The translations under genes and the position numbers were made by a program. From Bacteroidia bacterium (GTDB lineage Bacteria > Bacteroidota > Bacteroidia > J057 > JANWXU01): a stretch of DNA of 61,533 nt. The notes under the pieces are model-generated. The model was not told the origin of the DNA. It was given only the letters and a program-made list of their open reading frames with translations, and did not search any database. This document shows positions 1-61,533 of this stretch, piece after piece; the first letter of the stretch is position 1; each line of letters begins with the position of its first letter. The stretch covers positions 1-61,533 of the forward strand of contig JANWXU010000008.1 in assembly GCA_025057395.1 (NCBI GenBank), in the 5' to 3' direction.

Positions 1-2
1 AT

Positions 3-1232
3 AGGAAAAAAGTAGACTGGCGCTTAGTCATAATCGGGGTTATTTTACAAACCCTAACAGGAATCTTACTAACAAAGGTAAAAGGTATATCCACTTTATT
101 CGAGTATCTGAGTAATATTTTTGTTAGCATCATAGATTTTGGCCAGGCAGGAATTTCTTTTCTTTTTGGCAATTTAGCGCTAGCTCAATTCGAGGACAAA
201 TTTGGGTTTGTCTTTGCTATACGCGTTCTACCTACCATTATTTTCTTTGCTTCTTTAACAAGTGGCCTCTATTACTTAGGCATATTGCAAAGAGTAGTTT
301 ATGTAATTGCTTTCTTAATGGAAAAAACAATGAGGGTTTCGGGGCCAGAAGCTCTTTGTGCGGCAGGAAATATTTTTTTGGGGCAAACGGAAGCTCCCTT
401 ACTTATCAAACCCTACCTAAGTAAAATGACCCGCTCACAATTGTTTTTGGTAATGACAGCTGGAATGGCTACTATAGCGGGAGGAGTGATGGCAGCTTTT
501 GTAGAATTTTTAGGTGGAGGTAGCAGGCAAATGCGCGAAATGGTCGCTGCTCAATTGGTGAGTTCTTCGGTAATGAATGCAATTGCTGCAGTCTTTGTTG
601 CTAAAATTCTACTACCTGAAGAAAAAAAAAATGATGCAGCCCAATCCTTAAAATATAGTAAAGAAAAAATGGGTTCTAATTTGATAGATGCTTTTGCCCT
701 TGGCGCCGGCGATGGATTAAAGCTTGCGGTGATGATAGGAGCTATGCTATTGGCATTTATTTCCCTTATCAATCTTTCTAATTACTTGCTTCAAGATAAA
801 ATCGGTGCTTTTTTAGGACTGAATGCATGGATAGCAGAGTACACTGCTGGAAAGTTTCAAGGGCTATCTTTGCAATTTATTCTAGGACAAATTTTTCAAC
901 CTATAGCTTTTTTAATCGGCGTAGATTGGAATGATACTTTAGTTTTTGCAAGTCTTTTAGGAGAAAAAACAGTAATTAATGAGCTAGTAGCTTTTAAGTC
1001 TTTATCTGAAATTCCTTCGGGCATGATTTCCGCAAAAACTAGAGTTATGTGTACCAGTGCATTATGTGGGTTTGCAAATTTCAGTTCGATTGCGATTCAA
1101 GTGGGGGGGATAGGAACTTTAGCACCTGAGCAAAGGCCTCAAATTTCTAAACTAGGATTATATGCTGTTTTAGGAGGTAATATTTCTTCCTTGCTTACAG
1201 CTACTCTCATGGGAATTTTCTATTCTTTTTAA
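3..1232 (+). CDS. Concentrative nucleoside transporter (CNT family), 5' end outside window
   Basis: The reading frame is open from base 3 to the stop at 1230-1232, so the N-terminus is cut by the window edge; the ATG at 285 is internal. The visible 409 residues are hydrophobic with many membrane spans. The core carries a GNIFLGQTEAPLLIKPYL segment, which matches the conserved CNT signature around the nucleoside-binding and ion-binding helices (NupC/SLC28 type). A later MCTSALCGFANFSSIAIQ segment matches the second conserved hairpin region of the same family. The likely role is sodium- or proton-coupled nucleoside uptake across the inner membrane, consistent with a purine nucleoside phosphorylase further along. 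The family call is secure; substrate and coupling ion are inferred. Confidence 0.88.
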   Translation, partial: RKKVDWRLVIIGVILQTLTGILLTKVKGISTLFEYLSNIFVSIIDFGQAGISFLFGNLALAQFEDKFGFVFAIRVLPTIIFFASLTSGLYYLGILQRVVYVIAFLMEKTMRVSGPEALCAAGNIFLGQTEAPLLIKPYLSKMTRSQLFLVMTAGMATIAGGVMAAFVEFLGGGSRQMREMVAAQLVSSSVMNAIAAVFVAKILLPEEKKNDAAQSLKYSKEKMGSNLIDAFALGAGDGLKLAVMIGAMLLAFISLINLSNYLLQDKIGAFLGLNAWIAEYTAGKFQGLSLQFILGQIFQPIAFLIGVDWNDTLVFASLLGEKTVINELVAFKSLSEIPSGMISAKTRVMCTSALCGFANFSSIAIQVGGIGTLAPEQRPQISKLGLYAVLGGNISSLLTATLMGIFYSF

Positions 1233-1289
1233 GGCTGCACAAAATCAATCCCTTATCAATCTAATTCTTAAGGCCCTATAAAATAGCTT

Positions 1290-3380
1290 ATGGTTCCAAT
1301 GGTTCAATTTAGCTTGATGGTAGTGGTTGTTATCTTCTCAATAGCGCTCAAAGGAATAGCCCAACAAAGATGCGGAATAGATGCTCTTTATAAAAAGACT
1401 TCGTGCCTCAATTTTAATTTTCTAAAAACGCAAACTTTAAGAGAAGATAGTATTTTTTTTATTCCTCTTGTAGTTCATATCATTCATAATGAAGGGGAAG
1501 AAAAAATTCCCTTGCACCAAGTTTATAGCCAAATATATGCACTGAATCGAGACTTTAGAAGATATCCTTATACTTTGGGGTATGGTAGCGGAGTAGATAT
1601 GGAAATTGAATTTGCACTAGCGCAGCGTACTCCAGAGGGCAAAGTTTGTTCGGGAATTAACTATATTCAATCCCCATTAACTAATCACCGTATTGATACT
1701 GCTGAAATTGCACTAAAGAGCCTTATTCATTGGCCAGCAGACCAATACTTGAATGTATGGGTGGTTAGAAGTATTGAAGATGCTAGTGGTAAAAAGTATT
1801 TAGGGTACGCGCGTTATCCTACCAGAGATTCTTCCCAATACTTTTTGGATGGTGTAGTGGTTGTTTATAATGCATTTGGTACAAAGGGTACGTTGCGTTC
1901 TGAATACAACCAAGGTAGAACTTTAACGCATGAGGTAGGTCATTGGCTAGGGCTAGCCCATACTTTTCAAGATAGTTGTCATTTTAATTGTGCTTTAGAG
2001 GGAGATAAAATTTGTGATACTCCACCTACCAAAGGGCCTAATTATAATTTTCCAGGTCGTCAAAATACTTGCTTGGAATCAGAAGATAAGCCAGACCAAA
2101 CCCGAAACTATATGGATTATGGGAATGATGCTCATTTAGATATATTTACAAGAGAACAGAAACAGTGGGCTCATCAAGTATTAATTACTTTTCCTGAGCG
2201 GCATCGGATTTGGCAGAAGGAAAATTTAGAAAAAACAGGTATTTTAAAAGAAGCTCCTCCCTTAGCGTTTTTCACTTCAAATACGAGGATTAGTTGCATA
2301 GGGCAGTCGATTAAGTTTAGAAGTTTAGCCTTGCAAAATGCTAGCTCTTTTGAATGGTTTTTTGAGGGGGGTAATCCTGATTTTTCTTCAGAGAAAAATC
2401 CAATTGTTCAATATACAAGGGCAGGAAAATTTGGAGTTACGTTGATTGTGAAAAATGAAGTGGGGATAAGGGATACCCTAAGGTGGCAAAACTACATTAC
2501 GATTTTGGATACTGTTTTTGTGCTTCCCTATGAAGAGGGTTTTGAGGGAATTATTTTTCCGCCTGTAGGTTGGAGTATTGTAGATGAAGATGAGCTTACT
2601 TTTTCAAGTCGTACTTTTACACGTTCGCCGACGAATGGGAATGGAGGGAAAAGTAGAGCCTCTGCTCGTCTAAACTTTTTTAACTATAATGGCTATGGGC
2701 AAAAAGATGCGCTTCTTAGTCCTTTTTTTGATGTACAAAATTTAGACAGTTTAGTGATTCGATTTTGGTATGCTTACCAGGGCTTAGAAAGTGCAGAGGG
2801 GGGATATAGGTATAATTATAGTGATACTCTAGCTCTATACTATTCATTAGACTGTGGTATAAGTTGGAATCTAATTTGGAAAAAGGGAGGTACTCAATTA
2901 GCTACGCTGACTCCCGAATTTGGTTCTACGCCTTTGATAGCTGTGCCGCCCGATAATTGGAAAAAATGTGAGGTGATTTTACCCCTTGATAATAGAGAAA
3001 GAAATAAAGTTCAATTTCGTTTAGAGACTATTAATGGGTTTGGTAATAATCTCTATGTAGACGATTTTGAAGTTCGACCCTATCCAGAGACTATTACTGA
3101 TCTGGATTATGATATGCGATCTTTCATAGAAACGGTAATAAAATGGCCTTCAAATCCTACGCCCAAGGATAAAATTAGAGTATCTTTTTTCTTGAATGAA
3201 GGTTCTTTTTTTAATATTCAGGTTATAGACGGACTTGGAAGAAAGCACTATGAAAAGCAAGAAGAAAAAGGGAAAGCAGGAGAGTATATTTTGGAATTTT
3301 CTTTACCTTGTGCTGGCTACTATTACCTTAGCTTACTAACTCGAGATAGAAGGTATGCTACTAAATTATGGGTGTATTAG
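1290..3380 (+). CDS. Secreted M43 (cytophagalysin/pappalysin) zinc metalloprotease with PKD domain
   Basis: A 696-residue exported protease. Residues 1-25 form a hydrophobic signal peptide ending near GIAQQ. The catalytic domain covers about residues 50-310: the zinc motif is HEVGHWLGLAH (near residue 214) and the Met-turn is NYMDYGND further on, both typical of metzincin family M43. A PKD-like domain (about 325-405, FEWFFEGGNP) and a MAM/jelly-roll-like region (about 415-610) follow. The last 85 residues, starting near IKWPSNPTP and ending KLWVY, look like a divergent type IX secretion sorting domain. It likely digests extracellular protein. The gene ends 2 bases before a convergent membrane-protein gene. 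Family call is firm; T9SS export is inferred. Confidence 0.9.
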   Translation: MVPMVQFSLMVVVVIFSIALKGIAQQRCGIDALYKKTSCLNFNFLKTQTLREDSIFFIPLVVHIIHNEGEEKIPLHQVYSQIYALNRDFRRYPYTLGYGSGVDMEIEFALAQRTPEGKVCSGINYIQSPLTNHRIDTAEIALKSLIHWPADQYLNVWVVRSIEDASGKKYLGYARYPTRDSSQYFLDGVVVVYNAFGTKGTLRSEYNQGRTLTHEVGHWLGLAHTFQDSCHFNCALEGDKICDTPPTKGPNYNFPGRQNTCLESEDKPDQTRNYMDYGNDAHLDIFTREQKQWAHQVLITFPERHRIWQKENLEKTGILKEAPPLAFFTSNTRISCIGQSIKFRSLALQNASSFEWFFEGGNPDFSSEKNPIVQYTRAGKFGVTLIVKNEVGIRDTLRWQNYITILDTVFVLPYEEGFEGIIFPPVGWSIVDEDELTFSSRTFTRSPTNGNGGKSRASARLNFFNYNGYGQKDALLSPFFDVQNLDSLVIRFWYAYQGLESAEGGYRYNYSDTLALYYSLDCGISWNLIWKKGGTQLATLTPEFGSTPLIAVPPDNWKKCEVILPLDNRERNKVQFRLETINGFGNNLYVDDFEVRPYPETITDLDYDMRSFIETVIKWPSNPTPKDKIRVSFFLNEGSFFNIQVIDGLGRKHYEKQEEKGKAGEYILEFSLPCAGYYYLSLLTRDRRYATKLWVY

Positions 3381-3382
3381 CC

Positions 3383-4126
3383 TTAATAGGAGGATATTCT
3401 AAAAGAAAAGCCCACGTGCCAAGCTAGGCTCAAATTTCGGGTTACGGCTGGGGTAAGAGGTCTATCAAATTTAATTCCCTCTTGAGTAACATAGGTTTGG
3501 TACATTGTACCTTGCACTACTGTTTTTCGGATATCCGAAAGTCCGTATTCAAATCTTCCTTCTGTAAAAAGGCTAAAGTTTTCGCTAAGGCGAAATTCCA
3601 AGCCCATTCCTATGCAAAACTCGAGTATCACATTTTGGTAATAAGCTGTAGCATTTAATGTTTGCTTTTTAAGTTGGATTTCTTGAAAAAAAATTTCAGG
3701 TAAAAATAATTGGCTATTGAGTAATATACCTAACTGTAAGCCTAAGTTCATATAAAATCGAGTCTTATTTTCGGGGGCAGTGTAACGAAATAATAGGGGC
3801 ACTTTGAGATATTCATTTTGGAGCATAAAAAATTGCATTTTTCTTAGAGTGCGCTGAGGAAGATAAAAAGTAAGTAGCGTATCTTCGCGCGTTCCTTGTT
3901 TTACATAGCCCAAGCCTATATCGAGTCCTAACTCTGGAGTAAAACGGAGTCCTAAGTGTGTATATAAAGAATATCCTACCATCCAGCCTGCGTCTGGAAA
4001 AATAGAATAGACTTGTTTACAAAGAACAGGGGCGCCCTGAAAGGACCATGTGGTGGTAGTATTATTTTGTGCTCCTACTAATGAGAAAGCAAAAAAAAGC
4101 AAGCTTATTTGCAAGACTCGAAGCAT
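3383..4126 (-). CDS. Outer-membrane beta-barrel protein (PorT/OMP_b-brl type)
   Basis: A 247-residue protein with an N-terminal signal peptide (MLRVLQISLLFFAFSLVGAQ). Alternating hydrophobic/polar strands with glycine and aromatic residues follow, for example LGLDIGLGYVKQG and FCIGMGLEFRLSENFSLFTEGRFEYG, and the chain ends in a strand with aromatic residues (WHVGFSFRISSY). This is the pattern of the 8-stranded beta-barrel families common in Bacteroidota (PorT-like or OMP_b-brl_2). No specific function can be read from the sequence. It is transcribed alone from a promoter-like TATATTTG box (minus strand) 44 bases upstream, and diverges from the aminotransferase gene. Confidence 0.75.
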   Translation of the reverse strand: MLRVLQISLLFFAFSLVGAQNNTTTTWSFQGAPVLCKQVYSIFPDAGWMVGYSLYTHLGLRFTPELGLDIGLGYVKQGTREDTLLTFYLPQRTLRKMQFFMLQNEYLKVPLLFRYTAPENKTRFYMNLGLQLGILLNSQLFLPEIFFQEIQLKKQTLNATAYYQNVILEFCIGMGLEFRLSENFSLFTEGRFEYGLSDIRKTVVQGTMYQTYVTQEGIKFDRPLTPAVTRNLSLAWHVGFSFRISSY

Positions 4127-4169
4127 TCAGTTTCTCTTAGGAAAGAAAAAGATCAGAAATTGTTTTTAC

Positions 4170-4177
4170 CAAATATA
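4170..4177 (-). promoter_or_regulatory. Bacteroidota -7 box for the beta-barrel gene
   Basis: The minus strand reads TATATTTG, a perfect match to the TAnnTTTG -7 consensus of the Bacteroidota primary sigma factor. The start codon lies 43 bases downstream (4126). No clear TTG -33 element is visible at the usual distance, so the call rests on the -7 box and position. Confidence 0.45.
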
Positions 4178-4212
4178 CTATATTTAAGGAAGATTGTTGG
4201 CTAGAATTTTTA

Positions 4213-5292
4213 ATGAACCGCTATTATTTTACTCCCGGACCTTCGCAGTTAGAGCCAGGAATAGAAATATATTTTCGGCGAGCCCTACAAAATGGTATTC
4301 TTTCTACTTATCATCGTTCTGAGGCTTTCTCAAACTTGTACAGAAAAATACATAAGCTTTGCCAAGAAAAGCTACAATTGCCGGCTTCCTATTCCTTATA
4401 CTTTTTTTCCTCGGCTACTGAGTGCTGGTCGGTATTAAGTGAATCAGTGGTTCAAGCTAAAAGCTTACATATTTGTAATGGGGCCTTTGCCCAGAAGTGG
4501 GCATATTATGCTGGTAATTTACATCCTATAGAAAAAATAAGTATAGAGGCCCTAGAAGAAAAAGACCATATTTTACCTTTAACTGATTTACTCTGTATTA
4601 CTCTTAATGAGACCTCTAATGGTTCTTTTTTTCCTTTTTCGCTTTTAGCAAAGATAAGGGGCAATTTACCTAATCAATTGATAGCTTTGGATGTGACTTC
4701 TTGTTTAGGGGGAATTGAAATTCCTTGGGAGTTAGGGGATTTTTGGTTTGGTTCGGTTCAAAAATGTTTAGGCTTGCCTTCGGGGCTTGCCTTATTTTTT
4801 GCTTCTCCTGCCGCTGTAGAAAGAATTAATACCCAGCGCAAAAGTAATTTGCAGTATAACTCTTTATTTGCAGTACACCAGAACTTTTTGAAATATCAAA
4901 CTACCCATACGCCCAATATTTTAAATATATTTTTATTGAGTGAAGTTTTAGAAAATAGGCAAAGTATTGAGTCGATTTCTAAAGATACATATTATTGGGC
5001 TTCTTGTTTTTATAAAGTGCTAGCGTCTCTACCTGAACTAGAACTTTGCCAACCTAACCCTTTATTTCAATCTCCTACTATCATAACTTGTACAGCTAGG
5101 GAGGCTACTATAAAGCAACTTCATGAGTATTTGCTGCTTCAGCATAATATTGTTATCGGGCAGGGATACGGCAAAGACTGCGCTACCTCTTTTCGTATTG
5201 CTAATTTTCCTCAGATGCCCCCAACTTGTAAAGCACAGTTAATAGAAATACTAGTAGATTTTTTTGGCAAAAAGTTTTTGAATGGAGGCTGA
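4213..5292 (+). CDS. serC: Class V aminotransferase, probable phosphoserine aminotransferase
   Basis: A 359-residue PLP enzyme that opens with YFTPGPSQLEPGI, a substrate-loop start typical of class V aminotransferases. The Schiff-base lysine is in GSVQKCLGLPSG (about residue 183), preceded by the cofactor-binding ALDVTSCLGG. Length and the FFSSATECWSVL segment fit the divergent SerC-like enzymes of Cytophagales. The expected reaction is 3-phosphohydroxypyruvate plus glutamate to phosphoserine in serine synthesis. serA and serB are not adjacent, so the exact substrate is inferred; an alanine-glyoxylate-type aminotransferase is the alternative. It converges on gltA. Confidence 0.7.
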   Translation: MNRYYFTPGPSQLEPGIEIYFRRALQNGILSTYHRSEAFSNLYRKIHKLCQEKLQLPASYSLYFFSSATECWSVLSESVVQAKSLHICNGAFAQKWAYYAGNLHPIEKISIEALEEKDHILPLTDLLCITLNETSNGSFFPFSLLAKIRGNLPNQLIALDVTSCLGGIEIPWELGDFWFGSVQKCLGLPSGLALFFASPAAVERINTQRKSNLQYNSLFAVHQNFLKYQTTHTPNILNIFLLSEVLENRQSIESISKDTYYWASCFYKVLASLPELELCQPNPLFQSPTIITCTAREATIKQLHEYLLLQHNIVIGQGYGKDCATSFRIANFPQMPPTCKAQLIEILVDFFGKKFLNGG

Positions 5293-5310
5293 AGGCTTAA
5301 TTTTAGCAGC

Positions 5311-5342
5311 GGGCCCTTGAGAAGAGCAAACTCCAAGGGCCC
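5311..5342. terminator. GC-rich hairpin between convergent serC and gltA
   Basis: GGGCCCTTG (5311-5319) and CAAGGGCCC (5334-5342) form a perfect 9-bp stem with a 14-base loop, midway between two convergent genes. No long T-tract follows on either strand, so it may be a Rho-assisted or mRNA 3'-end hairpin rather than a classic intrinsic terminator. Confidence 0.55.
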
Positions 5343-5357
5343 TAAAGTAAGTTAAAC

Positions 5358-6653
5358 TTAATTTTCTCGTTTAGCAATAGGTACGAAATCACGCTTTGTA
5401 GGCCCCATATAGACTTGGCGCGGGCGCCCAATAGGCTCTCGGTTTTCTCGCATTTCTTTCCACTGAGCTATCCAGCCAGGAAGACGACCGAAAGCAAACA
5501 TTACCGTAAATTTATCAACTGGAATTCCGATGGCGCGCAAAATAATACCCGAATAAAAATCTACATTAGGATAGAGCTTGCGTTCAATAAAATAAGGGTC
5601 GTTAAGTGCTACTTCTTCTAATTTTTTTGCGATATCTAGGACGGGGTCATATATACCTAGCTTGCTGAGCACTTTATCGCAGGCTGCTTTGATAATTTTT
5701 GCTCTCGGATCGAAGTTTTTATATACCCTGTGGCCAAAGCCCATCAGGCGGAAAGGATCATTTTTATCTTTAGCTTTATCTATCCATTTTTGAATATTTC
5801 CACCGTCCTCTTTAATGCGCTCAAGCATTACAATCACTTCTTGATTAGCTCCTCCGTGTAATGGACCCCAAAGTGCACAGATACCTGAAGATATAGCTGC
5901 ATAGAGGTTGGCTTGTGAAGACCCTACTAGGCGTACTGTGGAAGTGGAACAATTTTGCTCATGATCAGCATGCAAAATCATAAGCTTATCGAGCGCATCC
6001 ACTACCACAGGGTCTATATGATATTCCTCCATGGGGGTGGAAAACATCATATTTAGAAAGTTCGAGATATAGTCTAAATCATAGCGGGGGTATACATAGG
6101 GCTCACCTATTCTCTTTTTATAGGTCCAAGCAATAAAGGTAGGCATCTTGCCTAGTAGGCGAACAATAGAATGGTCGACAAGCTCAGGTGGACGGTTAGG
6201 GTCTAGAGATTCTGGGAAGAAAGCGGACATAGAACATATAGAAGAGGCTAGCATTCCCATAGGGTGGGCATGTTGCGGGAAGCCATCAAAGAATTTTTTA
6301 TTGTCTTCATGGATAAGAGAATTTTGCTTAATTCTTAGCTCAAAATTGCTTAGCTCGTCTTTGGTAGGAAGTTTTCCATATATGAGGAGATAGGCTACTT
6401 CTAAAAAGGTAGATTGTTCAGCCAACTGTTCAATAGGATAGCCCCTGTAGCGTAATATACCCTCTTCGCCATCCAGAAATGTGATTGTACTAATAGTTGC
6501 GCCTGTATTTTTATAGCCAGAGTCTAAAGTTATATACCCTGTCTCGTCCCTTAGATTTCTGATATCGATTGCTTTTTCATTTTCGGTGCCTACTATTATG
6601 GGCAACTCATAGGTTTGGTCTTCTAAAATAAGTTGAGCTTTTTTTTCAGACAT
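5358..6653 (-). CDS. gltA: Citrate synthase
   Basis: A 431-residue type II citrate synthase catalysing oxaloacetate plus acetyl-CoA to citrate, the entry step of the TCA cycle. Visible signatures include an N-terminal small beta domain (residues 1-50), DGEEGILRYRGYPIEQLA, the catalytic histidine segment LWGPLHGGANQEVIVML, and GFGHRVYKNFDPRAKII with the second active-site histidine and arginines. The C-terminal PGWIAQWKEM is also characteristic. Length is normal for the Gram-negative hexameric class. It is monocistronic, with a 177-base AT-rich divergent intergenic region before pyrF in which no clear -7 box for this gene is visible. Confidence 0.97.
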   Translation of the reverse strand: MSEKKAQLILEDQTYELPIIVGTENEKAIDIRNLRDETGYITLDSGYKNTGATISTITFLDGEEGILRYRGYPIEQLAEQSTFLEVAYLLIYGKLPTKDELSNFELRIKQNSLIHEDNKKFFDGFPQHAHPMGMLASSICSMSAFFPESLDPNRPPELVDHSIVRLLGKMPTFIAWTYKKRIGEPYVYPRYDLDYISNFLNMMFSTPMEEYHIDPVVVDALDKLMILHADHEQNCSTSTVRLVGSSQANLYAAISSGICALWGPLHGGANQEVIVMLERIKEDGGNIQKWIDKAKDKNDPFRLMGFGHRVYKNFDPRAKIIKAACDKVLSKLGIYDPVLDIAKKLEEVALNDPYFIERKLYPNVDFYSGIILRAIGIPVDKFTVMFAFGRLPGWIAQWKEMRENREPIGRPRQVYMGPTKRDFVPIAKREN

Positions 6654-6830
6654 AGGAATTTGCTGAGATTTAAATAATAAATATTTAGTCTGTTATTTTG
6701 CAAGATTTTATAATTTTTAGATACTTTACAAATCAAATTAATTTGCTTCTGATAAGAGCTTCGCTAAGTTGGGTAAAAATACAAAATATTCAAACAAATT
6801 CAATTATTATTTATAAAAATTAGTAATCAG

Positions 6831-7640
6831 GTGAATGAGGCAGCTTTACTAACCGCAATTTATACTAAGCGCTCTTTTCTGTGCATAGGATTAGACACTG
6901 AGTATGAAAAAATTCCTTCCTTTTTGCATAAAGAGAGGGATCCTATTTTTAGTTTCAATAAAAGCATTATCGAAGCAACAGCTTCTTTAGCAGTAGCCTA
7001 TAAGTTAAATTTAGCTTTTTATGAAGTATTAGGTATAGCTGGCTGGAAAACACTAGAGAAAACTTTGGAAATTATTCCTTCTAATATCCTGATAATAGCA
7101 GACGCTAAAAGGGGAGATATTCAAAATACTTCTCGCTTATATGCAAAAACTTTTTTTGAAACTTTTCATTTTGATGCTATTACTGTAAACCCTTACATGG
7201 GCAAAGATAGTTTAATTCCTTATTTTTCTTATCCAGAAAAGTGGGTTTTTGTATTAGCCCTTACTTCTAACTCTGGTGCTCAGGATTTTCAGCATTGTGT
7301 TGTTGCAGATGATATTCCTTTGTTTGAATATGTGATGCAAACGATAGCATTGATGCCTAAAAAAGCTGAAATAGGCTTTGTAGTGGGGGCCACTTACCCA
7401 GAAATTTTATTGCGTTTAAGAAAACGGTTTAATAATACATTTTTTTTGGTGCCTGGTATTGGCGCGCAGGGAGGTAATTTATCCCAAGCATGTAAAGCAG
7501 GACCTAAAATTTTACTCAGTGCTAGCCGCTCCGTTCTTTATGCATCCAATGACCACCATTTTGCAGAGGGTGCTTATCAGGCTGCTTTTGAAATGGTAGC
7601 AGAAATGCAAAAAAATTTTGATTTTAAGCAAACATATTGA
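6831..7640 (+). CDS. pyrF: Orotidine-5'-phosphate decarboxylase (type 2)
   Basis: A 269-residue enzyme of UMP synthesis (OMP to UMP). The first codon is GTG at 6831. The catalytic Lys-Asp motif is in IADAKRGDIQNTS, followed by FDAITVNPYMGKDSL, and the phosphate-binding loop is LVPGIGAQGG near residue 212. The length and ADAKRGDI spacing mark the subfamily 2 enzymes found in Bacteroidota, actinobacteria and myxobacteria rather than the shorter E. coli type. It is the first gene of an apparent pyrF-lpxK-PNP unit. Confidence 0.95.
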   Translation: MNEAALLTAIYTKRSFLCIGLDTEYEKIPSFLHKERDPIFSFNKSIIEATASLAVAYKLNLAFYEVLGIAGWKTLEKTLEIIPSNILIIADAKRGDIQNTSRLYAKTFFETFHFDAITVNPYMGKDSLIPYFSYPEKWVFVLALTSNSGAQDFQHCVVADDIPLFEYVMQTIALMPKKAEIGFVVGATYPEILLRLRKRFNNTFFLVPGIGAQGGNLSQACKAGPKILLSASRSVLYASNDHHFAEGAYQAAFEMVAEMQKNFDFKQTY

Positions 7641-8736
7641 CGTAAATGGCAGGAATAAGTTGAAAAAATTGATAAACATTTTATTCCAGCAATTGCTAGG
7701 CCTTCTAAGTTTTTTTTATGGGCTAATTATTGAATTGCGCAATAGAGCGTATGATAAAAGAAAACTAAAGATAGTATGTTTTCCTGTTAAAGTGATTTCA
7801 ATAGGCAATCTTTCGGTAGGGGGTACTGGCAAAACTCCTATGGCTGCTTTTATTATAAATGCTTTACTAAAAAAGGGTTACAAAGTAGCTTATCTAAGCC
7901 GTGGCTATAAGAGGAAAACTAGGGGTTTTCAACTTTTTACACACGGAAAAACAAAAGTCGAAAGCATAGGCGATGAGGCTTATCAAATTGCTATGCAGTT
8001 TCCTCATATTTGTGTTGCTGTTTGTGAAAAAAGGGTAGAGGGAGTAAGGCGGATTCTGGCGTGTTCTCCAGTGGATTATATTGTTCTAGATGATGCATTT
8101 CAGCACCGTCAGATAGGTAGAAATTTGGATATTGTGATGATAGATGCCACTTGTTCGCCGTTATTAGATAGTTTACTTCCTAAAGGACGTTTAAGAGAGC
8201 CTATAAAAAGCCTTAAAAGGGCTCAAGTGGTGTGCATTAATAAGTGTATGAATTGGGAGCAAGGAAAGTACTTAAAAGCAGCTCTGCGCACTAAGGGTTA
8301 TTTGCTTGATAACACTTTGGTGTTTTTATGTTATTATCGAATAAAAGACACTTTAAATAGTCTTAGTCCAATATTGAACTCCCTTTCTGTTTCTGAAGCT
8401 TTAAGGTATGAAGCATTTGTAATTTCGGCTTTAGCAAACAATATAGCCTTTTCTCAATTTTTAGAGAATAATGGAATCAGGGTTGTTCATACAATGTTTT
8501 ACGAGGATCATCATTTTTATACAATACTAGATATTCAAAAAATTATTGTTATCTACAAAAAATTAAAAGCTTTGAAAAAAGAGATTATTATTTTAACGAC
8601 CGAAAAGGATGCCACTAAGCTAAGGCCTTTTTTTATCCAAAATAGTGATTTTCAAGATTTACCTATTTTTGTAGTTGGCATAGAATTAGCTTTTTATGAG
8701 AATCTCAATGTGTTTGAGCAGGTTTTAGATCTTTAA
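7618..8736 (+). CDS. lpxK: Tetraacyldisaccharide 4'-kinase
   Basis: An inner-membrane kinase that adds the 4'-phosphate to the lipid A precursor. The amphipathic N-terminal helix (LLGLLSFFYGLIIELRNRAYD) precedes the P-loop SIGNLSVGGTGKTP; further family motifs are YLSRGYKRKTRG, IGDEAYQIA, DDAFQHRQI and ILTTEKDATKLRP. The longest frame opens at a TTG at 7618 inside pyrF. A second TTG at 7660 lies just downstream of the pyrF stop and after AGGAATAAG, and would give a protein starting LKKLINILF, closer to homologue length. I prefer 7660, but the protein evidence does not decide it. Function is secure. Confidence 0.93.
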   Translation: MILSKHIDVNGRNKLKKLINILFQQLLGLLSFFYGLIIELRNRAYDKRKLKIVCFPVKVISIGNLSVGGTGKTPMAAFIINALLKKGYKVAYLSRGYKRKTRGFQLFTHGKTKVESIGDEAYQIAMQFPHICVAVCEKRVEGVRRILACSPVDYIVLDDAFQHRQIGRNLDIVMIDATCSPLLDSLLPKGRLREPIKSLKRAQVVCINKCMNWEQGKYLKAALRTKGYLLDNTLVFLCYYRIKDTLNSLSPILNSLSVSEALRYEAFVISALANNIAFSQFLENNGIRVVHTMFYEDHHFYTILDIQKIIVIYKKLKALKKEIIILTTEKDATKLRPFFIQNSDFQDLPIFVVGIELAFYENLNVFEQVLDL

Positions 8737-8752
8737 TTTTGTTTCAGGGTAT

Positions 8753-9577
8753 ATGACAATAAGCCAACAATTTAGTGAGACTTTCACTTATATAAGGAAA
8801 TTTTATCAAGATGAGCCTACCATTGGAATTGTTTTAGGCACGGGAATGGGGAAGTTAGTGGAGCATATTCATGTTCAAAAACAAATTGCTTATAATTTTA
8901 TTCCTCATTTTCCTATTAGCACTGTAGAAAGTCATTTTGGCAAGCTCATTTTCGGTACGATAGGAGATAAAAAAGTAGTTGCTATGCAGGGCAGGTTGCA
9001 TTATTATGAGGGGTATAATATGTTTCAAGTAACTTACCCTATTCGCATAATGCATTTATTAGGCGTAAAAGTGCTTTTTCTTTCCAATGCTGCAGGGGGG
9101 TTGAACTTAGATTTTAGAAAGGGAGATCTAATGATTATAAAAGACCATATTAACCTTTTGCCTGAGAATCCGCTGCGAGGTCCTAATTTAGATACTTTTG
9201 GCCCACGTTTTCCTGATATGAGTCGTCCGTATGACCCTGAGCTAATTCAAAAAGCAAAATTCATCGCCCAGGAAAATAATATTCCTATAAAAGAGGGAGT
9301 TTATGTAGCAGTACAGGGTCCCAATTTAGAGACACCCGCCGAATATCGCTTTTTACGCTTAATAGGCGCAGATGTAGTAGGAATGTCTACTATTCCAGAA
9401 GTAATAGTTGCCAATCACATGGGCTTAAAAACTTTTGCTATTTCTATTGTTACCGATGAGTGTGATCCTGATAATTTACACCCGCTCAAAATAGAAGACG
9501 TAATAGCAGTGGCCAACCAAACGGAGCCATATTTGATAACAATTCTTCTTAATCTTATTAAAAGTATACAGGTCTGA
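8753..9577 (+). CDS. Purine nucleoside phosphorylase (trimeric PNP type I)
   Basis: A 274-residue enzyme of purine salvage, splitting inosine/guanosine (and deoxy forms) with phosphate. Motifs of the trimeric PNP/MTAP superfamily are visible: GIVLGTGMGKL (phosphate loop), GRLHYYEGYNMFQVTYPIR, the purine-site NAAGGLN, the EGVYVAVQGPNLETPAEYR segment, and GMSTIPEVIVANHMGL followed by the base-contacting TDECDP region. Length is standard. It starts 16 bases after lpxK, so it is probably co-transcribed, and fits functionally with the nucleoside transporter at the left edge. Confidence 0.93.
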   Translation: MTISQQFSETFTYIRKFYQDEPTIGIVLGTGMGKLVEHIHVQKQIAYNFIPHFPISTVESHFGKLIFGTIGDKKVVAMQGRLHYYEGYNMFQVTYPIRIMHLLGVKVLFLSNAAGGLNLDFRKGDLMIIKDHINLLPENPLRGPNLDTFGPRFPDMSRPYDPELIQKAKFIAQENNIPIKEGVYVAVQGPNLETPAEYRFLRLIGADVVGMSTIPEVIVANHMGLKTFAISIVTDECDPDNLHPLKIEDVIAVANQTEPYLITILLNLIKSIQV

Positions 9578-9616
9578 AAAAAATTTGAATAACCCCAGCG
9601 TATTTACTTGAATTTG

Positions 9617-9644
9617 TGGTTAAATGAGACCTTTTATTTAACCA
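9617..9644. repeat. Perfect 9-bp inverted repeat upstream of ilvE
   Basis: TGGTTAAAT (9617-9625) and ATTTAACCA (9636-9644) are exact reverse complements separated by 10 bases. The position is between PNP and ilvE, 48 bases before the ilvE start. No T-tract follows on the + strand, so it may be an operator or 5'-leader hairpin rather than a terminator. Confidence 0.45.
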
Positions 9645-9691
9645 AAAATAATTTGTATATTTAGGAAGTTTAAATCCAATCCATTTTACCC

Positions 9692-10777
9692 ATGGAAATT
9701 ACAACGATTACTCTAGAAAGCAATTCTATAAAAATTGAAGCTACCCCTAATTCCCGATTGCCAGGTGTAGATCTAAATAATGTAAAGTTTGGAAGTGTAT
9801 TTAGTGATCACATGTTTATACTAGACTATGAAGAAGGCAAATGGCAAAATCCTAGAATTGTTCCCTACGGAGATATACTAATGAGTCCCTCCATTTCAGG
9901 TCTGCACTATGGACAGTCTATTTTTGAGGGGATGAAGGCTTTTCGGGATAAGGAAGGAAATATTCATATTTTTCGGCCTATTTTGCACCTTAAGCGCTTA
10001 AATAAATCAGCAGCGCGTCTTTGCATGCCCGAGGTGCCTGAAGACATTTTTTTAAAAGCTCTGGAAAAATTGATAAGCTTAGATCACCGCTGGGTTCCTA
10101 AATTACCCGGTGCTTTATATATTCGGCCCATTTTATTTGCAGTAGATGAGTTTTTAGGCATGCGTCCCTCCTTAAATTATAAATTGATCATTTTTACCCT
10201 GCCTGTAAATGTATATTATAATGAGCCTCTCAAAGTATATGTAACTACAGAGTATGTAAGGGCAAGTAGTGGAGGAATTGGGTATGTGAAAGCAGCGGGC
10301 AATTATGCGCGTTCTTTATTGATTAATAAGATTGCTCAGTCCAAGGGTTGTAATGTGGTTTTGTGGCTAGATGCTAAAGAACGAAAGTTTATTGAAGAAT
10401 ATAGTACGATGAATGCTTTCTTTGTAATTGATGATTTTGTGGTTACGCCACGCCTTACAGGCACTATTTTGGAGGGTGTTACGCGAGATAGTGTTATTCA
10501 GCTGCTAAAAGCTGAGGGCTACCGCATTTATGAAAGAGAAATAGCTATTGATGAAGTATTAGATATGCTTGAAAAGGGGCACCTAAAAGAAGCTTTTGGA
10601 ACAGGTACTGCTGCTGTAATGGCCCCTGTGCAAGAAATTCATTACCGAGATAATGTATATAAGTTAAGTGACCATAGAACCTGGAAAATCTTTCCAACTA
10701 TTGAAAAAAAATTAGCAGATATACGGGCTCTAGTTGTTCCCGATACTTTTAATTGGTTACATCATGTTTCGATCTAA
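9692..10777 (+). CDS. ilvE: Branched-chain amino acid aminotransferase
   Basis: A 361-residue fold-type IV PLP enzyme interconverting Leu/Ile/Val and their 2-oxo acids. Signatures include HYGQSIFEGMKAFR, RPILHLKRLNKSAARLCMP, the PLP lysine in GYVKAAGNYARSLL (about residue 199), and the glycine loops RLTGTILEGVTRDS and AFGTGTAAVMAPV. The length and DHMF...YEEGKW start mark the BCAT-II (eukaryotic-like) class common in Bacteroidota. The gene is preceded by a 114-base leader containing an inverted repeat and a motif shared with another promoter region of this window. Confidence 0.96.
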   Translation: MEITTITLESNSIKIEATPNSRLPGVDLNNVKFGSVFSDHMFILDYEEGKWQNPRIVPYGDILMSPSISGLHYGQSIFEGMKAFRDKEGNIHIFRPILHLKRLNKSAARLCMPEVPEDIFLKALEKLISLDHRWVPKLPGALYIRPILFAVDEFLGMRPSLNYKLIIFTLPVNVYYNEPLKVYVTTEYVRASSGGIGYVKAAGNYARSLLINKIAQSKGCNVVLWLDAKERKFIEEYSTMNAFFVIDDFVVTPRLTGTILEGVTRDSVIQLLKAEGYRIYEREIAIDEVLDMLEKGHLKEAFGTGTAAVMAPVQEIHYRDNVYKLSDHRTWKIFPTIEKKLADIRALVVPDTFNWLHHVSI

Positions 10778-10786
10778 TTTTTGCTT

Positions 10787-11647
10787 ATGTTTACTCCCCA
10801 GACTCTAGAAGGTAAAAATATATTAATTACAGGTGGCGGAAGTGGCCTAGGTTTAGCTATGGCTTCCCGTTTTGCTGAATTAGGAGCTAATGTAGCTATT
10901 TGTGGAAGAAATCTGGAAAGATTAGAGTCGGCAGCAGAACAGATCCAAAAGCAAGGTGCAAAAAAGGTAGCAATTTATGCAGTGGACGTTCGAGACTATG
11001 AAGGAGTAGGAAAAATGATCGATTACTTTATGCAAGAGTTGGGTTTTCTGAATGGGCTAGTAAATAATGCAGCTGGAAATTTCCTTTGTGCTTCCGAGGA
11101 CCTGACGCCTAATGGATTTAAGTCTATTGTAGATATTGTTTTGCACGGAACTTTCAATTGTACTCAGCAATTAGGTAAGCGCTGGATACAAAATCAACAA
11201 AAAGGAACTATATTAAATATTGTTACTACTTATACAGAAACTGGCTGCGCCTTCGTTTTGCCCTCTGCCTGTGCCAAAGCTGGAGTTTATGCTCTTACTA
11301 CTACCTTAGCCTACGAGTGGGGACCCTATGGTATCCGTTGTAATTCGATTGCTCCAGGGCCCTTCCCTACTGAAGGGGCATGGTCTCGTCTAATGCCTAA
11401 TAAAGATTTTCAGCAAAGGTATATTAAACACCATCCAATGGGCAGGGTAGGAGAGCATATAGAACTAGCTAATCTTGCAGTATTTTTGATGTCCGATTTG
11501 GCACCTTATATTAACGGCGAATGTGTGGTTATTGATGGTGGCGAAAGGCTACAGGGCGCAGAATTTAATCAGTTTATGCATTTTGTAGATAGAAGTACTT
11601 TAAAGCAACTTTTTCAGACCATGCGACCTTCTAAAAAAGATAGTTAA
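10787..11647 (+). CDS. SDR-family oxidoreductase, 2,4-dienoyl-CoA reductase-like
   Basis: A classical short-chain dehydrogenase of about 286 residues. The dinucleotide-binding motif is TGGGSGLGLAMA, then CGRN for cofactor selection and NNAAGNF. The usual catalytic Ser-Tyr pair is not in its canonical form: the region reads TYTETGCAFVLPSACAKAG, where YxxxK is replaced by SACAK. This pattern is known from the 2,4-dienoyl-CoA reductase (DECR/FabG-like) subgroup, which uses Tyr and Lys placed differently. The Lys is present. I chose the ATG at 10787 over the in-frame TTG at 10781, because it gives the usual MFTP... start. It follows ilvE by 9 bases and may act in fatty-acid oxidation. Confidence 0.82.
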   Translation: MFTPQTLEGKNILITGGGSGLGLAMASRFAELGANVAICGRNLERLESAAEQIQKQGAKKVAIYAVDVRDYEGVGKMIDYFMQELGFLNGLVNNAAGNFLCASEDLTPNGFKSIVDIVLHGTFNCTQQLGKRWIQNQQKGTILNIVTTYTETGCAFVLPSACAKAGVYALTTTLAYEWGPYGIRCNSIAPGPFPTEGAWSRLMPNKDFQQRYIKHHPMGRVGEHIELANLAVFLMSDLAPYINGECVVIDGGERLQGAEFNQFMHFVDRSTLKQLFQTMRPSKKDS

Positions 11648-11660
11648 ATTTTATTCTTTC

Positions 11661-11684
11661 AAGGGGAACTTTGGAGTTCCCCTT
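11661..11684. terminator. Bidirectional terminator hairpin between SDR and S24 genes
   Basis: AAGGGGAACT (11661-11670), a TTGG loop, and AGTTCCCCTT (11675-11684) form a perfect 10-bp stem between two convergent genes, flanked by T-rich sequence on the + side (CTCTATAGTTTTCC) and A/T-rich sequence on the other. Confidence 0.8.
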
Positions 11685-11701
11685 CTCTATAGTTTTCCTC
11701 C

Positions 11702-12145
11702 TTAACTCCAAACTCCGTATTTTTCTTCTTTCCCTAAAACTCTCCATATGTTTCTGATTTCTTGCCAAGATATGTAGTGCGGAGGGTATTCTCGTTGATT
11801 TACACTTAGTAGCTGAAGTTTGGAGTTTGCTTTTGTACGTTTTAAGTATTTCAAAACTAAATAATTTTCTCCATAATGCAATATATAAGCGTCCCGAGGA
11901 TGGATTGGAAGGTATTGCCAATTTTCTGGAAAAATTTCATGAGAAAATAAAATATCTCCCTCTAAAAAGTATGGCTCCATAGAAGTTCCTACTACTGAAA
12001 AAGCTATAGAAGCTTGCGAGTACTTCAAAGGACAAGGAATGTAAGTAATTTCCTCAAGGGGATTATCAAAGAGATAGCTTTGAAATCCTGCCTGTACAGA
12101 AATAGGAATTAAGGGTACACGCCCTGGTATTTTTTCTAAGAACAT
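11702..12145 (-). CDS. Stand-alone S24 (LexA/UmuD-type) peptidase domain protein
   Basis: A 147-residue protein made only of an S24 peptidase domain. The nucleophile segment is VVGTSMEPYFLEGDIL (Ser near residue 54) and the general-base lysine is in ENYLVLKYLKR (near residue 97), the Ser-Lys dyad of LexA, UmuD and phage CI C-terminal domains. No DNA-binding helix-turn-helix precedes it, because an in-frame TAA lies two codons upstream of the ATG. It could be a UmuD-like protein without a UmuC neighbour, a regulator that lost its HTH, or a partner protein for a repressor. No SOS-box-like site was recognised upstream. Function is therefore open. Confidence 0.72.
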   Translation of the reverse strand: MFLEKIPGRVPLIPISVQAGFQSYLFDNPLEEITYIPCPLKYSQASIAFSVVGTSMEPYFLEGDILFSHEIFPENWQYLPIHPRDAYILHYGENYLVLKYLKRTKANSKLQLLSVNQREYPPHYISWQEIRNIWRVLGKEEKYGVWS

Positions 12146-12270
12146 ATTTTAGCGTGGCTAGCAGGACAAGTTTACAAAAGAAAGAAAAAGTTATAGAACT
12201 TTTTCCCTACAAATTATTCTAATTTTTTTTAGATTAAATTATGGATAAAAATTTTAAAAAGCCATTCATA

Positions 12271-12301
12271 AAAAAGCCGTTTTTTAAAAAAACGGCTTTT
12301 T
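12271..12301. terminator. Intrinsic terminator downstream of serS
   Basis: AAAAAGCCGTTTTTT and its complement, ending AAAAAACGGCTTTTT, form a near-perfect palindrome with a one-base centre and A/T tails on both sides. It lies 37 bases past the serS stop (minus strand). No gene ends into it from the left, as the S24 gene points away. Confidence 0.8.
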
Positions 12302-12337
12302 ACTTATTACTAGGAGTGTATTTATTAATGGATGTGA

Positions 12338-13612
12338 TTAAATTCTATCAGCTCCAAAGTAAGGAATGAGTGCTTTAGGGAGCAATATAGACCCATCTTT
12401 TTGTTGAAAATTTTCTACCATAGCAGCCACAATCCGGGGAAGTGCTAGGGCGCTACCATTAAGGGTATGGGCTAGGAACGTTCTCTTCTGATTTTTGGAT
12501 TTTATTCTTAGTTTTAATCGATTAGCTTGATAACTTTCGAAGTTACTGATAGAGCTTACTTCTAGCCACTTTTTCTGCGCTGCACTGTAGACTTCCATAT
12601 CATAGGTTTTTGCTGAAGCAAAGCCTAGGTCACCGGTGCATAACAAGGCAACACGATAAGGAAGTTCTAATTTATCTAATAATGTTTTCACGTAGTTAAC
12701 CATTTCTTCTAATGTTTCATAAGAAGTATCAGGATGGGTAATTTGCACAATTTCCACTTTATCGAATTGATGAAGACGGTTTAGACCCCTTACATCCTTT
12801 CCATAGGAGCCTGCTTCCCTTCGAAAACATGGTGTATATCCGCATAACTTGATAGGAAGTTCACTTTCTTCAATAATTTCATCACGATAAAGATTAGTAA
12901 TAGGAACTTCGGCGGTAGGAATCAGATATAATTCATCTTGATTAATGTAATACATCTGTCCGTCCTTATCCGGAAGCTGGCCAGTACCAAAAGCAGAGTC
13001 AGGATTAACTAGAATAGGGGGTTGTACCTCTAGGTAACCATTGTGGGTGGCTTGGTCTAGAAAAAAATTAATAAGAGCTCTCTGCAGCTTTGCTCCTTGG
13101 TGATAGTAAACAGGAAATCCTGCACCACTTATTTTACTTCCTCTTTCAAAATCAATTAATTTTTTTTCGGTAACAATATCCCAATGGCATTTGGCTTCCT
13201 CAAATAGCTGGATTGCAATTTCATTTTGGTAGACAATTACATTTTCTTCACTAGACTTGCCTATAGGAACTGAGTCATGGGGAGGATTAGGAAGCTGTGC
13301 CAAAAGTTGATGAATTTCATTTTCTAATTTTTGTAAAATTTCTTCTTCCTCACTAATAGAGGCTTTAAGTTGGGCTGTCTGCTTTTTGGCAGTTTCTGCC
13401 GCTGTATTATTACCTTGAGCAATGGCTATACCTACTTCTTTTGCAATTTTGTTCATTTCTGCTCTTTTGCTTTCCACGCTTTGTAGTAGGGCTCTTCTAT
13501 TTTTATCAAGTTCTACAAGCCGCTCTATTTCTTGAGTTGCTTCGTATTTCTTGAGTTGTAGTTTACGAATAATATTGGCAGTTTCTTGCTGAATAACTTG
13601 AAGTTGAATCAT
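12338..13612 (-). CDS. serS: Seryl-tRNA synthetase
   Basis: A 424-residue class II aminoacyl-tRNA synthetase that charges tRNA-Ser. The N-terminal 110 residues form the long antiparallel coiled coil that reads the tRNA long arm (KYEATQEIERLVELDKNRR...). Motif 2 is PCFRREAGSYGKDVRGLNR, followed by HQFDKVEIV, and motif 3 is LALPRIVAAMVENFQ near the C-terminus. Length is normal. It is transcribed alone and ends at a strong hairpin terminator. Confidence 0.97.
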   Translation of the reverse strand: MIQLQVIQQETANIIRKLQLKKYEATQEIERLVELDKNRRALLQSVESKRAEMNKIAKEVGIAIAQGNNTAAETAKKQTAQLKASISEEEEILQKLENEIHQLLAQLPNPPHDSVPIGKSSEENVIVYQNEIAIQLFEEAKCHWDIVTEKKLIDFERGSKISGAGFPVYYHQGAKLQRALINFFLDQATHNGYLEVQPPILVNPDSAFGTGQLPDKDGQMYYINQDELYLIPTAEVPITNLYRDEIIEESELPIKLCGYTPCFRREAGSYGKDVRGLNRLHQFDKVEIVQITHPDTSYETLEEMVNYVKTLLDKLELPYRVALLCTGDLGFASAKTYDMEVYSAAQKKWLEVSSISNFESYQANRLKLRIKSKNQKRTFLAHTLNGSALALPRIVAAMVENFQQKDGSILLPKALIPYFGADRI

Positions 13613-13666
13613 AAAAACTTCAAAAAAATCAAGCGAAATAAATCATTTAGTAGCTAAAAAAAAATG

Positions 13667-13694
13667 TTGATTCTAAAAATAAAGATTAAATTTG
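13667..13694 (+). promoter_or_regulatory. Promoter of rho (TTG-N17-TAAATTTG)
   Basis: A TTG at 13667-13669 and TAAATTTG at 13687-13694 are separated by 17 bases, matching the Bacteroidota -33/-7 arrangement. The rho ATG lies 88 bases downstream, leaving room for a leader of about 80 bases, which would allow Rho autoregulation by leader termination. That last point is inference. Confidence 0.6.
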
Positions 13695-13782
13695 CACTCA
13701 TAAAGCCAACCTTAATATTAAATCATAGCTCACCAGGAAACAGTTAATTTTAGTTGCACAACCTCAATCTTAGTAACTTCCA

Positions 13783-15516
13783 ATGTACGACATCGTTGAA
13801 TTAAATAACAAGTCGCTCAATGAACTTCGCCAAATAGCGCAGCGACTGAGTGTTAAAAACTATGAATTGTTGAAAAAGGATGACTTGGTTTTTGAAATTA
13901 CCCGATATTTGCAAGAGCATCCTGAATTTGATTTGAGCAGCATTATGTATCCTGAAGAAGATTTTAGCGGTAGTTTTGCAGAAGTGCCCTCTTTTCAGCG
14001 TAGTTTTGCTTATGAAGAAATGCTCGAAGACTATCCCCTTTCTTCAGCATCCTCGGAAGCATTGCCTGCACAAAAAGAACATGCTAAAAAATTGCGTAAT
14101 CCAAAAGAAGAGTTTTCTGAAGAGCAACCCGAAGTAGTAGGGATGCAAAAAACGGAGTTTTTCAGCAGAGGAGTCCAGGAAGATAGCAAGCCTAAAGAAT
14201 CTATAGAATCTAATATATTTAATGAGTCTGCAGAAGTTGCTTCGTCTACTGCCTCCCCGCAGCCTAAGCCTGTAGAAGTACTAGAACCCTCACCTTCTAA
14301 TAGAAAAAGCAAGGACCGTAGCGATAAAAGAAGGAGTGGAAGTGATTATCATGAAAATAGCCGCTCTGCTTCTCATCGAAGAGACGATTTTTCTGAGTTT
14401 GAGGGTTTAATTGCTAACCAAGGGGTCCTTGAAATTTTAGAAGAGGGATATGGTTTTCTGCGTTCTCCCGAATACAACTACCTACCCTCTCCAGATGATA
14501 TTTATGTCTCTCCCTCTCAAATTAAATTATTTGGGCTAAAAACGGGGGATACAGTGTATGGTCAAATTCGCCCCCCCAAAGAAGGTGAGCGATTCTTTGC
14601 TCTTTTGAAAGTAAACACTATTAATGGTAAACATCCGGATGAAATCAGAGACCGCGTACTTTTTGACCACCTAACTCCACTTTTTCCGGACGAAAAGTTT
14701 AATCTAACTAGTGACGATAAAGATGATTTATCTCTACGGCTGCTGGATCTTTTTGCGCCTATTGGAAAAGGGCAAAGAGGCCTAATTGTTGCTCAGCCTA
14801 AGACTGGAAAAACAGTATTATTGCAAAAGATTGCTAATTCGATTGCTAAAAATCATCCGGAAGTTTATTTAATGGTTTTATTAATAGACGAACGGCCGGA
14901 AGAAGTAACTGATATGTTGCGAAATGTACAAGCGGAGGTAATTGCTTCTACTTTTGATGAGCCCGCAGAAAGGCATATTCATGTGTCTAAAATTGCTCTT
15001 GAAAAAGCTAAAAGGCTGGTAGAGTGCAAGCATGATGTGGTAATCTTACTTGATTCTATTACTCGGTTAGCTCGTGCTTATAACGTAGTAATGCCTTCTA
15101 CAGGAAAAATTCTAACAGGCGGCGTAGATGCCAACGCCTTGCAAAAACCTAAGCGTTTCTTTGGCGCTGCTCGTAAAGTCGAAGAAGGAGGCTCCTTGAC
15201 TATCTTAGCTACTGCCCTAACTGATACCGGAAGCCGAATGGATGACTATATTTTTGAAGAATTTAAGGGTACAGGCAATATGGAACTGCAATTAGATAGA
15301 AAATTATCTAACCGGCGTATTTTCCCAGCTATAGATGTGGTAAGCTCCGGTACCAGGCATGAAGAACTCTTAATGGACCCTAAAACCATGCAGCGAGTAT
15401 GGATTTTGCGTAAGTTTTTGACAGAAATGACTACGCTAGAATGCATGGAATTTTTGATAGAAAAAATGAAAGGAACCAAAACAAATGAAGAATTTTTACT
15501 TTCCATGAACGCATAA
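13783..15516 (+). CDS. rho: Transcription termination factor Rho with long disordered insert
   Basis: A 577-residue hexameric RNA helicase; E. coli Rho has 419. Order: Rho_N helical domain (1-50, [19 protein letters not shown]), an acidic/Ser/Lys/Arg-rich low-complexity insert (about 50-205), the cold-shock RNA-binding domain (about 208-280, [20 protein letters not shown]), and the RecA-like ATPase. The Walker A region reads [12 protein letters not shown], followed by [14 protein letters not shown] and the Q/R loops ([19 protein letters not shown]). Long N-terminal inserts are usual in Bacteroidota Rho, and in Bacteroides such an insert has been linked to phase separation. It stands alone with its own promoter. 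Confidence 0.97.
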
Positions 15517-15638
15517 AAGACTATAAATTTTAATTTTAATAATATGATACCGTGAGTAAGGTGCTTAGCCTTACTCACTCAGCTGTTTAGCTCTATGGAT
15601 AGTTAAGTCTAAATTAAAAGTGCAAAGCTTCTTACTGC

Positions 15639-15647
15639 TTTTTTTTT
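15639..15647. repeat. 9-T homopolymer at the porin signal peptide
   Basis: Nine consecutive T bases lie in the hydrophobic core of the porin signal sequence, exactly where two reading frames meet. Such a tract can change length by slipped-strand mispairing, or be miscounted in sequencing. Confidence 0.6.
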
Positions 15648-17658
15648 GTTTTTTTCTCATTCAGCCCTAGGAGAAATAGATACCGCTCAAAATGTAAAAA
15701 AGAAAGTCGAAATTTTCTCCTTTTTTCTTATACCCCGCTTTCTTGCAGCAGATTCTGTAGTAAGTAATTTATATAGAGGTGTAAAGGTAGAAGATTTTTA
15801 TCTATGGGATTCTATAGAAAGACTTCGTGGCTTTACTCAGTCCTTAGGATTAAATGGCAAGCCTATCTTGAACTTTCAGAATGCTCTATTACCTAAGTAT
15901 CATCTGTCTAATCTTAAAGACTATGCTGTACTAGATTATCAGAGTCATCGCAAGCATAGTATTCATCTTTTACCTTTTCTTAATACTCGAACGCCTTTTT
16001 TTGATATTCAATTTTTGCAAGGAGCAGGTGAAATGCAGCAATTAAAGGTTTTGGCTTCCCAAAATATCAATCCTTTATTAAACGTAACCATCACTTATGA
16101 CCGGCTTTCAGCAATAGGATTTTATCCTAATTCGAAAGTAGATCATTACAGCTTAGGGGTAACAACCAATTTTCACTCATTACGAAAAAAGCTATTTTTG
16201 CTTGCAGCCTTAGAGTTTGATCAATTTTTTGACCAAATAAGCGGTGGCTCATTACAGCGAGGTATCGATGCCTTTCAAAATTCTTTTGGTAGGGCTGCTT
16301 TACCCTACCTTTCAAGTGCAGGTTATTTCCAGCGCTATAGAAGTAGTTTTTTATCTTTTTTCTACTTATTACCCTCTAAAAGTAGGCAGAAATCAAAAAT
16401 TATATTCTCTTCAACACTAAAAGTAGAGGACCAGCTTCATCAGTACCAAGATAAAAATACATATCCCGATAGCCTACCGCTTGTACAACCTGCCTTCCCT
16501 TACGGTCAGATATACAATAGTAATGTTTCGGTAGATAATTTTACTGAATTTTCCTCGATTTTTTTTCAAAATTTTGCAACCTGGATATATAGGCTGAATA
16601 TACATCAAGTTTTAGAGTCTCAACTTATTGTTGAGCAGCAGCTTGTGGATATTTCTTCTTTGGGTAGTAATTATAGTCAGTTAAAACAAAATGTTCACAC
16701 AATTAGGAGTCAATCCTTTTATCGCAGCCAAAGGCTATTAATTTCAGCCCATGTTTTTTGGAGTATCAGTAAACTTTTGCCTTCATTGGGGCAATATGAA
16801 GCAAAGGGTGTATTTCAGCCCTGGTTAAATAATTATCTCTATGAAGATAGTATTTTAGAAATCAGAAAAGGGAAAGTAGTTGCAACTCCTAAAAAATATG
16901 AGGGCATGTACGCTCCTTTAGAGCTAGAGCTTTATTGGCGGCAGGGAGAACAAAATCCTAGTCTGCAAAGTATGTTTTGGCAAAGTAATACTTTTTTAGG
17001 TAATTCTTCCTTAAGAAACGAAGGTATTAGTCAATTAAAATTAACAGCTCTTTTTAAGAAAAAGCCTGTAGTTCGCAAGGGATTTTTACACTTACAGGAT
17101 ATTTATAGTATTTCTTTTTTTAATACTCAGATATATAATCCCATTTTTTATAATGCAAGTGCGGAGGCTGTTCAATTGAGTGGTGAAATATATCAATGGT
17201 TAGGTATGGAGGTTGCACTAAGGCAGCGGTGGGACGTTTGTTATGCAGAAATGCAATTCAATTTTCAAAAAAGTATTAGTCAGGGTAGAAGGCTTTTAAC
17301 TAGATACGCAAAAAGCTTACCTACTTATTTTGGAAAGTTAAGTTTTTATTACTTTAATAAAATAGCTAAACGACCAATTACTTTAAAAGTAGGGTTGGAT
17401 GTCTATTTTTTTACGTCTTTTCAAGCGCTTCAATGGGAGCCCTCTCTAAGAATACTTTACCCGCAACAAGATGAATTTATTAAGGGATATACTCGTTGGG
17501 ACGCATATATTAGTGCACAAATAAGAACAGCCCATGTTTTTTTTAAATTGGCACATCTAAATGAAGGATTAGCAGATGTCGGGTATTATACTGTTCCATT
17601 TTATCCGATGCTAGGTAGAAATTTTTGTTTTGGGGTACAATGGCAATTATTTGATTAG
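15646..17658 (+). CDS. Putative porin (Porin_10-like outer-membrane protein), start region disrupted
   Basis: About 670 residues resembling the putative porin family (Porin_10, PF14121) of Bacteroidota: YLWDSIERLRGF, GFYPNSKVDHYSLGVTTNF, and many amphipathic strands ending in FCFGVQWQLFD. The annotated start is a TTG at 15646 inside a T-tract and gives no proper signal peptide. In the same frame the hydrophobic run continues upstream only to an ATT (15613) after a TAA. In the +1 frame a GTG (15620) starts MQSFLLLFF, which would join this frame if the 9-T run (15639-15647) changed by one base. The gene therefore either uses a non-canonical start, carries a sequencing error, or is switched by slippage. 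Confidence 0.72.
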   Translation: MFFSHSALGEIDTAQNVKKKVEIFSFFLIPRFLAADSVVSNLYRGVKVEDFYLWDSIERLRGFTQSLGLNGKPILNFQNALLPKYHLSNLKDYAVLDYQSHRKHSIHLLPFLNTRTPFFDIQFLQGAGEMQQLKVLASQNINPLLNVTITYDRLSAIGFYPNSKVDHYSLGVTTNFHSLRKKLFLLAALEFDQFFDQISGGSLQRGIDAFQNSFGRAALPYLSSAGYFQRYRSSFLSFFYLLPSKSRQKSKIIFSSTLKVEDQLHQYQDKNTYPDSLPLVQPAFPYGQIYNSNVSVDNFTEFSSIFFQNFATWIYRLNIHQVLESQLIVEQQLVDISSLGSNYSQLKQNVHTIRSQSFYRSQRLLISAHVFWSISKLLPSLGQYEAKGVFQPWLNNYLYEDSILEIRKGKVVATPKKYEGMYAPLELELYWRQGEQNPSLQSMFWQSNTFLGNSSLRNEGISQLKLTALFKKKPVVRKGFLHLQDIYSISFFNTQIYNPIFYNASAEAVQLSGEIYQWLGMEVALRQRWDVCYAEMQFNFQKSISQGRRLLTRYAKSLPTYFGKLSFYYFNKIAKRPITLKVGLDVYFFTSFQALQWEPSLRILYPQQDEFIKGYTRWDAYISAQIRTAHVFFKLAHLNEGLADVGYYTVPFYPMLGRNFCFGVQWQLFD

Positions 17659-17661
17659 GTA

Positions 17662-18303
17662 ATGAAAAAAGTAAAAAAGATAGTTTGGGAGATTTTGAGG
17701 TTTTTAGGTTTAAGTGGGTATGTTGCCATTGTTACAAATAGTTATTTGAAGGAAATGGGTTGGTTTACTTCCCATGCTAAGCAGAAATCGATAGATAGTG
17801 AAGGAAATCCTTTGCCCTGGATGCCTTATAGCTTTATATATTTTCTTGAGCCAAGGTTGCGTCCTCACTTTTCAATATTTGAGTATGGCAGTGGAAATTC
17901 TACTCTTTGGTTAGCCAAAAGGGTAAAAGAAGTGATTGCTGTTGAGCATAATCCTACGTGGTTGCAAGAAATAAAGAATAAATTACCTACTAATACTCGC
18001 ATTATATTTAAACAGGACCCAAAAGAGTATGTCAACGCTATTCAAGAAACTAATCGAAAATTTGATATTATCATCGTGGATGGCATTAATCGAAATGAAT
18101 GTATTATTAGTGCTCCAGAATATCTTAATGCTGGAGGAGTTATTATAGTGGATAATTTGGAAAGAGCAGAATACTGGAGTGCTATTTACTTTTTATTAGA
18201 AAAGGGGTACAAAATTATAGAATTTAAAGGTATACCCCCCGCAGTAAGTACAAGTACTATTACAGGGGTTCTTTACAGAAAAGATAATTGCCTTGAAATT
18301 TAA
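17662..18303 (+). CDS. Class I SAM-dependent methyltransferase-like protein
   Basis: A 213-residue Rossmann-fold protein. SAM-binding motif I is FEYGSGNSTLWLA (about residue 74), the acidic end of strand beta-2 is VIAVEHNPTWL, and post-motifs are DIIIVDGINRNECI and GGVIIVDNLE. This fits the small class I methyltransferases found near surface-polysaccharide genes. The acceptor cannot be read from the sequence. The N-terminal 60 residues (LRFLGLSGYVAIVTNSYL) are partly hydrophobic and may associate with the membrane. It starts 3 bases after the porin stop, so the two are likely co-transcribed. Confidence 0.75.
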   Translation: MKKVKKIVWEILRFLGLSGYVAIVTNSYLKEMGWFTSHAKQKSIDSEGNPLPWMPYSFIYFLEPRLRPHFSIFEYGSGNSTLWLAKRVKEVIAVEHNPTWLQEIKNKLPTNTRIIFKQDPKEYVNAIQETNRKFDIIIVDGINRNECIISAPEYLNAGGVIIVDNLERAEYWSAIYFLLEKGYKIIEFKGIPPAVSTSTITGVLYRKDNCLEI

Positions 18304-18372
18304 TTTTTTTAGGAATATTTGAAGTTTCTAGAGTACAATAACTTAAAGTGGGCATTCCTAATAAAATTAAAA

Positions 18373-18380
18373 TATATTTG
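18373..18380 (+). promoter_or_regulatory. -7 box upstream of the AsnB-like/CapA unit
   Basis: TATATTTG, a perfect TAnnTTTG match, lies 59 bases before the GTG start of the asparagine-synthetase-like gene in a 136-base intergenic gap. No clear TTG -33 is seen. It suggests the AsnB-like, CapA and HtrA genes form a new transcription unit. Confidence 0.45.
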
Positions 18381-18439
18381 CTTAAAAATACAAAAATGCT
18401 TTTATCATTAGCTTGAACAAAATAAAAACATAACTGAAT

Positions 18440-19870
18440 GTGAATATGTCAGAAGTTACTGTCGAGGGCAAGCCGGCGCATACAGTCATAGCGGAAAACA
18501 ATTGGGTAGGCTTAAATACTGTGTTTTATAATGAAATTACCTCACGTTATAGCCATAATATTAATGATGTAATTGATTTTGATAAATTTGATTGGGACTA
18601 TGAGGGGTTATATAATTATCTGGATTGGGGATATTGTATATTAGGAAGGACCCCCATAAAGGGAGTACGATTTTTACAAGCGAATGAAATTTTGGCTAGA
18701 TCGCAGGATGGAAAACTTCAGGTTCAAAGAAAAAACTGGGACCAAGAAGTTTTTTTTAATCTTCCTCAATACCAACCTGATGATATTATTGAAATGATTC
18801 GTCAAGATATTCTACAGTGGGAAAAATCTACAGCAGGTCCTATAGTTATTCCCTTAAGTGGTGGCTACGACTCGCGCCTACTTGCTTCTTTGGTATCTGA
18901 AAAACCAAGAGTGCATTGTTTTACTTACGGTGAAACTTATAATCAAGCTAGAGCAAGAGAAGTTCTTTTTGCAAAACAAGTGGCTCAAAATCTGAATTTA
19001 AAGTGGCAGCATATTGAATTACATTCTTACCATCGGTATTTACAAGATTGGTATAACGATTATGGAGTGGCTTCTTTTGCGGGAGGATTATATCATTATG
19101 AATTTTATAATAAAATTAAACTATCGGGTATCCAAGAAGGTAATGTGTTAAGTGGTATTGTGGGAGACCTTTGGGCTAAAAAAATGGTAAATTCCATTTC
19201 TTCACCTCAGGAAGTGGGAAATTTGAAATTATCTCATGGCTATTATATAGATAAAACTTATTTTACTTTTAAGCACTCAAAAGAAAATCAATATGTAGTT
19301 GAATATTTTGAAAAAAACCGCCAACTGTGGCGTCTTATGCCCTTTCGCGTCACAGAATTAGTACGTCATAAAATGATCTTCCTTAATTATCTTTTTAGAA
19401 CCCCTCAAAGATTTGGTTTTTCGCCCTATAGTCCTTTTATGAATTCCCAAATAGCATTGGCTATGCTTACAGTAGATGAAAAAAAACGAAAAAATAGGTT
19501 GTGGCAAAAAGAATATTTTCAAAAGCGAAATTTAGATGTGGAAAATAAAGTGAGAGGATATCAGAAATTAAATTATCTAGCTTGTCATGTTTCAAAAAAC
19601 TATCCTTTACCCCCTCTGAAGCCAGAATTGTTTAAAGGAATTATTAACTTAGACTATATTAACAGAATTAACTCCAAAATTCATATAGGTAAGATTCCTT
19701 ACTATCAATTTTTTTTTCTTCAAAATTTTAATAATCTACTCCTTCGTCTTAAGCTTCGGCCACGTCATAAGGCTTTAAGTTATCCCTTCTATCTCCAATA
19801 TTTTGTTTTGATTCCGCTTCAGTTACTAATGATACAAAGAAATGAGCACCTCTGTGGAAAAAGAGCTTAA
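18440..19870 (+). CDS. Asparagine-synthetase-like protein lacking the glutaminase nucleophile
   Basis: A 476-residue member of the asparagine-synthetase-related family. The ATP-pyrophosphatase loop is VIPLSGGYDSRLLASLV (about residue 141), followed by a C-terminal synthetase domain. The N-terminus holds only the last part of a class II glutamine amidotransferase domain (YLDWGYCILGRTPIKGVRF). The Cys2 nucleophile and first half of that domain are absent, so it should not use glutamine by itself. Related stand-alone synthetase domains activate a carboxylate with ATP in amide formation, as in lasso-peptide cyclases. Its 3' end overlaps the CapA-like gene by 29 bases, implying coupled function, perhaps on a surface polymer. 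Start may be GTG 18440 or ATG 18446. Confidence 0.78.
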   Translation: MNMSEVTVEGKPAHTVIAENNWVGLNTVFYNEITSRYSHNINDVIDFDKFDWDYEGLYNYLDWGYCILGRTPIKGVRFLQANEILARSQDGKLQVQRKNWDQEVFFNLPQYQPDDIIEMIRQDILQWEKSTAGPIVIPLSGGYDSRLLASLVSEKPRVHCFTYGETYNQARAREVLFAKQVAQNLNLKWQHIELHSYHRYLQDWYNDYGVASFAGGLYHYEFYNKIKLSGIQEGNVLSGIVGDLWAKKMVNSISSPQEVGNLKLSHGYYIDKTYFTFKHSKENQYVVEYFEKNRQLWRLMPFRVTELVRHKMIFLNYLFRTPQRFGFSPYSPFMNSQIALAMLTVDEKKRKNRLWQKEYFQKRNLDVENKVRGYQKLNYLACHVSKNYPLPPLKPELFKGIINLDYINRINSKIHIGKIPYYQFFFLQNFNNLLLRLKLRPRHKALSYPFYLQYFVLIPLQLLMIQRNEHLCGKRA

Positions 19871-21032
19871 ACTACTTTTTGCAGGGGACCTAGTAGTTTA
19901 TGAAGAGTTAAAGCAAAATCCCTTTACTAATTCTTCCGACTTAAAGGCTCTTTTCAAAGAGTATGATTACAGAATAGTAAATTTTGAAGCTCCTGTAATT
20001 TTGCCTTCTTATTTGCCAGCTACTAAAATTGGTCCTTCTTTATATCAAAAAAAAGGATGGGAGTATTTTTTTTCGGAAGATACTTTTAATGTAGCCTCCC
20101 TTGCTAATAATCATATCATGGATTTTGGCAAAGAGGGGCTAGCTCATACGTTTCATGAATTACAAAAGCTGAACGTACCTACAGTAGGAGCTGCTCTTGG
20201 TGCTCAAAAAGTCTATGAACCCTTTATTATAGATAAGGATGGGATTAGCATAGCACTTTTTTCTGCTAACGAATCGACTTTTGGAGTGTTCGAAGATCGT
20301 ATCTCGACTTATGGAGTTACAAAACTTTGTAGCCCTTATCTTAAAGCTGCAATTAAAAATTATAGAAAACAGGTAAATTTTATTATTTTAGTTAGCCATT
20401 GTGGTTTAGAGATGGTTGAATATCCATTACCAGAATGGCGAATGATTTTTAGGGAATTTTTAGAAATAGGGGTTGATATTATTATAAATTCTCATCCTCA
20501 TGTTATACAGGGTAAAGAATTGGTTAATCAAAAATTTATTTATTACAGCTTAGGAAATTTCTTTTTCAATCAACCGGGTAAAGATCCAGGGTGGTATAAT
20601 TCTTTGCTGGTAGGAGTTGTTTTTTCTAAAGATGGGAAAATTAAAACTCAAGAATATTTTGTTCAAGTAACTCCTAAATCTATTGCGCTTATTCCAGAAA
20701 GTACTTTGATTAAACAATTTCAGGAAAATTCATTATTGTTATGCGAGGAAAATGAGGAATCATATTATAATTTAATTGACGCAATTTGCTTAGATTATTG
20801 GCACAAATATCTACATAAATATTTTTCTTTTCAGCCTTTTAAGGAGAAATATTATCCAGTACCTACCTTTTTACAAAAGTGGTTAAACGCAATACGTTAT
20901 CTATTTTTTAGTAAAAACTATTTTACTCAACAGAATACCCTTTGGCTATATCATAATTTATGCATAGAAAGTAATTTATTTACTATTAACCGTGCTCTTA
21001 AATTAATGTTGAATCTTAAAAGTATGAATTGA
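19842..21032 (+). CDS. CapA-family (PGA_cap) metallophosphoesterase-like protein
   Basis: A 396-residue protein of the CapA/PgsA-like family named for poly-gamma-glutamate capsule synthesis. Motifs in order: LLFAGDLVVYE, NFEAPVI, SLANNHIMDFGKEGL (metal-binding Asn-His), LVSHCGLE, INSHPHVIQGKEL and YYSLGNFFF. These match the calcineurin-like fold with its metal ligands. There is no signal peptide or N-terminal anchor, which is unlike Bacillus CapA, so it is probably cytoplasmic. The C-terminal 120 residues are unrecognised. Start ATG at 19842 overlaps the upstream synthetase-like gene. The combination suggests amide or phosphate chemistry on a cell-surface polymer; this is inference. Confidence 0.8.
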   Translation: MSTSVEKELKLLFAGDLVVYEELKQNPFTNSSDLKALFKEYDYRIVNFEAPVILPSYLPATKIGPSLYQKKGWEYFFSEDTFNVASLANNHIMDFGKEGLAHTFHELQKLNVPTVGAALGAQKVYEPFIIDKDGISIALFSANESTFGVFEDRISTYGVTKLCSPYLKAAIKNYRKQVNFIILVSHCGLEMVEYPLPEWRMIFREFLEIGVDIIINSHPHVIQGKELVNQKFIYYSLGNFFFNQPGKDPGWYNSLLVGVVFSKDGKIKTQEYFVQVTPKSIALIPESTLIKQFQENSLLLCEENEESYYNLIDAICLDYWHKYLHKYFSFQPFKEKYYPVPTFLQKWLNAIRYLFFSKNYFTQQNTLWLYHNLCIESNLFTINRALKLMLNLKSMN

Positions 21033-21043
21033 ATTATAAGGAA

Positions 21044-22492
21044 ATGAAAAAAGATAGCATATTATTAATTATTATTGCTTCGTTTTTATCTGGCTTAGGG
21101 GGGGCTTATTTATTTACAGCATTAGGAGCTGGCTATCAAAAAGATAAAGCGTATGAAGCTAACTCTGCTTATAAGCATGTTTTTACTAATGTTAGAGCTG
21201 TTCCAGCTTCTGTTACAACGGCTTCTGCTCCTAGCGATTTTGTTACTGCAGCTGAGCAAAGCTCTCCCTCAGTAGTATTTATCAAAACAGTGTCAGGTAC
21301 TAGCAGAGATATTGATTTTTGGGATTTCTGGAATTTTTTCGGACATCGGGGTCCCATTTCTAGTGCTGGCTCAGGAGTAATTGTTTCTGCAGACGGGTAT
21401 ATTGTCACCAACAATCATGTAATTGATAATGCTGATGATATAGAAGTAACTCTTACTAATAAACATACCTACAAAGCCAAAGTAATAGGAACTGACCCTA
21501 ATACTGACTTGGCACTACTAAAAATAGATGCCAAAAATTTACCCCCTATCGCTTTTGGAAATTCAGACCAGGTAAAAATTGGCGAATGGGTACTTGCAGT
21601 AGGCAATCCTTTGAATTTAACTTCTACAGTTACTGCTGGTATTGTTAGTGCTAAGGGTAGAAATATTAACATCGTTAATACGCAATTTCCCATTGAGTCT
21701 TTTATTCAAACGGATGCTGCTATTAATCCTGGTAATAGTGGGGGGGCTTTGGTAAATACTAAGGGTGAACTAATTGGTATTAATACGGCTATTGCTAGTA
21801 AAACGGGTGCTTATAGCGGTTATGGCTTTGCAATTCCAGTGAATATTGTAAAAAAGGCAATTAATGACCTAAAAGAATTTGGAATTGTCCAAAATGCCTT
21901 TTTAGGGGCAGAGGTAATTGATATAGATGAAAAAATTGCCGATAAATTACCCGATGATAATTTTAGTGGAGTATACGTTTTTGATGTAATGCGCGAAAGC
22001 GCAGCTTCTAAAGCTGGAATCAAAGAGGGAGATATTATTCTCAAAATTGATGGGTTCCCCATTAATTCTAAGGCAGAGTATTTGGAACGTTTGAGTTACT
22101 ACCGACCAGGCGAAACAATAAAAATTACACTTAAAAGAGGTAAGAATATTTTGGATTTCAGTGCTATGCTCACCAATCGGGACGGTACCACCGAAATGAT
22201 AAGAAACAATAAAGTTTTTGTAAATCAAATTGGTTGTGCCTTAACTCCCTTAACTAAATTTGAAAAACAAAAGTATAACATTAAAAGTGGTATTCGTATC
22301 AGCGATATCAAAGGTGGATTTGTGAGGCAGCTAGGGTTGCCTGAGAATTTTATTATTATCAGTATTAATAATCGTGAGGTTGATAGCGTCGAAGATGTAG
22401 TTCAACTATTAGGAAAGCAGCGTGGCCGAATGGTAATTGAAGGAATTCATCCAAATGGAACGCGTGGTCAATATTCTTTCTTTATGTATTAG
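21044..22492 (+). CDS. degP: HtrA/DegP-family periplasmic serine protease (Do)
   Basis: About 482 residues: an N-terminal membrane/signal segment (LLIIIASFLSGLGGAYLF), a trypsin-like domain with the catalytic triad in VTNNHVID (His), NTDLALLKID (Asp) and INPGNSGGALV (Ser), a first PDZ domain (about 290-380, VFDVMRESAASKAGIKEGD) and a second, weaker PDZ domain at the C-terminus. It degrades or refolds misfolded envelope proteins. I take ATG 21044 (MKKDSILL) as the start; an upstream TTG at 21029 overlapping the capA stop is also in frame. It is 11 bases after the CapA-like gene, so probably co-transcribed. Confidence 0.93.
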   Translation: MKKDSILLIIIASFLSGLGGAYLFTALGAGYQKDKAYEANSAYKHVFTNVRAVPASVTTASAPSDFVTAAEQSSPSVVFIKTVSGTSRDIDFWDFWNFFGHRGPISSAGSGVIVSADGYIVTNNHVIDNADDIEVTLTNKHTYKAKVIGTDPNTDLALLKIDAKNLPPIAFGNSDQVKIGEWVLAVGNPLNLTSTVTAGIVSAKGRNINIVNTQFPIESFIQTDAAINPGNSGGALVNTKGELIGINTAIASKTGAYSGYGFAIPVNIVKKAINDLKEFGIVQNAFLGAEVIDIDEKIADKLPDDNFSGVYVFDVMRESAASKAGIKEGDIILKIDGFPINSKAEYLERLSYYRPGETIKITLKRGKNILDFSAMLTNRDGTTEMIRNNKVFVNQIGCALTPLTKFEKQKYNIKSGIRISDIKGGFVRQLGLPENFIIISINNREVDSVEDVVQLLGKQRGRMVIEGIHPNGTRGQYSFFMY

Positions 22493-22537
22493 TATTTTAG
22501 CACAAATGGGTGCAAGAGTGGTAGACTAAAACATATT

Positions 22538-23221
22538 ATGAGCAACCCCATAATACAACTAAGAGAAATTAGTAAACTGTACAAAATGGGACAGGAGCTC
22601 ATTTATGCTTTACGCTCCATTACTTTAGATGTTGAAAAAGGTACTTATGTAGCTTTTATGGGACCTTCGGGCTCAGGAAAGTCTACGCTGATGAATATTT
22701 TAGGTTGCTTAGACTCCCCTACTAGTGGAGAATATGTACTTAATGGAGTGAATGTAAGTAAAATGTCTGATACTCAATTAGCCCGCATTCGTAATAAAGA
22801 AATAGGCTTTGTTTTTCAAACTTTTAATCTTTTGCCTAGAATTACCGCCTTAGAAAATGTAGCGTTACCGTTGGTCTATGCGGGCTATTCTCCTAGGGAG
22901 CGTATAAAAATTGCGGCTCAAAAGCTAGAAAGTGTAGGGCTCAAAGAGCGAATGAAACATAAACCTAATGAACTCTCCGGAGGCCAGCGTCAAAGAGTCG
23001 CTATTGCTAGAGCATTAGTAAACAATCCGTCTATTTTACTGGCGGATGAGCCTACTGGTAATTTAGATACTAAAACCTCCTATGAAATTATGCAACTATT
23101 TGATGATTTGCATTCTAAGGGGCACACTATTATCTTAGTTACCCACGAAGAAGATATAGCTCACTATGCACATCGGATTATACGTTTGCGCGATGGCAGC
23201 ATTGAAAGTGATGAAAGATAA
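22538..23221 (+). CDS. ABC transporter ATP-binding protein (MacB/LolD family)
   Basis: A 227-residue ATPase of the MacB/LolD/FtsE type (mechanotransmitter ABC systems). Walker A is GPSGSGKST, the Q-loop [21 protein letters not shown] is typical of this family, the signature is [15 protein letters not shown], Walker B is [12 protein letters not shown], and the switch histidine is in LVTHE. No permease gene is adjacent, so its partner (lipoprotein release, efflux or signal-peptide export) cannot be told. It starts 45 bases after degP. Confidence 0.9.
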
Positions 23222-23294
23222 AGGTGCTTCTTAAGTAAAGCTAGGTCAAAGAAATTTAGTTTTTCAAATTATTATACTTACATAGTTAATTTGT

Positions 23295-23302
23295 TATATT
23301 TG
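23295..23302 (+). promoter_or_regulatory. -7 box upstream of the T9SS cargo gene
   Basis: TATATTTG matches the TAnnTTTG consensus and lies 37 bases before the start codon at 23340, the usual distance for a short leader. No convincing TTG -33 element is present. Confidence 0.5.
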
Positions 23303-23339
23303 CAAGAGTCAAAATACCTTAAAATATTAAATTAACTTT

Positions 23340-24506
23340 ATGCAAAATATTTTTTTCCTCGTCCTTGCTTTATTTCTTTTACCCCTAGTAGGGAAATCGC
23401 AAAGCATTATTAAGTACTGGAAACAAGAAATTGAAGTCAATTCTGCTCCTTCTAAAGAGGCAGAATTCGTAAACCTACCCGCATCCCTAGAACCCACTTT
23501 TCCTATAGGTTGGGTGGCTAAAAACAGCAGTGGTCTTGATACTATTAATTACCATTTTATACGCTGTGCAAATCGGGCGGTTTATTTTGTGCAAAAAAAT
23601 CGTACCTATGATGGTTTTTGGGCAGGTACTTTGAATCGACCTATTCCTTTGGCAAGTGGGGATAGTGCTTATATCACACAGCATGGAGTAAGTTTAAGGC
23701 TAGAGGTTGGGCGGGATAGAGTAGCTAATGTAAAAGGAGTATTAGTACTTCTAGCTCCAGGTACTAATACCCAGGGAGTAGCTGATACCCTGGGTTCAAT
23801 TGTCTGGGCAAAATTAGAACCTTCGCCAGGACAAATAACTCTACGGCCCATTAGTGGGGGTACTTTTACATTAGATGATTTTAATGAGGTGTGGGATGAT
23901 TTACGCCAGCCGGTACTCAAGTTCATTGAGTTTCGCGCAGGTCAAAATCCAGTTCGTACTAGCGACGTAGTTGTAACTGTAGTTACAAAAGACCGAAACG
24001 ATGATCGTACTTTAACTGATGATTACATCAACTTAGTTTTTACGCAGCCCAATACCGTTTGCGACCCTAATAATGAGAATGATTGGTATATAATAGCTCA
24101 AACTGCTGATTGGCAAAGAGGATTTTATGCAGATTATAATCGCTTTTTGGGCCTAAGGGGAGATAGTGCATATGACGTACCTGCTATCATGCCTGTAGTA
24201 GATTACGTTTCTGGAATAAGCGATAAAGCTTTTGCTTCTCAGGGCAATACTAAGCTTTACGGTAGCTATCCTAACCCTGCTCTAGACCAAACAACTATTA
24301 AATTTGAGCTTGTTAAAGCCTCTCCTGTAACTATTCGTATTATCAACTTAGCAGGAAAAGTTTTGCATCAAGAGAGCTTTTCTTATTTAGCAGCGGGAAT
24401 CCATGAGTATACCTATGATACTCGTAATTTACCGTGTGGAACTTATATTTATTCTATTCAGAGTGGTGCTTCAGGAATTGCTTCAAAGTTTTGGGTTGAA
24501 AAGTAA
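23340..24506 (+). CDS. Secreted protein of unknown function with T9SS type A sorting domain
   Basis: A 388-residue exported protein. The signal peptide is MQNIFFLVLALFLLPLVGKS. The middle (residues 25-300) is beta-rich with no family I recognise. The last 80 residues are a typical type IX secretion sorting domain: YGSYPNPALDQTTIKFEL, VTIRIINLAGKVLHQ, and a closing GTYIYSIQSG...KFWVEK. It should therefore cross the outer membrane by T9SS and be released or anchored on the surface. It has its own promoter-like box and terminator, hence is monocistronic. Confidence 0.82.
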   Translation: MQNIFFLVLALFLLPLVGKSQSIIKYWKQEIEVNSAPSKEAEFVNLPASLEPTFPIGWVAKNSSGLDTINYHFIRCANRAVYFVQKNRTYDGFWAGTLNRPIPLASGDSAYITQHGVSLRLEVGRDRVANVKGVLVLLAPGTNTQGVADTLGSIVWAKLEPSPGQITLRPISGGTFTLDDFNEVWDDLRQPVLKFIEFRAGQNPVRTSDVVVTVVTKDRNDDRTLTDDYINLVFTQPNTVCDPNNENDWYIIAQTADWQRGFYADYNRFLGLRGDSAYDVPAIMPVVDYVSGISDKAFASQGNTKLYGSYPNPALDQTTIKFELVKASPVTIRIINLAGKVLHQESFSYLAAGIHEYTYDTRNLPCGTYIYSIQSGASGIASKFWVEK

Positions 24507-24509
24507 AGA

Positions 24510-24535
24510 AAAAAGCCACTTTTGAGTGGCTTTTT
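24510..24535 (+). terminator. Intrinsic terminator of the T9SS cargo gene
   Basis: AAAAAGCCACT, a TTTG loop and AGTGGCTTTTT form an 11-bp stem ending in a T-tract, starting 3 bases after the stop codon. Confidence 0.9.
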
Positions 24536-24581
24536 AAGTTATGTAATCTGATATAGTATACCTACTCTAACTGGTTAACCC

Positions 24582-25103
24582 ATGAAGATCAGTGCTACTA
24601 TTCAATCGCTTATTAATGAGCAAATTAATTTAGAGCTAGCTTCTGCTCATTTGTATATGGCAATGGCTTCTTATTTTTTAGAGGCTGAACTGCGAGGATT
24701 TGGTAATTTTTTTATTGTACAAGTGCAAGAAGAAAATTACCATGCTATGAAGCATTTTCATTTTTTACATGAAGTGGGAGGACGCCTACAGCTACGAACT
24801 ATAGAAGCACCAATTGATAAATTTGAAAATCCACGGCATGTTTTTCAAATTGCCCTAGAGCATGAAGAAAAAGTTACCAAAGCAATTTATCATTTGATTG
24901 ATGCAGCCCTGCAGGAAAAAGATTTTGCTACTTATACTTTCTTAGAATGGTTTGTAAAAGAACAAATAGAAGAGGAAAATCTAATGCGTACTATACTTCG
25001 TAAATTAGAAATGATAGGGGACAATACAAGTGCTTTGTTTTTCTTAAATGAAGAATTAAGTAAGCGTTCCTATGAGCCGAGTAACGGAGAAAAGGAGGAG
25101 TAG
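24582..25103 (+). CDS. ftnA: Non-heme ferritin (FtnA type)
   Basis: A 173-residue four-helix-bundle iron-storage protein. Ferroxidase ligands are visible: the first-helix Glu in NEQINLELASAHLYM, the ExxH in VQEENYHAMKHF, the third-helix Glu in EHEEKVTKAI and the Gln/Glu set in KEQIEEENLM. Length and order match bacterial FtnA, not bacterioferritin, as no heme methionine is seen. It forms a 24-subunit cytosolic shell storing Fe(III). It is preceded by the terminator of the previous gene. Confidence 0.95.
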   Translation: MKISATIQSLINEQINLELASAHLYMAMASYFLEAELRGFGNFFIVQVQEENYHAMKHFHFLHEVGGRLQLRTIEAPIDKFENPRHVFQIALEHEEKVTKAIYHLIDAALQEKDFATYTFLEWFVKEQIEEENLMRTILRKLEMIGDNTSALFFLNEELSKRSYEPSNGEKEE

Positions 25104-25120
25104 CAAATAAAATAAAATAT

Positions 25121-25156
25121 CAATTTTTTATAAAATTTTTATAAAAATAAAAATTG
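25121..25156. repeat. AT-only inverted repeat covering the start of the Smr gene
   Basis: CAATTTTT (25121-25128) pairs with AAAAATTG (25149-25156), enclosing the palindrome TATAAAA-T-TTTTATA (25129-25143). The 3' arm contains the TTG start codon at 25154. It may serve as a ferritin 3' hairpin or mask the start codon in mRNA; pure A/T stems are weak. Confidence 0.35.
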
Positions 25157-26098
25157 AAACCAAGATTTCGACCCGGGGAGAAAGTAAAGTTTTTGCATAC
25201 TACAGACATCGGGGTAATTTTGCAAGTATACCCCGATGACCGCCTATTGGTACTCTTAGACGATATTTTAGAACTAGAAGTACCTGTCACTGAAGTGGTA
25301 AAATTAGAGCCGCAAGCCACAGATGAAAATATTCCGCTTGCTAGTAATGAACAATTTGGACTAGATAAGGGTATATATTTAGCTATTGAGTTAGGACCTC
25401 GCCTCCGATATTATATTTTAAATTTTACCCATTACTTACTAGGTTTTAATTTTTTTATAAAGACTGAGCAAGAGCAATATATAGGTAAAGTTTCAGGAGC
25501 AGTAGAGCCCTCTGCTATCCAACTTTTAATGACTTTTTTGAAAGAAGAGTGGGTAGAAAATAGTCGCTTACTTTTTCAGTTCCTTTTCTTTAAGGAAAAA
25601 AATGAAAAAATACCTCCTGCCCCAGAGCAAGTCCCCATTGAAATAAAAGATAGGTATTTCCAAAAGTCGCCGATAAAGATTCCGGGTATACAAAGTGAGT
25701 GTTTGGTAATAGCTCTGTTATTAGTAGAGAAAAAAACTACCCGACCTCCCTTGATTGCACCTTCCGTAGAAAACGCTTTAGCTCAACAGCCTACCAATAT
25801 TTTAGATGATTATGATTTACCTGATAAGGTGGTAGACTTGCATATTGAAAAGTTAGTACCTTCTACAGAAGGACTTTCTAATATTTTGGATATTCAAATT
25901 AAGGCTTTTGAAAACGCATTGGAAAAAGCCTACATGCATCGACTACAAGAAATTGTATTTATACATGGTATTGGAAATGGAGTATTGAAGCAAAAGATAC
26001 ACGAAATTTTACGTAAAACTGAGTTTGTCAAGGAATTTTTTATTGATGCCAGTGGAAAATACGGACCAGGGACAACAGTAGTTATTTTAAAAGTCTAA
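25154..26098 (+). CDS. DUF2027-Smr domain protein
   Basis: A 314-residue two-domain protein. Residues 1-55 (RPGEKVKFLHTTDIGVILQV...DDILELEVP) form a beta-rich KOW/SH3-like segment, the middle matches the DUF2027 architecture of Bacteroidota, and residues 230-314 are an Smr domain with DLHIEKLV (DLHG-like motif), IVFIHGIGNGVLKQKI (HGxGxG motif) and GPGTTVVIL. Smr domains of the MutS2 type bind or nick branched DNA or act on stalled ribosomes and RNA. The start is TTG at 25154, since an in-frame TAA lies directly upstream and no ATG fits. Confidence 0.85.
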   Translation: MKPRFRPGEKVKFLHTTDIGVILQVYPDDRLLVLLDDILELEVPVTEVVKLEPQATDENIPLASNEQFGLDKGIYLAIELGPRLRYYILNFTHYLLGFNFFIKTEQEQYIGKVSGAVEPSAIQLLMTFLKEEWVENSRLLFQFLFFKEKNEKIPPAPEQVPIEIKDRYFQKSPIKIPGIQSECLVIALLLVEKKTTRPPLIAPSVENALAQQPTNILDDYDLPDKVVDLHIEKLVPSTEGLSNILDIQIKAFENALEKAYMHRLQEIVFIHGIGNGVLKQKIHEILRKTEFVKEFFIDASGKYGPGTTVVILKV

Positions 26099-26106
26099 CT
26101 TAATTT

Positions 26107-27540
26107 TTGAATGTGAAAAATCTGAGCTCCTTCTTAGACCATCCCATTTTCTACGTGTTAAGTGAAATTGGCAAGAGCCATAACCAGCCAGTATATGTAG
26201 TAGGAGGTTTTATAAGAGATATATTACTTTTTAATAAGGCTAAAAAGGAGGTAGATATTGTAGTAGTGGGCAACTTATTGCCTATTGTCGAAGATTTTGC
26301 TCGTATATTCTCCAGAGGCGAATACGCAATCTATGAAAATTTTGGTACTGCAATGGTTTGCGCAGGTGATTATAGAATTGAATTTGTAAGTGCTCGCAAG
26401 GAAAGTTATCGGGGAGAATCCCGTAAGCCATTTGTTCAGCCGGCTACGTTAGAGGAAGATCAACTGAGGAGGGACTTTACAGTTAATGCATTTTACTTAT
26501 CTTTGAATCAAGAGAACTTCGGTACTCTTATAGATCCTTTTAACGGACAGGCGGACCTAGAAAAAAAAATTCTGAGAACACCTACCAATCCTGATATTAC
26601 TTTTTCAGAAGATCCCTTGCGGATGCTGCGGGCAGTGCGCTTTGCTACGCAATTAGATTTTCAAATAGCTCCCGATGCTTTAGAGAGTATAAAAAAAAAT
26701 GTGGAGCGCTTGAAAATTGTTTCTCAGGAGCGTATTACGGATGAGTTTAATAAAATCATTTTGACGCCTATTCCCTCTAAAGGCCTGCGCTTGCTTTTTG
26801 ATACTCGTTTATTACATCAGTTTTTTCCGGAGCTTGTTCGCTTACAAGGAATAGAAATAATTAATGGAATTGGACATAAAGATAATTTTTATCATACCCT
26901 AAAAGTATTAGATAATGTAGCCAAGGTAAGTGATAATTTATGGTTGCGATGGGCAGCTATTCTACATGATATTGCTAAGCCTATTACCAAGAAATTTGAT
27001 GAAAAAAACGGATGGAGTTTTCATGGCCACGACGATAAGGGGGCAAAAATGGTACCTGGTATCTTTAAACGACTAAGGCTACCTCTCAATGAAAAAATGA
27101 AGTATGTGCAAAAACTGGTAGAATTACATTTGCGTCCCATTGCTTTAGTAGATGAGGAGGTAACCGATAGTGCTATACGCCGTCTGATTGTCGATGCTGG
27201 CGAATATTTGGAAGACTTACTTTTACTTTGCAAGGCAGATATCACTACGCGTGATACTCAAAAACTTCAAAGGTATTTAGCTAATTTTGAGAAAGTAGAG
27301 CAGCGTATTAAAGAGGTAGAGGAAAGAGATCGCTTGCGCAATTGGCAGCCTCCTATTACAGGAGAGATGGTTATGCAATATTTTAATCTTAAGCCGGGTC
27401 CATTAGTAGGTCTCATTAAAAATGCGGTTCGGGAAGCAATTCTTGAGGGTGAAATACCTAATGAAGAAAGTATTGCTTATCAATATATGATTGAAAAAGG
27501 AAAAAAAATTTTGCAAGAGCAAGGTATTACTACCAATTAA
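26107..27540 (+). CDS. cca: tRNA CCA nucleotidyltransferase / poly(A) polymerase family with HD domain
   Basis: A 477-residue class II nucleotidyltransferase. The head motif is GGFIRDILL with the catalytic Asp pair in KEVDIVVVG. Further motifs are RRDFTVNAFYL and SEDPLRMLRAVRFATQL, which identify CCA-adding/PcnB enzymes. An HD domain follows (ILHDIAKP, FHGHDDKGAKM) at about residues 285-390. It adds or repairs the CCA end of tRNAs. The first codon is probably TTG 26107 or GTG 26113. It lies 8 bases after the Smr gene and 11 before rnr, so it is part of one operon with RNA-handling genes. Confidence 0.93.
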   Translation: MNVKNLSSFLDHPIFYVLSEIGKSHNQPVYVVGGFIRDILLFNKAKKEVDIVVVGNLLPIVEDFARIFSRGEYAIYENFGTAMVCAGDYRIEFVSARKESYRGESRKPFVQPATLEEDQLRRDFTVNAFYLSLNQENFGTLIDPFNGQADLEKKILRTPTNPDITFSEDPLRMLRAVRFATQLDFQIAPDALESIKKNVERLKIVSQERITDEFNKIILTPIPSKGLRLLFDTRLLHQFFPELVRLQGIEIINGIGHKDNFYHTLKVLDNVAKVSDNLWLRWAAILHDIAKPITKKFDEKNGWSFHGHDDKGAKMVPGIFKRLRLPLNEKMKYVQKLVELHLRPIALVDEEVTDSAIRRLIVDAGEYLEDLLLLCKADITTRDTQKLQRYLANFEKVEQRIKEVEERDRLRNWQPPITGEMVMQYFNLKPGPLVGLIKNAVREAILEGEIPNEESIAYQYMIEKGKKILQEQGITTN

Positions 27541-27551
27541 TTGACTAGTTT

Positions 27552-29732
27552 GTGGCCAAGAATAAAAAAGATAAGAAAAAGGTAACTGTAGCCGTATCTC
27601 CTACTTACATTCCTCCCTTTTTGAATTTGCTAACGAGCCTATTTACCGAAAATCCCAGTAAAAACTTTTCCTACAAACAGATTCAAAAAAGACTAAAGGC
27701 AAAGGGAGTAAAAGTGCAGCAGAATGAGCTTTTAAAAGCTCTTATGTTACTTATTGACCAAAAGAAGGTGCAGGAGGTGGAGCCCTTCAAGTACTGCTTA
27801 ATGGTCTCAGATGTTACTTATACTGGTATTTTGGAAATTCATAAGGATGGGTATGCTACTGTTTTTATAGAGGAGTTAGGCTTACCTGCTTTAGTGCCCG
27901 ATGTAAAAAATATACGTGCATTCAATGGAGATAAAGTAAAAGTTTTACTCAAAGGGGTAGGCAAAAAGAACTTACGTGCAAAAGTCCTGGGAGTTGAAAG
28001 TTATAATCGCATAGAATTTGTGGGTACAATTTTACCCTCTAGAGAGTACCCTCAGGATACATACATATGTATTCCTCAAGATAATAAATTGAAAGTTGAA
28101 TTTATTATTCGGGGCAAAAATATTGGTGAAGCACAGGTAGGCGATAAGGTATTAATTCAATTACTGCGGTGGAATGCAGAAAAGCCAGAAGCTAGGGTAA
28201 TTAAAGTTTTAGGGGCAGCAGGTACGCACGAGGTAGAAATGAATGCCATTATGATGGAATTTGGACTTCCGGCTTCCTTTCCTCCCGAAGTAATAGAAGA
28301 GGCGAATAAATTAGAAAAAACTATTCCACCGCAGGAAATTGCTAATCGTAAGGACTACCGTGATGTATTAACTTTTACTATTGATCCCGAAGACGCTAAA
28401 GACTTTGATGATGCTATTTCTTTCCGCCACCTTCCCGATGGAAATTACGAAATTGGAGTACATATAGCTGACGTTACCTACTATGTAAAAGAAGGATCCG
28501 CTTTGGATCAAGAAGCTTTTCAAAGGGCAACATCAGTTTATTTAGTAGACCGCACTATTCCTATGTTGCCAGAGGTTTTAAGTAATGATCTTTGTAGTTT
28601 GGTACCCCACCAGGATAGGCTAACTTTTTCGGCTGTTTTTGTAATGGATGCTAAAGGAGAGATTATTCGTGAGTGGTTCGGGCGAACCGTGATTCACAGC
28701 AATAGGCGCTTTACTTATGAGGAGGTTCAGCAAATCTTAGACAGTGGAACTGGCGAGTATTACGAAGTATTAAACACTCTAAACCAAATAGCGAAGCAAC
28801 TTCGAAAAGAGAGGTTTGCCCAGGGAAGTATTAATTTTGATACTGAGGAAGTAAAGTTCAAGTTAGATGAAAAGGGCAAACCAATTAGTGTGTATCGCAA
28901 AATTCGAACTGATTCACACAAGATGATAGAAGACTTCATGCTTCTAGCTAATCGTAGAGTGGCATTAAGAGTAGCTAAATTTCGTAAGCAGCCTCCTATT
29001 CCTTTTGTCTATCGGATTCACGCTATTCCTGAGTATGAAAAGTTATTGAATCTAAAGGCTTTTGTCAAGCACTTTGGTTATAAATTAGATATTGATAGAG
29101 AAGATAGAATTGCTGAGTCTTTGAACGAGCTAGTACTCAGTGTAGAGGGGAAGCCTGAACAAAATATTATTCAAACCGCTGCTATTCGTGCCATGCCTAA
29201 GGCTATTTATACTACTCACAATATAGGGCATTACGGCTTAGGATTTAAACACTATTCTCATTTTACAAGTCCTATTCGGCGCTACCCCGATATTTTAGCT
29301 CATCGAATTTTAGAAAAAGTTTTAAATAATGAAACAAACTTTGAGAATGCTGGTTTGGAAGTCTTATGTAGACACTGCTCGGAAAGAGAAAAAAGAGCTA
29401 CAGAAGCCGAAAGGGCTTCTATTAAATATAAGCAAGTAGAATACTTGGAAGGGCTAGTAGGAGCAGAATTTGATGGCTTAATTAGTGGGTTGACAGAGTG
29501 GGGGATTTTCGTGGAAATTATTGAAAATAAGTGTGAGGGAATGATACCCTTGCGAGATCTAACAGATGACGTGTATTATTTGGACGATACAAAATACCGA
29601 CTGGTAGGTCGTAAAACGGGTAATACTTTTTTTTTAGGGGAGGGAGTTAGAGTCAAAGTAAAAAAGGCTAATACTTTGAAACGAATGGTTGATTTTATAT
29701 ATCTAGGCAAAATACAAATTAAAGTTCCATGA
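27552..29732 (+). CDS. rnr: Ribonuclease R
   Basis: A 726-residue 3'-5' exoribonuclease of the RNB family. Order: basic N-terminus (AKNKKDKKK), winged-helix RNase R segment (about 20-75), two cold-shock domains (about 80-230), the RNB catalytic domain with metal ligands in TIDPEDAKDFDDAISF (about 275-600), and a C-terminal S1 domain (VGAEFDGLISGLTEWGIFVEI). It degrades structured RNA and acts in rRNA/tRNA quality control. GTG start at 27552. The stop overlaps the next gene by 4 bases. Confidence 0.96.
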   Translation: MAKNKKDKKKVTVAVSPTYIPPFLNLLTSLFTENPSKNFSYKQIQKRLKAKGVKVQQNELLKALMLLIDQKKVQEVEPFKYCLMVSDVTYTGILEIHKDGYATVFIEELGLPALVPDVKNIRAFNGDKVKVLLKGVGKKNLRAKVLGVESYNRIEFVGTILPSREYPQDTYICIPQDNKLKVEFIIRGKNIGEAQVGDKVLIQLLRWNAEKPEARVIKVLGAAGTHEVEMNAIMMEFGLPASFPPEVIEEANKLEKTIPPQEIANRKDYRDVLTFTIDPEDAKDFDDAISFRHLPDGNYEIGVHIADVTYYVKEGSALDQEAFQRATSVYLVDRTIPMLPEVLSNDLCSLVPHQDRLTFSAVFVMDAKGEIIREWFGRTVIHSNRRFTYEEVQQILDSGTGEYYEVLNTLNQIAKQLRKERFAQGSINFDTEEVKFKLDEKGKPISVYRKIRTDSHKMIEDFMLLANRRVALRVAKFRKQPPIPFVYRIHAIPEYEKLLNLKAFVKHFGYKLDIDREDRIAESLNELVLSVEGKPEQNIIQTAAIRAMPKAIYTTHNIGHYGLGFKHYSHFTSPIRRYPDILAHRILEKVLNNETNFENAGLEVLCRHCSEREKRATEAERASIKYKQVEYLEGLVGAEFDGLISGLTEWGIFVEIIENKCEGMIPLRDLTDDVYYLDDTKYRLVGRKTGNTFFLGEGVRVKVKKANTLKRMVDFIYLGKIQIKVP

Positions 29733-30715
29733 ATGCTTCTGTAGAAAAGCTGATTACGTCTTCCCTTTCAGAATTAGAGACTTATCTAAACTCTTTAGTA
29801 TTTCCGCCCACTATTGCACCCTCTTTGCACTATGCTTTGCAAGTTCCTGGTAAAAGATTTCGTCCGCTTCTACTTTTATTAACTTATCAAACCATAAGCG
29901 GTTCTTTAGATGTGCATTCTGTATTGCCAGCTGCGGTAGCTATAGAACTATTCCATAATTTTACACTGGTGCACGATGATATTATGGATAATGCTCCTTT
30001 GCGTCGAGGTAAGCCTAGTCTCTATGCCCATTGGGGAACTAATACAGCTATTCTGGCAGGTGATGCATTATTTGCCTTATGTTTGCAACAGCTAACGAGT
30101 CTTGAGAGTCCCATGCTAGTTCCTATTTGCTCTGCTTTTAGTAAAATGGCTGTGGGCGTTTGTGAGGGACAGATGCTAGATTTACAAATTGCCAAGGAAG
30201 GTGAAATTAGCTTGGAGCAGTATTTAGAAATGATTCGTTTAAAGACGGCACTGCTTTTTGGTACTTCCTTACAAATTGGGTCTCTATTAGCTACGCCTAA
30301 TCCTAAGCTTGCTTTTGCACTCTATCACTATGGTGAGGCGATGGGGATGGCCTTTCAATTGCAAGATGATTTATTGGACTTATATTCCTCACAAAGTGGA
30401 AAGCAATTAGGGGGCGATATAATTGAAAAAAAACATACCTTTCTTTGGGTAAAAGCCCTAGAAGTTGCTTTACCTGAGCAGAAGCTTGCTTTATTGGCTG
30501 CCCGCGCTTTAGAAAATCCTGAGGATAGAATTCGAGAGACCCGTAACTTATTTGAACAACTACAAATTAAAGAAAAAACCCAGTTTGAAATTTGTACGTT
30601 TTTAGAGAATGCTCAAAAGGCGGTAGTCAATGTAGAAGCCTCTTTTCAGCCTGCGCTAGAAGTAATTCATAGTTATGTAACTCAGTTATTTGAACAACAA
30701 GCCTCTTTACTATGA
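29729..30715 (+). CDS. Trans-type polyprenyl diphosphate synthase
   Basis: A 328-residue isoprenoid chain-elongating enzyme. The first aspartate-rich motif is LVHDDIMDNAPLRRG (about residue 86) and the second is FQLQDDLLDLY. PGKRFRPLLLLL is the conserved substrate-binding segment and GDALFALC follows motif one. It condenses IPP onto an allylic diphosphate; geranylgeranyl or longer (quinone side chain) products are possible, and chain length cannot be fixed here. Starts and stops overlap both neighbours by 4 bases, so translation is coupled with rnr and the rhomboid gene. Confidence 0.93.
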   Translation: MNASVEKLITSSLSELETYLNSLVFPPTIAPSLHYALQVPGKRFRPLLLLLTYQTISGSLDVHSVLPAAVAIELFHNFTLVHDDIMDNAPLRRGKPSLYAHWGTNTAILAGDALFALCLQQLTSLESPMLVPICSAFSKMAVGVCEGQMLDLQIAKEGEISLEQYLEMIRLKTALLFGTSLQIGSLLATPNPKLAFALYHYGEAMGMAFQLQDDLLDLYSSQSGKQLGGDIIEKKHTFLWVKALEVALPEQKLALLAARALENPEDRIRETRNLFEQLQIKEKTQFEICTFLENAQKAVVNVEASFQPALEVIHSYVTQLFEQQASLL

Positions 30716-31335
30716 TAGACTATGTACATTTTGCTCCCGTTACTTCTCTTATTTTAGTAGTGACAATTGCTACCACTCTTTTTGATTTTTGGACTCGTCT
30801 TTCTTTACAAGATAAATTTATTTTACACCCCTACAGTGTGGTGGGTAAGAAAGAGTGGTACCGCCTTCTTACCTCTGCTTTGATTCATGGTAATTATTTT
30901 CATTTGCTAATTAATATGTTTGTTTTTGAATCTTTTGCTTATGCTTTAGAAAAATATAGGTTTCTCTCCAGCTGGAAATTGGCTTTTGTTTATGTCTTAA
31001 GTATTGTAGGCGGAAATATTCCTTTACTAATTAAAAACTACAAAAATCGGAATTATTATGCATTAGGAGCTTCGGGAGGAGTCTCGGGTATAATTTTTAG
31101 TTTTATTGCTTTTCGTCCTTTAGAGCGTTTTTACCTGTGGGGTTTTTGGCCTTTGCCAGCTTGGGCTTACGCGCTTTTATTTATTTTTTTTAGTTATTAC
31201 GTGGAAAAAAGATTTTTGGATAACGTAGCTCATAGTGCTCACCTTTGGGGAGCATTAACAGGCTTAGTAACTACTTTTTTATTAATTCCTGGCCTTTGGC
31301 AATATTTTATAGCTAGCCTTAGTACTTTACTATGA
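30712..31335 (+). CDS. Rhomboid-family intramembrane serine protease
   Basis: A 207-residue polytopic membrane protein. The catalytic serine is in ALGASGGVSGIIF (GxSG, about residue 125) and the catalytic histidine in NVAHSAHLWGALTG (about residue 178). The N-terminal HGNYFHLLINMFVFESF matches the conserved HxxxxHxxxN segment of transmembrane helix 2. It cleaves helices of membrane substrates; its substrate is unknown. It overlaps the polyprenyl synthase gene by 4 bases. Confidence 0.93.
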   Translation: MIDYVHFAPVTSLILVVTIATTLFDFWTRLSLQDKFILHPYSVVGKKEWYRLLTSALIHGNYFHLLINMFVFESFAYALEKYRFLSSWKLAFVYVLSIVGGNIPLLIKNYKNRNYYALGASGGVSGIIFSFIAFRPLERFYLWGFWPLPAWAYALLFIFFSYYVEKRFLDNVAHSAHLWGALTGLVTTFLLIPGLWQYFIASLSTLL

Positions 31336-31370
31336 TTGGTGCTGAGGGAATTAGGATTTAAGCAAGTTTT

Positions 31371-31925
31371 ATGAAAATTAAAATTAGTAGAAGAATAATT
31401 TTTTTAGGATTACTATGGGCGGGGTGTAAAGAACCTATACAACCCACTGCTACCGATAAGTCTTTTAAAAACAGACCCCTTTCATTAGCATATAATGTAA
31501 CTTACATATATTCCGAGCTAGGCAGACCTATCGCTCAACTACAAGCTCGATGTATAAAAGAATTTATTTCTGAAAGAGCTGAAGAAAATTATAGCCGTTT
31601 AGAAGGAAATGTAGAAATACGATTTTTTGATTCCTCTGGTAGTGTTGAAAGTCACTTACAAGCGGACACAGCTGAGTTTTTTGAGGCTCGAGGGGTTGCT
31701 AAAGCATGGGGTAAGGTAATAGTAACTAACTCTAAGGGAGAAAGATTAGAAACTCAACAACTATATTGGCGAAAAAAAGATAATACAATTCATACTCATA
31801 GTTTTGTGAAAATTTATACGCAAGAAGAAGTTTTGATAGGTGATAGTTTAATTGCTTCTCCTAATTTTCAAAGATACCGTTTGTATAAAATAAAGGGAAG
31901 CCTGCAAATAAAAGAAGAAAAATAA
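31371..31925 (+). CDS. lptC: LptC-like LPS export lipoprotein
   Basis: A 184-residue lipoprotein; the lipobox-like LLWAGCKEP places the lipidated Cys near residue 18. The rest is a beta-jellyroll-like LptC/OstA pattern, with the conserved LEGNVEIRFFDSSGSVESH...LQADTAEFFE run and a second half (GERLETQQLYWRKKDNTIHT) typical of LptC and LptA proteins. It should bridge LPS from LptBFG toward LptA. It sits before the CNNM/CBS gene, an order common in Bacteroidota. Confidence 0.85.
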   Translation: MKIKISRRIIFLGLLWAGCKEPIQPTATDKSFKNRPLSLAYNVTYIYSELGRPIAQLQARCIKEFISERAEENYSRLEGNVEIRFFDSSGSVESHLQADTAEFFEARGVAKAWGKVIVTNSKGERLETQQLYWRKKDNTIHTHSFVKIYTQEEVLIGDSLIASPNFQRYRLYKIKGSLQIKEEK

Positions 31926-31956
31926 AATTAAAAGTATCAATTTTTATGTTATCTAT

Positions 31957-33267
31957 ATGGTATCTATACACGGGGCTATTAGTACTAGTATTTTGATTTT
32001 GATGCTTGCAACTTTTTTAGCTGTATTAGAAGCAGCTTTTATTTGTTCTAATAAATTTAAAATTGAACTTCTTAATAACCAAGAAGATAAAGCGGGTAAA
32101 AGGCTGGCTTATTTATTGAATCACTCTTTGCGATTGCTAACGGCCTTAAAACTAGTACAAATTTTTTTCTGTTTGATTTTTGCTTGTACTTTTTTTCAAG
32201 TTTATAAATGGAGTGTACCTACCCTAATGAGTAGAATGAGTATAATTAGCTACACAGTGGAAAGGGGGGGGGTATATTTTTTTTTCTTTATTCCGGCTCT
32301 GTTGGGTGCTTTAATTTTCTTGCTTAATGTTAGACTACTTCCTAAGCTAGTCTGTAAACTGGGAGCGGATAGTATTTTATATCGTGCTAGCTTTTTAGTG
32401 TACCACTTTTACTTTTGGGTTTCTAAAATAATTCAACTATTGGATAGCTCATTACATATTGTATTTGTTAATACTTTTCGTTTTTCTAGTATAACAAGTA
32501 TACAAAATGTTTTATACCCCGATTTTTCATTTGCATTAAAAACTCAAAACCCTAAAAATGAATTAAGCACGCGTGTTTTTGTAAATGCACTTGATTTTAA
32601 TAAGGTCCGGGTACGTGAGTTTATGGTTCCTCGTACTGAGATAGTGGCCCTTCCTATTACTGCCAGCATTACTGAGGCCTGGCAACTTTTTAAAGAAACT
32701 GAATTATCTCGTATTGTTGTTTTTGAGGGAACTCTAGATTCGGTGAAAGGCTTTATTCATAGCCGTTCTCTATTTGAAAGTCCTTCTTCCATTCAGGATA
32801 TTTTGCAACCTATATTAATGGTACCGGAAAGTATGCCTGCCAATCATTTATTACAAGCTTTTAATAAAAATCGAAAAAGTATTGCAGTTGTTATTGATGA
32901 GTTTGGTGGAACAGCTGGTTTAGTTACAGTTGAAGATTTGGTAGAAGTAGTTTTTGGGGATATTCAAGATGAATATGATATACAAAGCGAGGAGCAAGAA
33001 CTAGAGAAGCAATTAGATGAAAATACTTATCTTTTTAGCGCAAGACTTGAAATAAATTACATTAATGAAAAATATAATTTGTACCTTCCAGAGGGAGAGT
33101 ATACTACATTAGCAGGCCTTGTTCTTTTTTATACAGAAAGAATTCCACAAATTAACGATACAATAGCAATTGATAATTACTTAATTACTATTATTGAAGC
33201 GACTGCCCATAAGGTTAATACAGTTAAAATAGAAAAAGTGGATGTTTCTCCAGAAGAAATTGAATAG
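31957..33267 (+). CDS. CNNM/CorC-type membrane protein with CBS pair (hemolysin family)
   Basis: A 436-residue protein: DUF21/CNNM membrane domain (about 1-175; TMs at 10-30, 65-85, 105-125), two CBS domains (about 205-330; VREFMVPRTEIVALPI and SIAVVIDEFGGTAGLVTVED), then a CorC_HlyC C-terminal domain (SARLEINYINEKYNL... GEYTTLAGLVL). Relatives are linked to Mg2+/Co2+ efflux, and GldE of gliding bacteria belongs to the same family. Its neighbour is lptC, not gldD, so I do not call it GldE. A 9-G tract followed shortly by a 9-T tract lies in the third membrane region. Confidence 0.88.
   Translation: MVSIHGAISTSILILMLATFLAVLEAAFICSNKFKIELLNNQEDKAGKRLAYLLNHSLRLLTALKLVQIFFCLIFACTFFQVYKWSVPTLMSRMSIISYTVERGGVYFFFFIPALLGALIFLLNVRLLPKLVCKLGADSILYRASFLVYHFYFWVSKIIQLLDSSLHIVFVNTFRFSSITSIQNVLYPDFSFALKTQNPKNELSTRVFVNALDFNKVRVREFMVPRTEIVALPITASITEAWQLFKETELSRIVVFEGTLDSVKGFIHSRSLFESPSSIQDILQPILMVPESMPANHLLQAFNKNRKSIAVVIDEFGGTAGLVTVEDLVEVVFGDIQDEYDIQSEEQELEKQLDENTYLFSARLEINYINEKYNLYLPEGEYTTLAGLVLFYTERIPQINDTIAIDNYLITIIEATAHKVNTVKIEKVDVSPEEIE
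32264..32285. repeat. 9-G tract followed by 9-T tract inside the CNNM-family gene
   Basis: Nine consecutive G (32264-32272), then TATA, then nine T, in the reading frame encoding RGGVYFFF. It is the longest G homopolymer I found in the window, and a one-base change would truncate the protein after the membrane domain. Confidence 0.7.
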
Positions 33268-33294
33268 GAACTTTTAACTTAAAAAATTGTTATA

Positions 33295-33302
33295 TATATT
33301 TG
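33295..33302 (+). promoter_or_regulatory. -7 box of the rpsU promoter
   Basis: TATATTTG matches TAnnTTTG, 42 bases before the rpsU start codon, in the 77-base gap after the CNNM gene. Confidence 0.5.
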
Positions 33303-33344
33303 CCAAAAAGTTTTTTAAAGGTAAGGTAAAATCTCGAAAAGCCT

Positions 33345-33542
33345 ATGATTATTATTGAAGTAAAACCCAACGAAACGCTAGATAAGGCATTGCGGCGCTA
33401 TAAGAAGAAATTTGAGAAATTAGGTATATTAAAGCAGGTTAGAAAACGTATGTATTATACGCCGCCTTCGATTGAGAGGAAAGAAGTAATAAAGCGAGCT
33501 ATACGAAGGCAGAAATATTTACAGGAAATGGGTTTGCAGTAA
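33345..33542 (+). CDS. rpsU: 30S ribosomal protein S21
   Basis: A 65-residue, very basic protein of the small ribosomal subunit. It begins MIIIEVKPNETLDKALRRYK and has the FEKLGILKQVRKRMYY core, ending with RRQKYLQEM, as usual for bS21. In Bacteroidota bS21 takes part in sequestering the anti-Shine-Dalgarno end of 16S rRNA, in keeping with the weak SD sites across this window. It is the first gene of the conserved rpsU-xerC-hpf cluster. Confidence 0.97.
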   Translation: MIIIEVKPNETLDKALRRYKKKFEKLGILKQVRKRMYYTPPSIERKEVIKRAIRRQKYLQEMGLQ

Positions 33543-33605
33543 AAAGTGATAGGTTGAATAATTCTTTTTTAATTGCCTTTTGGAACCAACCAAAAGGTTT
33601 TTTTT

Positions 33606-34499
33606 ATGCTTGATAGACAATTTTTAGAATATCTTGAGGGGGTAAAATTATATTCTCCACATACTATACAAGCTTATCAGAATGATTTAAGACAGTTTTC
33701 TGCCTTTGTGTCCTCTCACTTTCATTTTGACCCCTTCAGAGACGCAGCCAATTTGCAAAAGGTAAATGCTAGTATATGCCGTGCTTTCTTTGCTTATGCT
33801 AGGGGTAAAAAAACTACATTGCAGAGAAAGAAGTCGAGCTTAGCTCGTTTTTTCAAGTATCAAATTCAGTTGAAGAATATTAATCATTCTCCTATTCCGT
33901 GTTTATCTTTTCAAGGGGGCGATAAAAAGGTTCCTTCTGTAGCTTTGGAAAAGGAAATCAATTTACTTTTAGACCAAATGCAATCTCTTACTACTTTTGA
34001 AGCTGTAAGAGACTGGTGTATTTTTGAAGTGTTATATGGTTGTGGTTTACGAAGGAGTGAATTGATAGCCATCCAACTTGAGGATGTTGATATTAAAAAT
34101 CGCTTACTTTTAGTTAAAGGAAAAGGAAAAAAGCAACGGCTCCAACCATTTAATTTTACGGTAGCAAAGGCTTTGCAAGCGTATATAGAAGTTTGTCGTC
34201 GAGAAGGGTATGATCTTAGCAAAGCTTTTTTTCTTACTTCAAAAGGAGAGCCCTTGTATCCTAAGTTCGTTTATAGGACTGTAAAAAAGTATTTAACACC
34301 CCTTTCTTATTTAGAACGTCGATCCCCTCATATTTTAAGGCATACCTTTGCTACTCACCTTCTTAATAGGGGAGCAGATCTTTTAGCTGTTAAAGAGTTA
34401 CTAGGTCATGCTAATATTAAATCTACAGAAAGGTATTTAAGAAGCTCCATTCAGCGCTTACGTGAGGTTTATAAAAATGCCCACCCTAGAGCTGAATAA
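33606..34499 (+). CDS. xerC: Tyrosine recombinase XerC/XerD family
   Basis: About 297 residues from the ATG at 33606; an in-frame TTG at 33573 would add 11 residues. The N-terminal SAM-like DNA-binding domain (LEYLEGVKLYSPHTIQAYQNDLRQF) precedes the catalytic domain with Arg in YGCGLRRSELIAIQ, Lys in VKGKGKKQRL, His-Arg in HILRHTFATHLL, His in LLGHANIKST and the tyrosine nucleophile in ERYLRSS. It resolves chromosome dimers at dif. Its place between rpsU and hpf is the standard Bacteroidota location, so it is the housekeeping enzyme, not a mobile integrase. Confidence 0.93.
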   Translation: MLDRQFLEYLEGVKLYSPHTIQAYQNDLRQFSAFVSSHFHFDPFRDAANLQKVNASICRAFFAYARGKKTTLQRKKSSLARFFKYQIQLKNINHSPIPCLSFQGGDKKVPSVALEKEINLLLDQMQSLTTFEAVRDWCIFEVLYGCGLRRSELIAIQLEDVDIKNRLLLVKGKGKKQRLQPFNFTVAKALQAYIEVCRREGYDLSKAFFLTSKGEPLYPKFVYRTVKKYLTPLSYLERRSPHILRHTFATHLLNRGADLLAVKELLGHANIKSTERYLRSSIQRLREVYKNAHPRAE

Positions 34500-34594
34500 G
34501 TTAGCTTGTAAACTTGGTAGAATTGATGTATTTTTAACAATTCTATAACATAAAACATAAAACGAACGTAAGGTATAATATTCATTTTCGTAAA

Positions 34595-34894
34595 ATGAGG
34601 GTAACAATTCAGTCCACAAATGCCGAAGTATCTCCAACCCTGAAGGAGTTTATTAATAACAAGCTTGCAAAGCTTGAGCAGTTTTATGATTCGATTATAG
34701 ATGTACAAGTTTATCTAAAAGTGGATAAGAATAATAGTGCAGGTAACAATGTAGTTGAAATTAAAGTGCTTGTGCCTTCCAATACATTAATCGCTAATGA
34801 GCAAGGAAAAACTTTTGAAGAAGCTACTGATTTATGCATTGAGAATATCAAAAGACAAGTAAAGAAGTTTAAAGAAAAAAAACAGTTTAGTTAA
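34595..34894 (+). CDS. hpf: Ribosome hibernation promoting factor, short form
   Basis: A 99-residue HPF/RaiA-type protein (MRVTIQSTNAEVSPTLKEFI, KLEQFYDSIIDVQVYLKV, EEATDLCIENIKRQVKKF). It binds the 30S decoding site and inactivates ribosomes in stationary phase. It is the short form, with no C-terminal dimerisation domain. It follows xerC by 95 bases and is terminated by the hairpin at 34913. Confidence 0.95.
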   Translation: MRVTIQSTNAEVSPTLKEFINNKLAKLEQFYDSIIDVQVYLKVDKNNSAGNNVVEIKVLVPSNTLIANEQGKTFEEATDLCIENIKRQVKKFKEKKQFS

Positions 34895-34912
34895 GTAAAA
34901 TAATTAAAAGTT

Positions 34913-34947
34913 AAAGCCACTCTTTAACCACAAGTAAGAGTGGCTTT
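34913..34947. terminator. Bidirectional terminator between hpf and polX
   Basis: AAAGCCACTCTT (34913-34924) and AAGAGTGGCTTT (34936-34947) form a perfect 12-bp stem with an 11-base loop, followed by AGTTTTGTTTTC on the + strand. The two flanking genes converge on it. Confidence 0.88.
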
Positions 34948-34973
34948 AGTTTTGTTTTCAATTAGCTTTTCTA

Positions 34974-36638
34974 TTAAGAATTAAGGGGTACGCTAGATCT
35001 TTTGGAATTAAAATATTCTAGTATCTGGTTTGCGCTAAAGGTATTAAGCGTATCTTCAGGTTTTAAGAATCCTTTTCTGCCTAGTAGGACGCCATATTGA
35101 ATATTAGATATGGCTTTTGTAGAGTGGGCATCAGGGCTAAGTACGATTTTCACTTCTTTTTCGATTGCATAATTAACCCACTCCCAATCTAGGTCCAGTC
35201 TATAGGGGTCGCAATTAATTTCAATTGCTACTTTGTGATAAGCACAAGCTTCAATAATGGTAGGCATATCTAAAGGGTAGCCTTTTCTTTTTAGTAATAT
35301 TCTTCCTGTAGGGTGGCCTAGGATGGAAGTAAAAGGATTTTCAATAGCTTTTAATAGGCGTTGGGTGGCTGTTTTTTCGTCCATTTTAAGATTTGAGTGC
35401 ACTGAAGCTATTACAAAATCGAATTGAGCAAGGATTTCTGGCTCATAATCTAAATCACCATTATTAAGGATATCTGCTTCTATGCCCTTTAGTATTCGAA
35501 AAGGTGCCAATTCTTGATTAAGGCTATCAATTTCGCTCCATTGCAGCTTTAAGTTTTCTATCTTAAGTCCTTTTGCGTAGGAGGCTGATTGGCTATGGTC
35601 AGTAATGCCAAGGTACTCATATCCCAACTTTTGGCATGCTAGGGCCATTTCTTTTAGACTATGAGCACCATCAGAATAGGTAGAGTGCGCATGAATAATT
35701 CCTTTTATGTGAAAGGGTTGTAATAATTGGCTTATTTCTTCAGAAGTTAGTTGTAGTTCTCCTTTGTTTTCTCTTAGCTCTGGAGGAATATAGGGTAATT
35801 TGGCTTTGCAGTATAATTCTTCTTCGCTTTGTAGGGCTGAACTCAAATAAGGCTCAAGTTTTTGATAGTGTTCTCCATAGGTTGAGGTGCTAAAAAGGTC
35901 TGTTACAAATTGATGACTTAATTGTACGAAAACTTGTACTTTTTCTTTAGTAGTGTAGGATAGTAAATTATTATTTTGAATAATAAAATTTTTTTCTAGC
36001 ATTTTTTTTTCAGCTTCCTGTTTGTCAAAAATTTCTGCGACGATTAAAACTTTACTAATAGTGGGTAAAACTCTGCGCAGTTCTCCACTTATTTCGTATC
36101 TTGATATAGGAGCAATGGTGGCAAGAATTTGTAGTACTTCATTAGCGGCTCTTTGGGCACGATCTAAGTGTATTTTTTGATTATTTTGGTAGTATTCTTG
36201 AATTTCTTGGAGTAGGCTATGGCGTGTTTTTTCACCAAAGCCCTTATATTCTAGTATCTTTCCATTTTTACACGCAGTTTCTAATTGACTAAGGCTAGTA
36301 ATTCCTGCTTCTTGCCATAAAAATTTCAACTTTTTAGGGCCTAGGCCTGGTAGTTGAGACATTTCAATAATTCCTTCGGGAATTTCTTGCTTTAGAGCTT
36401 CGAGTGTAGAAAAGGTATTAGTTGCTAAAATTTGTTGTATGTTTTCTTTTTGGTGTTTAGAGATTCCCTCAATATTAATTGAAGGGTCTTGGAGTAAAAC
36501 ACTTAGTTCTTGGGGCAGGCTTCTAATGATTTCTGCAGTTTGAGCATAAGTTTTGATTTTGAAAATGTTTTCACCCTTAATTTCTAATAACAGGGCTACT
36601 AAATCGTAAAGCTGAGCAATCTCTTGGTTATTAAGCAT
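34974..36638 (-). CDS. polX: PolX-type protein with degenerate polymerase site and PHP nuclease domain
   Basis: A 554-residue protein with PolX layout: helical N-terminus with helix-hairpin-helix motifs (LPGLGPKKLKFLW), polymerase-beta-like palm (about 140-290), and PHP phosphoesterase domain (about 315-540). The PHP metal ligands look complete (HAHSTYSDGAHSLKEMA, GIEADIL, ASVHSNLKM, GHPTGR, SPDAHSTKA). The palm motif, normally GSxRRxxExxxDIDxL, reads SGELRRVLPTISKVLIVA, so both catalytic aspartates are missing. It is probably a 3'-5' exonuclease or AP-site nuclease rather than a polymerase. It converges with hpf. Confidence 0.88.
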   Translation of the reverse strand: MLNNQEIAQLYDLVALLLEIKGENIFKIKTYAQTAEIIRSLPQELSVLLQDPSINIEGISKHQKENIQQILATNTFSTLEALKQEIPEGIIEMSQLPGLGPKKLKFLWQEAGITSLSQLETACKNGKILEYKGFGEKTRHSLLQEIQEYYQNNQKIHLDRAQRAANEVLQILATIAPISRYEISGELRRVLPTISKVLIVAEIFDKQEAEKKMLEKNFIIQNNNLLSYTTKEKVQVFVQLSHQFVTDLFSTSTYGEHYQKLEPYLSSALQSEEELYCKAKLPYIPPELRENKGELQLTSEEISQLLQPFHIKGIIHAHSTYSDGAHSLKEMALACQKLGYEYLGITDHSQSASYAKGLKIENLKLQWSEIDSLNQELAPFRILKGIEADILNNGDLDYEPEILAQFDFVIASVHSNLKMDEKTATQRLLKAIENPFTSILGHPTGRILLKRKGYPLDMPTIIEACAYHKVAIEINCDPYRLDLDWEWVNYAIEKEVKIVLSPDAHSTKAISNIQYGVLLGRKGFLKPEDTLNTFSANQILEYFNSKRSSVPLNS

Positions 36639-36707
36639 GCAATTTTAGATTTATGTTAATAAGTTCGAATATAAAGTACGAAATCACAATATTTCAATAC
36701 AAAAAAT

Positions 36708-36739
36708 TTGGTAATCACTTGCAATTATTATTAAATTTG
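36708..36739 (+). promoter_or_regulatory. Promoter of the giant-protein operon
   Basis: TTG (36708-36710) and TAAATTTG (36732-36739) with a 21-base spacer, 44 bases before the first small gene. It is the only promoter-like site seen before the 18.4-kb run of three + strand genes. A motif starting AAATTTGAATAAC here also occurs upstream of ilvE. Confidence 0.5.
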
Positions 36740-36783
36740 AATAACTACCTAGAAAGTATTTACTTAAATTTTAATTTTATACT

Positions 36784-37263
36784 ATGCCCTTCATTTTGAA
36801 CTACATAGGTATCTTTTTTATAATAGTTTTTTCTTGCTTGAGAGGTGAAGGATCTAATAATAATAATAATGAGCTACAATATAAGAGTTGGCTAAGGCAG
36901 TTTGAAGAAGCAGTAGTACAGAATCAAACCTCAATCTTGCATAACTATTTTGTTAGTGAGGCGGAAGCTTTGCAAATAGCCAATTTGTATAAACACTTAA
37001 TTCCAGAGATTGCTGTACGAGAGTATATTCCGTTGATGGCTAAGCAAATCCATTATAAGTCAGACTCTTCGTATCAAGTAGTTTTGAGTCGATTTGTATC
37101 TAAGGCACAGAGAGTGGAGTGGATTTCTTTTGAAGAAACAACCGAAAATAACCAAAAATTCGTAGCCCTAACAGTTTCTTTTGTAGTAGGAGGGCGTACC
37201 TATAAGCATAAATTAGCCGGTATTATTATTAACGATGAATTTAACATTTTAGAAATTCAGTAA
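36784..37263 (+). CDS. Small secreted protein of unknown function, copy 1
   Basis: A 159-residue protein with a hydrophobic N-terminal signal (FILNYIGIFFIIVFSCLRG; the Cys could be a lipidation site but the lipobox is poor). It has an Asn run (residues 25-29) and a mixed alpha/beta domain reminiscent of NTF2-like or DUF4783-type folds, but I do not recognise the family. The segment FVSEAEALQIANLYKHLIPE resembles FLEEAEADSIASYYMDLLPE of the next gene, and both end in a short beta-hairpin (AGIIINDEFNILEI / GAVLINGRLKIIHA), so the two are probably paralogues. First gene of the giant-protein unit. Confidence 0.72.
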   Translation: MPFILNYIGIFFIIVFSCLRGEGSNNNNNELQYKSWLRQFEEAVVQNQTSILHNYFVSEAEALQIANLYKHLIPEIAVREYIPLMAKQIHYKSDSSYQVVLSRFVSKAQRVEWISFEETTENNQKFVALTVSFVVGGRTYKHKLAGIIINDEFNILEIQ

Positions 37264-37275
37264 AGTGAACCTACC

Positions 37276-37752
37276 ATGCGAAATTTCTTTTTGATTATAA
37301 TTTTTCTTGTTGGAGGGGGGTTGGGCGGTAGCAAGGCGGATAACCGTTCGCAGCAGCTACTGCTAACTATGCAATCTATTTTAATGGCTGGAACAGAGGA
37401 GCAGGCATTCAATGCCTTTTTTCTAGAAGAGGCAGAAGCAGATAGTATTGCTTCTTACTACATGGATTTGCTACCTGAAGGAAGCCAAACTGATTCTGCA
37501 AAAAAGTATATTAAGCTTCTTTTCTTAAACCGCACTCATAAAGCTGCTGATTTTCTTCGTTCTCATTATTTTGGAGATCTTAGATATATACAAGAAATTT
37601 TCTCAGAAAATCAAAAAAAGTTAAGGTTACATTTTTATAGAATTAAAGCCGCTTTTGTTTCAGGTACTAAATCCGAACTACTTGAAATAGGTGCTGTTTT
37701 AATTAATGGGCGCTTGAAAATTATTCACGCTGAACCTTGGAAGGAGGAATAA
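37276..37752 (+). CDS. Small secreted protein of unknown function, copy 2
   Basis: A 158-residue exported protein with signal peptide MRNFFLIIIFLVGGGLGGSKA. It aligns by eye with the upstream gene along most of its length (same size, matching EAEA and LLPE segments, similar last strand pair), with low identity. It is 12 bases after copy 1 and 37 bases before the giant gene. The arrangement suggests a periplasmic or surface accessory role for the giant protein, but nothing in the sequence proves it. Confidence 0.7.
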   Translation: MRNFFLIIIFLVGGGLGGSKADNRSQQLLLTMQSILMAGTEEQAFNAFFLEEAEADSIASYYMDLLPEGSQTDSAKKYIKLLFLNRTHKAADFLRSHYFGDLRYIQEIFSENQKKLRLHFYRIKAAFVSGTKSELLEIGAVLINGRLKIIHAEPWKEE

Positions 37753-37789
37753 TAGAGATTATTATTAGCCAAAAAAATAAAAAAAGATT

Positions 37790-40700
37790 ATGAATAATTA
37801 TACTATTGTCACTAAATATAATCTTAAAATTTTTAATACTACGCTTATAGCAAAAGTTATTTTTATAATCTTTGCTTGTTTCTGGGGGGTGGGAAGTGGA
37901 GTAGAGGTAATTGCCCAGCCTAATAAATTAAATGATGGAAAGATAAGGCTGAGAATATGGGTAAAAAGAGCATGGTCAAATAGTCATGCAGGGAATCCTG
38001 TAAACGTGGATGTTCCTAATGTTTTGGATGACCCTCTTCCAGAGCTTTTTGTGCCTAACGTAGGAGGACTTTTACCGCAGCCAGTGTGGAAGAACCAGGA
38101 GTATGTTTGGAAAGTAAGAATTCGCCCCAATGCTGATGTAGACGGCAATGGTTGGACTCCGTGGGCTACTTTTCAATCTCCCTCAAATAATGCTAATCCC
38201 CCTGTTACACAATCTCCTTATAGTTGGACAGATGTTTTTTTGGGCAATCCTAATACCCTAATTTTTGACCATGTTTTTAATTCAACTTCTGTTCCTACCA
38301 AATTTGACTGGCAACTAGAGGCATTTGAAGAAGATTGCCGTACGAATACGGCTTTTGGATTATTGAATTCTTGTGGTGCTACTACGGGCGAGTTTGATGT
38401 GCGCTGTGGTTGTGCTATTAGTTGTTGGTCTTTTACATGTATTTATGGAGATGATGATAGAAGCTTTGGCGGTTTTGCTTTACCTAACCCACCGGTGAAT
38501 AACGGAGATACTCGTTATTTTAGGGGCGGAAGTGGACAAGCGGGAGATAGAAGGATTATTCAGGTAGAATCTGATAATGGAAGATTTGCCGTTCAATTTG
38601 AATATGAATGGTATTATGTACCTACTAATACTCCCGCTCAAAACGCTTTTCAGCATATTACTAACCAAGCTTCTGTACCTGCTACTCCTCCCTCTGTATT
38701 TCCCTTGGATACTATGTGTACTTCAATTGGTCATAATAATGACGGTTATGCTGATGGAGGAGGCACAGCGAATTCTCCTAATGTACATCGTTTGCGAGTT
38801 TGGATTGATAGTCTTTGGTGCGATAGCCGGGAGGATATTCCTTTTATAAATCCTGCGGATTTAGTTTTGATTTATCAGTTCAAGGACAATTTACAGAATA
38901 ATAACCAATATACTCCACCTGATTTTGGTGCTTATAATCAGTGTGCACCACCAGCTACATGTGCTGGATACATTTGGTTTAGTCAAAATAATCCCCAGTG
39001 GAATACCCAAAGTTCTTATACCTGTAATCTATATAATAATCCGGGTGGTGCTGCTAATAATCTTCCGCGTTTGGTGCTAGATAGGCAATATCCTGCAGGG
39101 CAAAATGCAGCCTCGAGTTTTCAATTTCGAATGGTAGCGTGGGAAGAAAGTTGCGATCAAACTTGTGGGTCTGTACAGGGTTCTACGCAGTGCGCAGGTA
39201 ATAGCTTTGGTTTAATGTACGGGGGACCCAATATTTTTCCACCCTTTCAGCTTTCCTGGAACTGGCTTAATTGTTTTGGGCAGTGGCTGGCTTGTACAGT
39301 AAATCCTGATAGAGACTATTCGGGGCCTCAGGTGCCTAATCAGCCTAATATGCCCCTGAACCAAATTATAAACATGGACTCTATTTTTTATAGAGCTTCC
39401 ATTCCTAACACTGATAATTTTATTACTATTCCTCTTAAGACTAATGGCTCTCAAAGTGGAAATTGGACAGTAAGGCTTAGGTACCGTTGGGATATTCAAG
39501 ATCCTATAATTACGCAGCAGCCGCCTACACAGGTGAGTCGATGTGCTAATTCTAATACCCCTACTCAGTTATGTGCTCAAGCAGAGTTTGGTACTTATTA
39601 TCAATGGCAAAAAGCAGTTCTTGATCCCTGCGGCAATGGCGTGGTTTGGCAAAATATTCCTAATGCTAATTGTCCATGTTACGATGTACCTGTAGGGGCA
39701 GCGGGTATAGAAACTTATAGACTTAGAGTAAGGAATAGAAACGGTTCAGGTAGTAAAAGTGCCACAGGTACTTGGTATGCTGAAACCTACACCCAGCCAA
39801 TAAAAGTAGCTACCTTGCCTTATGCGCCTCCAATTAGCAGTCCTGTATGTGGGGGAAGCGTGTTCGGGAATACGAGTGCAACTTTTAGTGTTTGTCCTGT
39901 TCCTGGTGCTACGAGTTATTCTTGGAGTGTAACAGGGCCGGGTACTGTGACTCCTAGCAGTGGTAGTGGTACTACCTTTACGGTTACTAATTTTGGTAAT
40001 ACTCCAGGTACTTATACTATTACTTTGACTGTAAATAGCACATGTGGTTCTGCTACAAGTACCTGTACAGTCGGAGTAGATACCATAACGGTATGTAATT
40101 ATATTTATGTTACGCCTAATGGTGTTAAAGCTAATGTAGGCAGTTTACAGTACCCTACTACTTTTGATGGAGCAATTCAAATAGCTAATTCTAATCCTAA
40201 TCGAAAGCATATCCGCATATTAAGTGGTACGTATAATAATGTGCCTAGAGTTACTCTTACTGCCAGCAATGTTATAATTGATGGAGGCTATCAAGTATGT
40301 GGATCTGTTTGGTGTAAGCAGAGTAATTTAAATGCTTCAACTATAATTAATTTTAATCCTGCAGAGGAAAATGTAACTATCAATAATCAATTGGTTGCTC
40401 ATAAAAGAGGCTTAGTTTTGGCAAGTACTGCTAATGGTACTAAAATTCAAGACCTTACAATTAATGTAGCAGGCTTTCAACCTAATGACAGAACTCCGGA
40501 AGGGCGAGGTAAGTCTGTTTATGGAATATATATCGATGGTGCCTCTAATTACAAAATAACTCGATGTGCAATTAACACCGGAAATGCTTCTACGGGAGCA
40601 AATGGAGTGAACGGTGGAAATGGTCAACCTGGAAAGCCGGGGGCAGCGGGTAGAAACAATTCGGGTACTTGTGATTGTATAGCGTGTGGTATTCCTGTGC

Positions 40701-43700
40701 CTGATCCTTCTAATCTGCCCAATAGCGTTTGCCAAAATCCCGATAACTTTGGGAGCGGTGGTTTAGGGGGTGAAGGGGGAGCAGGGGGCATAGGGGGTGG
40801 AGGGGCTCCGGGAGGGCAGACAGGTGATTCTGGCGGTACAGGAGGGATGGGGGGGCATGCTTCTAATGATAATACCAATGCGGGCTCGCCGGGTGCTAAT
40901 GGCCTTAATGGAGGCGGCGCAGGAGGTACTGGTGGTGCTGCTCCAGGAGCTCCACCCGCCTTTCAGTTAACTCCCTTAGTGCCCCAAGCTCAGTGTAATA
41001 CAGGAGGGGGTAATGGTGGTGCAGGGGCAGCAGGAGCAGCAGGTACTCCGGGTGCTAATGGTACAACTCCGGGCGGAGTAGTGGCTAATGGCTTTTATTT
41101 ACCCGATAAAGGTACAGATGGGCAGCCCGGTGGAGCTGGCAAAGGTGGCGGCGGTGGTGGTGGCGGCGGCCAGTCTCGTAGCTTATGCGTTGTAATGTAC
41201 CAGGGTCCGCAATTTTGTATCCCTTTTACGAACATTTGCTTTTATATTCCACTACCCTGCACTCCTAGAACTGGCGAATCGGGAGCTGGTGGTGGCGGCG
41301 GCGGCGGTGGTGGTGGCGGCGGCGGTGCAGGCTCGGGAGGATTTGGGGGAGGGGCTACTTATGCTATTTTTGCCTGGAATGCGGGTTCGGGAGTAATTAC
41401 AGATTGCTCACTAAACCCTGGTACCCCAGGTGCAGGAGGCACAGGAGGCACGGGAGGTACAGGTGGAGCAGGTGGAGCTGGCGGGGCGGGTGGAGCTAAT
41501 GTTTGCGGTACGGGTGCTCCAGCAGGTGCAGGAGGTGCAGGAGGTGCCGGTGGAGCGGGAGGAAACGGAGGTAACGGCGGAAACGGAAGTACGGGGCATC
41601 AGTATGCAATCTACAATGGGGGAAGCGCTACTATTACGGTTGCGGGTACCTCTAGTAGCTGCGTAGTTTTTACCCACCCTAATCCTAATCCTAACACTGC
41701 TAGTACGAGCTGTGGTTCTTTGCCTAATTGCCCCCAAATTACAGTGGAAACTAATCCTGCATGGTGCACAAATTCAGAAATTAGTTTCACCAAGGCTTCG
41801 GGAACGTGGGCTTCTTTAGGAGCAAATAGTGACTATACCCCTAATTTAACTTATCCCAATTCTACTTTTTGTAATCCGCATACTTCTTATACATCTGCTT
41901 CTTCGCCAGCAGTAGGGTATTATAGTAATGCTTCCATTATTGAAGGTAAAACTCCGGACTTAGGTACTTGCCAGTACTTAGATTTTGTACATGTGAATAC
42001 TTTAAGGAACCCTCCTATAATAAATATTAATGGGGCACCTGCTCTAGTACCGCCCCTAAGGCATAGGTTTTGTGGGCAAGCCTGTATTACTTTAACAGGT
42101 AATAAGAATCATCCTGGAATAGCTAAGGAATACTTCTGGGAAATTTCAAGAATTACGCCTACGTGCTCTGTAGTTATCTTAACTTCAAATGCAAAAGATC
42201 CGGGTAATGTTTGTTTAAATGACCCAGAGGTGTATCAAATTAAGTTCCAGGTAAAAGACGAATGTTGTGGTTGGTCGATTCCAGTGTATGCAATCATTGA
42301 TAATCGTCGTCCTCAAAAACCTACGGTGGTAGCCCCCGGACCCAGGTGCGGCCCGGGTATTGTGACCCTTACGGCTACTCCAGATGTTCCTTCTAATGGT
42401 ATTCGTTGGTATAATGCAGCTACTAATGCTTTTGAAGGTAACCAGCTTATACTTTCTAAAAATATCACGACGACTACTACATACTGCGCTGCCTCTGTAG
42501 ATGTTTCAGTACCTCCCCCTCCAGGGTGTGAAAGTAGTGATGTTACATGCGCTACGGCAGTAGTAAATCCCTTGCCAGGGGAGCCAAATATTCCTAATGT
42601 GGCACGATGTGGAAATGGAGAAATAACTTTTTCTGTTTTTATGTCTGCTCCCTCGGGTGATCAAGCATGTTTATACGATTTTTCCGGTATCACTCAAATA
42701 AGTTGTGATTTATCAAATCCTTATAATCTGACTACCCCACCTTTAACCCAAACGACTACTTACTGCATAAGAGCGGAATTTAGTGCTACCGGCTGTAAAA
42801 GCAATTGCAAGCCCGTAGTTGCCACTATTCATTCAATACCAAGTCCACCCATATCTAATAATATCCAAAAATGTGGAACAGGGTGTGTTACTTTTACTGC
42901 TTTTATGGGAGCTGTACAAGGTACTGTTATTCGTTTATATGATCATCCTACTGCAGGCAACAATATTGATTCTTCACCAGCAAATTTATTAACAGCTTGC
43001 AATGTTACTACGAATAGTACTTTTTACTTAGAGGTTTTCAATGCAAATACTGGCTGTGCTAGCCCACGCATACCAGTTTCGGTAGATATCTTAGGGCAGC
43101 CCGGTAATCCTACGGTTACGGCGACTAATGTGGCACGTTGTGGTCCAGGGTTTGTTACTTTTACGGTGAACATGGGAAATCCACCCGGAAACGTTGCTGA
43201 GCTATATCTAAACTCTAATGCCGCCGCTCCAATAGCTACAGACGATAGTTCTCCCTACGAATTAGCAGTACAAGCTACTGTTACGACCTCTTATTGTATT
43301 CGTGCCAAAGATTCGAACAATGGTTGCACAAGTAATCAGTGTGTGCCTGTTACTGCCACAGTAAATTTTATACCAGGACTTCCTACGGTAGCTAATGTAA
43401 GCAGGTGTGGCGCCGGAAATGTAACATTTACAATTGCCAATGCAGGCTTTCCTCCTGCTAATCGGTTCCTTTTGTACACACAACCTGCAGGAGGAACGCC
43501 TGTGGCTAGTGTCACTTTACCTCTTACTCAAATAACCACCAATGTAACAACGACAACTATTTTTTATATTGAATCTTTGAATACTTCAACTGGCTGTCAA
43601 AGTGCTAGTAGGCTTGCGGTAAGTGCTATTGTGCAGCCTGAGCCTATACTCACTTTAACTTCTTCTAATGTTGAAATTTGTGGTCCTGGTGATGTTACAT

Positions 43701-46700
43701 TAAATCCAAGTTTTGGTCCAGCCGGGGGGGATGAGGCCCAGCTATATGATGCTAATTGTAGTTTATTGATAACTAATGATAAAACTGCTCCCTATCAATT
43801 GAAAACGCCGTACGTAACGACAACTACTACTTTTGCTCTGAAGGCTAAAAATAACAGTACTGGCTGCGAAAGTAGTACCTGCCTTCCAGTGACCATTATC
43901 GTGAAACCTTTACCTATGCCTCCTACAGTTAATGATGTGGCTCGCTGTGGAATAGGAAATTTAACCTTTACAATCACTAATGTTCCTCCAGGTGGAACCG
44001 TATTTGTTTATAACCAGCTAGTAGGAGGCTCTCCGGTAGCAACAATTTCAGGACCTAACTATGAATTTCAGCTATCTAATCTAGCGAATACTACAACCTA
44101 CTACTTTGAAAATTATGATCCCCAAACCCAGTGCATGAGTGGTTCTCGTACGCAGGCAAAAGCAATTATAAATCCATTTCCTTCTAGAGCCACTTTGAGT
44201 AGCAACTCTATTAGTAGATGCGGTAGTGGAGAGGTTACAATCCCCGTAAATCTACAAAATCCAACTAATACACAAGTATTTTTAACTACTGCTATAGGGG
44301 CTCCGCCTGTACAAGTGGATGCCAATTCGCCATATGAGTTTAAAGTAGACGTTCAAAATGATGTAACTTATTATCTATGTACAGAAAATGTAGTTACGGG
44401 TTGTAAACGTGAAGACGACTGTATAGCAGTTACGATTTCAATTAGTCAATTACCCGCTTCTCCAGTACCCCAATCTCAGTCTGTACAGCGGTGCGGTCCA
44501 GGTTTAGTAACTTTTACCGTCAATTTGGGCGGTAGTGTAGGGGATGTTATTCGATTGTACGATGCTCCAGTAGGGGGCACCTTAAGGGCTGTTTCAAGCA
44601 ACGGTCCAGACTTTATTTTAACGCCTAATGGAGGAGTATTGCAAACCACTACAACTTTCTGGTTGGAGGCAGGCTCTTCTGCTACAGGTTGTGTTAGTAG
44701 TTCTAGGACTCAGGTGGTAGCGGTAATTCAACCTGTTCCTAATCCACCTTCAGTTACTAGCTCTAACTTATCTGTTTGTAGTGGTGGCGGAGGAGTAATT
44801 TCAGTTCAAACAAATGATCCTAATACGCAAGAGATTCGGCTTTATAATACTGCTAGTGCAAGTGTACCTTTACAAACAATTACCTTGCCCAACAATCAAT
44901 TCAATATCAATAATATATCTCAAAATACTACTTATTACTTGGAGAGTTTCTCAACGGTGACCTCTTGTAGAAGTACTACAAGAACTTCTATTTCAATAAG
45001 TGTTATACCTCCTCCTGAGCCAGCGACTCCCCCTAGTATTATTTCTAGTTGTGGCCCTGGAGAAGCAAGAATTACAATTGCAAATGTGCCTCCAGGAAAT
45101 GAAGTGCTAATGTATAATGAAATTTCAGGTGGTGTTCTACTAGAGTCTAGTATAGTAGCCCCCTATTCTTTTACTGTACCTATTGTAACAGGACAGGAAA
45201 AGTATTGTTTCGAAGTTCGAAATTTAGCTACTAGTTGTCTGAATGCTACGCGCAGGTGCACAGAGGCAGTTTTGCATCAACCTCCCGCTCCTCCTGCGGT
45301 ACCTCCTACTCTAAAGTTGTGTGGGGGAGGTATTCAACGATTTACAGTGACCATGCCTGCCAATAACTTAGTTTTAGAGGTTTATAACTCTCTTACAGGG
45401 GGGGCGCCTATTGCTATTGATGCTACTGAGCCATATACATTTGATACTCCCGAAATTCGAACTACTACTACTTTCTATTTACAGGCTTATCATCCTGTAC
45501 ATAATTGCCGAAGTCCACGTGTACCTGCTGTAGTTACAGTTTATCCTATTCCTTCTGCGCCTCCAGCGCTAACAGATATTAGGCGTTGTGGAAGTGGGGA
45601 TGTAAAATTTACAGCAAGCATGGGCTTACAAATTACGGGAGATAGCTTAAGGCTATATGATGCTGCACAAGGAGGTAATATGATTGCTCGTGCTAAAGGA
45701 CCTGTAGCTGAATTTACTATTCCTAATGTATCCACGCACTCTGTTTTCTTTTTAGAAAATTATAATTCTGCCACAGGCTGTGTAAGTGAGAGAACTCCTA
45801 TCTATGTTAAGATAAACAGAATTCCTTCACCGCCCTATACTGCTAATGCTGCTCGATGTGGTACAGGAATTGTCAACTTTTCGGCGACTTTGACAGGCGG
45901 CATGGGAGATGCTGTTCGTTTATTTACCCAACCCAGTGGGGATAGTCCTATTTATGTAGATTATACTGCGCCTTTTGAGGTATTAACGCCTGTTATTACC
46001 CAAGAAACTTCTTACTTTTTGGATGTTGTTAATTTGGAGACCCAATGTTCAAGCTCTCGTGTAGGGGTAACGGCTTTTATAAATCCTATTCCTTCACCTC
46101 CGGTAGCTATAGATTTTAAACGCTGCGGCTCAGGCCCTGCTTCTATTACTGCAGTATTAGGCAATGGAGGAGATGAGATTCAGATTTTTGAGAATGAGGT
46201 TGGGGGAGCACCCATCCAAGTTGATAATCAATCTCCTTATGTTTTATTTATTCCTAATGTAGAGCAAACAAGGTATTATTATGTTCAGAGCGTTGAGAGA
46301 GCAACAGGGTGTGCTAGCGGAAGGGTACCGGTAAAGGTAGAAATATTAGATATTCCCGAGGCGCCGATGATTTCTTCGGTAAGCCGTTGTGGAGCTGGCG
46401 TTGTTACTTTGACTATAAGTAATCTAGTACAAAACGGAGTTGTGAGTGTATTAAATGATAATTTCGAGCCTATAATTTTCGGCAATCCTGCCCCTAACCA
46501 AATCAGCATTCAGGTTACTAGTACTTCTCGATTTTATGTAGAGGTGATTAATAATTCTACCATCCTACACTGTAAGAGTTCAAGAAGTCCGGTGGAGGTT
46601 ATAGTTAATCCAATTCCTCCCTCCCCTACTGCTGCTAATGTAAGAAGATGTGGAGTAGGTTCTGTGCGAGTATTGATAAATGCTCAGAACGCAGCAAGGG

Positions 46701-49700
46701 TGGATATTTTTGATGCTCTATACAATCTGGTTGCTACTCAAAGTAGTGCTCCCTTTGAATATCTTACCCCTCAATTACAGCAAACCAGTGTATTCTGGTT
46801 GCAATCGACTTCTAATTATGGTTGTAAAAGTGAATTAGTATTTTTTAATGTAGAAATCGTTCCTAAGCCTCTTCCTCCTATTGTCGAAAATTTGTCACGA
46901 TGTGGACCCGGCTCCATTACCCTATCTGTACAGGGCATTGTTCCGGGGAATGTGTTAAGGGTCTATACTATTCATGATCTCCAAACTCCTTTTAGTGTTT
47001 TAACAAGCTGGCCCTATATAGTAGAGACACCAACACTTACAAGTAATACGGACTTATTCTTTATAGTACAAGATCCAATTACAGGTTGTAGTAGTGAAAG
47101 AACTATAGTAGGTTTAAAAATTCATCCTATCCCCTTAGCTCCTTTTGTTGAAAACTTGCAAAGATGTGGAGAGGGGCCTGTTACCTTTACTGTCTCACCC
47201 GCAGACAACCACACTAGTGCAATTCATGTATATGATCCTGAAATAAGCATGCTTACACCCGTAGAGGTATTGGCTCAATCTCCCTATCAATTTACGCGAA
47301 TCATTTCTTCGAATAAGACTTTTTATTTCGCTGCTGTTGATAAAGTCACCTCATGTAATAGTAATCTTGTCCTTGCACATGCCACTATTCTGGAGCCGCC
47401 GGCCAATCCAGTGGTTAATGTTGCTCAGGTACATCGCTGTGGTCCGGGGCAGGTTGTTTTAACAGTTCAAAGTTCACCAGGAGCTGAAGTACGTTTGTAT
47501 GCAAGTCAAACGGAAAACATGATTTTAGACCAAGATAATACTCATACACAGGGCTATTATCATCTTGTAACACCTTTCCTGAATGCGAGCACAACTTTTT
47601 ACATTGAGAGTTTCTTTACTTCTAACAATTGTCCAAGTAGGGTAGGGCGAGTAGCTGTGCCTGTTATTATTTATCCTTTGCCTGAGCCGCCTGTAGCAAG
47701 TAATCTTGAAAGGTGTGGTCCAGGGATAGTAACTTTTTCTTTGAATCCTACAGGCACCTCGGCTCAAACTTTAATAATGTACGATACTCCTATAGGGGGT
47801 ATTCCTATACAGAGCGTAAGTATTCCCCCGTATACAATTAGACATACGGTATTGCAAAATAGTGAATTCTATTTTGGGGCCGTGAATAATGAAACGGGGT
47901 GCCATAGTGCTTCTCGAACTAAGGTAAATATTAAATTAAATCCCGTTCCCTTACCTCCGAGTGTTGAAAATGTGAGTCGATGTGGAGACGGTATAGTAAC
48001 TTTTACTGTTTCTACAGCTGAGGCGGACAAAATTTTGGTATATGCTAATATTGATGGGGGGCAGCCAATAGGAAGTTCCACAGTGGCTCCTTATAGCTTC
48101 GCTGTTCCAATTTCTAGTTCTATAACCTCCTTTTATTTTGAAGCTGTTAATTCTACTACGGGATGTGCCAGTCCAAGGGCAGAGGCCTTAGCTATAAGGC
48201 AAGAAGTACCTTATCCTCCACAAAATGTTATAATTACGCGCTGCGGCCCGGGAGTCATTACTGTTACAGCGGTACAAAATTTTCCTCCTTTTGGAGACCA
48301 AATGCTTTTATATGAGTCTTCTGGGAATATTGTAATGGCAAGTGTAAATCGGCCACCTTTCATTTTTTCTATAAATATAACTACCACTACTACTTTCTAT
48401 TTAGCCGCAAGTGTTGCCGCAACAGGATGCCAAAGTGAAAAAGCGCCAGTTGTTATTAGAGTAGCTTCGAAGCCTGGTATTGTTAAAACTTCTTCCGTTG
48501 AACGTTGTGGCCCTGGTACTGTAACTTTCACTGCTTGGATGGGTTTTCCTGTAGGAACTTCAGTTAGATTATATAATGCTCCTGAGGAGGGAAATTTAAT
48601 TGCTGTTGATAGTGTTGGGCCACAGCCTTACTTATTATCAGTAAATGTAACCACTACTACAACTTTCTATGCTGCTGTAGATAATTTGGGATGTGGGGGA
48701 GATAGGATGCCGGTAGTGGCTTATGTGGAAAGGAAGCCTGCTATGCCTATTGCACCACCTGTTAGTCGCTGCGGCCCCGGCCGTGTAACGATAACCGCAA
48801 TCTTTGGAACACCTGCGGGATCCCAAATTAATTTATATGAAACTCCTGTAGGGGGAACTCCTATAGTTACAGATTTTAACAATCCTTTTGAGCTAATTAT
48901 ACCCTATGATATTACTAGTTCAGTTACCTATTACCTTAGCAGTGCAGTGGTGGGTGAAGACTGTGAAAGTGATAGGTTTCCTATTAAGATAAACATTCAA
49001 CCCCTACCTGTTAAGCCGGTTGTGGAAAGTGTTTCTCGTTGCGGTCCGGGGTCTGTAACTTTTAGCGTTTGGATACCAGATGCTTTGCAAGGAATGGTCC
49101 GACTTTATAATAGCCCCAGTGGAGCTCAGCCTATTGATATGCAGCCAAATCCTCCGTATCGATTTTTATCTCCACCGGTAACTACTAATACAACTTTCTA
49201 TTTCGAACATATCGATCCCTTAACTTTATGTGCTAGCGAAAGGGCGTCTGCCGAATTGAGAATTATACCAGTTCCGGGTCCTCCTACAGCTGTATCTGAG
49301 CCCCGTTGCGGTGCAGGGCCTGTTACGATTTCTGTAGCTCAAGGCCAGCCTACGGGTACTCAGTTTGTTTTATACAATAATGAACTCAATGAAATTAAAA
49401 AGGTGGATGCATCATTAAGTACCATAACAACCGATAATATAAGTAGTAGTACTAATTATTTTATTAGGGTAGTTAATACCCTAACTGGTTGTTCTAGTGC
49501 TATTGTGCTAGTTCCACTGACAATAAATCCTTTGCCCTTATCTCCCGTAGCTTCGGATGTGATACGATGTGGTGCTGGAGGAGCTACCTTTTCAGTAGAT
49601 TTACCCGATGGTTCTATAGTTCGTCTTTACGATTCAAATGACAATACTAGAGAGCTTATTGCAAGTGATAATAATGCTCCTTATTTGTTGACTATACCCT

Positions 49701-52700
49701 TTTGGGCCACAAGCCATACTTTTTATCTAGAAAGAGAGCTTGGTAGCACTGGTTGCAGAAGTGCCTTGCAACCAGTACGCTTACTTATAAATTCTATACC
49801 GGCTAAGCCCAACGTAGCAAATGTAGCTCGTTGCGGTTCCGGCAGCGTAACGTTTAGTGTTCAAATGGGATCGCCTCCGGGAAATCAAGTTTTTCTGTAT
49901 GCTGCTTCAAGTGGAGGGCAGTCTATTACTTCTGCTACTACCGCTCCTTATTTGCTTACTTCTCCTAATATTCAAAACACAACTACCTTCTATTTTAGCA
50001 GTTTTCATTCTCAAACAGGTTGTGAAAGTGAAAGAACCGCTGCAATTGCTATCATCAATCCATTACCACCTGCTCCAGTAGTCAATAATAATGTTATTCT
50101 ATGTGGTATAGGGCAGGCTAACTTTTCTGCTTTTGTAGAGCATTCAAGTGTAAACAGGGTAGTTCTTTACAGTGAGCCTAATTTACTTTCTCCTGTTAAT
50201 GAAACTTCTATTAAGCCTTTTATTCTAAAAACACCTTTGATTGAAAATAGTAGAACGTATTGGATTGCTGCTATGAGTGATCAGGGTTGTCCTAGTGAGT
50301 TTGTACCAGCTTCTGTTTTGGTGTATGCGCCTCCTGCTCCTCCTGTTTTTCAAACTGTAGAACGATGTGGTCCGGGGTTAGTTACTTTAACTTTTCGAAT
50401 GGGTTCTCCTGCAGGTAACCGAATTCTGTTATTTTCTCAGGAAACAGATGAGTCGCCCTTTATTACACTATCTCATTCTCCATATTTAGCACCGTTGGTG
50501 GTTAATGAAACAAAAGTTATTTATGCCCAAGTACTTAATTCTAATTTAGGGTGTGCAAGCATTAAGTTGCCGGTTACTATAAAAGTTAACCCAGTCCCCG
50601 AGCGACCTGAAATACAAAGTAATGCCCCTATTTGTAATGGAGAAACTTTAAAACTAAGTATTCTTTCTCCCAATTCAAATCACACTTATCTGTGGCGTGG
50701 CCCCGATGGATGGCAACAAATAGGTGCAACCGTTTATCGAAGTATTAGTGCAATCGAGTTAGGAGGAACGTACAGTGTGGTTGCTATTGCGGGCTCATGT
50801 ACTTCTGAAGCTGCTTCAGAGAATATAATAATTAGAAGGGGAATTCCAACCCCAGTCGCGGGGGCATACCATATTTACAATGACCCTACTGCCCATTGCG
50901 AGGGTAATGAACTTAATTTGGAAGTAAAAAATTATGATCAATTCCCGGCGGGTACAGAGTTTGTTTGGCGAGGACCTAATCAAACTACCGTTGCTACACA
51001 TCCTCATCCTGCCTTTCCTAATGCTTCTCCTAGTCTTTCGGGAACCTATGCTGTATATGCAGTTTATCAGGGCTGTACCTCAAAGGTAGATACCATACGA
51101 GTACGCATTTATCCGAAGCCCGCACCCCCTACCTATACAGGAAATACGATATTTTGTGAGGGTAGTTCAAACTTTTCACTCTCTATTCTTCCTTTGCCAC
51201 CTAGCGCTATGGAGTATTACTCCTATCAATGGCACGGGCCTAATGGTTTTTACCAAACCGGAACTACAGTATCTAGGCCCTCTATTTTGCCTAATGCGGG
51301 TACTTACACTGTAAGAACGGTAAGTAGTTATGGTTGCATATCAGAGCCTACTCATATCACTGTTGAAATTATACCTAGGCTTCCCTTGCCTACAATTGTG
51401 GGACCTAGTTCCATTTGCATGGGGCAAAGATTGAAAATTGATGCTTCGAGTAGCTTAAGTAATCCTATTTATTATTGGCGTGGACCTGGAGGATGGCAAT
51501 TTGTAGGTGGAGCTACTGTTGAACGAGAAAATGTTGTTTTATCAGATGGTGGTACCTATTCAGTATCTGTGGTTTCTAGAGGTTGTACTTCTGCACCTAG
51601 TACTATTAATGTTGAGGTAAGACGTGCGCCAGCTAAGCCCCCTATTTTCGATAATTCACCTATTTGCGCAGGTGATCGTCTAGTACTATCTACTACTCCT
51701 ATAGAAGGGGCATATTACTACTGGCAAGGTCCATGCTTTGAGCATAGCGGCGCCGATTATCGTATATTCCGAGAAGCTATTTTATCAAGGTGTGCTGGTC
51801 CTCATTCTTTGACAGTTATACAAAACGGCTGCTCTTCAGAAGTAGCAATAAAAAGTATCAGTATATATAATAAACCTATAATAAGCGTTACTAATGATGG
51901 TCCTAAGTGCCTGGGAAATGAAGTAACTTTAAGTGTACAAGGGGAGGATGGTCAGCCATTGCCACCAGGAACACAATTTATCTGGAGCGGTCCTAATGGC
52001 TTTAATGTGACTTCTACTTCTTCTACAGTAAATCGTCTCCTTCAAACCTCGCAAGATCAAGGTACGTACAGTGTAATTGCTGTAGTGGCTACCAATTGCA
52101 GTTCTGTTACGCAGACTACTTTAGTACGCACACAACCGGTACCTACCCTACCAACAGTTGTAAATGATGGTCCTAAGTGTGAGGGAGAAAGACTGACTTT
52201 TACTGTTACAGGCAGTCCAGGTGCTACCTATTTATGGCGAGGACCTAATGGTTTTAATGTAACTACTACCCAGACTAGTATCTCACGAACATCGGTTACG
52301 GTACAGGACGCAGGACAGTATAGTTTACAAATGGTAGTTCGAGGTTGTACTACGGTTGCCCAAATTTCTAGTGTAGTGATACGTCCTAGACCGCCGCTTC
52401 CTATTGCAAATGCCACTTCTCCTGTGTGTGAGGGAAATACTATTACTTTAAGTGCATCGGGAGTTCAGCCAGTTGTTACTTATCGGTGGGCGGGACCAGG
52501 AGCTTTTGTACGTACTACTACAGAAAATAACCTAACTCTTCCTAATGCTCAACCTGGTTCGTATGCTTATACTGTTACAGCTATTGTTGCGGGGTGTACT
52601 TCTCTACCTGCAGTAACTACAGTTGAAGTTTTGCAAGTACCGCTTGCTCCGAATATTACTGTGGATGGTGGTATACGCAAGTGTGTAAATGATATCTTGC

Positions 52701-55168
52701 AATTAAATGCTTCTATTGAGCAAGAGCCTGCCACTTATATTTGGAGTGGACCACAAGGGTATAGCGCTGTAGGAAACAGTGTAAATAAGCAGCTTTTATC
52801 TCCCCAAGAAGCAGGTTACTATGAAGTTTTTGCTATTTATCAATCTTGTACTACTGCAAAGAGCCGAATCTACATAAATGTGAATGATAGGCCTGCCCCT
52901 CCTTCAATTAGAGGTAATTCTCCTGTTTGTGATGGTGAAAGAATTCATTTAACCGCTATTACAGGGGATAATAGCTATGAATTTTATTGGAATGGTCCTG
53001 GTGGCTTTAGCTCTACAAGTTCTGAAATTAACCGAATAGCTAATAGTTTAAGTGCTGGTGCTTATAGTGTTGTAGCTATTCAGGGAGGCTGTACCTCGAG
53101 TGTATCAGTGCGAAATATCCAAGTAAATCCTGCTATTCCACTTCCTGAAGTTCGTTCTAACTCTCCCATTTGTACAGGTCAAACGCTAGAATTTACAGTA
53201 TTAGGCTCGCCATTAAATAATGCTCGCTACGAATGGAGTGGACCTAATAATCGGTTTTCTACTCAGTTCAAGGCTGTGTTTACGAATGTTACCACTAATG
53301 ATGCTGGTACTTATACTTTAATTATCCGCCAAAATGGATGTGCTTCTATACCAATTACTTTACCTGTCGAAATACGATCAACACCATCTGCTCCTGTAGC
53401 TACTAATACGGGTCCGGTTTGTGAAGGTCAGAGTTTAAATCTTGAAGCTAGTGCCGTGCCTGGAGCTACTTACTTATGGCGTGGGCCCCAAGGTTTTTCT
53501 GCGACTACACAAAGTGTTACCCTAAGTAATGTATTAACAAACCAGAGCGGTACTTACAGTGTGCAGGCAATAGTACAGGGTTGTACCTCAGGGGTTTCTA
53601 CAACACTTGTTAGTATCCAACCTAAGCCGGCAACGCCCCTAGTAAGTAGTAACCGTATTATTTGCTCAGGTAATACGTTAGAATTAACAGCAGTTGCTCA
53701 AAGTTTAGTGAGTGGTTACCAATGGGAAGGACCTAATGGTTTTTATGCTAGCAGTCAAAATGTGAGAATTGTTAATATAACTACTTTGGCTACAGGTACT
53801 TATGTGGTGCGTACTCAAAGAGGAAATTGTTTCTCTGACCCTGCGCGCATACAGGTTACTGTTTTACCGACACCGGAACCTGTACTAGTAGGAAATAATG
53901 GACCGCTTTGTCAAGGGCAGGAACTGCAACTTACCGCTTCTTTATTTGTAGGAGCTTCTTACCATTGGAGCGGGCCAGCTAACTTTACTTCTACTGAGCA
54001 AAATCCTATTGTAGGCAATCCTTCAACAGGTACCTATAGTGTGAGGGTAGTTTTAGGTCAATGTACTAGCCGCACTGTAGAAACCCGTGTAACCATTTTT
54101 GAAAGTCCTGCTGTACAAGTTTCCAACAATAGTCCAATTTGTGCTGGCGATAAACTTGAAATTCATGCTACCCATAATCCTGAGTGGGTCTATCAATGGC
54201 GCGGGCCTAACGGATTTTTACATAATCAAAATAGTATAGTAATTGAAAATGCTACTTTGCGTAATGCTGGTGTTTATACTTTAGAGGTTGCTAATAGTAA
54301 TTGTAGAAGTGAGCAGCTTTTAATTCAAGTAGCTATTCTTTCTCCTCCTCTAGTGCCTAGTGTTAGTCAAAATGGGCCGCTTTGCAATGGACAGGTATTA
54401 CAACTATTTGCTACTTCTACACCGGGAGCTGGTTACTTATGGAGAGGGCCAGGTGGATTTATTTCTACTTTACAAAATCCAATAGTTCAAAATCCTATAC
54501 CAGGTATCTATTCAGTAGTATCGATAATGAATGGTTGTACATCTCTCCAAGCTACGGAAACGGTAGTAATAAACAACGCTAATTGCTGTCCGGCTCCAGC
54601 AAGTCCTTTCGTGGAGGTTATTAATCCAACTACAGCAAAAATTAATTGGGCTAACACCTTAGAAGGTCCTATATGCTATATTGTTAGCTATGGACCTAAA
54701 AATCAGGATCCAAGTTCTTGGTTATACTCCAATCTTGTTCCCTACCCTCAAACTTCGCTAGTAATAGATAATTTAGATCCAACTATTGAGTATGGTGTAC
54801 AAATTCGTTCAAATTGTACTGCTTGTGCAGCCCGGAGTGGAAATCGTTCTGCAACTGTTGAGACAAGTTTTAGAACCATAAATGCCAAATCTTATGGTAA
54901 TTTTGAGGAGAAGATATGGGAAACGCAAGTATACCCTAACCCCAATAGTGGTCTATTTACTGTGCACTTACGTAGTAATTTTAGTGGAACGATTACACTT
55001 TCTTTGCGGGATTTGGGAGCTCGTTTAGTGTGGCAAAAGTCGTTCAATTTTGAAGAAGGTAATAGTATACTGCCGGTAGATTTGATGTATATTTCCCCAG
55101 GTATTTATACGTTTGAATTTCGTAATGAAGAATCCTCTAAAGTAGTAAAGTTGGTAATTAGCCGATAA
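37790..55168 (+). CDS. Giant (5792-residue) T9SS-exported repeat protein, probable adhesin
   Basis: Signal peptide 1-43 (ends GVEVIAQ). A module starting KIRLRIWVKRAW (about 51) recurs at VHRLRVWIDSLW (about 332). Then an Ig-like and a PKD-like segment (to about 765), a beta-helix-like part broken by Gly-rich blocks (about 770-1290), and a linker region. From 1519 to about 4270 there are 31 Ig-like repeats (period about 89) opening RCGPGxVTFTV and closing TGCxS. From about 4280 to 5595 there are 16 repeats (period about 83) with CxG, WxGPNGF and GCTS. An Fn3-like domain (about 5600-5700) and a T9SS type A sorting domain (VYPNPNSG, closing KLVISR) end it. Each repeat keeps two cysteines, so a disulfide per domain is likely. 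Ligand unknown. Confidence 0.9.
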   Translation: MNNYTIVTKYNLKIFNTTLIAKVIFIIFACFWGVGSGVEVIAQPNKLNDGKIRLRIWVKRAWSNSHAGNPVNVDVPNVLDDPLPELFVPNVGGLLPQPVWKNQEYVWKVRIRPNADVDGNGWTPWATFQSPSNNANPPVTQSPYSWTDVFLGNPNTLIFDHVFNSTSVPTKFDWQLEAFEEDCRTNTAFGLLNSCGATTGEFDVRCGCAISCWSFTCIYGDDDRSFGGFALPNPPVNNGDTRYFRGGSGQAGDRRIIQVESDNGRFAVQFEYEWYYVPTNTPAQNAFQHITNQASVPATPPSVFPLDTMCTSIGHNNDGYADGGGTANSPNVHRLRVWIDSLWCDSREDIPFINPADLVLIYQFKDNLQNNNQYTPPDFGAYNQCAPPATCAGYIWFSQNNPQWNTQSSYTCNLYNNPGGAANNLPRLVLDRQYPAGQNAASSFQFRMVAWEESCDQTCGSVQGSTQCAGNSFGLMYGGPNIFPPFQLSWNWLNCFGQWLACTVNPDRDYSGPQVPNQPNMPLNQIINMDSIFYRASIPNTDNFITIPLKTNGSQSGNWTVRLRYRWDIQDPIITQQPPTQVSRCANSNTPTQLCAQAEFGTYYQWQKAVLDPCGNGVVWQNIPNANCPCYDVPVGAAGIETYRLRVRNRNGSGSKSATGTWYAETYTQPIKVATLPYAPPISSPVCGGSVFGNTSATFSVCPVPGATSYSWSVTGPGTVTPSSGSGTTFTVTNFGNTPGTYTITLTVNSTCGSATSTCTVGVDTITVCNYIYVTPNGVKANVGSLQYPTTFDGAIQIANSNPNRKHIRILSGTYNNVPRVTLTASNVIIDGGYQVCGSVWCKQSNLNASTIINFNPAEENVTINNQLVAHKRGLVLASTANGTKIQDLTINVAGFQPNDRTPEGRGKSVYGIYIDGASNYKITRCAINTGNASTGANGVNGGNGQPGKPGAAGRNNSGTCDCIACGIPVPDPSNLPNSVCQNPDNFGSGGLGGEGGAGGIGGGGAPGGQTGDSGGTGGMGGHASNDNTNAGSPGANGLNGGGAGGTGGAAPGAPPAFQLTPLVPQAQCNTGGGNGGAGAAGAAGTPGANGTTPGGVVANGFYLPDKGTDGQPGGAGKGGGGGGGGGQSRSLCVVMYQGPQFCIPFTNICFYIPLPCTPRTGESGAGGGGGGGGGGGGGAGSGGFGGGATYAIFAWNAGSGVITDCSLNPGTPGAGGTGGTGGTGGAGGAGGAGGANVCGTGAPAGAGGAGGAGGAGGNGGNGGNGSTGHQYAIYNGGSATITVAGTSSSCVVFTHPNPNPNTASTSCGSLPNCPQITVETNPAWCTNSEISFTKASGTWASLGANSDYTPNLTYPNSTFCNPHTSYTSASSPAVGYYSNASIIEGKTPDLGTCQYLDFVHVNTLRNPPIININGAPALVPPLRHRFCGQACITLTGNKNHPGIAKEYFWEISRITPTCSVVILTSNAKDPGNVCLNDPEVYQIKFQVKDECCGWSIPVYAIIDNRRPQKPTVVAPGPRCGPGIVTLTATPDVPSNGIRWYNAATNAFEGNQLILSKNITTTTTYCAASVDVSVPPPPGCESSDVTCATAVVNPLPGEPNIPNVARCGNGEITFSVFMSAPSGDQACLYDFSGITQISCDLSNPYNLTTPPLTQTTTYCIRAEFSATGCKSNCKPVVATIHSIPSPPISNNIQKCGTGCVTFTAFMGAVQGTVIRLYDHPTAGNNIDSSPANLLTACNVTTNSTFYLEVFNANTGCASPRIPVSVDILGQPGNPTVTATNVARCGPGFVTFTVNMGNPPGNVAELYLNSNAAAPIATDDSSPYELAVQATVTTSYCIRAKDSNNGCTSNQCVPVTATVNFIPGLPTVANVSRCGAGNVTFTIANAGFPPANRFLLYTQPAGGTPVASVTLPLTQITTNVTTTTIFYIESLNTSTGCQSASRLAVSAIVQPEPILTLTSSNVEICGPGDVTLNPSFGPAGGDEAQLYDANCSLLITNDKTAPYQLKTPYVTTTTTFALKAKNNSTGCESSTCLPVTIIVKPLPMPPTVNDVARCGIGNLTFTITNVPPGGTVFVYNQLVGGSPVATISGPNYEFQLSNLANTTTYYFENYDPQTQCMSGSRTQAKAIINPFPSRATLSSNSISRCGSGEVTIPVNLQNPTNTQVFLTTAIGAPPVQVDANSPYEFKVDVQNDVTYYLCTENVVTGCKREDDCIAVTISISQLPASPVPQSQSVQRCGPGLVTFTVNLGGSVGDVIRLYDAPVGGTLRAVSSNGPDFILTPNGGVLQTTTTFWLEAGSSATGCVSSSRTQVVAVIQPVPNPPSVTSSNLSVCSGGGGVISVQTNDPNTQEIRLYNTASASVPLQTITLPNNQFNINNISQNTTYYLESFSTVTSCRSTTRTSISISVIPPPEPATPPSIISSCGPGEARITIANVPPGNEVLMYNEISGGVLLESSIVAPYSFTVPIVTGQEKYCFEVRNLATSCLNATRRCTEAVLHQPPAPPAVPPTLKLCGGGIQRFTVTMPANNLVLEVYNSLTGGAPIAIDATEPYTFDTPEIRTTTTFYLQAYHPVHNCRSPRVPAVVTVYPIPSAPPALTDIRRCGSGDVKFTASMGLQITGDSLRLYDAAQGGNMIARAKGPVAEFTIPNVSTHSVFFLENYNSATGCVSERTPIYVKINRIPSPPYTANAARCGTGIVNFSATLTGGMGDAVRLFTQPSGDSPIYVDYTAPFEVLTPVITQETSYFLDVVNLETQCSSSRVGVTAFINPIPSPPVAIDFKRCGSGPASITAVLGNGGDEIQIFENEVGGAPIQVDNQSPYVLFIPNVEQTRYYYVQSVERATGCASGRVPVKVEILDIPEAPMISSVSRCGAGVVTLTISNLVQNGVVSVLNDNFEPIIFGNPAPNQISIQVTSTSRFYVEVINNSTILHCKSSRSPVEVIVNPIPPSPTAANVRRCGVGSVRVLINAQNAARVDIFDALYNLVATQSSAPFEYLTPQLQQTSVFWLQSTSNYGCKSELVFFNVEIVPKPLPPIVENLSRCGPGSITLSVQGIVPGNVLRVYTIHDLQTPFSVLTSWPYIVETPTLTSNTDLFFIVQDPITGCSSERTIVGLKIHPIPLAPFVENLQRCGEGPVTFTVSPADNHTSAIHVYDPEISMLTPVEVLAQSPYQFTRIISSNKTFYFAAVDKVTSCNSNLVLAHATILEPPANPVVNVAQVHRCGPGQVVLTVQSSPGAEVRLYASQTENMILDQDNTHTQGYYHLVTPFLNASTTFYIESFFTSNNCPSRVGRVAVPVIIYPLPEPPVASNLERCGPGIVTFSLNPTGTSAQTLIMYDTPIGGIPIQSVSIPPYTIRHTVLQNSEFYFGAVNNETGCHSASRTKVNIKLNPVPLPPSVENVSRCGDGIVTFTVSTAEADKILVYANIDGGQPIGSSTVAPYSFAVPISSSITSFYFEAVNSTTGCASPRAEALAIRQEVPYPPQNVIITRCGPGVITVTAVQNFPPFGDQMLLYESSGNIVMASVNRPPFIFSINITTTTTFYLAASVAATGCQSEKAPVVIRVASKPGIVKTSSVERCGPGTVTFTAWMGFPVGTSVRLYNAPEEGNLIAVDSVGPQPYLLSVNVTTTTTFYAAVDNLGCGGDRMPVVAYVERKPAMPIAPPVSRCGPGRVTITAIFGTPAGSQINLYETPVGGTPIVTDFNNPFELIIPYDITSSVTYYLSSAVVGEDCESDRFPIKINIQPLPVKPVVESVSRCGPGSVTFSVWIPDALQGMVRLYNSPSGAQPIDMQPNPPYRFLSPPVTTNTTFYFEHIDPLTLCASERASAELRIIPVPGPPTAVSEPRCGAGPVTISVAQGQPTGTQFVLYNNELNEIKKVDASLSTITTDNISSSTNYFIRVVNTLTGCSSAIVLVPLTINPLPLSPVASDVIRCGAGGATFSVDLPDGSIVRLYDSNDNTRELIASDNNAPYLLTIPFWATSHTFYLERELGSTGCRSALQPVRLLINSIPAKPNVANVARCGSGSVTFSVQMGSPPGNQVFLYAASSGGQSITSATTAPYLLTSPNIQNTTTFYFSSFHSQTGCESERTAAIAIINPLPPAPVVNNNVILCGIGQANFSAFVEHSSVNRVVLYSEPNLLSPVNETSIKPFILKTPLIENSRTYWIAAMSDQGCPSEFVPASVLVYAPPAPPVFQTVERCGPGLVTLTFRMGSPAGNRILLFSQETDESPFITLSHSPYLAPLVVNETKVIYAQVLNSNLGCASIKLPVTIKVNPVPERPEIQSNAPICNGETLKLSILSPNSNHTYLWRGPDGWQQIGATVYRSISAIELGGTYSVVAIAGSCTSEAASENIIIRRGIPTPVAGAYHIYNDPTAHCEGNELNLEVKNYDQFPAGTEFVWRGPNQTTVATHPHPAFPNASPSLSGTYAVYAVYQGCTSKVDTIRVRIYPKPAPPTYTGNTIFCEGSSNFSLSILPLPPSAMEYYSYQWHGPNGFYQTGTTVSRPSILPNAGTYTVRTVSSYGCISEPTHITVEIIPRLPLPTIVGPSSICMGQRLKIDASSSLSNPIYYWRGPGGWQFVGGATVERENVVLSDGGTYSVSVVSRGCTSAPSTINVEVRRAPAKPPIFDNSPICAGDRLVLSTTPIEGAYYYWQGPCFEHSGADYRIFREAILSRCAGPHSLTVIQNGCSSEVAIKSISIYNKPIISVTNDGPKCLGNEVTLSVQGEDGQPLPPGTQFIWSGPNGFNVTSTSSTVNRLLQTSQDQGTYSVIAVVATNCSSVTQTTLVRTQPVPTLPTVVNDGPKCEGERLTFTVTGSPGATYLWRGPNGFNVTTTQTSISRTSVTVQDAGQYSLQMVVRGCTTVAQISSVVIRPRPPLPIANATSPVCEGNTITLSASGVQPVVTYRWAGPGAFVRTTTENNLTLPNAQPGSYAYTVTAIVAGCTSLPAVTTVEVLQVPLAPNITVDGGIRKCVNDILQLNASIEQEPATYIWSGPQGYSAVGNSVNKQLLSPQEAGYYEVFAIYQSCTTAKSRIYINVNDRPAPPSIRGNSPVCDGERIHLTAITGDNSYEFYWNGPGGFSSTSSEINRIANSLSAGAYSVVAIQGGCTSSVSVRNIQVNPAIPLPEVRSNSPICTGQTLEFTVLGSPLNNARYEWSGPNNRFSTQFKAVFTNVTTNDAGTYTLIIRQNGCASIPITLPVEIRSTPSAPVATNTGPVCEGQSLNLEASAVPGATYLWRGPQGFSATTQSVTLSNVLTNQSGTYSVQAIVQGCTSGVSTTLVSIQPKPATPLVSSNRIICSGNTLELTAVAQSLVSGYQWEGPNGFYASSQNVRIVNITTLATGTYVVRTQRGNCFSDPARIQVTVLPTPEPVLVGNNGPLCQGQELQLTASLFVGASYHWSGPANFTSTEQNPIVGNPSTGTYSVRVVLGQCTSRTVETRVTIFESPAVQVSNNSPICAGDKLEIHATHNPEWVYQWRGPNGFLHNQNSIVIENATLRNAGVYTLEVANSNCRSEQLLIQVAILSPPLVPSVSQNGPLCNGQVLQLFATSTPGAGYLWRGPGGFISTLQNPIVQNPIPGIYSVVSIMNGCTSLQATETVVINNANCCPAPASPFVEVINPTTAKINWANTLEGPICYIVSYGPKNQDPSSWLYSNLVPYPQTSLVIDNLDPTIEYGVQIRSNCTACAARSGNRSATVETSFRTINAKSYGNFEEKIWETQVYPNPNSGLFTVHLRSNFSGTITLSLRDLGARLVWQKSFNFEEGNSILPVDLMYISPGIYTFEFRNEESSKVVKLVISR
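40517..41650 (+). repeat. Beta-helix-like rungs alternating with glycine-rich blocks
   Basis: Within the giant gene, three related rung-like segments (YGIYIDGASNYKITRCAINTG, first 20 residues around codon 911; YAIFAWNAGSGVITDCSLN near codon 1192; YAIYNGGSATITVAG near codon 1274) are separated by long Gly-rich stretches (about 255 and 60 residues). The first block contains runs of 9 and 13 consecutive glycines. DNA here is much more G-rich than its surroundings. Confidence 0.75.
40766..40816 (+). other. G-quadruplex-forming motif with exact 9-base period
   Basis: G runs of 5 start at 40766, 40775, 40784 and 40793, followed by GGGG at 40802 and GGG at 40810 and 40814, separated by four-base loops (TGAA, AGCA, CATA, TGGA, CTCC). 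This satisfies the strict quadruplex rule on the coding strand, so also in the mRNA. It encodes part of the Gly-rich block. Confidence 0.8.
42341..50600 (+). repeat. Array of 31 Ig-like repeats, type 1, in the giant gene
   Basis: Counting the conserved RCGxG-type opening (variants KCGTG, ICGPG, VCSGG, LCGGG) gives 31 units between codons 1519 and about 4270; mean spacing of the first and last is 89 residues. Each unit ends TTTFYLEAxNxxTGCxS and is joined by a Pro-rich linker. DNA identity between units is low, so they are old duplications. Confidence 0.85.
50601..54582 (+). repeat. Array of 16 Ig/PKD-like repeats, type 2, in the giant gene
   Basis: Units open with SPxCxGxxLxLxA, carry YxWxGPNGF in the middle and GTYxVxxxxxGCTS near the end. 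Sixteen opening cysteines are counted from codon 4282 to 5532, period about 83 residues. The type is clearly distinct from the 31 units before it. Confidence 0.85.
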
Positions 55169-55182
55169 TATTCTTTAAATAT

Positions 55183-55215
55183 AAAAGCTACCCTCTCTTT
55201 AAGAGGGTAGCTTTT
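55183..55215. terminator. Bidirectional terminator between the giant gene and cas2
   Basis: AAAAGCTACCCTCT (55183-55196), a CTTTA loop and AGAGGGTAGCTTTT (55202-55215) form a 14-bp stem with T-tails in both directions, between two convergent transcription units. Confidence 0.92.
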
Positions 55216-55244
55216 TGTTTTAGTTAAGTATAGTTATAGTTGTT

Positions 55245-55508
55245 TTATATTATTTTATCCAGAGATCTTTTCTCAACGCCAATAATTTGTCTTTGAATTC
55301 CATTAGGATTAGGCTGTGTGAAGATGATTAAGCTATCATGCTCTAAGACCATAATTTTTTTTGCTTCTTGGACTAATTTTTTTAGTTGTGCTTCTGAAAG
55401 TTCACCCTCAAAGACAGAGTTCTGTATCCAGTTCAAAAATCTTCGGCAGAGTTTTAGCATTTTGCTTACTCTTTCTTCGCCTACATCATAAACTAATATT
55501 ACGTACAT
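55245..55508 (-). CDS. cas2: CRISPR-associated endonuclease Cas2
   Basis: An 87-residue ferredoxin-fold protein of the spacer-acquisition complex. It begins MYVILVYDVGEERVSKM, with the conserved Asp of VYDV, then LKLCRRFLNWIQNSVFEGEL, the usual Cas2 second helix/strand. It bridges two Cas1 dimers during integration of new spacers. Last gene of the cas operon, 15 bases after cas1; no repeats follow it before the terminator. Confidence 0.95.
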   Translation of the reverse strand: MYVILVYDVGEERVSKMLKLCRRFLNWIQNSVFEGELSEAQLKKLVQEAKKIMVLEHDSLIIFTQPNPNGIQRQIIGVEKRSLDKII

Positions 55509-55523
55509 ACGTGTTACTTTTTA

Positions 55524-56534
55524 TTACCACCATGCTTGTAGGGGCTTGTAAGGCTGAATTTCCATTATGTGTTTAATGATTTTATAGGCTTCCAAACGAA
55601 TAAGGGTTCGATAACTTACACTTCGTTTAAGTGCTTTATGCTTAATGGTAGTATTTAATTTATTTTCAAATGCACGCACAAACGTTTTACAGCCCTCTTC
55701 ATTGAGTACACATCGCATAGCTTCTTTTTGAAAATCCTTGAGTTGTATTTGCTTAGTATTAACGAGCTGAAATATAAGACGGTCGGTAATAAGGGGCTTA
55801 AATATTTCAGCTACATCTAGACAAAGGGAAAATCGACGATAGCCTGGTTCATGTAAGTAGCTAATGGTTGGATTTAGCTGGGTTTTATGAATTTCTCGTA
55901 AGCAAATGGTGTAACACATACTATTAGCAAAAGAAATTAAAGCGTTAATTTCATTAGTGGGGGGATTTTTTGTTCTGCCTTCAAAAGGGAAATCGGGAGG
56001 AAGAATAGCATTAAACCCTTGGTAATAATATTGCTTTAAATTACCCTCAATTCCCATAAGTTCAGCAATTGTCTGAGCTTCTTGCACCTGTTGGAGAAGA
56101 AGATTCATAGCCTGAATAATTTCTCCTAGTTCTTCTTTACCACGAACATGGTAATATTGCAGGTTTCGTAGCATTATTTTAGCGGCGCCTGTTACAAATT
56201 GGCGAGCAAGCCATATCCTGAGCTTAGGATCTAGATAAAATCGGGCTTGTGCTATGACTACTGCTCCTGCATTGAGCTGCTCGCGCGGCATGAAAGAGCC
56301 CGTATAATTGCGATAATAATCGTAAAAATGGACAGCTACTTGTTTACGTCCTAAGAAATTTAGGGCTGCTGTATTAAAATCTAGGGCGCCAAAAGCATAA
56401 ATTGTTTCTGTAGCTTCTATAGGAAATCTTTTGATTATGGTTGGCTTTTGCTCTCCGTTTTGATGGTATAAAACTAGGCTTTGGTCTTCTCGCTTAATCC
56501 TACCTGCTTGGAATATATAGTAAGTATTAGCCAT
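55524..56534 (-). CDS. cas1: CRISPR-associated integrase Cas1
   Basis: A 336-residue Cas1. The N-terminal beta domain has YYIFQAGRIKREDQSLVL and the helical domain carries the metal site: Glu in NEINALISFANSMCY, His in ISYLHEPGYRR and Asp/Glu in LDVAEIFKPLITDR. These are the residues that join prespacers to the CRISPR repeat. The GRIKREDQSL start and length fit the Cas1b branch associated with types I-B/I-C. It is 14 bases from cas4 and 15 from cas2. Confidence 0.96.
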   Translation of the reverse strand: MANTYYIFQAGRIKREDQSLVLYHQNGEQKPTIIKRFPIEATETIYAFGALDFNTAALNFLGRKQVAVHFYDYYRNYTGSFMPREQLNAGAVVIAQARFYLDPKLRIWLARQFVTGAAKIMLRNLQYYHVRGKEELGEIIQAMNLLLQQVQEAQTIAELMGIEGNLKQYYYQGFNAILPPDFPFEGRTKNPPTNEINALISFANSMCYTICLREIHKTQLNPTISYLHEPGYRRFSLCLDVAEIFKPLITDRLIFQLVNTKQIQLKDFQKEAMRCVLNEEGCKTFVRAFENKLNTTIKHKALKRSVSYRTLIRLEAYKIIKHIMEIQPYKPLQAWW

Positions 56535-56548
56535 AGAGCAAAAGAATT

Positions 56549-57064
56549 TTATTCATCGGCATAACAAAATTCATAGTAGGCACATTTTTTACAGAAAGGT
56601 TTATTTACTACAGGAGGACATTGCTTTGAATTTCGGGTTTTAATTACCTCTTCCATCATTTTATTCAAAATTGGAATATCTTCTGGAATCAAAGTTACAA
56701 TTTGAGTTTGGTGGAAGCGGGGATATTCTAGAATCCCCGTCCATTGCTGAAAGCCGTATTGAGAAAGCACATAAAGGTAAAATTTAAGCTGCCAGATATG
56801 AGCACTTTGAAAAGCAGGGCTACGCTTGATCTCGCGTACAGTTTTGCTTTGTGCGTCTAGATAATCAATTTTAATTCTAGCAATAGCCAGGCCCTGAAAT
56901 TTCTTTTTTCTTCGGGTGTAGGCGTACTCTTCTAAGATACGTCCTTGTTGTACAAGATCGCTGAACTTTTCAAGCTGTATACCGTGCTGAAAAAGCCAAA
57001 GTCTTCTTTTACAGCTTGCTAAGTAAGAAATTTCTGTACCTGAAACAAGCTCAAATAGTTGCAT
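56549..57064 (-). CDS. cas4: CRISPR-associated exonuclease Cas4
   Basis: A 171-residue RecB-like Fe-S nuclease of adaptation, trimming prespacers and helping choose the PAM. The iron-sulfur cysteines are SCKRRLW near the N-terminus and PFCKKCAYYEFC at the C-terminus. The nuclease core shows REIKRSPAF (catalytic Glu-Lys) and HIWQLKFYLYVL (QxxxY motif). It starts one base inside the cas7 stop, so translation is coupled. Confidence 0.93.
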   Translation of the reverse strand: MQLFELVSGTEISYLASCKRRLWLFQHGIQLEKFSDLVQQGRILEEYAYTRRKKKFQGLAIARIKIDYLDAQSKTVREIKRSPAFQSAHIWQLKFYLYVLSQYGFQQWTGILEYPRFHQTQIVTLIPEDIPILNKMMEEVIKTRNSKQCPPVVNKPFCKKCAYYEFCYADE

Positions 57065-58209
57065 TAGGAACTAATATGGGCATCGTAATTGTAATTTTGT
57101 AACATTTCTATGATACGATTTTCTGCGTTCGCAAGGGCATCTGCTTCAGCCTCGATATTACCAGGTATATAACTTTCTGCAGGCAAACTTACAAAAAGTT
57201 CAGCTTTAGCATTTCTATCTAATACAGGAATAGCTTGAGGTCTATCTACTTCTTCTATATCTCGCAAACGGGCACGAATAGCACCTGCTACATATTGAGC
57301 ATTATGGCTAATAGCTACTGCTAAAGTTTCCATAAGTCCAAAAGTTCGAGCTTGATTGCTTGTAATTCGCCAGTTAATCACGGCGTTAGCAATTGCTGGA
57401 ATCATTTTTTCTCTTTCTTCCTTAGGGCAAACTAAACAAGGCCCATAGCTATTATAACCTCTTTTCCAGCCTTTTTCTTCGAGCTTTTTGGCAGTTAAGT
57501 TATCCACTTCAGGCTCTACAGGGTCTAGGTTTACGCAAAATAAGCGTTCCATATCAATACATATATCCACTACATATAAACCTGTAGCACGCCGCTGGTC
57601 TTGTATATATTTGCGTTTTTTGGGTGTTGCTCCATCGAAATTACTTAGAAGTTCCACTAATTCTTCATCACTAAGCATTCTCCCTTCTTTGCCTTCTCTT
57701 ACTACTACCTTGCTTGTAGGAGTACTAGAGCGGTCGAAGGAAATATTTTCTTCGGAGGTACCCGCTAACAAAGGGTGTAGAGGGCGCATAGCTGATATAC
57801 ACAAAGGGCTTCTGCGCTTTACTACAAAGCTACTTTCTTTAGAGTCTCCCTCATCTTTTTCCTTTGTGGGCTTATCTGCTTGTTTTTTGGCTCGCATATA
57901 TCCTCCAATAAGTTGATCGGGATAACTAGGGTCTGCTAACGAAAGAGCTTCGCCCTCCTTAAATTTTATTTTGCCCTTACTATCTTTCTCCATTACCCAA
58001 ACAAAATGTATAGGGGCTAGAGAGAGATTGAGGTTACTACAAAGGGTATCAATAATACTTCTCTTTACTTGCTGCCCGCTAGAATAAGGTTGCGCTCTAT
58101 TAAAACGCGGGTCATAATATATTTTTTGTCCATCTGCTACGCAAAATACAGTATAATCAGCGTTTCGTAGTGCTCTAATGTAGATGTGTTTAGGTGTATT
58201 GTTTAGCAT
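57064..58209 (-). CDS. cas7: Cascade backbone protein Cas7 (Csp1/Csd2-like)
   Basis: A 381-residue RAMP-fold protein that polymerises along crRNA. The N-terminal strand region (YIRALRNADYTVFCVADG), ISAMRPLHPLLAG, and SHNAQYVAGAIRARLRD fit Cas7. It is longer than the Csd2 subunit of type I-C (about 290). The extra length is a charged, Ser/Lys/Glu-rich stretch (about 100-205). This size and the gene order suggest the Porphyromonas-type Csp1 group. The call as Cas7 relies on operon position as well as sequence. Confidence 0.8.
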   Translation of the reverse strand: MLNNTPKHIYIRALRNADYTVFCVADGQKIYYDPRFNRAQPYSSGQQVKRSIIDTLCSNLNLSLAPIHFVWVMEKDSKGKIKFKEGEALSLADPSYPDQLIGGYMRAKKQADKPTKEKDEGDSKESSFVVKRRSPLCISAMRPLHPLLAGTSEENISFDRSSTPTSKVVVREGKEGRMLSDEELVELLSNFDGATPKKRKYIQDQRRATGLYVVDICIDMERLFCVNLDPVEPEVDNLTAKKLEEKGWKRGYNSYGPCLVCPKEEREKMIPAIANAVINWRITSNQARTFGLMETLAVAISHNAQYVAGAIRARLRDIEEVDRPQAIPVLDRNAKAELFVSLPAESYIPGNIEAEADALANAENRIIEMLQNYNYDAHISS

Positions 58210-58243
58210 AATTTTGATGTTTTTTATGTTTTAAAAAAATAAT

Positions 58244-59713
58244 TTAATTTTTAGCAGTTTTGTGATAAACGAATAAGAAATATACTAAACTCTGAAATAA
58301 CGGGAAGCGGTCGGGTGCCATTGCTGTTACTTCTTTTACTACCTGATAAAAATTTTCAGCTTTTTCTAATAAATGGTCGTCACCCCCGCTTCTAAGCTGC
58401 TTCAGAATATCTGCTAAGCCTTCTATAAATTTTTGACGGCTTTTTTTATCAAAGAGGTTTAATACCTCATTTTCTTTGGCAGTAGTACGAGTGCCAGCTT
58501 GGTACTCATAAAGATTTTCTGCAAGTTTATCGGCTAGATCAAATAGGTTCATTTTTTTATCTTTATTTTGTTGTTTTACTAATAGCGCTGCTAACCATAG
58601 AATTTGTTGTTGTAAAATGAAAATATCTTTATCTTTTAGTTTGAATTCTCCCTTTTCATTGGGTTTAATATCTGATTGTTGTGGTTCAAAAGCGTACAAT
58701 CCGATACTTCCTCGTTGACAAACTTTTTGGATTCCAAATCTACTCTCGTATTCTTGAATGAAATTTTTGATGTTATACTGAAAACCCCGGTGTTTGAGCC
58801 TAGGCACAGGACCATATAAGATATTAAATAACTCGATAAGGCTATGAATCTCAGAAAGGTATACGGGTATATAGCCTACAGTTATATTAGTTTGGCCGTA
58901 TTGATACACATATCCTAGAAATGTTTGATTAGGAAAATTTTCACTAAGGTGTAAAAATAGGTCAGTCCATTTAACTGTTTCAAGCCTTTCTCCTTCTTTA
59001 GAAATATAATTTTGTAAGTAAGGTGCAAAGCCTGCGGGAAGAGTTTCAAGCGAAGTATTAATTAACTGGTTATCTAGTAAAAAGTTAAGCCAAATCCCGT
59101 TCCAGGTATCCAGTTGTCTCCCTTTAAGTTGAGGATTCTCGTTGAGAATTTGACGATAATATTTCCATCCGGCAGCTAAAAGTTTTAGCAGTGTTTCTTC
59201 TAAAAAAGTGAAACAAAATCCTCCTCTTACTCCTATGCCCAAACCTGCACCTATCCACGAAGCATACACTTCTTCTTCAAAAATTTCTTCTTCTTTTTCA
59301 GCTAGAAAAGGGTAAAAAATATTGGAAGTTTGACCTGCTGTGGTACCATCTAACCCTGCTGCTGCATAGCCTACGTAGGTACCTGCATGGAGCTTTTCTA
59401 CAGGTGCTACGAATGCCTCCTTAATACCACTTTGTAAATATTTGTAGCGTAGAGTTGATTCATTTCCTCCTAGGGCAATTTCTTTTTCTAATTCTTCTTT
59501 TTTGACTTTTCTTGCAGCATGAAAGGAAGAGTTATGCACAGAGTTAAGGTGCTTGGTATTTTCTGTATTGTAGAAAAGAGGAAAAATGATTTTATCGAAG
59601 AAAGCTTTAGCAGAAAGCTTTTCTCCCTCGGGTTTATCTTGGTTATAAATTTGGAGATATAATTTACCAGCTTGTGTTGCGTACATAATTTTTAATATTT
59701 TTAGGTTATACAA
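58244..59713 (-). CDS. cas8: Cascade large subunit Cas8 (Csp2/Cas8c-like)
   Basis: A 489-residue protein in the large-subunit position between cas3 and cas7. The first part has a Gly-rich GYAAAGLDGTTAGQTSNIFY stretch and a WIGAGLGIGVRGGFCF segment; the C-terminal third is helical. It is shorter than Cas8c/Csd1 of type I-C (about 580) and resembles the Csp2 group of the PGING variant. It should recognise PAM and recruit Cas3. Start: the ATG at 59713 overlaps cas3 by 8 bases, but the ATG at 59686 (MYATQAGKLYLQ) is as good. Identification is by position and weak similarity. Confidence 0.68.
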   Translation of the reverse strand: MYNLKILKIMYATQAGKLYLQIYNQDKPEGEKLSAKAFFDKIIFPLFYNTENTKHLNSVHNSSFHAARKVKKEELEKEIALGGNESTLRYKYLQSGIKEAFVAPVEKLHAGTYVGYAAAGLDGTTAGQTSNIFYPFLAEKEEEIFEEEVYASWIGAGLGIGVRGGFCFTFLEETLLKLLAAGWKYYRQILNENPQLKGRQLDTWNGIWLNFLLDNQLINTSLETLPAGFAPYLQNYISKEGERLETVKWTDLFLHLSENFPNQTFLGYVYQYGQTNITVGYIPVYLSEIHSLIELFNILYGPVPRLKHRGFQYNIKNFIQEYESRFGIQKVCQRGSIGLYAFEPQQSDIKPNEKGEFKLKDKDIFILQQQILWLAALLVKQQNKDKKMNLFDLADKLAENLYEYQAGTRTTAKENEVLNLFDKKSRQKFIEGLADILKQLRSGGDDHLLEKAENFYQVVKEVTAMAPDRFPLFQSLVYFLFVYHKTAKN

Positions 59714-61533
59714 TAAAATCAGCTTCTTGGAGTACTAAACCTAATATAGGATCATACATTTCATCTGGTACGATATAGGGCCAATTGCCTTTACTACTAC
59801 GTGCAAATTGATCTTTATAAGGAAATAAACTTTTGAGAAATACAGGAATTTCATACAAAATGCGGCTACTTTTTGTTTGATGAGGCTTTTCATAGAGTTC
59901 CTTATCTTTTTCCAAAATACATACTACAGAATCAATTTCTAATGCTTCTAATAAAACTGCTCTTTTAGAATTAGTTAAGGGCTGAATATGCCATTGATTT
60001 TCTTTGAATACTAGATATGAATTAATTGAAGAAAGGTCAAGATCTGGGTAAATGATATCTAGCATATTTTGAATATTCCTTTCCTCTAATATTTCACCGT
60101 CATTAGGCAATACATTAAAGCTTTTTTCTACAATTGAAGTTATATAAGGGCGGCAGGGCGGAGTAGGGATTAAAACATAAACAGGCTTATACGTTCCTAT
60201 TACCTGGGGTGTTCTTTTACGATTGATTCTACCAAAACGCTGGATAAGGGAATCCAAAGGCGCAGCCTCTGTAATCATTATGTCAAAGCTGATATCTAAG
60301 CTTACTTCTACTACCTGTGTAGTTAGCACAAGGCAAGGACCTTCTTGGAGATTTAGCTGCATTAGTTTTTTTTCAAGCTCAATTCTGTCTATCCTTCTAA
60401 ATCGATTATGAAGTAAAAGCTTAGGAATAGAAGGGAATAGTTGCTGCAGCTCGGGAAATAAATTTTGTGCTCGCTTTACCGTGTTACATACCCATAATAC
60501 TTTTTCTTTTTGAGTAATAGCCTTTTGTACAATTTCTAAAGCTTGCGAAGTTTGGGAAAGCTTATAAATTCTATGTCGGTTATAACTATCAAGTTCTTCA
60601 TTGGTTAAATGAACTTCATAAGTATTAGCTTCTCCTCCTAGTAATTTTTTCAAACAATTGTATAGAGCGGTTGGCATAGTGGCGGTGCCTATGTGAATCC
60701 TACAGCCCAAGTGAACTAAAGCTTCTACAAGAGCTACTACCATAGCTTGGGCTTGCTTATTATATGTGTGGATTTCATCTAGAATGATATCTGTTCCTTT
60801 AACATCCAAGATAGCTGCTTCAAAACCTGGCGTACCAAAAATAATACTTGCTAATTGGTGAGGGGTGAGAACTTTTACGCTAGCTCCTACAAAGGGTTGT
60901 AATATGCGCTCTTCAAGGGTAGTTTTATTATCAGGTAACGAGAGCTGGGAGCAAGCATGCAAGAGGCGAATATCAGTACCTTCTTTAAAGTAAGGGTGCT
61001 CTTTTTTTTGCGGGCTATAGCGTAAGCGCTCATACATTGCATTAATAGAAGCTTGGTAGGGCAATACATAAAATACACGACCTTTGCACCTACGGAGTAA
61101 AAAGTCTGTTTTGCCCGAACCTGTAGGTGCAGTTACTAGGGTATGAGATCGTTTATCTTGAGTATCTTTTAATAATAAAGGAAAAAGTGTAGAAACAGGA
61201 CGGTTATGAATAGGAGTAAAGTCGGGAATGACAAAAAGTTTTTCAGGAAAATTAGTTTCTTGTGCTTCTAAAGCTGAGCACATATGGTCGGCAGCCATTA
61301 GTAATCCTCGTAAATAGGAATATCCTGCAGTGGTTCTTTGGTGCTTACAAAATTGGAGTACATACCGCAATGCTTTTTTAGCTTCTTCGTAGGTAATTGA
61401 ATGAACTTGCATCCCTAGCGCCTCTAATATAGCAAGGGCCTTAGGCTGCCAATCTTCCCAATTTTCAGCATGGGCTTCAAAACTTTCTTCAAAGCCGAAA
61501 GTTTCAAACATATCTAAAAACCCTTTTTCTTTA
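59706..61533 (-). CDS. cas3: CRISPR helicase-nuclease Cas3, 5' end outside window
   Basis: The DExD/H-box helicase of type I interference. Walker A is TAPTGSGKTDFLLRR, the DEAH-like box is ILDEIHTYN, motif III is IGTATMPTAL, motif V is TTQVVEVSLDISFD and motif VI is SLIQRFGRINRK. Upstream, LRGLLMAADHMCSAL looks like the last conserved Asp of an HD nuclease domain, and the frame stays open past the ATG at 61511 to the window edge. The gene is therefore longer than 601 codons and probably starts with a full HD domain. It is first of the visible cas genes, order cas3-cas8-cas7-cas4-cas1-cas2. Confidence 0.92.
   Translation of the reverse strand, partial: KEKGFLDMFETFGFEESFEAHAENWEDWQPKALAILEALGMQVHSITYEEAKKALRYVLQFCKHQRTTAGYSYLRGLLMAADHMCSALEAQETNFPEKLFVIPDFTPIHNRPVSTLFPLLLKDTQDKRSHTLVTAPTGSGKTDFLLRRCKGRVFYVLPYQASINAMYERLRYSPQKKEHPYFKEGTDIRLLHACSQLSLPDNKTTLEERILQPFVGASVKVLTPHQLASIIFGTPGFEAAILDVKGTDIILDEIHTYNKQAQAMVVALVEALVHLGCRIHIGTATMPTALYNCLKKLLGGEANTYEVHLTNEELDSYNRHRIYKLSQTSQALEIVQKAITQKEKVLWVCNTVKRAQNLFPELQQLFPSIPKLLLHNRFRRIDRIELEKKLMQLNLQEGPCLVLTTQVVEVSLDISFDIMITEAAPLDSLIQRFGRINRKRTPQVIGTYKPVYVLIPTPPCRPYITSIVEKSFNVLPNDGEILEERNIQNMLDIIYPDLDLSSINSYLVFKENQWHIQPLTNSKRAVLLEALEIDSVVCILEKDKELYEKPHQTKSSRILYEIPVFLKSLFPYKDQFARSSKGNWPYIVPDEMYDPILGLVLQEADFIV

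Follow-up and report, generated by a model that had tools for sequence, protein, structure and literature searches.

A predicted T9SS-exported protein of 5792 residues in a Bacteroidia bacterium carries two subtypes of Ig-like repeat, joined at a landmark common to about 20 paralogues

A stretch of 61,533 nucleotides from a Bacteroidia bacterium (assembly GCA_025057395.1, contig JANWXU010000008.1; the whole stretch is referred to here as the window) carries one gene, at 37790..55168 of the + strand, whose product changes abruptly from one type of Ig-like repeat to another. The locus raises the questions of whether so long a frame is a genuine gene, how its two repeat arrays are related, and what such a protein could do.

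The reading frame and its surroundings

The frame comprises 5792 codons with no internal stop. Read from its N-terminus, the predicted protein begins with a probable signal peptide and a duplicated module. A PKD domain comes next, then a probable beta-helix accompanied by Gly-rich segments, 31 Cys-paired repeats of type A and 16 repeats of type B; the chain closes with a borderline Fn3-like domain and a sorting tail of T9SS type A. The original prediction of a single secreted repeat polypeptide with two distinct Ig-like arrays and a C-terminal T9SS signal is supported. That prediction had itself raised the possibility that the frame is an assembly artefact of shorter genes, which is unlikely. 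Codon usage is native (GC3 0.263, against 0.27-0.32 in the neighbouring genes), no pair of units is near-identical, and the architecture recurs on many other contigs, and on these grounds an artefact was rejected. The DNA identity between units has a mean of 0.44 and a maximum of 0.55, which argues that the array is old and that its collapse or multiplication by the assembler is unlikely. A terminator-like hairpin (55176..55222, + strand; 21-bp arms, 86% complementary, with a T-rich 3′ side) starts 8 bases past the stop codon.

Directly upstream, on the same strand, are two genes for small secreted-looking proteins of 159 aa (36784..37263) and 158 aa (37276..37752), the second of which stops 37 bp short of the start of the giant. 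They are paralogues (23% identity, E 2e-8), and no further copy was found in their own genome. An orthologous giant in another genome (L073 in G018) also has a secreted-looking ORF, of 179 aa, directly upstream. Its relation to the small genes of the window is uncertain, with a score barely above that of shuffled controls, and a conserved upstream partner of the giant is suggestive only. Farther out, a tyrosine recombinase gene of the phage integrase family is located upstream at 33573-34499, and a type I-B CRISPR-Cas locus (cas1b, cas4b, cas7b, cas8b and the cas3 helicase) occupies 55527-61511 of the - strand and reaches the window edge.

Head, arrays and sorting tail

Residues 1-43 (37790..37918) are probably a Sec signal peptide, as judged from a hydrophobic stretch with VIAQ at its end. 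Two copies of a module follow, residues 46-277 (37925..38620; conserved in L070, L071 and L073) and residues 328-567 (38771..39490). Aligned with hhalign, the copies gave a probability of 95.5 and an E-value of 1.5e-8, whereas none of 40 column-shuffled controls exceeded a probability of 4.2, and hence the duplication that had been proposed is confirmed. A PKD_6 domain (residues 693-758, 39866..40063) scored 29.2 bits, over a cut-off of 25. Residues 769-930 (40094..40579) had no match in Pfam and probably form a right-handed beta-helix: the motif IYVxPxG...I.I.xGTY...I.GGY is kept in relatives, and about residues 800-930 were modelled as all strands with a pLDDT mostly of 70-86. The Gly-rich stretches (residues 931-1276, 40580..41617) are broken up by beta-helix-like rungs and peak at 53 Gly per 100 residues at positions 1167-1266. 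From the beta-helix/Gly segment of the original prediction, the Gly-rich part is therefore real, and the beta-helix is backed by a motif and a model of moderate confidence. Over the whole head, the mean pLDDT was 44.7 and the model was poor outside the PKD domain and the beta-helix; its PDB matches, scattered among Ig and adhesin folds with low TM-scores, were set aside.

Head residues 1-680 have no paralogue elsewhere in the genome, and the single match to the head in this genome is an 88-residue stretch around the PKD domain, 34% identical, on contig C167. The head is conserved over ~900 residues, with 28-29% identity, in giants of two genomes from other families of the order (G001 and G018). 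These giants lack the array of 31 A and 16 B units, and their repeat regions are different and sparse. Hence, head and stalk are separable and evolve separately.

The A array (residues 1503-4266, 42296..50587) and the B array (residues 4267-5597, 50588..54580) contain exactly the 31 and 16 units originally counted. Units are spaced at 89.1 ± 1.9 aa in A and at 83.3 ± 3.2 aa in B, and the mean amino-acid identity between units is 0.30 and 0.31 within the two arrays. Two cysteines and a W-x-G-P motif are present in 16 of the 16 B units. With a cut-off of 27.3 bits, the Pfam family Ig_7 (PF19081; Ig-like domain, CHU_C associated) matched the A units with 652 bits over 30 stretches, and residues 4234-5792, nearly all of them B, with 168 bits over 9 stretches; the B region was also matched by PKD_6, Ig_2 and Ig_3. 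The A units are then clear members of Ig_7 and the B units weaker ones. When the A and B profiles were aligned with hhalign, 81 columns including both cysteines were matched (E 2.2e-6, probability 89), by which unrelated repeat families were ruled out. Since the profiles are homologous along their length, A and B are two subtypes of one Ig-like superfamily. The predicted switch between two distinct arrays thus stands, and it is abrupt; the proposal that they belong to different families is not supported, and one known family, Ig_7, extends over both, more weakly over B. The best score per unit against Ig_7 was at most 65 bits in this genome and up to 105 bits in other Bacteroidia, so that A is a divergent subtype. 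A literature search on PF19081, with most subscription journals outside its reach, found no paper.

The low DNA identity between units had been taken as a sign of selection on each unit. This argument is weak alone, and better ones are the conservation by position in B (see below) and the retention of both cysteines across the genome, in 98-100% of units (786 A, 651 B).

The B array is followed by an Fn3-like domain (residues 5606-5677, 54605..54820), borderline at 25.1 bits with a cut-off of 25, and by a T9SS type A C-terminal sorting domain (54929..55159) that scored 36-41 bits with PF18962 (cut-off 27) and 26.2 bits with TIGR04183 (cut-off 23). Both domains had been predicted. Proteins with a type A sorting domain are exported via the SprA translocon and become attached at the cell surface by the C-terminus, and the genome contains an sprA gene (SprA_N 421 bits, in a 2495-aa frame). 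Another gene of the window (23340-24506) has a T9SS sorting tail (43 bits), and the whole genome has at least 150 such tails (248 candidates), a number that is high and within the usual range for its order.

SprB of Flavobacterium johnsoniae is a giant surface protein exported by the T9SS. We considered whether the protein is an adhesin of this type, moved along the surface by a gliding motor, as a very large T9SS cargo in a Bacteroidota genome with SprA might be. SprB is a type B CTD cargo, whereas the tail here is of type A; moreover, a Pfam scan gave no SprB-repeat match at E-values up to 1, and the SprB-type adhesin, a very improbable reading, was discarded on the absence of these repeats.

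A join conserved by position among many giants

The genome (4.08 Mb in 244 contigs, 96% complete, 0.3% contamination) contains at least 39 ORFs of 2,911-7,915 aa, which amount to 181,234 aa or 13.3% of the genome. In these ORFs, HMMs built from the window called 1,475 A or B units; the 39 giants were picked for frame size, and proportions given here apply to giants only. First-look counts of Ig_7 sites, which are approximate candidates, reached 1,825 in this genome and at most 321 in each of 294 other genomes of the class, the 295 genomes being a sample of a larger group. The Ig-domain load is therefore more than fivefold that of any other sampled member. The heads of other giants carry DUF7948 with an SBBP propeller, IgGFc_binding, DUF2341, GEVED or PKD domains. 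The 7915-aa giant (C167:9745-33567; L056, L057) has 69 B units and a head of DUF7948 plus an SBBP beta-propeller with sequence similarity to CylK in the PDB. Five giants with A units only (L065, L061, L053, L055 and L049) have in common a head of ~975 aa that is 32-50% identical among them; their A arrays, too, largely line up in register. In another genome of the class (G316, contig C2 near 81307), a B-type match lies within a frame that stays open for 27,093 codons.

The size of this repertoire, seemingly beyond the needs of individual adhesins, would suit arrays that serve mainly as a cell-wall or sheath scaffold, a matrix or S-layer-like coat built of many giants whose heads bind nothing specific. 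A scaffold fits less well with the diversity of the heads, several of which have recognisable domains, and with the conservation of the window protein's head across families while its stalk is not conserved; we hold it improbable.

The order of units was compared among the giants. Of the 19 that have a block of five or more A units and one of five or more B units, 18 show an A block followed by a B block, with B last; these proteins are related and do not count as independent evidence one by one. In the exception (C88:5683-18210), the C-terminal end runs into a stretch of N. The second B unit after the join (50852..51109 in the window, + strand) bears a signature, C-x-G-x-x-[LFI]-x-L-x-[VILA]-x-N..., that occurs in the window protein and 15 others. 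It is always at position 2, and the remaining B units all lack it. Because this motif was derived from position-2 units, leave-one-out profiles were used to avoid circularity. For 15 of 20 held-out proteins, the true B2 outranked every other B unit of that protein (0.99 expected; P about 3e-16), and in the window protein B2 ranked first of 16. Top ranks at other B positions numbered 9 for B3, 7 for B8 and 6 for B1, and at the A positions examined 0-4 of 16 came top, against an expectation of 0.61, so that most were no better than chance.

The register of whole arrays was also analyzed. In 26 comparisons with 200 permutations of unit order each, the B array of the window protein shared its register with the B arrays of five giants (C213, C164, C178:32063, C180 and C182), for each of which 0 of 200 permutations reached the observed score. 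The window A array was convincingly in register with that of no other giant, and a recent whole-gene duplication was accordingly rejected as the origin of its 31 A units. Two of the other giants (C222 and C180) likewise have 31 A units, and their A arrays are in register with each other. None of the giants whose B arrays are in register with that of the window protein has a head resembling its head; IgGFc_binding and DUF2341 are among the domains in their heads. We conclude that the A-to-B switch is a position-conserved landmark common to about 20 paralogues with unrelated heads. The stalk with a differently built proximal part that had been suggested is supported.

A proposed surface filament and its comparison with known systems

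We favour, as the probable reading, a T9SS-exported, outer-membrane-tethered surface filament of head, stalk and base that serves in adhesion or capture. Its route of export, its anchoring and orientation, its length and its role in adhesion are inferred as follows. Sec would bring the protein into the periplasm, and the T9SS would take it across the outer membrane; its type A sorting domain would be cut off and the protein tethered by its C-terminus, as other type A cargo is. Since the type A domain would fix the C-terminus at the surface, the 16 B units would form a membrane-proximal base and the 31 A units an outer stalk that ends in the head. At 3.5-4 nm per domain, the 47 Ig-like domains would span roughly 150-190 nm if extended. 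The duplicated module, PKD domain, beta-helix and Gly-rich region may then make up an exposed head, whose binding partner would be a surface, a polymer or another cell. Adhesion or capture is the likeliest function of the protein; as the head is poorly modelled outside the PKD domain and beta-helix, binding of a ligand by the head is a guess, and a Gly-rich head with a beta-helix could have an enzymatic or a structural role instead of an adhesive one. Across the repertoire, different heads would ride on related Ig-like stalks, with the A-to-B join anciently common to them.

Grappling hook protein A (GhpA) is a 5898-aa protein of the predator Aureispira sp. CCB-QB1 (Lien et al. 2024, Science eadp0614, as cited in PMC12374797 and PMC12421860). 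GhpA is oligomeric: its eight cryoEM entries (9flp, 9fls, 9flu-9fly and 9g8b) contain 56 chains, about 7 per entry. Compared with GhpA, the B array scored 1,501 bits, distributed over 15 stretches of about GhpA residues 1117-4900, most of the filament; the A array gave no match at 1e-3, and residues 1-1500 none at E-values up to 1. At the level of sequence, the B units are homologues of the GhpA filament domains, and the A array and head are without such a match. A model of the join (A30-A31-B1-B2), built from 20 paralogous joins of this genome, consists of four Ig-like domains with a mean pLDDT of 93.2. All eight of its top PDB matches come from GhpA, with E-values from 2.9e-20 to 2.7e-15 and a query-normalised TM of 0.40-0.64, and they cover fragments of neck, base and filament.

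These likenesses, together with the close total length and a T9SS in the genome, raise the possibility that the protein is a subunit of an oligomeric, GhpA-like hook filament that seizes cells in an ixotrophy-like predation. Against it, 31 of the 47 units and the head lack a sequence match to GhpA. Matches to the join profile, mostly to its B part, were found in 283 of 395 class genomes at 1e-10, and repeat homology is therefore not specific to the hook. An ixotrophy apparatus has a contractile injection system next to the hook. A contractile sheath was also sought, and neither VipB nor Phage_sheath_1 was detected in the 96%-complete genome; VipB is an insensitive test of a contractile injection system, its profile matching 0 of 22 genomes of the order, and Phage_sheath_1 is present in 8 of the 22. 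With B-like repeats widespread, no GhpA match in the head or A array, and no injection system detected, we do not file the protein as a grappling hook protein, and regard a hook subunit as doubtful. An extension of this idea is that the bacterium displays filaments of the grappling-hook type by the dozen, which would combine individual heads with a single conserved base and stalk-to-base joint; they would make a modular system for capture, encoded by at least an eighth of the genome. We offer it as a tentative, rather unlikely proposal.

Whether as the adhesion or capture filament that we favour or otherwise, the family is of wider interest. Giant repeat proteins are usually studied singly, and here at least 39 occur in one genome, with a join of two repeat subtypes that is positionally conserved as heads and outer stalks vary. 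A literature search on giant Ig-repeat T9SS proteins, in a library without most subscription journals, turned up no description of a genome like this one. The many giants and the conserved join make two questions testable: how long tandem arrays preserve the identity of each repeat instead of homogenising, and whether a GhpA-homologous base is a general assembly or anchoring platform for exchangeable heads.

SprB and the protein described here are both giant T9SS cargo, but differ in repeat family and in type of sorting domain. The adhesin of Mobiluncus mulieris (7651 residues, 51 Ig domains) is likewise a surface protein of tandem Ig-like domains; unlike the window protein, it is by far the largest of its proteome and not one of many (PMC10619420). 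Giant1-5 of Apilactobacillus kunkeei are surface proteins of 3,000-8,000 aa that make up as much as 6% of the genome, and four of them have a beta-solenoid N-terminus (PMC12863079). They resemble the present case in being several giant surface proteins; A. kunkeei is a lactic acid bacterium with five such genes, compared with at least 39 here. GhpA is alike in size (5898 and 5792 aa), in its long Ig-like array homologous to B, and in coming from a Bacteroidota with a T9SS. It differs in lacking any match to the A array or the head, and the likeness is drawn here from sequence and a structural model.

What the first reader, a model, noticed from the sequence alone, without database searches (positions are those of the whole stretch)
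55245..61533. Type I CRISPR operon without cas5 or cas6 in the expected place
The order cas3-cas8-cas7-cas4-cas1-cas2 is the I-C layout, but I-C has cas5 between cas3 and cas8 and here cas8 overlaps cas3 by 8 bases. In I-C, Cas5 processes the crRNA, so its absence leaves crRNA processing unexplained. Either cas5/cas6 lie upstream of cas3 beyond the edge, or Cas8/Cas7 have taken over the role. The genes look closest to the PGING (Csp1/Csp2) variant.
Basis: partly seen in the sequence, partly recalled or inferred. Interest (0 to 1): 0.6.

Follow-up and report, generated by a model that had tools for sequence, protein, structure and literature searches.

The report
Ordinary CRISPR operon cut by contig end
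The window holds most of a common type I-B bacterial CRISPR immune operon; its apparently missing genes, cas6 and cas5, lie on another contig of the same genome, because the assembly breaks in the middle of cas3.

Summary
The window is the whole of contig C233, and cas3 runs off its end without its HD nuclease domain. In the same genome, contig C204 ends with cas6, cas5 and the first 122 codons of cas3, including the HD domain. The two cas3 pieces match positions 4-106 and 119-688 of one Cas3b profile. The contig ends share 5 bases; joined there they give one open 730-codon cas3 frame (stop included) that aligns with five relatives without loss at the joint. The order is cas6-cas5-cas3-cas8-cas7-cas4-cas1-cas2. 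In a wider scan 27 of 30 loci have cas6-cas5-cas3-cas8; the other three start at a contig end. The order is in print for Bacteroides fragilis type I-B (PMC5704556). The system is type I-B, not I-C, with a Cas6 for crRNA processing. The 8-base cas8/cas3 overlap follows from an unlikely TTG start. Arrays are unlinked, at the ends of three other contigs.

The parts
59706..61533 (-). cas3, C-terminal 608 codons (helicase part), cut by the contig end; the N-terminal 122 codons with the HD domain lie at the right end of contig C204
   Evidence: Cas3b profile 119-688; joined frame of 730 codons, no internal stop; C204 piece: profile 4-106; HD domain
58244..59686 (-). cas8b, 480 aa from the ATG at 59686 (the 489-aa reading with a TTG start at 59713 is unlikely)
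   Evidence: PADLOC Cas8b, 1e-91; six-sequence alignment starts at this Met
57064..58209 (-). cas7b, 381 aa
   Evidence: PADLOC Cas7b, 7.1e-143
56549..57064 (-). cas4, 171 aa
   Evidence: Cas_Cas4, 7.7e-43; Cas4b
55524..56534 (-). cas1b, 336 aa; the only Cas1 found in the genome
   Evidence: (TIGR03641, 432.9 bits over cut-off 304.1)
55245..55508 (-). cas2, 87 aa
   Evidence: CRISPR_Cas2, 1.5e-21; Cas2b
55183..55215 (.). 14-bp perfect inverted repeat between the convergent ends of cas2 and the giant ORF 37790-55168; probable shared terminator. There is no CRISPR array here
   Evidence: read directly; one search lists no array-like tandem repeat in the window

Best explanation
This is the downstream part of a complete, ordinary type I-B CRISPR-Cas operon of the kind common in Bacteroidota: cas6-cas5-cas3-cas8b-cas7b-cas4-cas1-cas2. 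The assembly breaks inside cas3, so cas6, cas5 and the HD-domain end of cas3 fall on contig C204 and the rest on C233 (the window). Inferred from the families: Cas6 cuts the repeats of the crRNA precursor; Cas5, Cas7 and Cas8b form the surveillance complex; Cas3 (HD nuclease plus helicase) degrades the target; Cas4, Cas1 and Cas2 acquire spacers. The crRNAs come from arrays elsewhere in the genome, with a 29-nt repeat and mostly 37-nt spacers. Shown here: gene content, order, families, the split of cas3 and the arrays. Inferred: that the two contigs are physically adjacent, that these arrays are served by this operon, and every biochemical step.
For: The window is the whole contig and cas3 is open at its edge. 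C204 ends with cas6 (PADLOC Cas6b, 1.4e-64), cas5 (Cas5b, 2.1e-60) and a 122-codon cas3 start open at the contig end. The two cas3 pieces cover complementary parts of the Cas3b profile PDLC02079, 4-106 and 119-688. The contig ends overlap by 5 bases (TAAAG); joined there they give 730 codons, stop included, with no internal stop, colinear with five relatives of 707-727 aa. One match each for the cas5 and cas6 queries in the genome. Of 22 genomes of the order 6 have a related Cas8, own included; the 5 others all have cas6-cas5-cas3-cas8. Of 30 loci of the genome-contig scan, 27 have cas6-cas5-cas3-cas8, 2 start just before cas5 and 1 starts inside cas3; 22 carry the whole order to cas2. The same order, with 29-bp repeats and spacers of mean length 37, is in print for B. 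fragilis type IB (PMC5704556, passages seen).
Against: No read, long contig or close relative that spans the break was available; a 5-base overlap is too short to prove adjacency by itself. No third contig overlaps either end: 120-base queries from each end gave only themselves plus matches at E of 0.79 or worse. An insertion in cas3 with a 5-base target duplication would also leave TAAAG on both sides. Unlike three relatives examined, no array follows cas2 here.
Confidence: 0.97

Rival explanations
1. The operon lacks cas5 and cas6, and Cas8 or Cas7 processes the crRNA.
For: None of the six window proteins is a Cas5 or Cas6.
Against: Cas5 and Cas6 genes exist in the same genome, next to the start of what is most likely the same cas3.
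Confidence: 0.01
2. cas3 is truly interrupted, for instance by an insertion sequence flanked by a 5-base target duplication (TAAAG), which would both break the assembly and disable interference.
For: Both contig ends carry TAAAG; multi-copy insertion elements commonly break assemblies (recalled).
Against: Neither contig end holds any base that is not cas3 coding sequence; contigs that stop at a repeat usually run some way into it (recalled).
Confidence: 0.03
3. A subtype I-C operon with displaced cas5.
For: The order cas3-cas8-cas7-cas4-cas1-cas2 resembles I-C apart from cas5 (recalled).
Against: All best models are I-B, Cas1c is far below its cut-off, and a Cas6 is present; in I-C, Cas5 can replace Cas6 (PMC11096372, passage seen).
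Confidence: 0.01

Closest known systems
Type I-B CRISPR-Cas of Bacteroides fragilis (PMC5704556)
   Same: Same order: cas6, cas5, cas3, two genes (cas8b and cas7), cas4, cas1, cas2; 29-bp repeats and spacers averaging 37 nt.
   Different: In B. fragilis the array follows cas2; here no array lies beside the operon in the stretches examined, and arrays sit on other contigs.
Type I-B loci of other Bacteroidota, for example Emticicia, Algoriphagus, Bacteroides salyersiae, Saprospiraceae
   Same: Same genes in the same order; repeats of the three relatives examined share the frame TTAATCG-ACC...GGAATTGAAA.
   Different: Cas8 is only 27-33% identical.
Synechocystis PCC 6714 type I-B (PMC11096372, passages seen)
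   Same: Same set of effector proteins: Cas8b, Cas7b, Cas5b, Cas6b, Cas3.
   Different: No convincing match to any solved chain for the Cas8 or Cas5 profile from these six genomes (one chance-level hit each), so these subunits are far diverged.

Membership tests
Type I-B CRISPR-Cas (Bacteroidota branch) | Cas8b large subunit | tested here: met
   PADLOC Cas8b, 1e-91, the only family matched
Type I-B CRISPR-Cas (Bacteroidota branch) | Cas7b and Cas5b | tested here: met
   Cas7b 7.1e-143; Cas5b 2.1e-60 on C204
Type I-B CRISPR-Cas (Bacteroidota branch) | a separate Cas6 nuclease | tested here: met
   Cas6b 1.4e-64 on C204; Pfam Cas_Cas6_C over its cut-off
Type I-B CRISPR-Cas (Bacteroidota branch) | Cas3 with HD nuclease and helicase | tested here: met
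   HD on C204, helicase in the window; met if the two pieces are one gene
Type I-B CRISPR-Cas (Bacteroidota branch) | Cas1b, Cas2 and Cas4 | tested here: met
Type I-B CRISPR-Cas (Bacteroidota branch) | CRISPR array in the genome with a related repeat | tested here: met
   15 exact matches to a pattern made from relatives' repeats, none to its control, near the ends of three contigs; not adjacent to the operon
Type I-B CRISPR-Cas (Bacteroidota branch) | crRNA-guided interference | not testable with these tools
   needs an experiment
Type I-C CRISPR-Cas | Cas8c/Cas7c/Cas1c models and no Cas6 | tested here: not met
PGING (Csp1/Csp2) variant | match to Csp1 and Csp2 models | tested here: inconclusive
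   NCBIfam 20.0 gave no family for Cas8 and only weak DevR-type matches below cut-off for Cas7; I did not check whether such models are in that release

The most novel reading that the evidence does not exclude
Outside the cas operon: the 315-nt phage tape-measure-like stretch between two perfect repeats in the C22 array, and the crAss-type ring-protein stretch after the single repeat in C216, are real oversized spacers rather than assembly chimeras that slipped from a spacer into a phage of the same sample.
Probability: 0.05. Interest if true: 0.4.

Novelty: already known. Interest (0 to 1): 0.06.

Why it matters
It removes a false lead. No type I system without Cas5 and Cas6 needs to be explained; the gap comes from reading a contig end as an operon end. 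It is a useful caution for scans of fragmented assemblies.

Tried and rejected
The generic Cas5 model TIGR02593 found nothing over its cut-off in the genome (4 places, best E 0.62), and NCBIfam did not recognise the three relatives' Cas5 given to it either. Only a relative's Cas5 used as query found it, so a search with that model alone would have wrongly supported absence.

Considered and rejected: loss of cas5/cas6; I-C; crRNA processing by Cas8/Cas7; a TTG start for cas8. An insertion in cas3 is not excluded but has no positive sign beyond the shared 5 bases. Literature: the search (Csp1, Csp2, CRISPR, PGING, Porphyromonas gingivalis; 15 of 25 listed) showed nothing on the PGING subtype; the one paper opened from it (PMC5907639, one passage) used the letters only in a database address. 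Searches gave the two papers used. I did not run a structure prediction.

Full report
Observation. The six genes exist as described: cas2 55245-55508, cas1 55524-56534, cas4 56549-57064, cas7 57064-58209, cas8 58244-59686 and cas3 59706 to the edge, all on the minus strand (families). The window is the whole contig C233 of a 244-contig genome. The cas3 frame is open to the contig end, and it matches the Cas3b profile only from position 119, so its nuclease end is missing from the window. The 8-base overlap of cas8 with cas3 assumes a TTG start; six aligned Cas8 proteins share the Met-Tyr start that here is the ATG at 59686.

Where cas5 and cas6 are. Five of 21 other genomes of the order carry a related Cas8 (6 of 22 with the own genome). 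In all five, cas6 and cas5 lie directly upstream of a 707-727-residue cas3. PADLOC names were obtained for three of the five; for the other two the genes were assigned by alignment and by profile on what appear to be the same records. One relative's Cas5 and Cas6 as queries each found one place in the own genome, both on C204 (46% and 44% identity). The right end of that contig reads cas6 (L021 11776-12459), cas5 (12521-13144) and 122 codons of cas3 (13141-13506) up to the contig end, with Cas6b, Cas5b and Cas3b assignments and an HD domain over Pfam's cut-off.

The joint. The last bases of C204 and the first of the reverse-complemented window share TAAAG. Joined there, cas3 is 730 codons long, stop included, without an internal stop, and the alignment with five relatives shows no gap at the joint. 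The C204 piece covers positions 4-106 of profile PDLC02079 and the window piece 119-688. No other contig overlaps either end. Adjacency is therefore strongly indicated but not spanned by a single sequence.

Generality. One scan of genome contigs with the Cas8 alignment gave 30 loci. With profiles of Cas3, Cas5, Cas6 and Cas8 and single-sequence searches for the rest, 27 of 30 show cas6-cas5-cas3-cas8; L044 and L046 start about 50 bases before the cas5 frame, and L051 starts inside cas3; 22 of 30 carry the order through to cas2. Four of the 30 (L041, L043, L055, L059) appear to be the same records as four of my five relatives, judging from contig lengths, and the profiles were built from those relatives plus the own sequences, so these are not independent. 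The same order is given in the legend of Figure 3 of PMC5704556 for B. fragilis type IB (passages only), where the repeat is 29 bp and spacers average 37. That paper also notes operons cut off by contig ends.

Subtype. PADLOC's best model is an I-B one for each of the eight genes; NCBIfam names Cas1b over its cut-off. A Cas6 is present, so crRNA processing needs no special explanation. In I-C, Cas5 can replace Cas6 (PMC11096372, passage). The only Cas1 found in the genome is the one in the window, which fits a single adaptation module.

Arrays. No array shows in the window or in C204:8000-21506; the first 7,999 bases of C204 were not read. A pattern drawn from the relatives' repeats hit 15 times, with no control hits, near the right ends of C21, C22 and C216. 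The repeat is GTTTTAATCGGACCGTAGCGGAATTGAAA with mostly 37-nt spacers. The 250 or so bases before the first repeat of C21 and C216 are 86% identical, which suggests two arrays with related leaders, away from the cas genes. In the relatives L014, L015 and L017 the array follows cas2.

Verdict. An ordinary, already described kind of type I-B operon split over two contigs.

Noticed in passing
own genome C22:54150-54467 (in L032): Between two perfect CRISPR repeats lies a 315-nt stretch that encodes a tape-measure-like phage piece (weak match to Cellulophaga phage phi39:1, E 3e-3; PHROG tape measure, E 0.0056). Two ordinary 37-nt spacers of the same array match inside it with 2 mismatches each: either an assembly chimera through a spacer or an oversized spacer, and a sign of repeated acquisition from one phage gene.
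   Followed up: partly
own genome C216:18531-18821 (in L034): After a single leader-end repeat the contig runs on into an open frame that matches the crAss-type phage tail ring protein 2 family over Pfam's cut-off, probably an assembly slip from the newest spacer into a phage of the same sample, which would suggest a crAss-like phage as target.
   Followed up: partly
own genome C21 (L033) and C216 (L034), upstream of the first repeat: Two leader-like stretches, 86% identical over 256 bases, at two places away from the cas operon: at least two arrays probably served in trans.
   Followed up: partly
L014 4955-5869, L017 3683-4663: Two relatives carry a WYL-domain regulator gene upstream of cas6; on C204 the gene upstream of cas6 is instead one on the opposite strand, 10589-11560 of L021.
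   Followed up: no
window 37790-55168: A 5792-codon open frame, convergent with cas2, with many repeated units of similar sequence.
   Followed up: no
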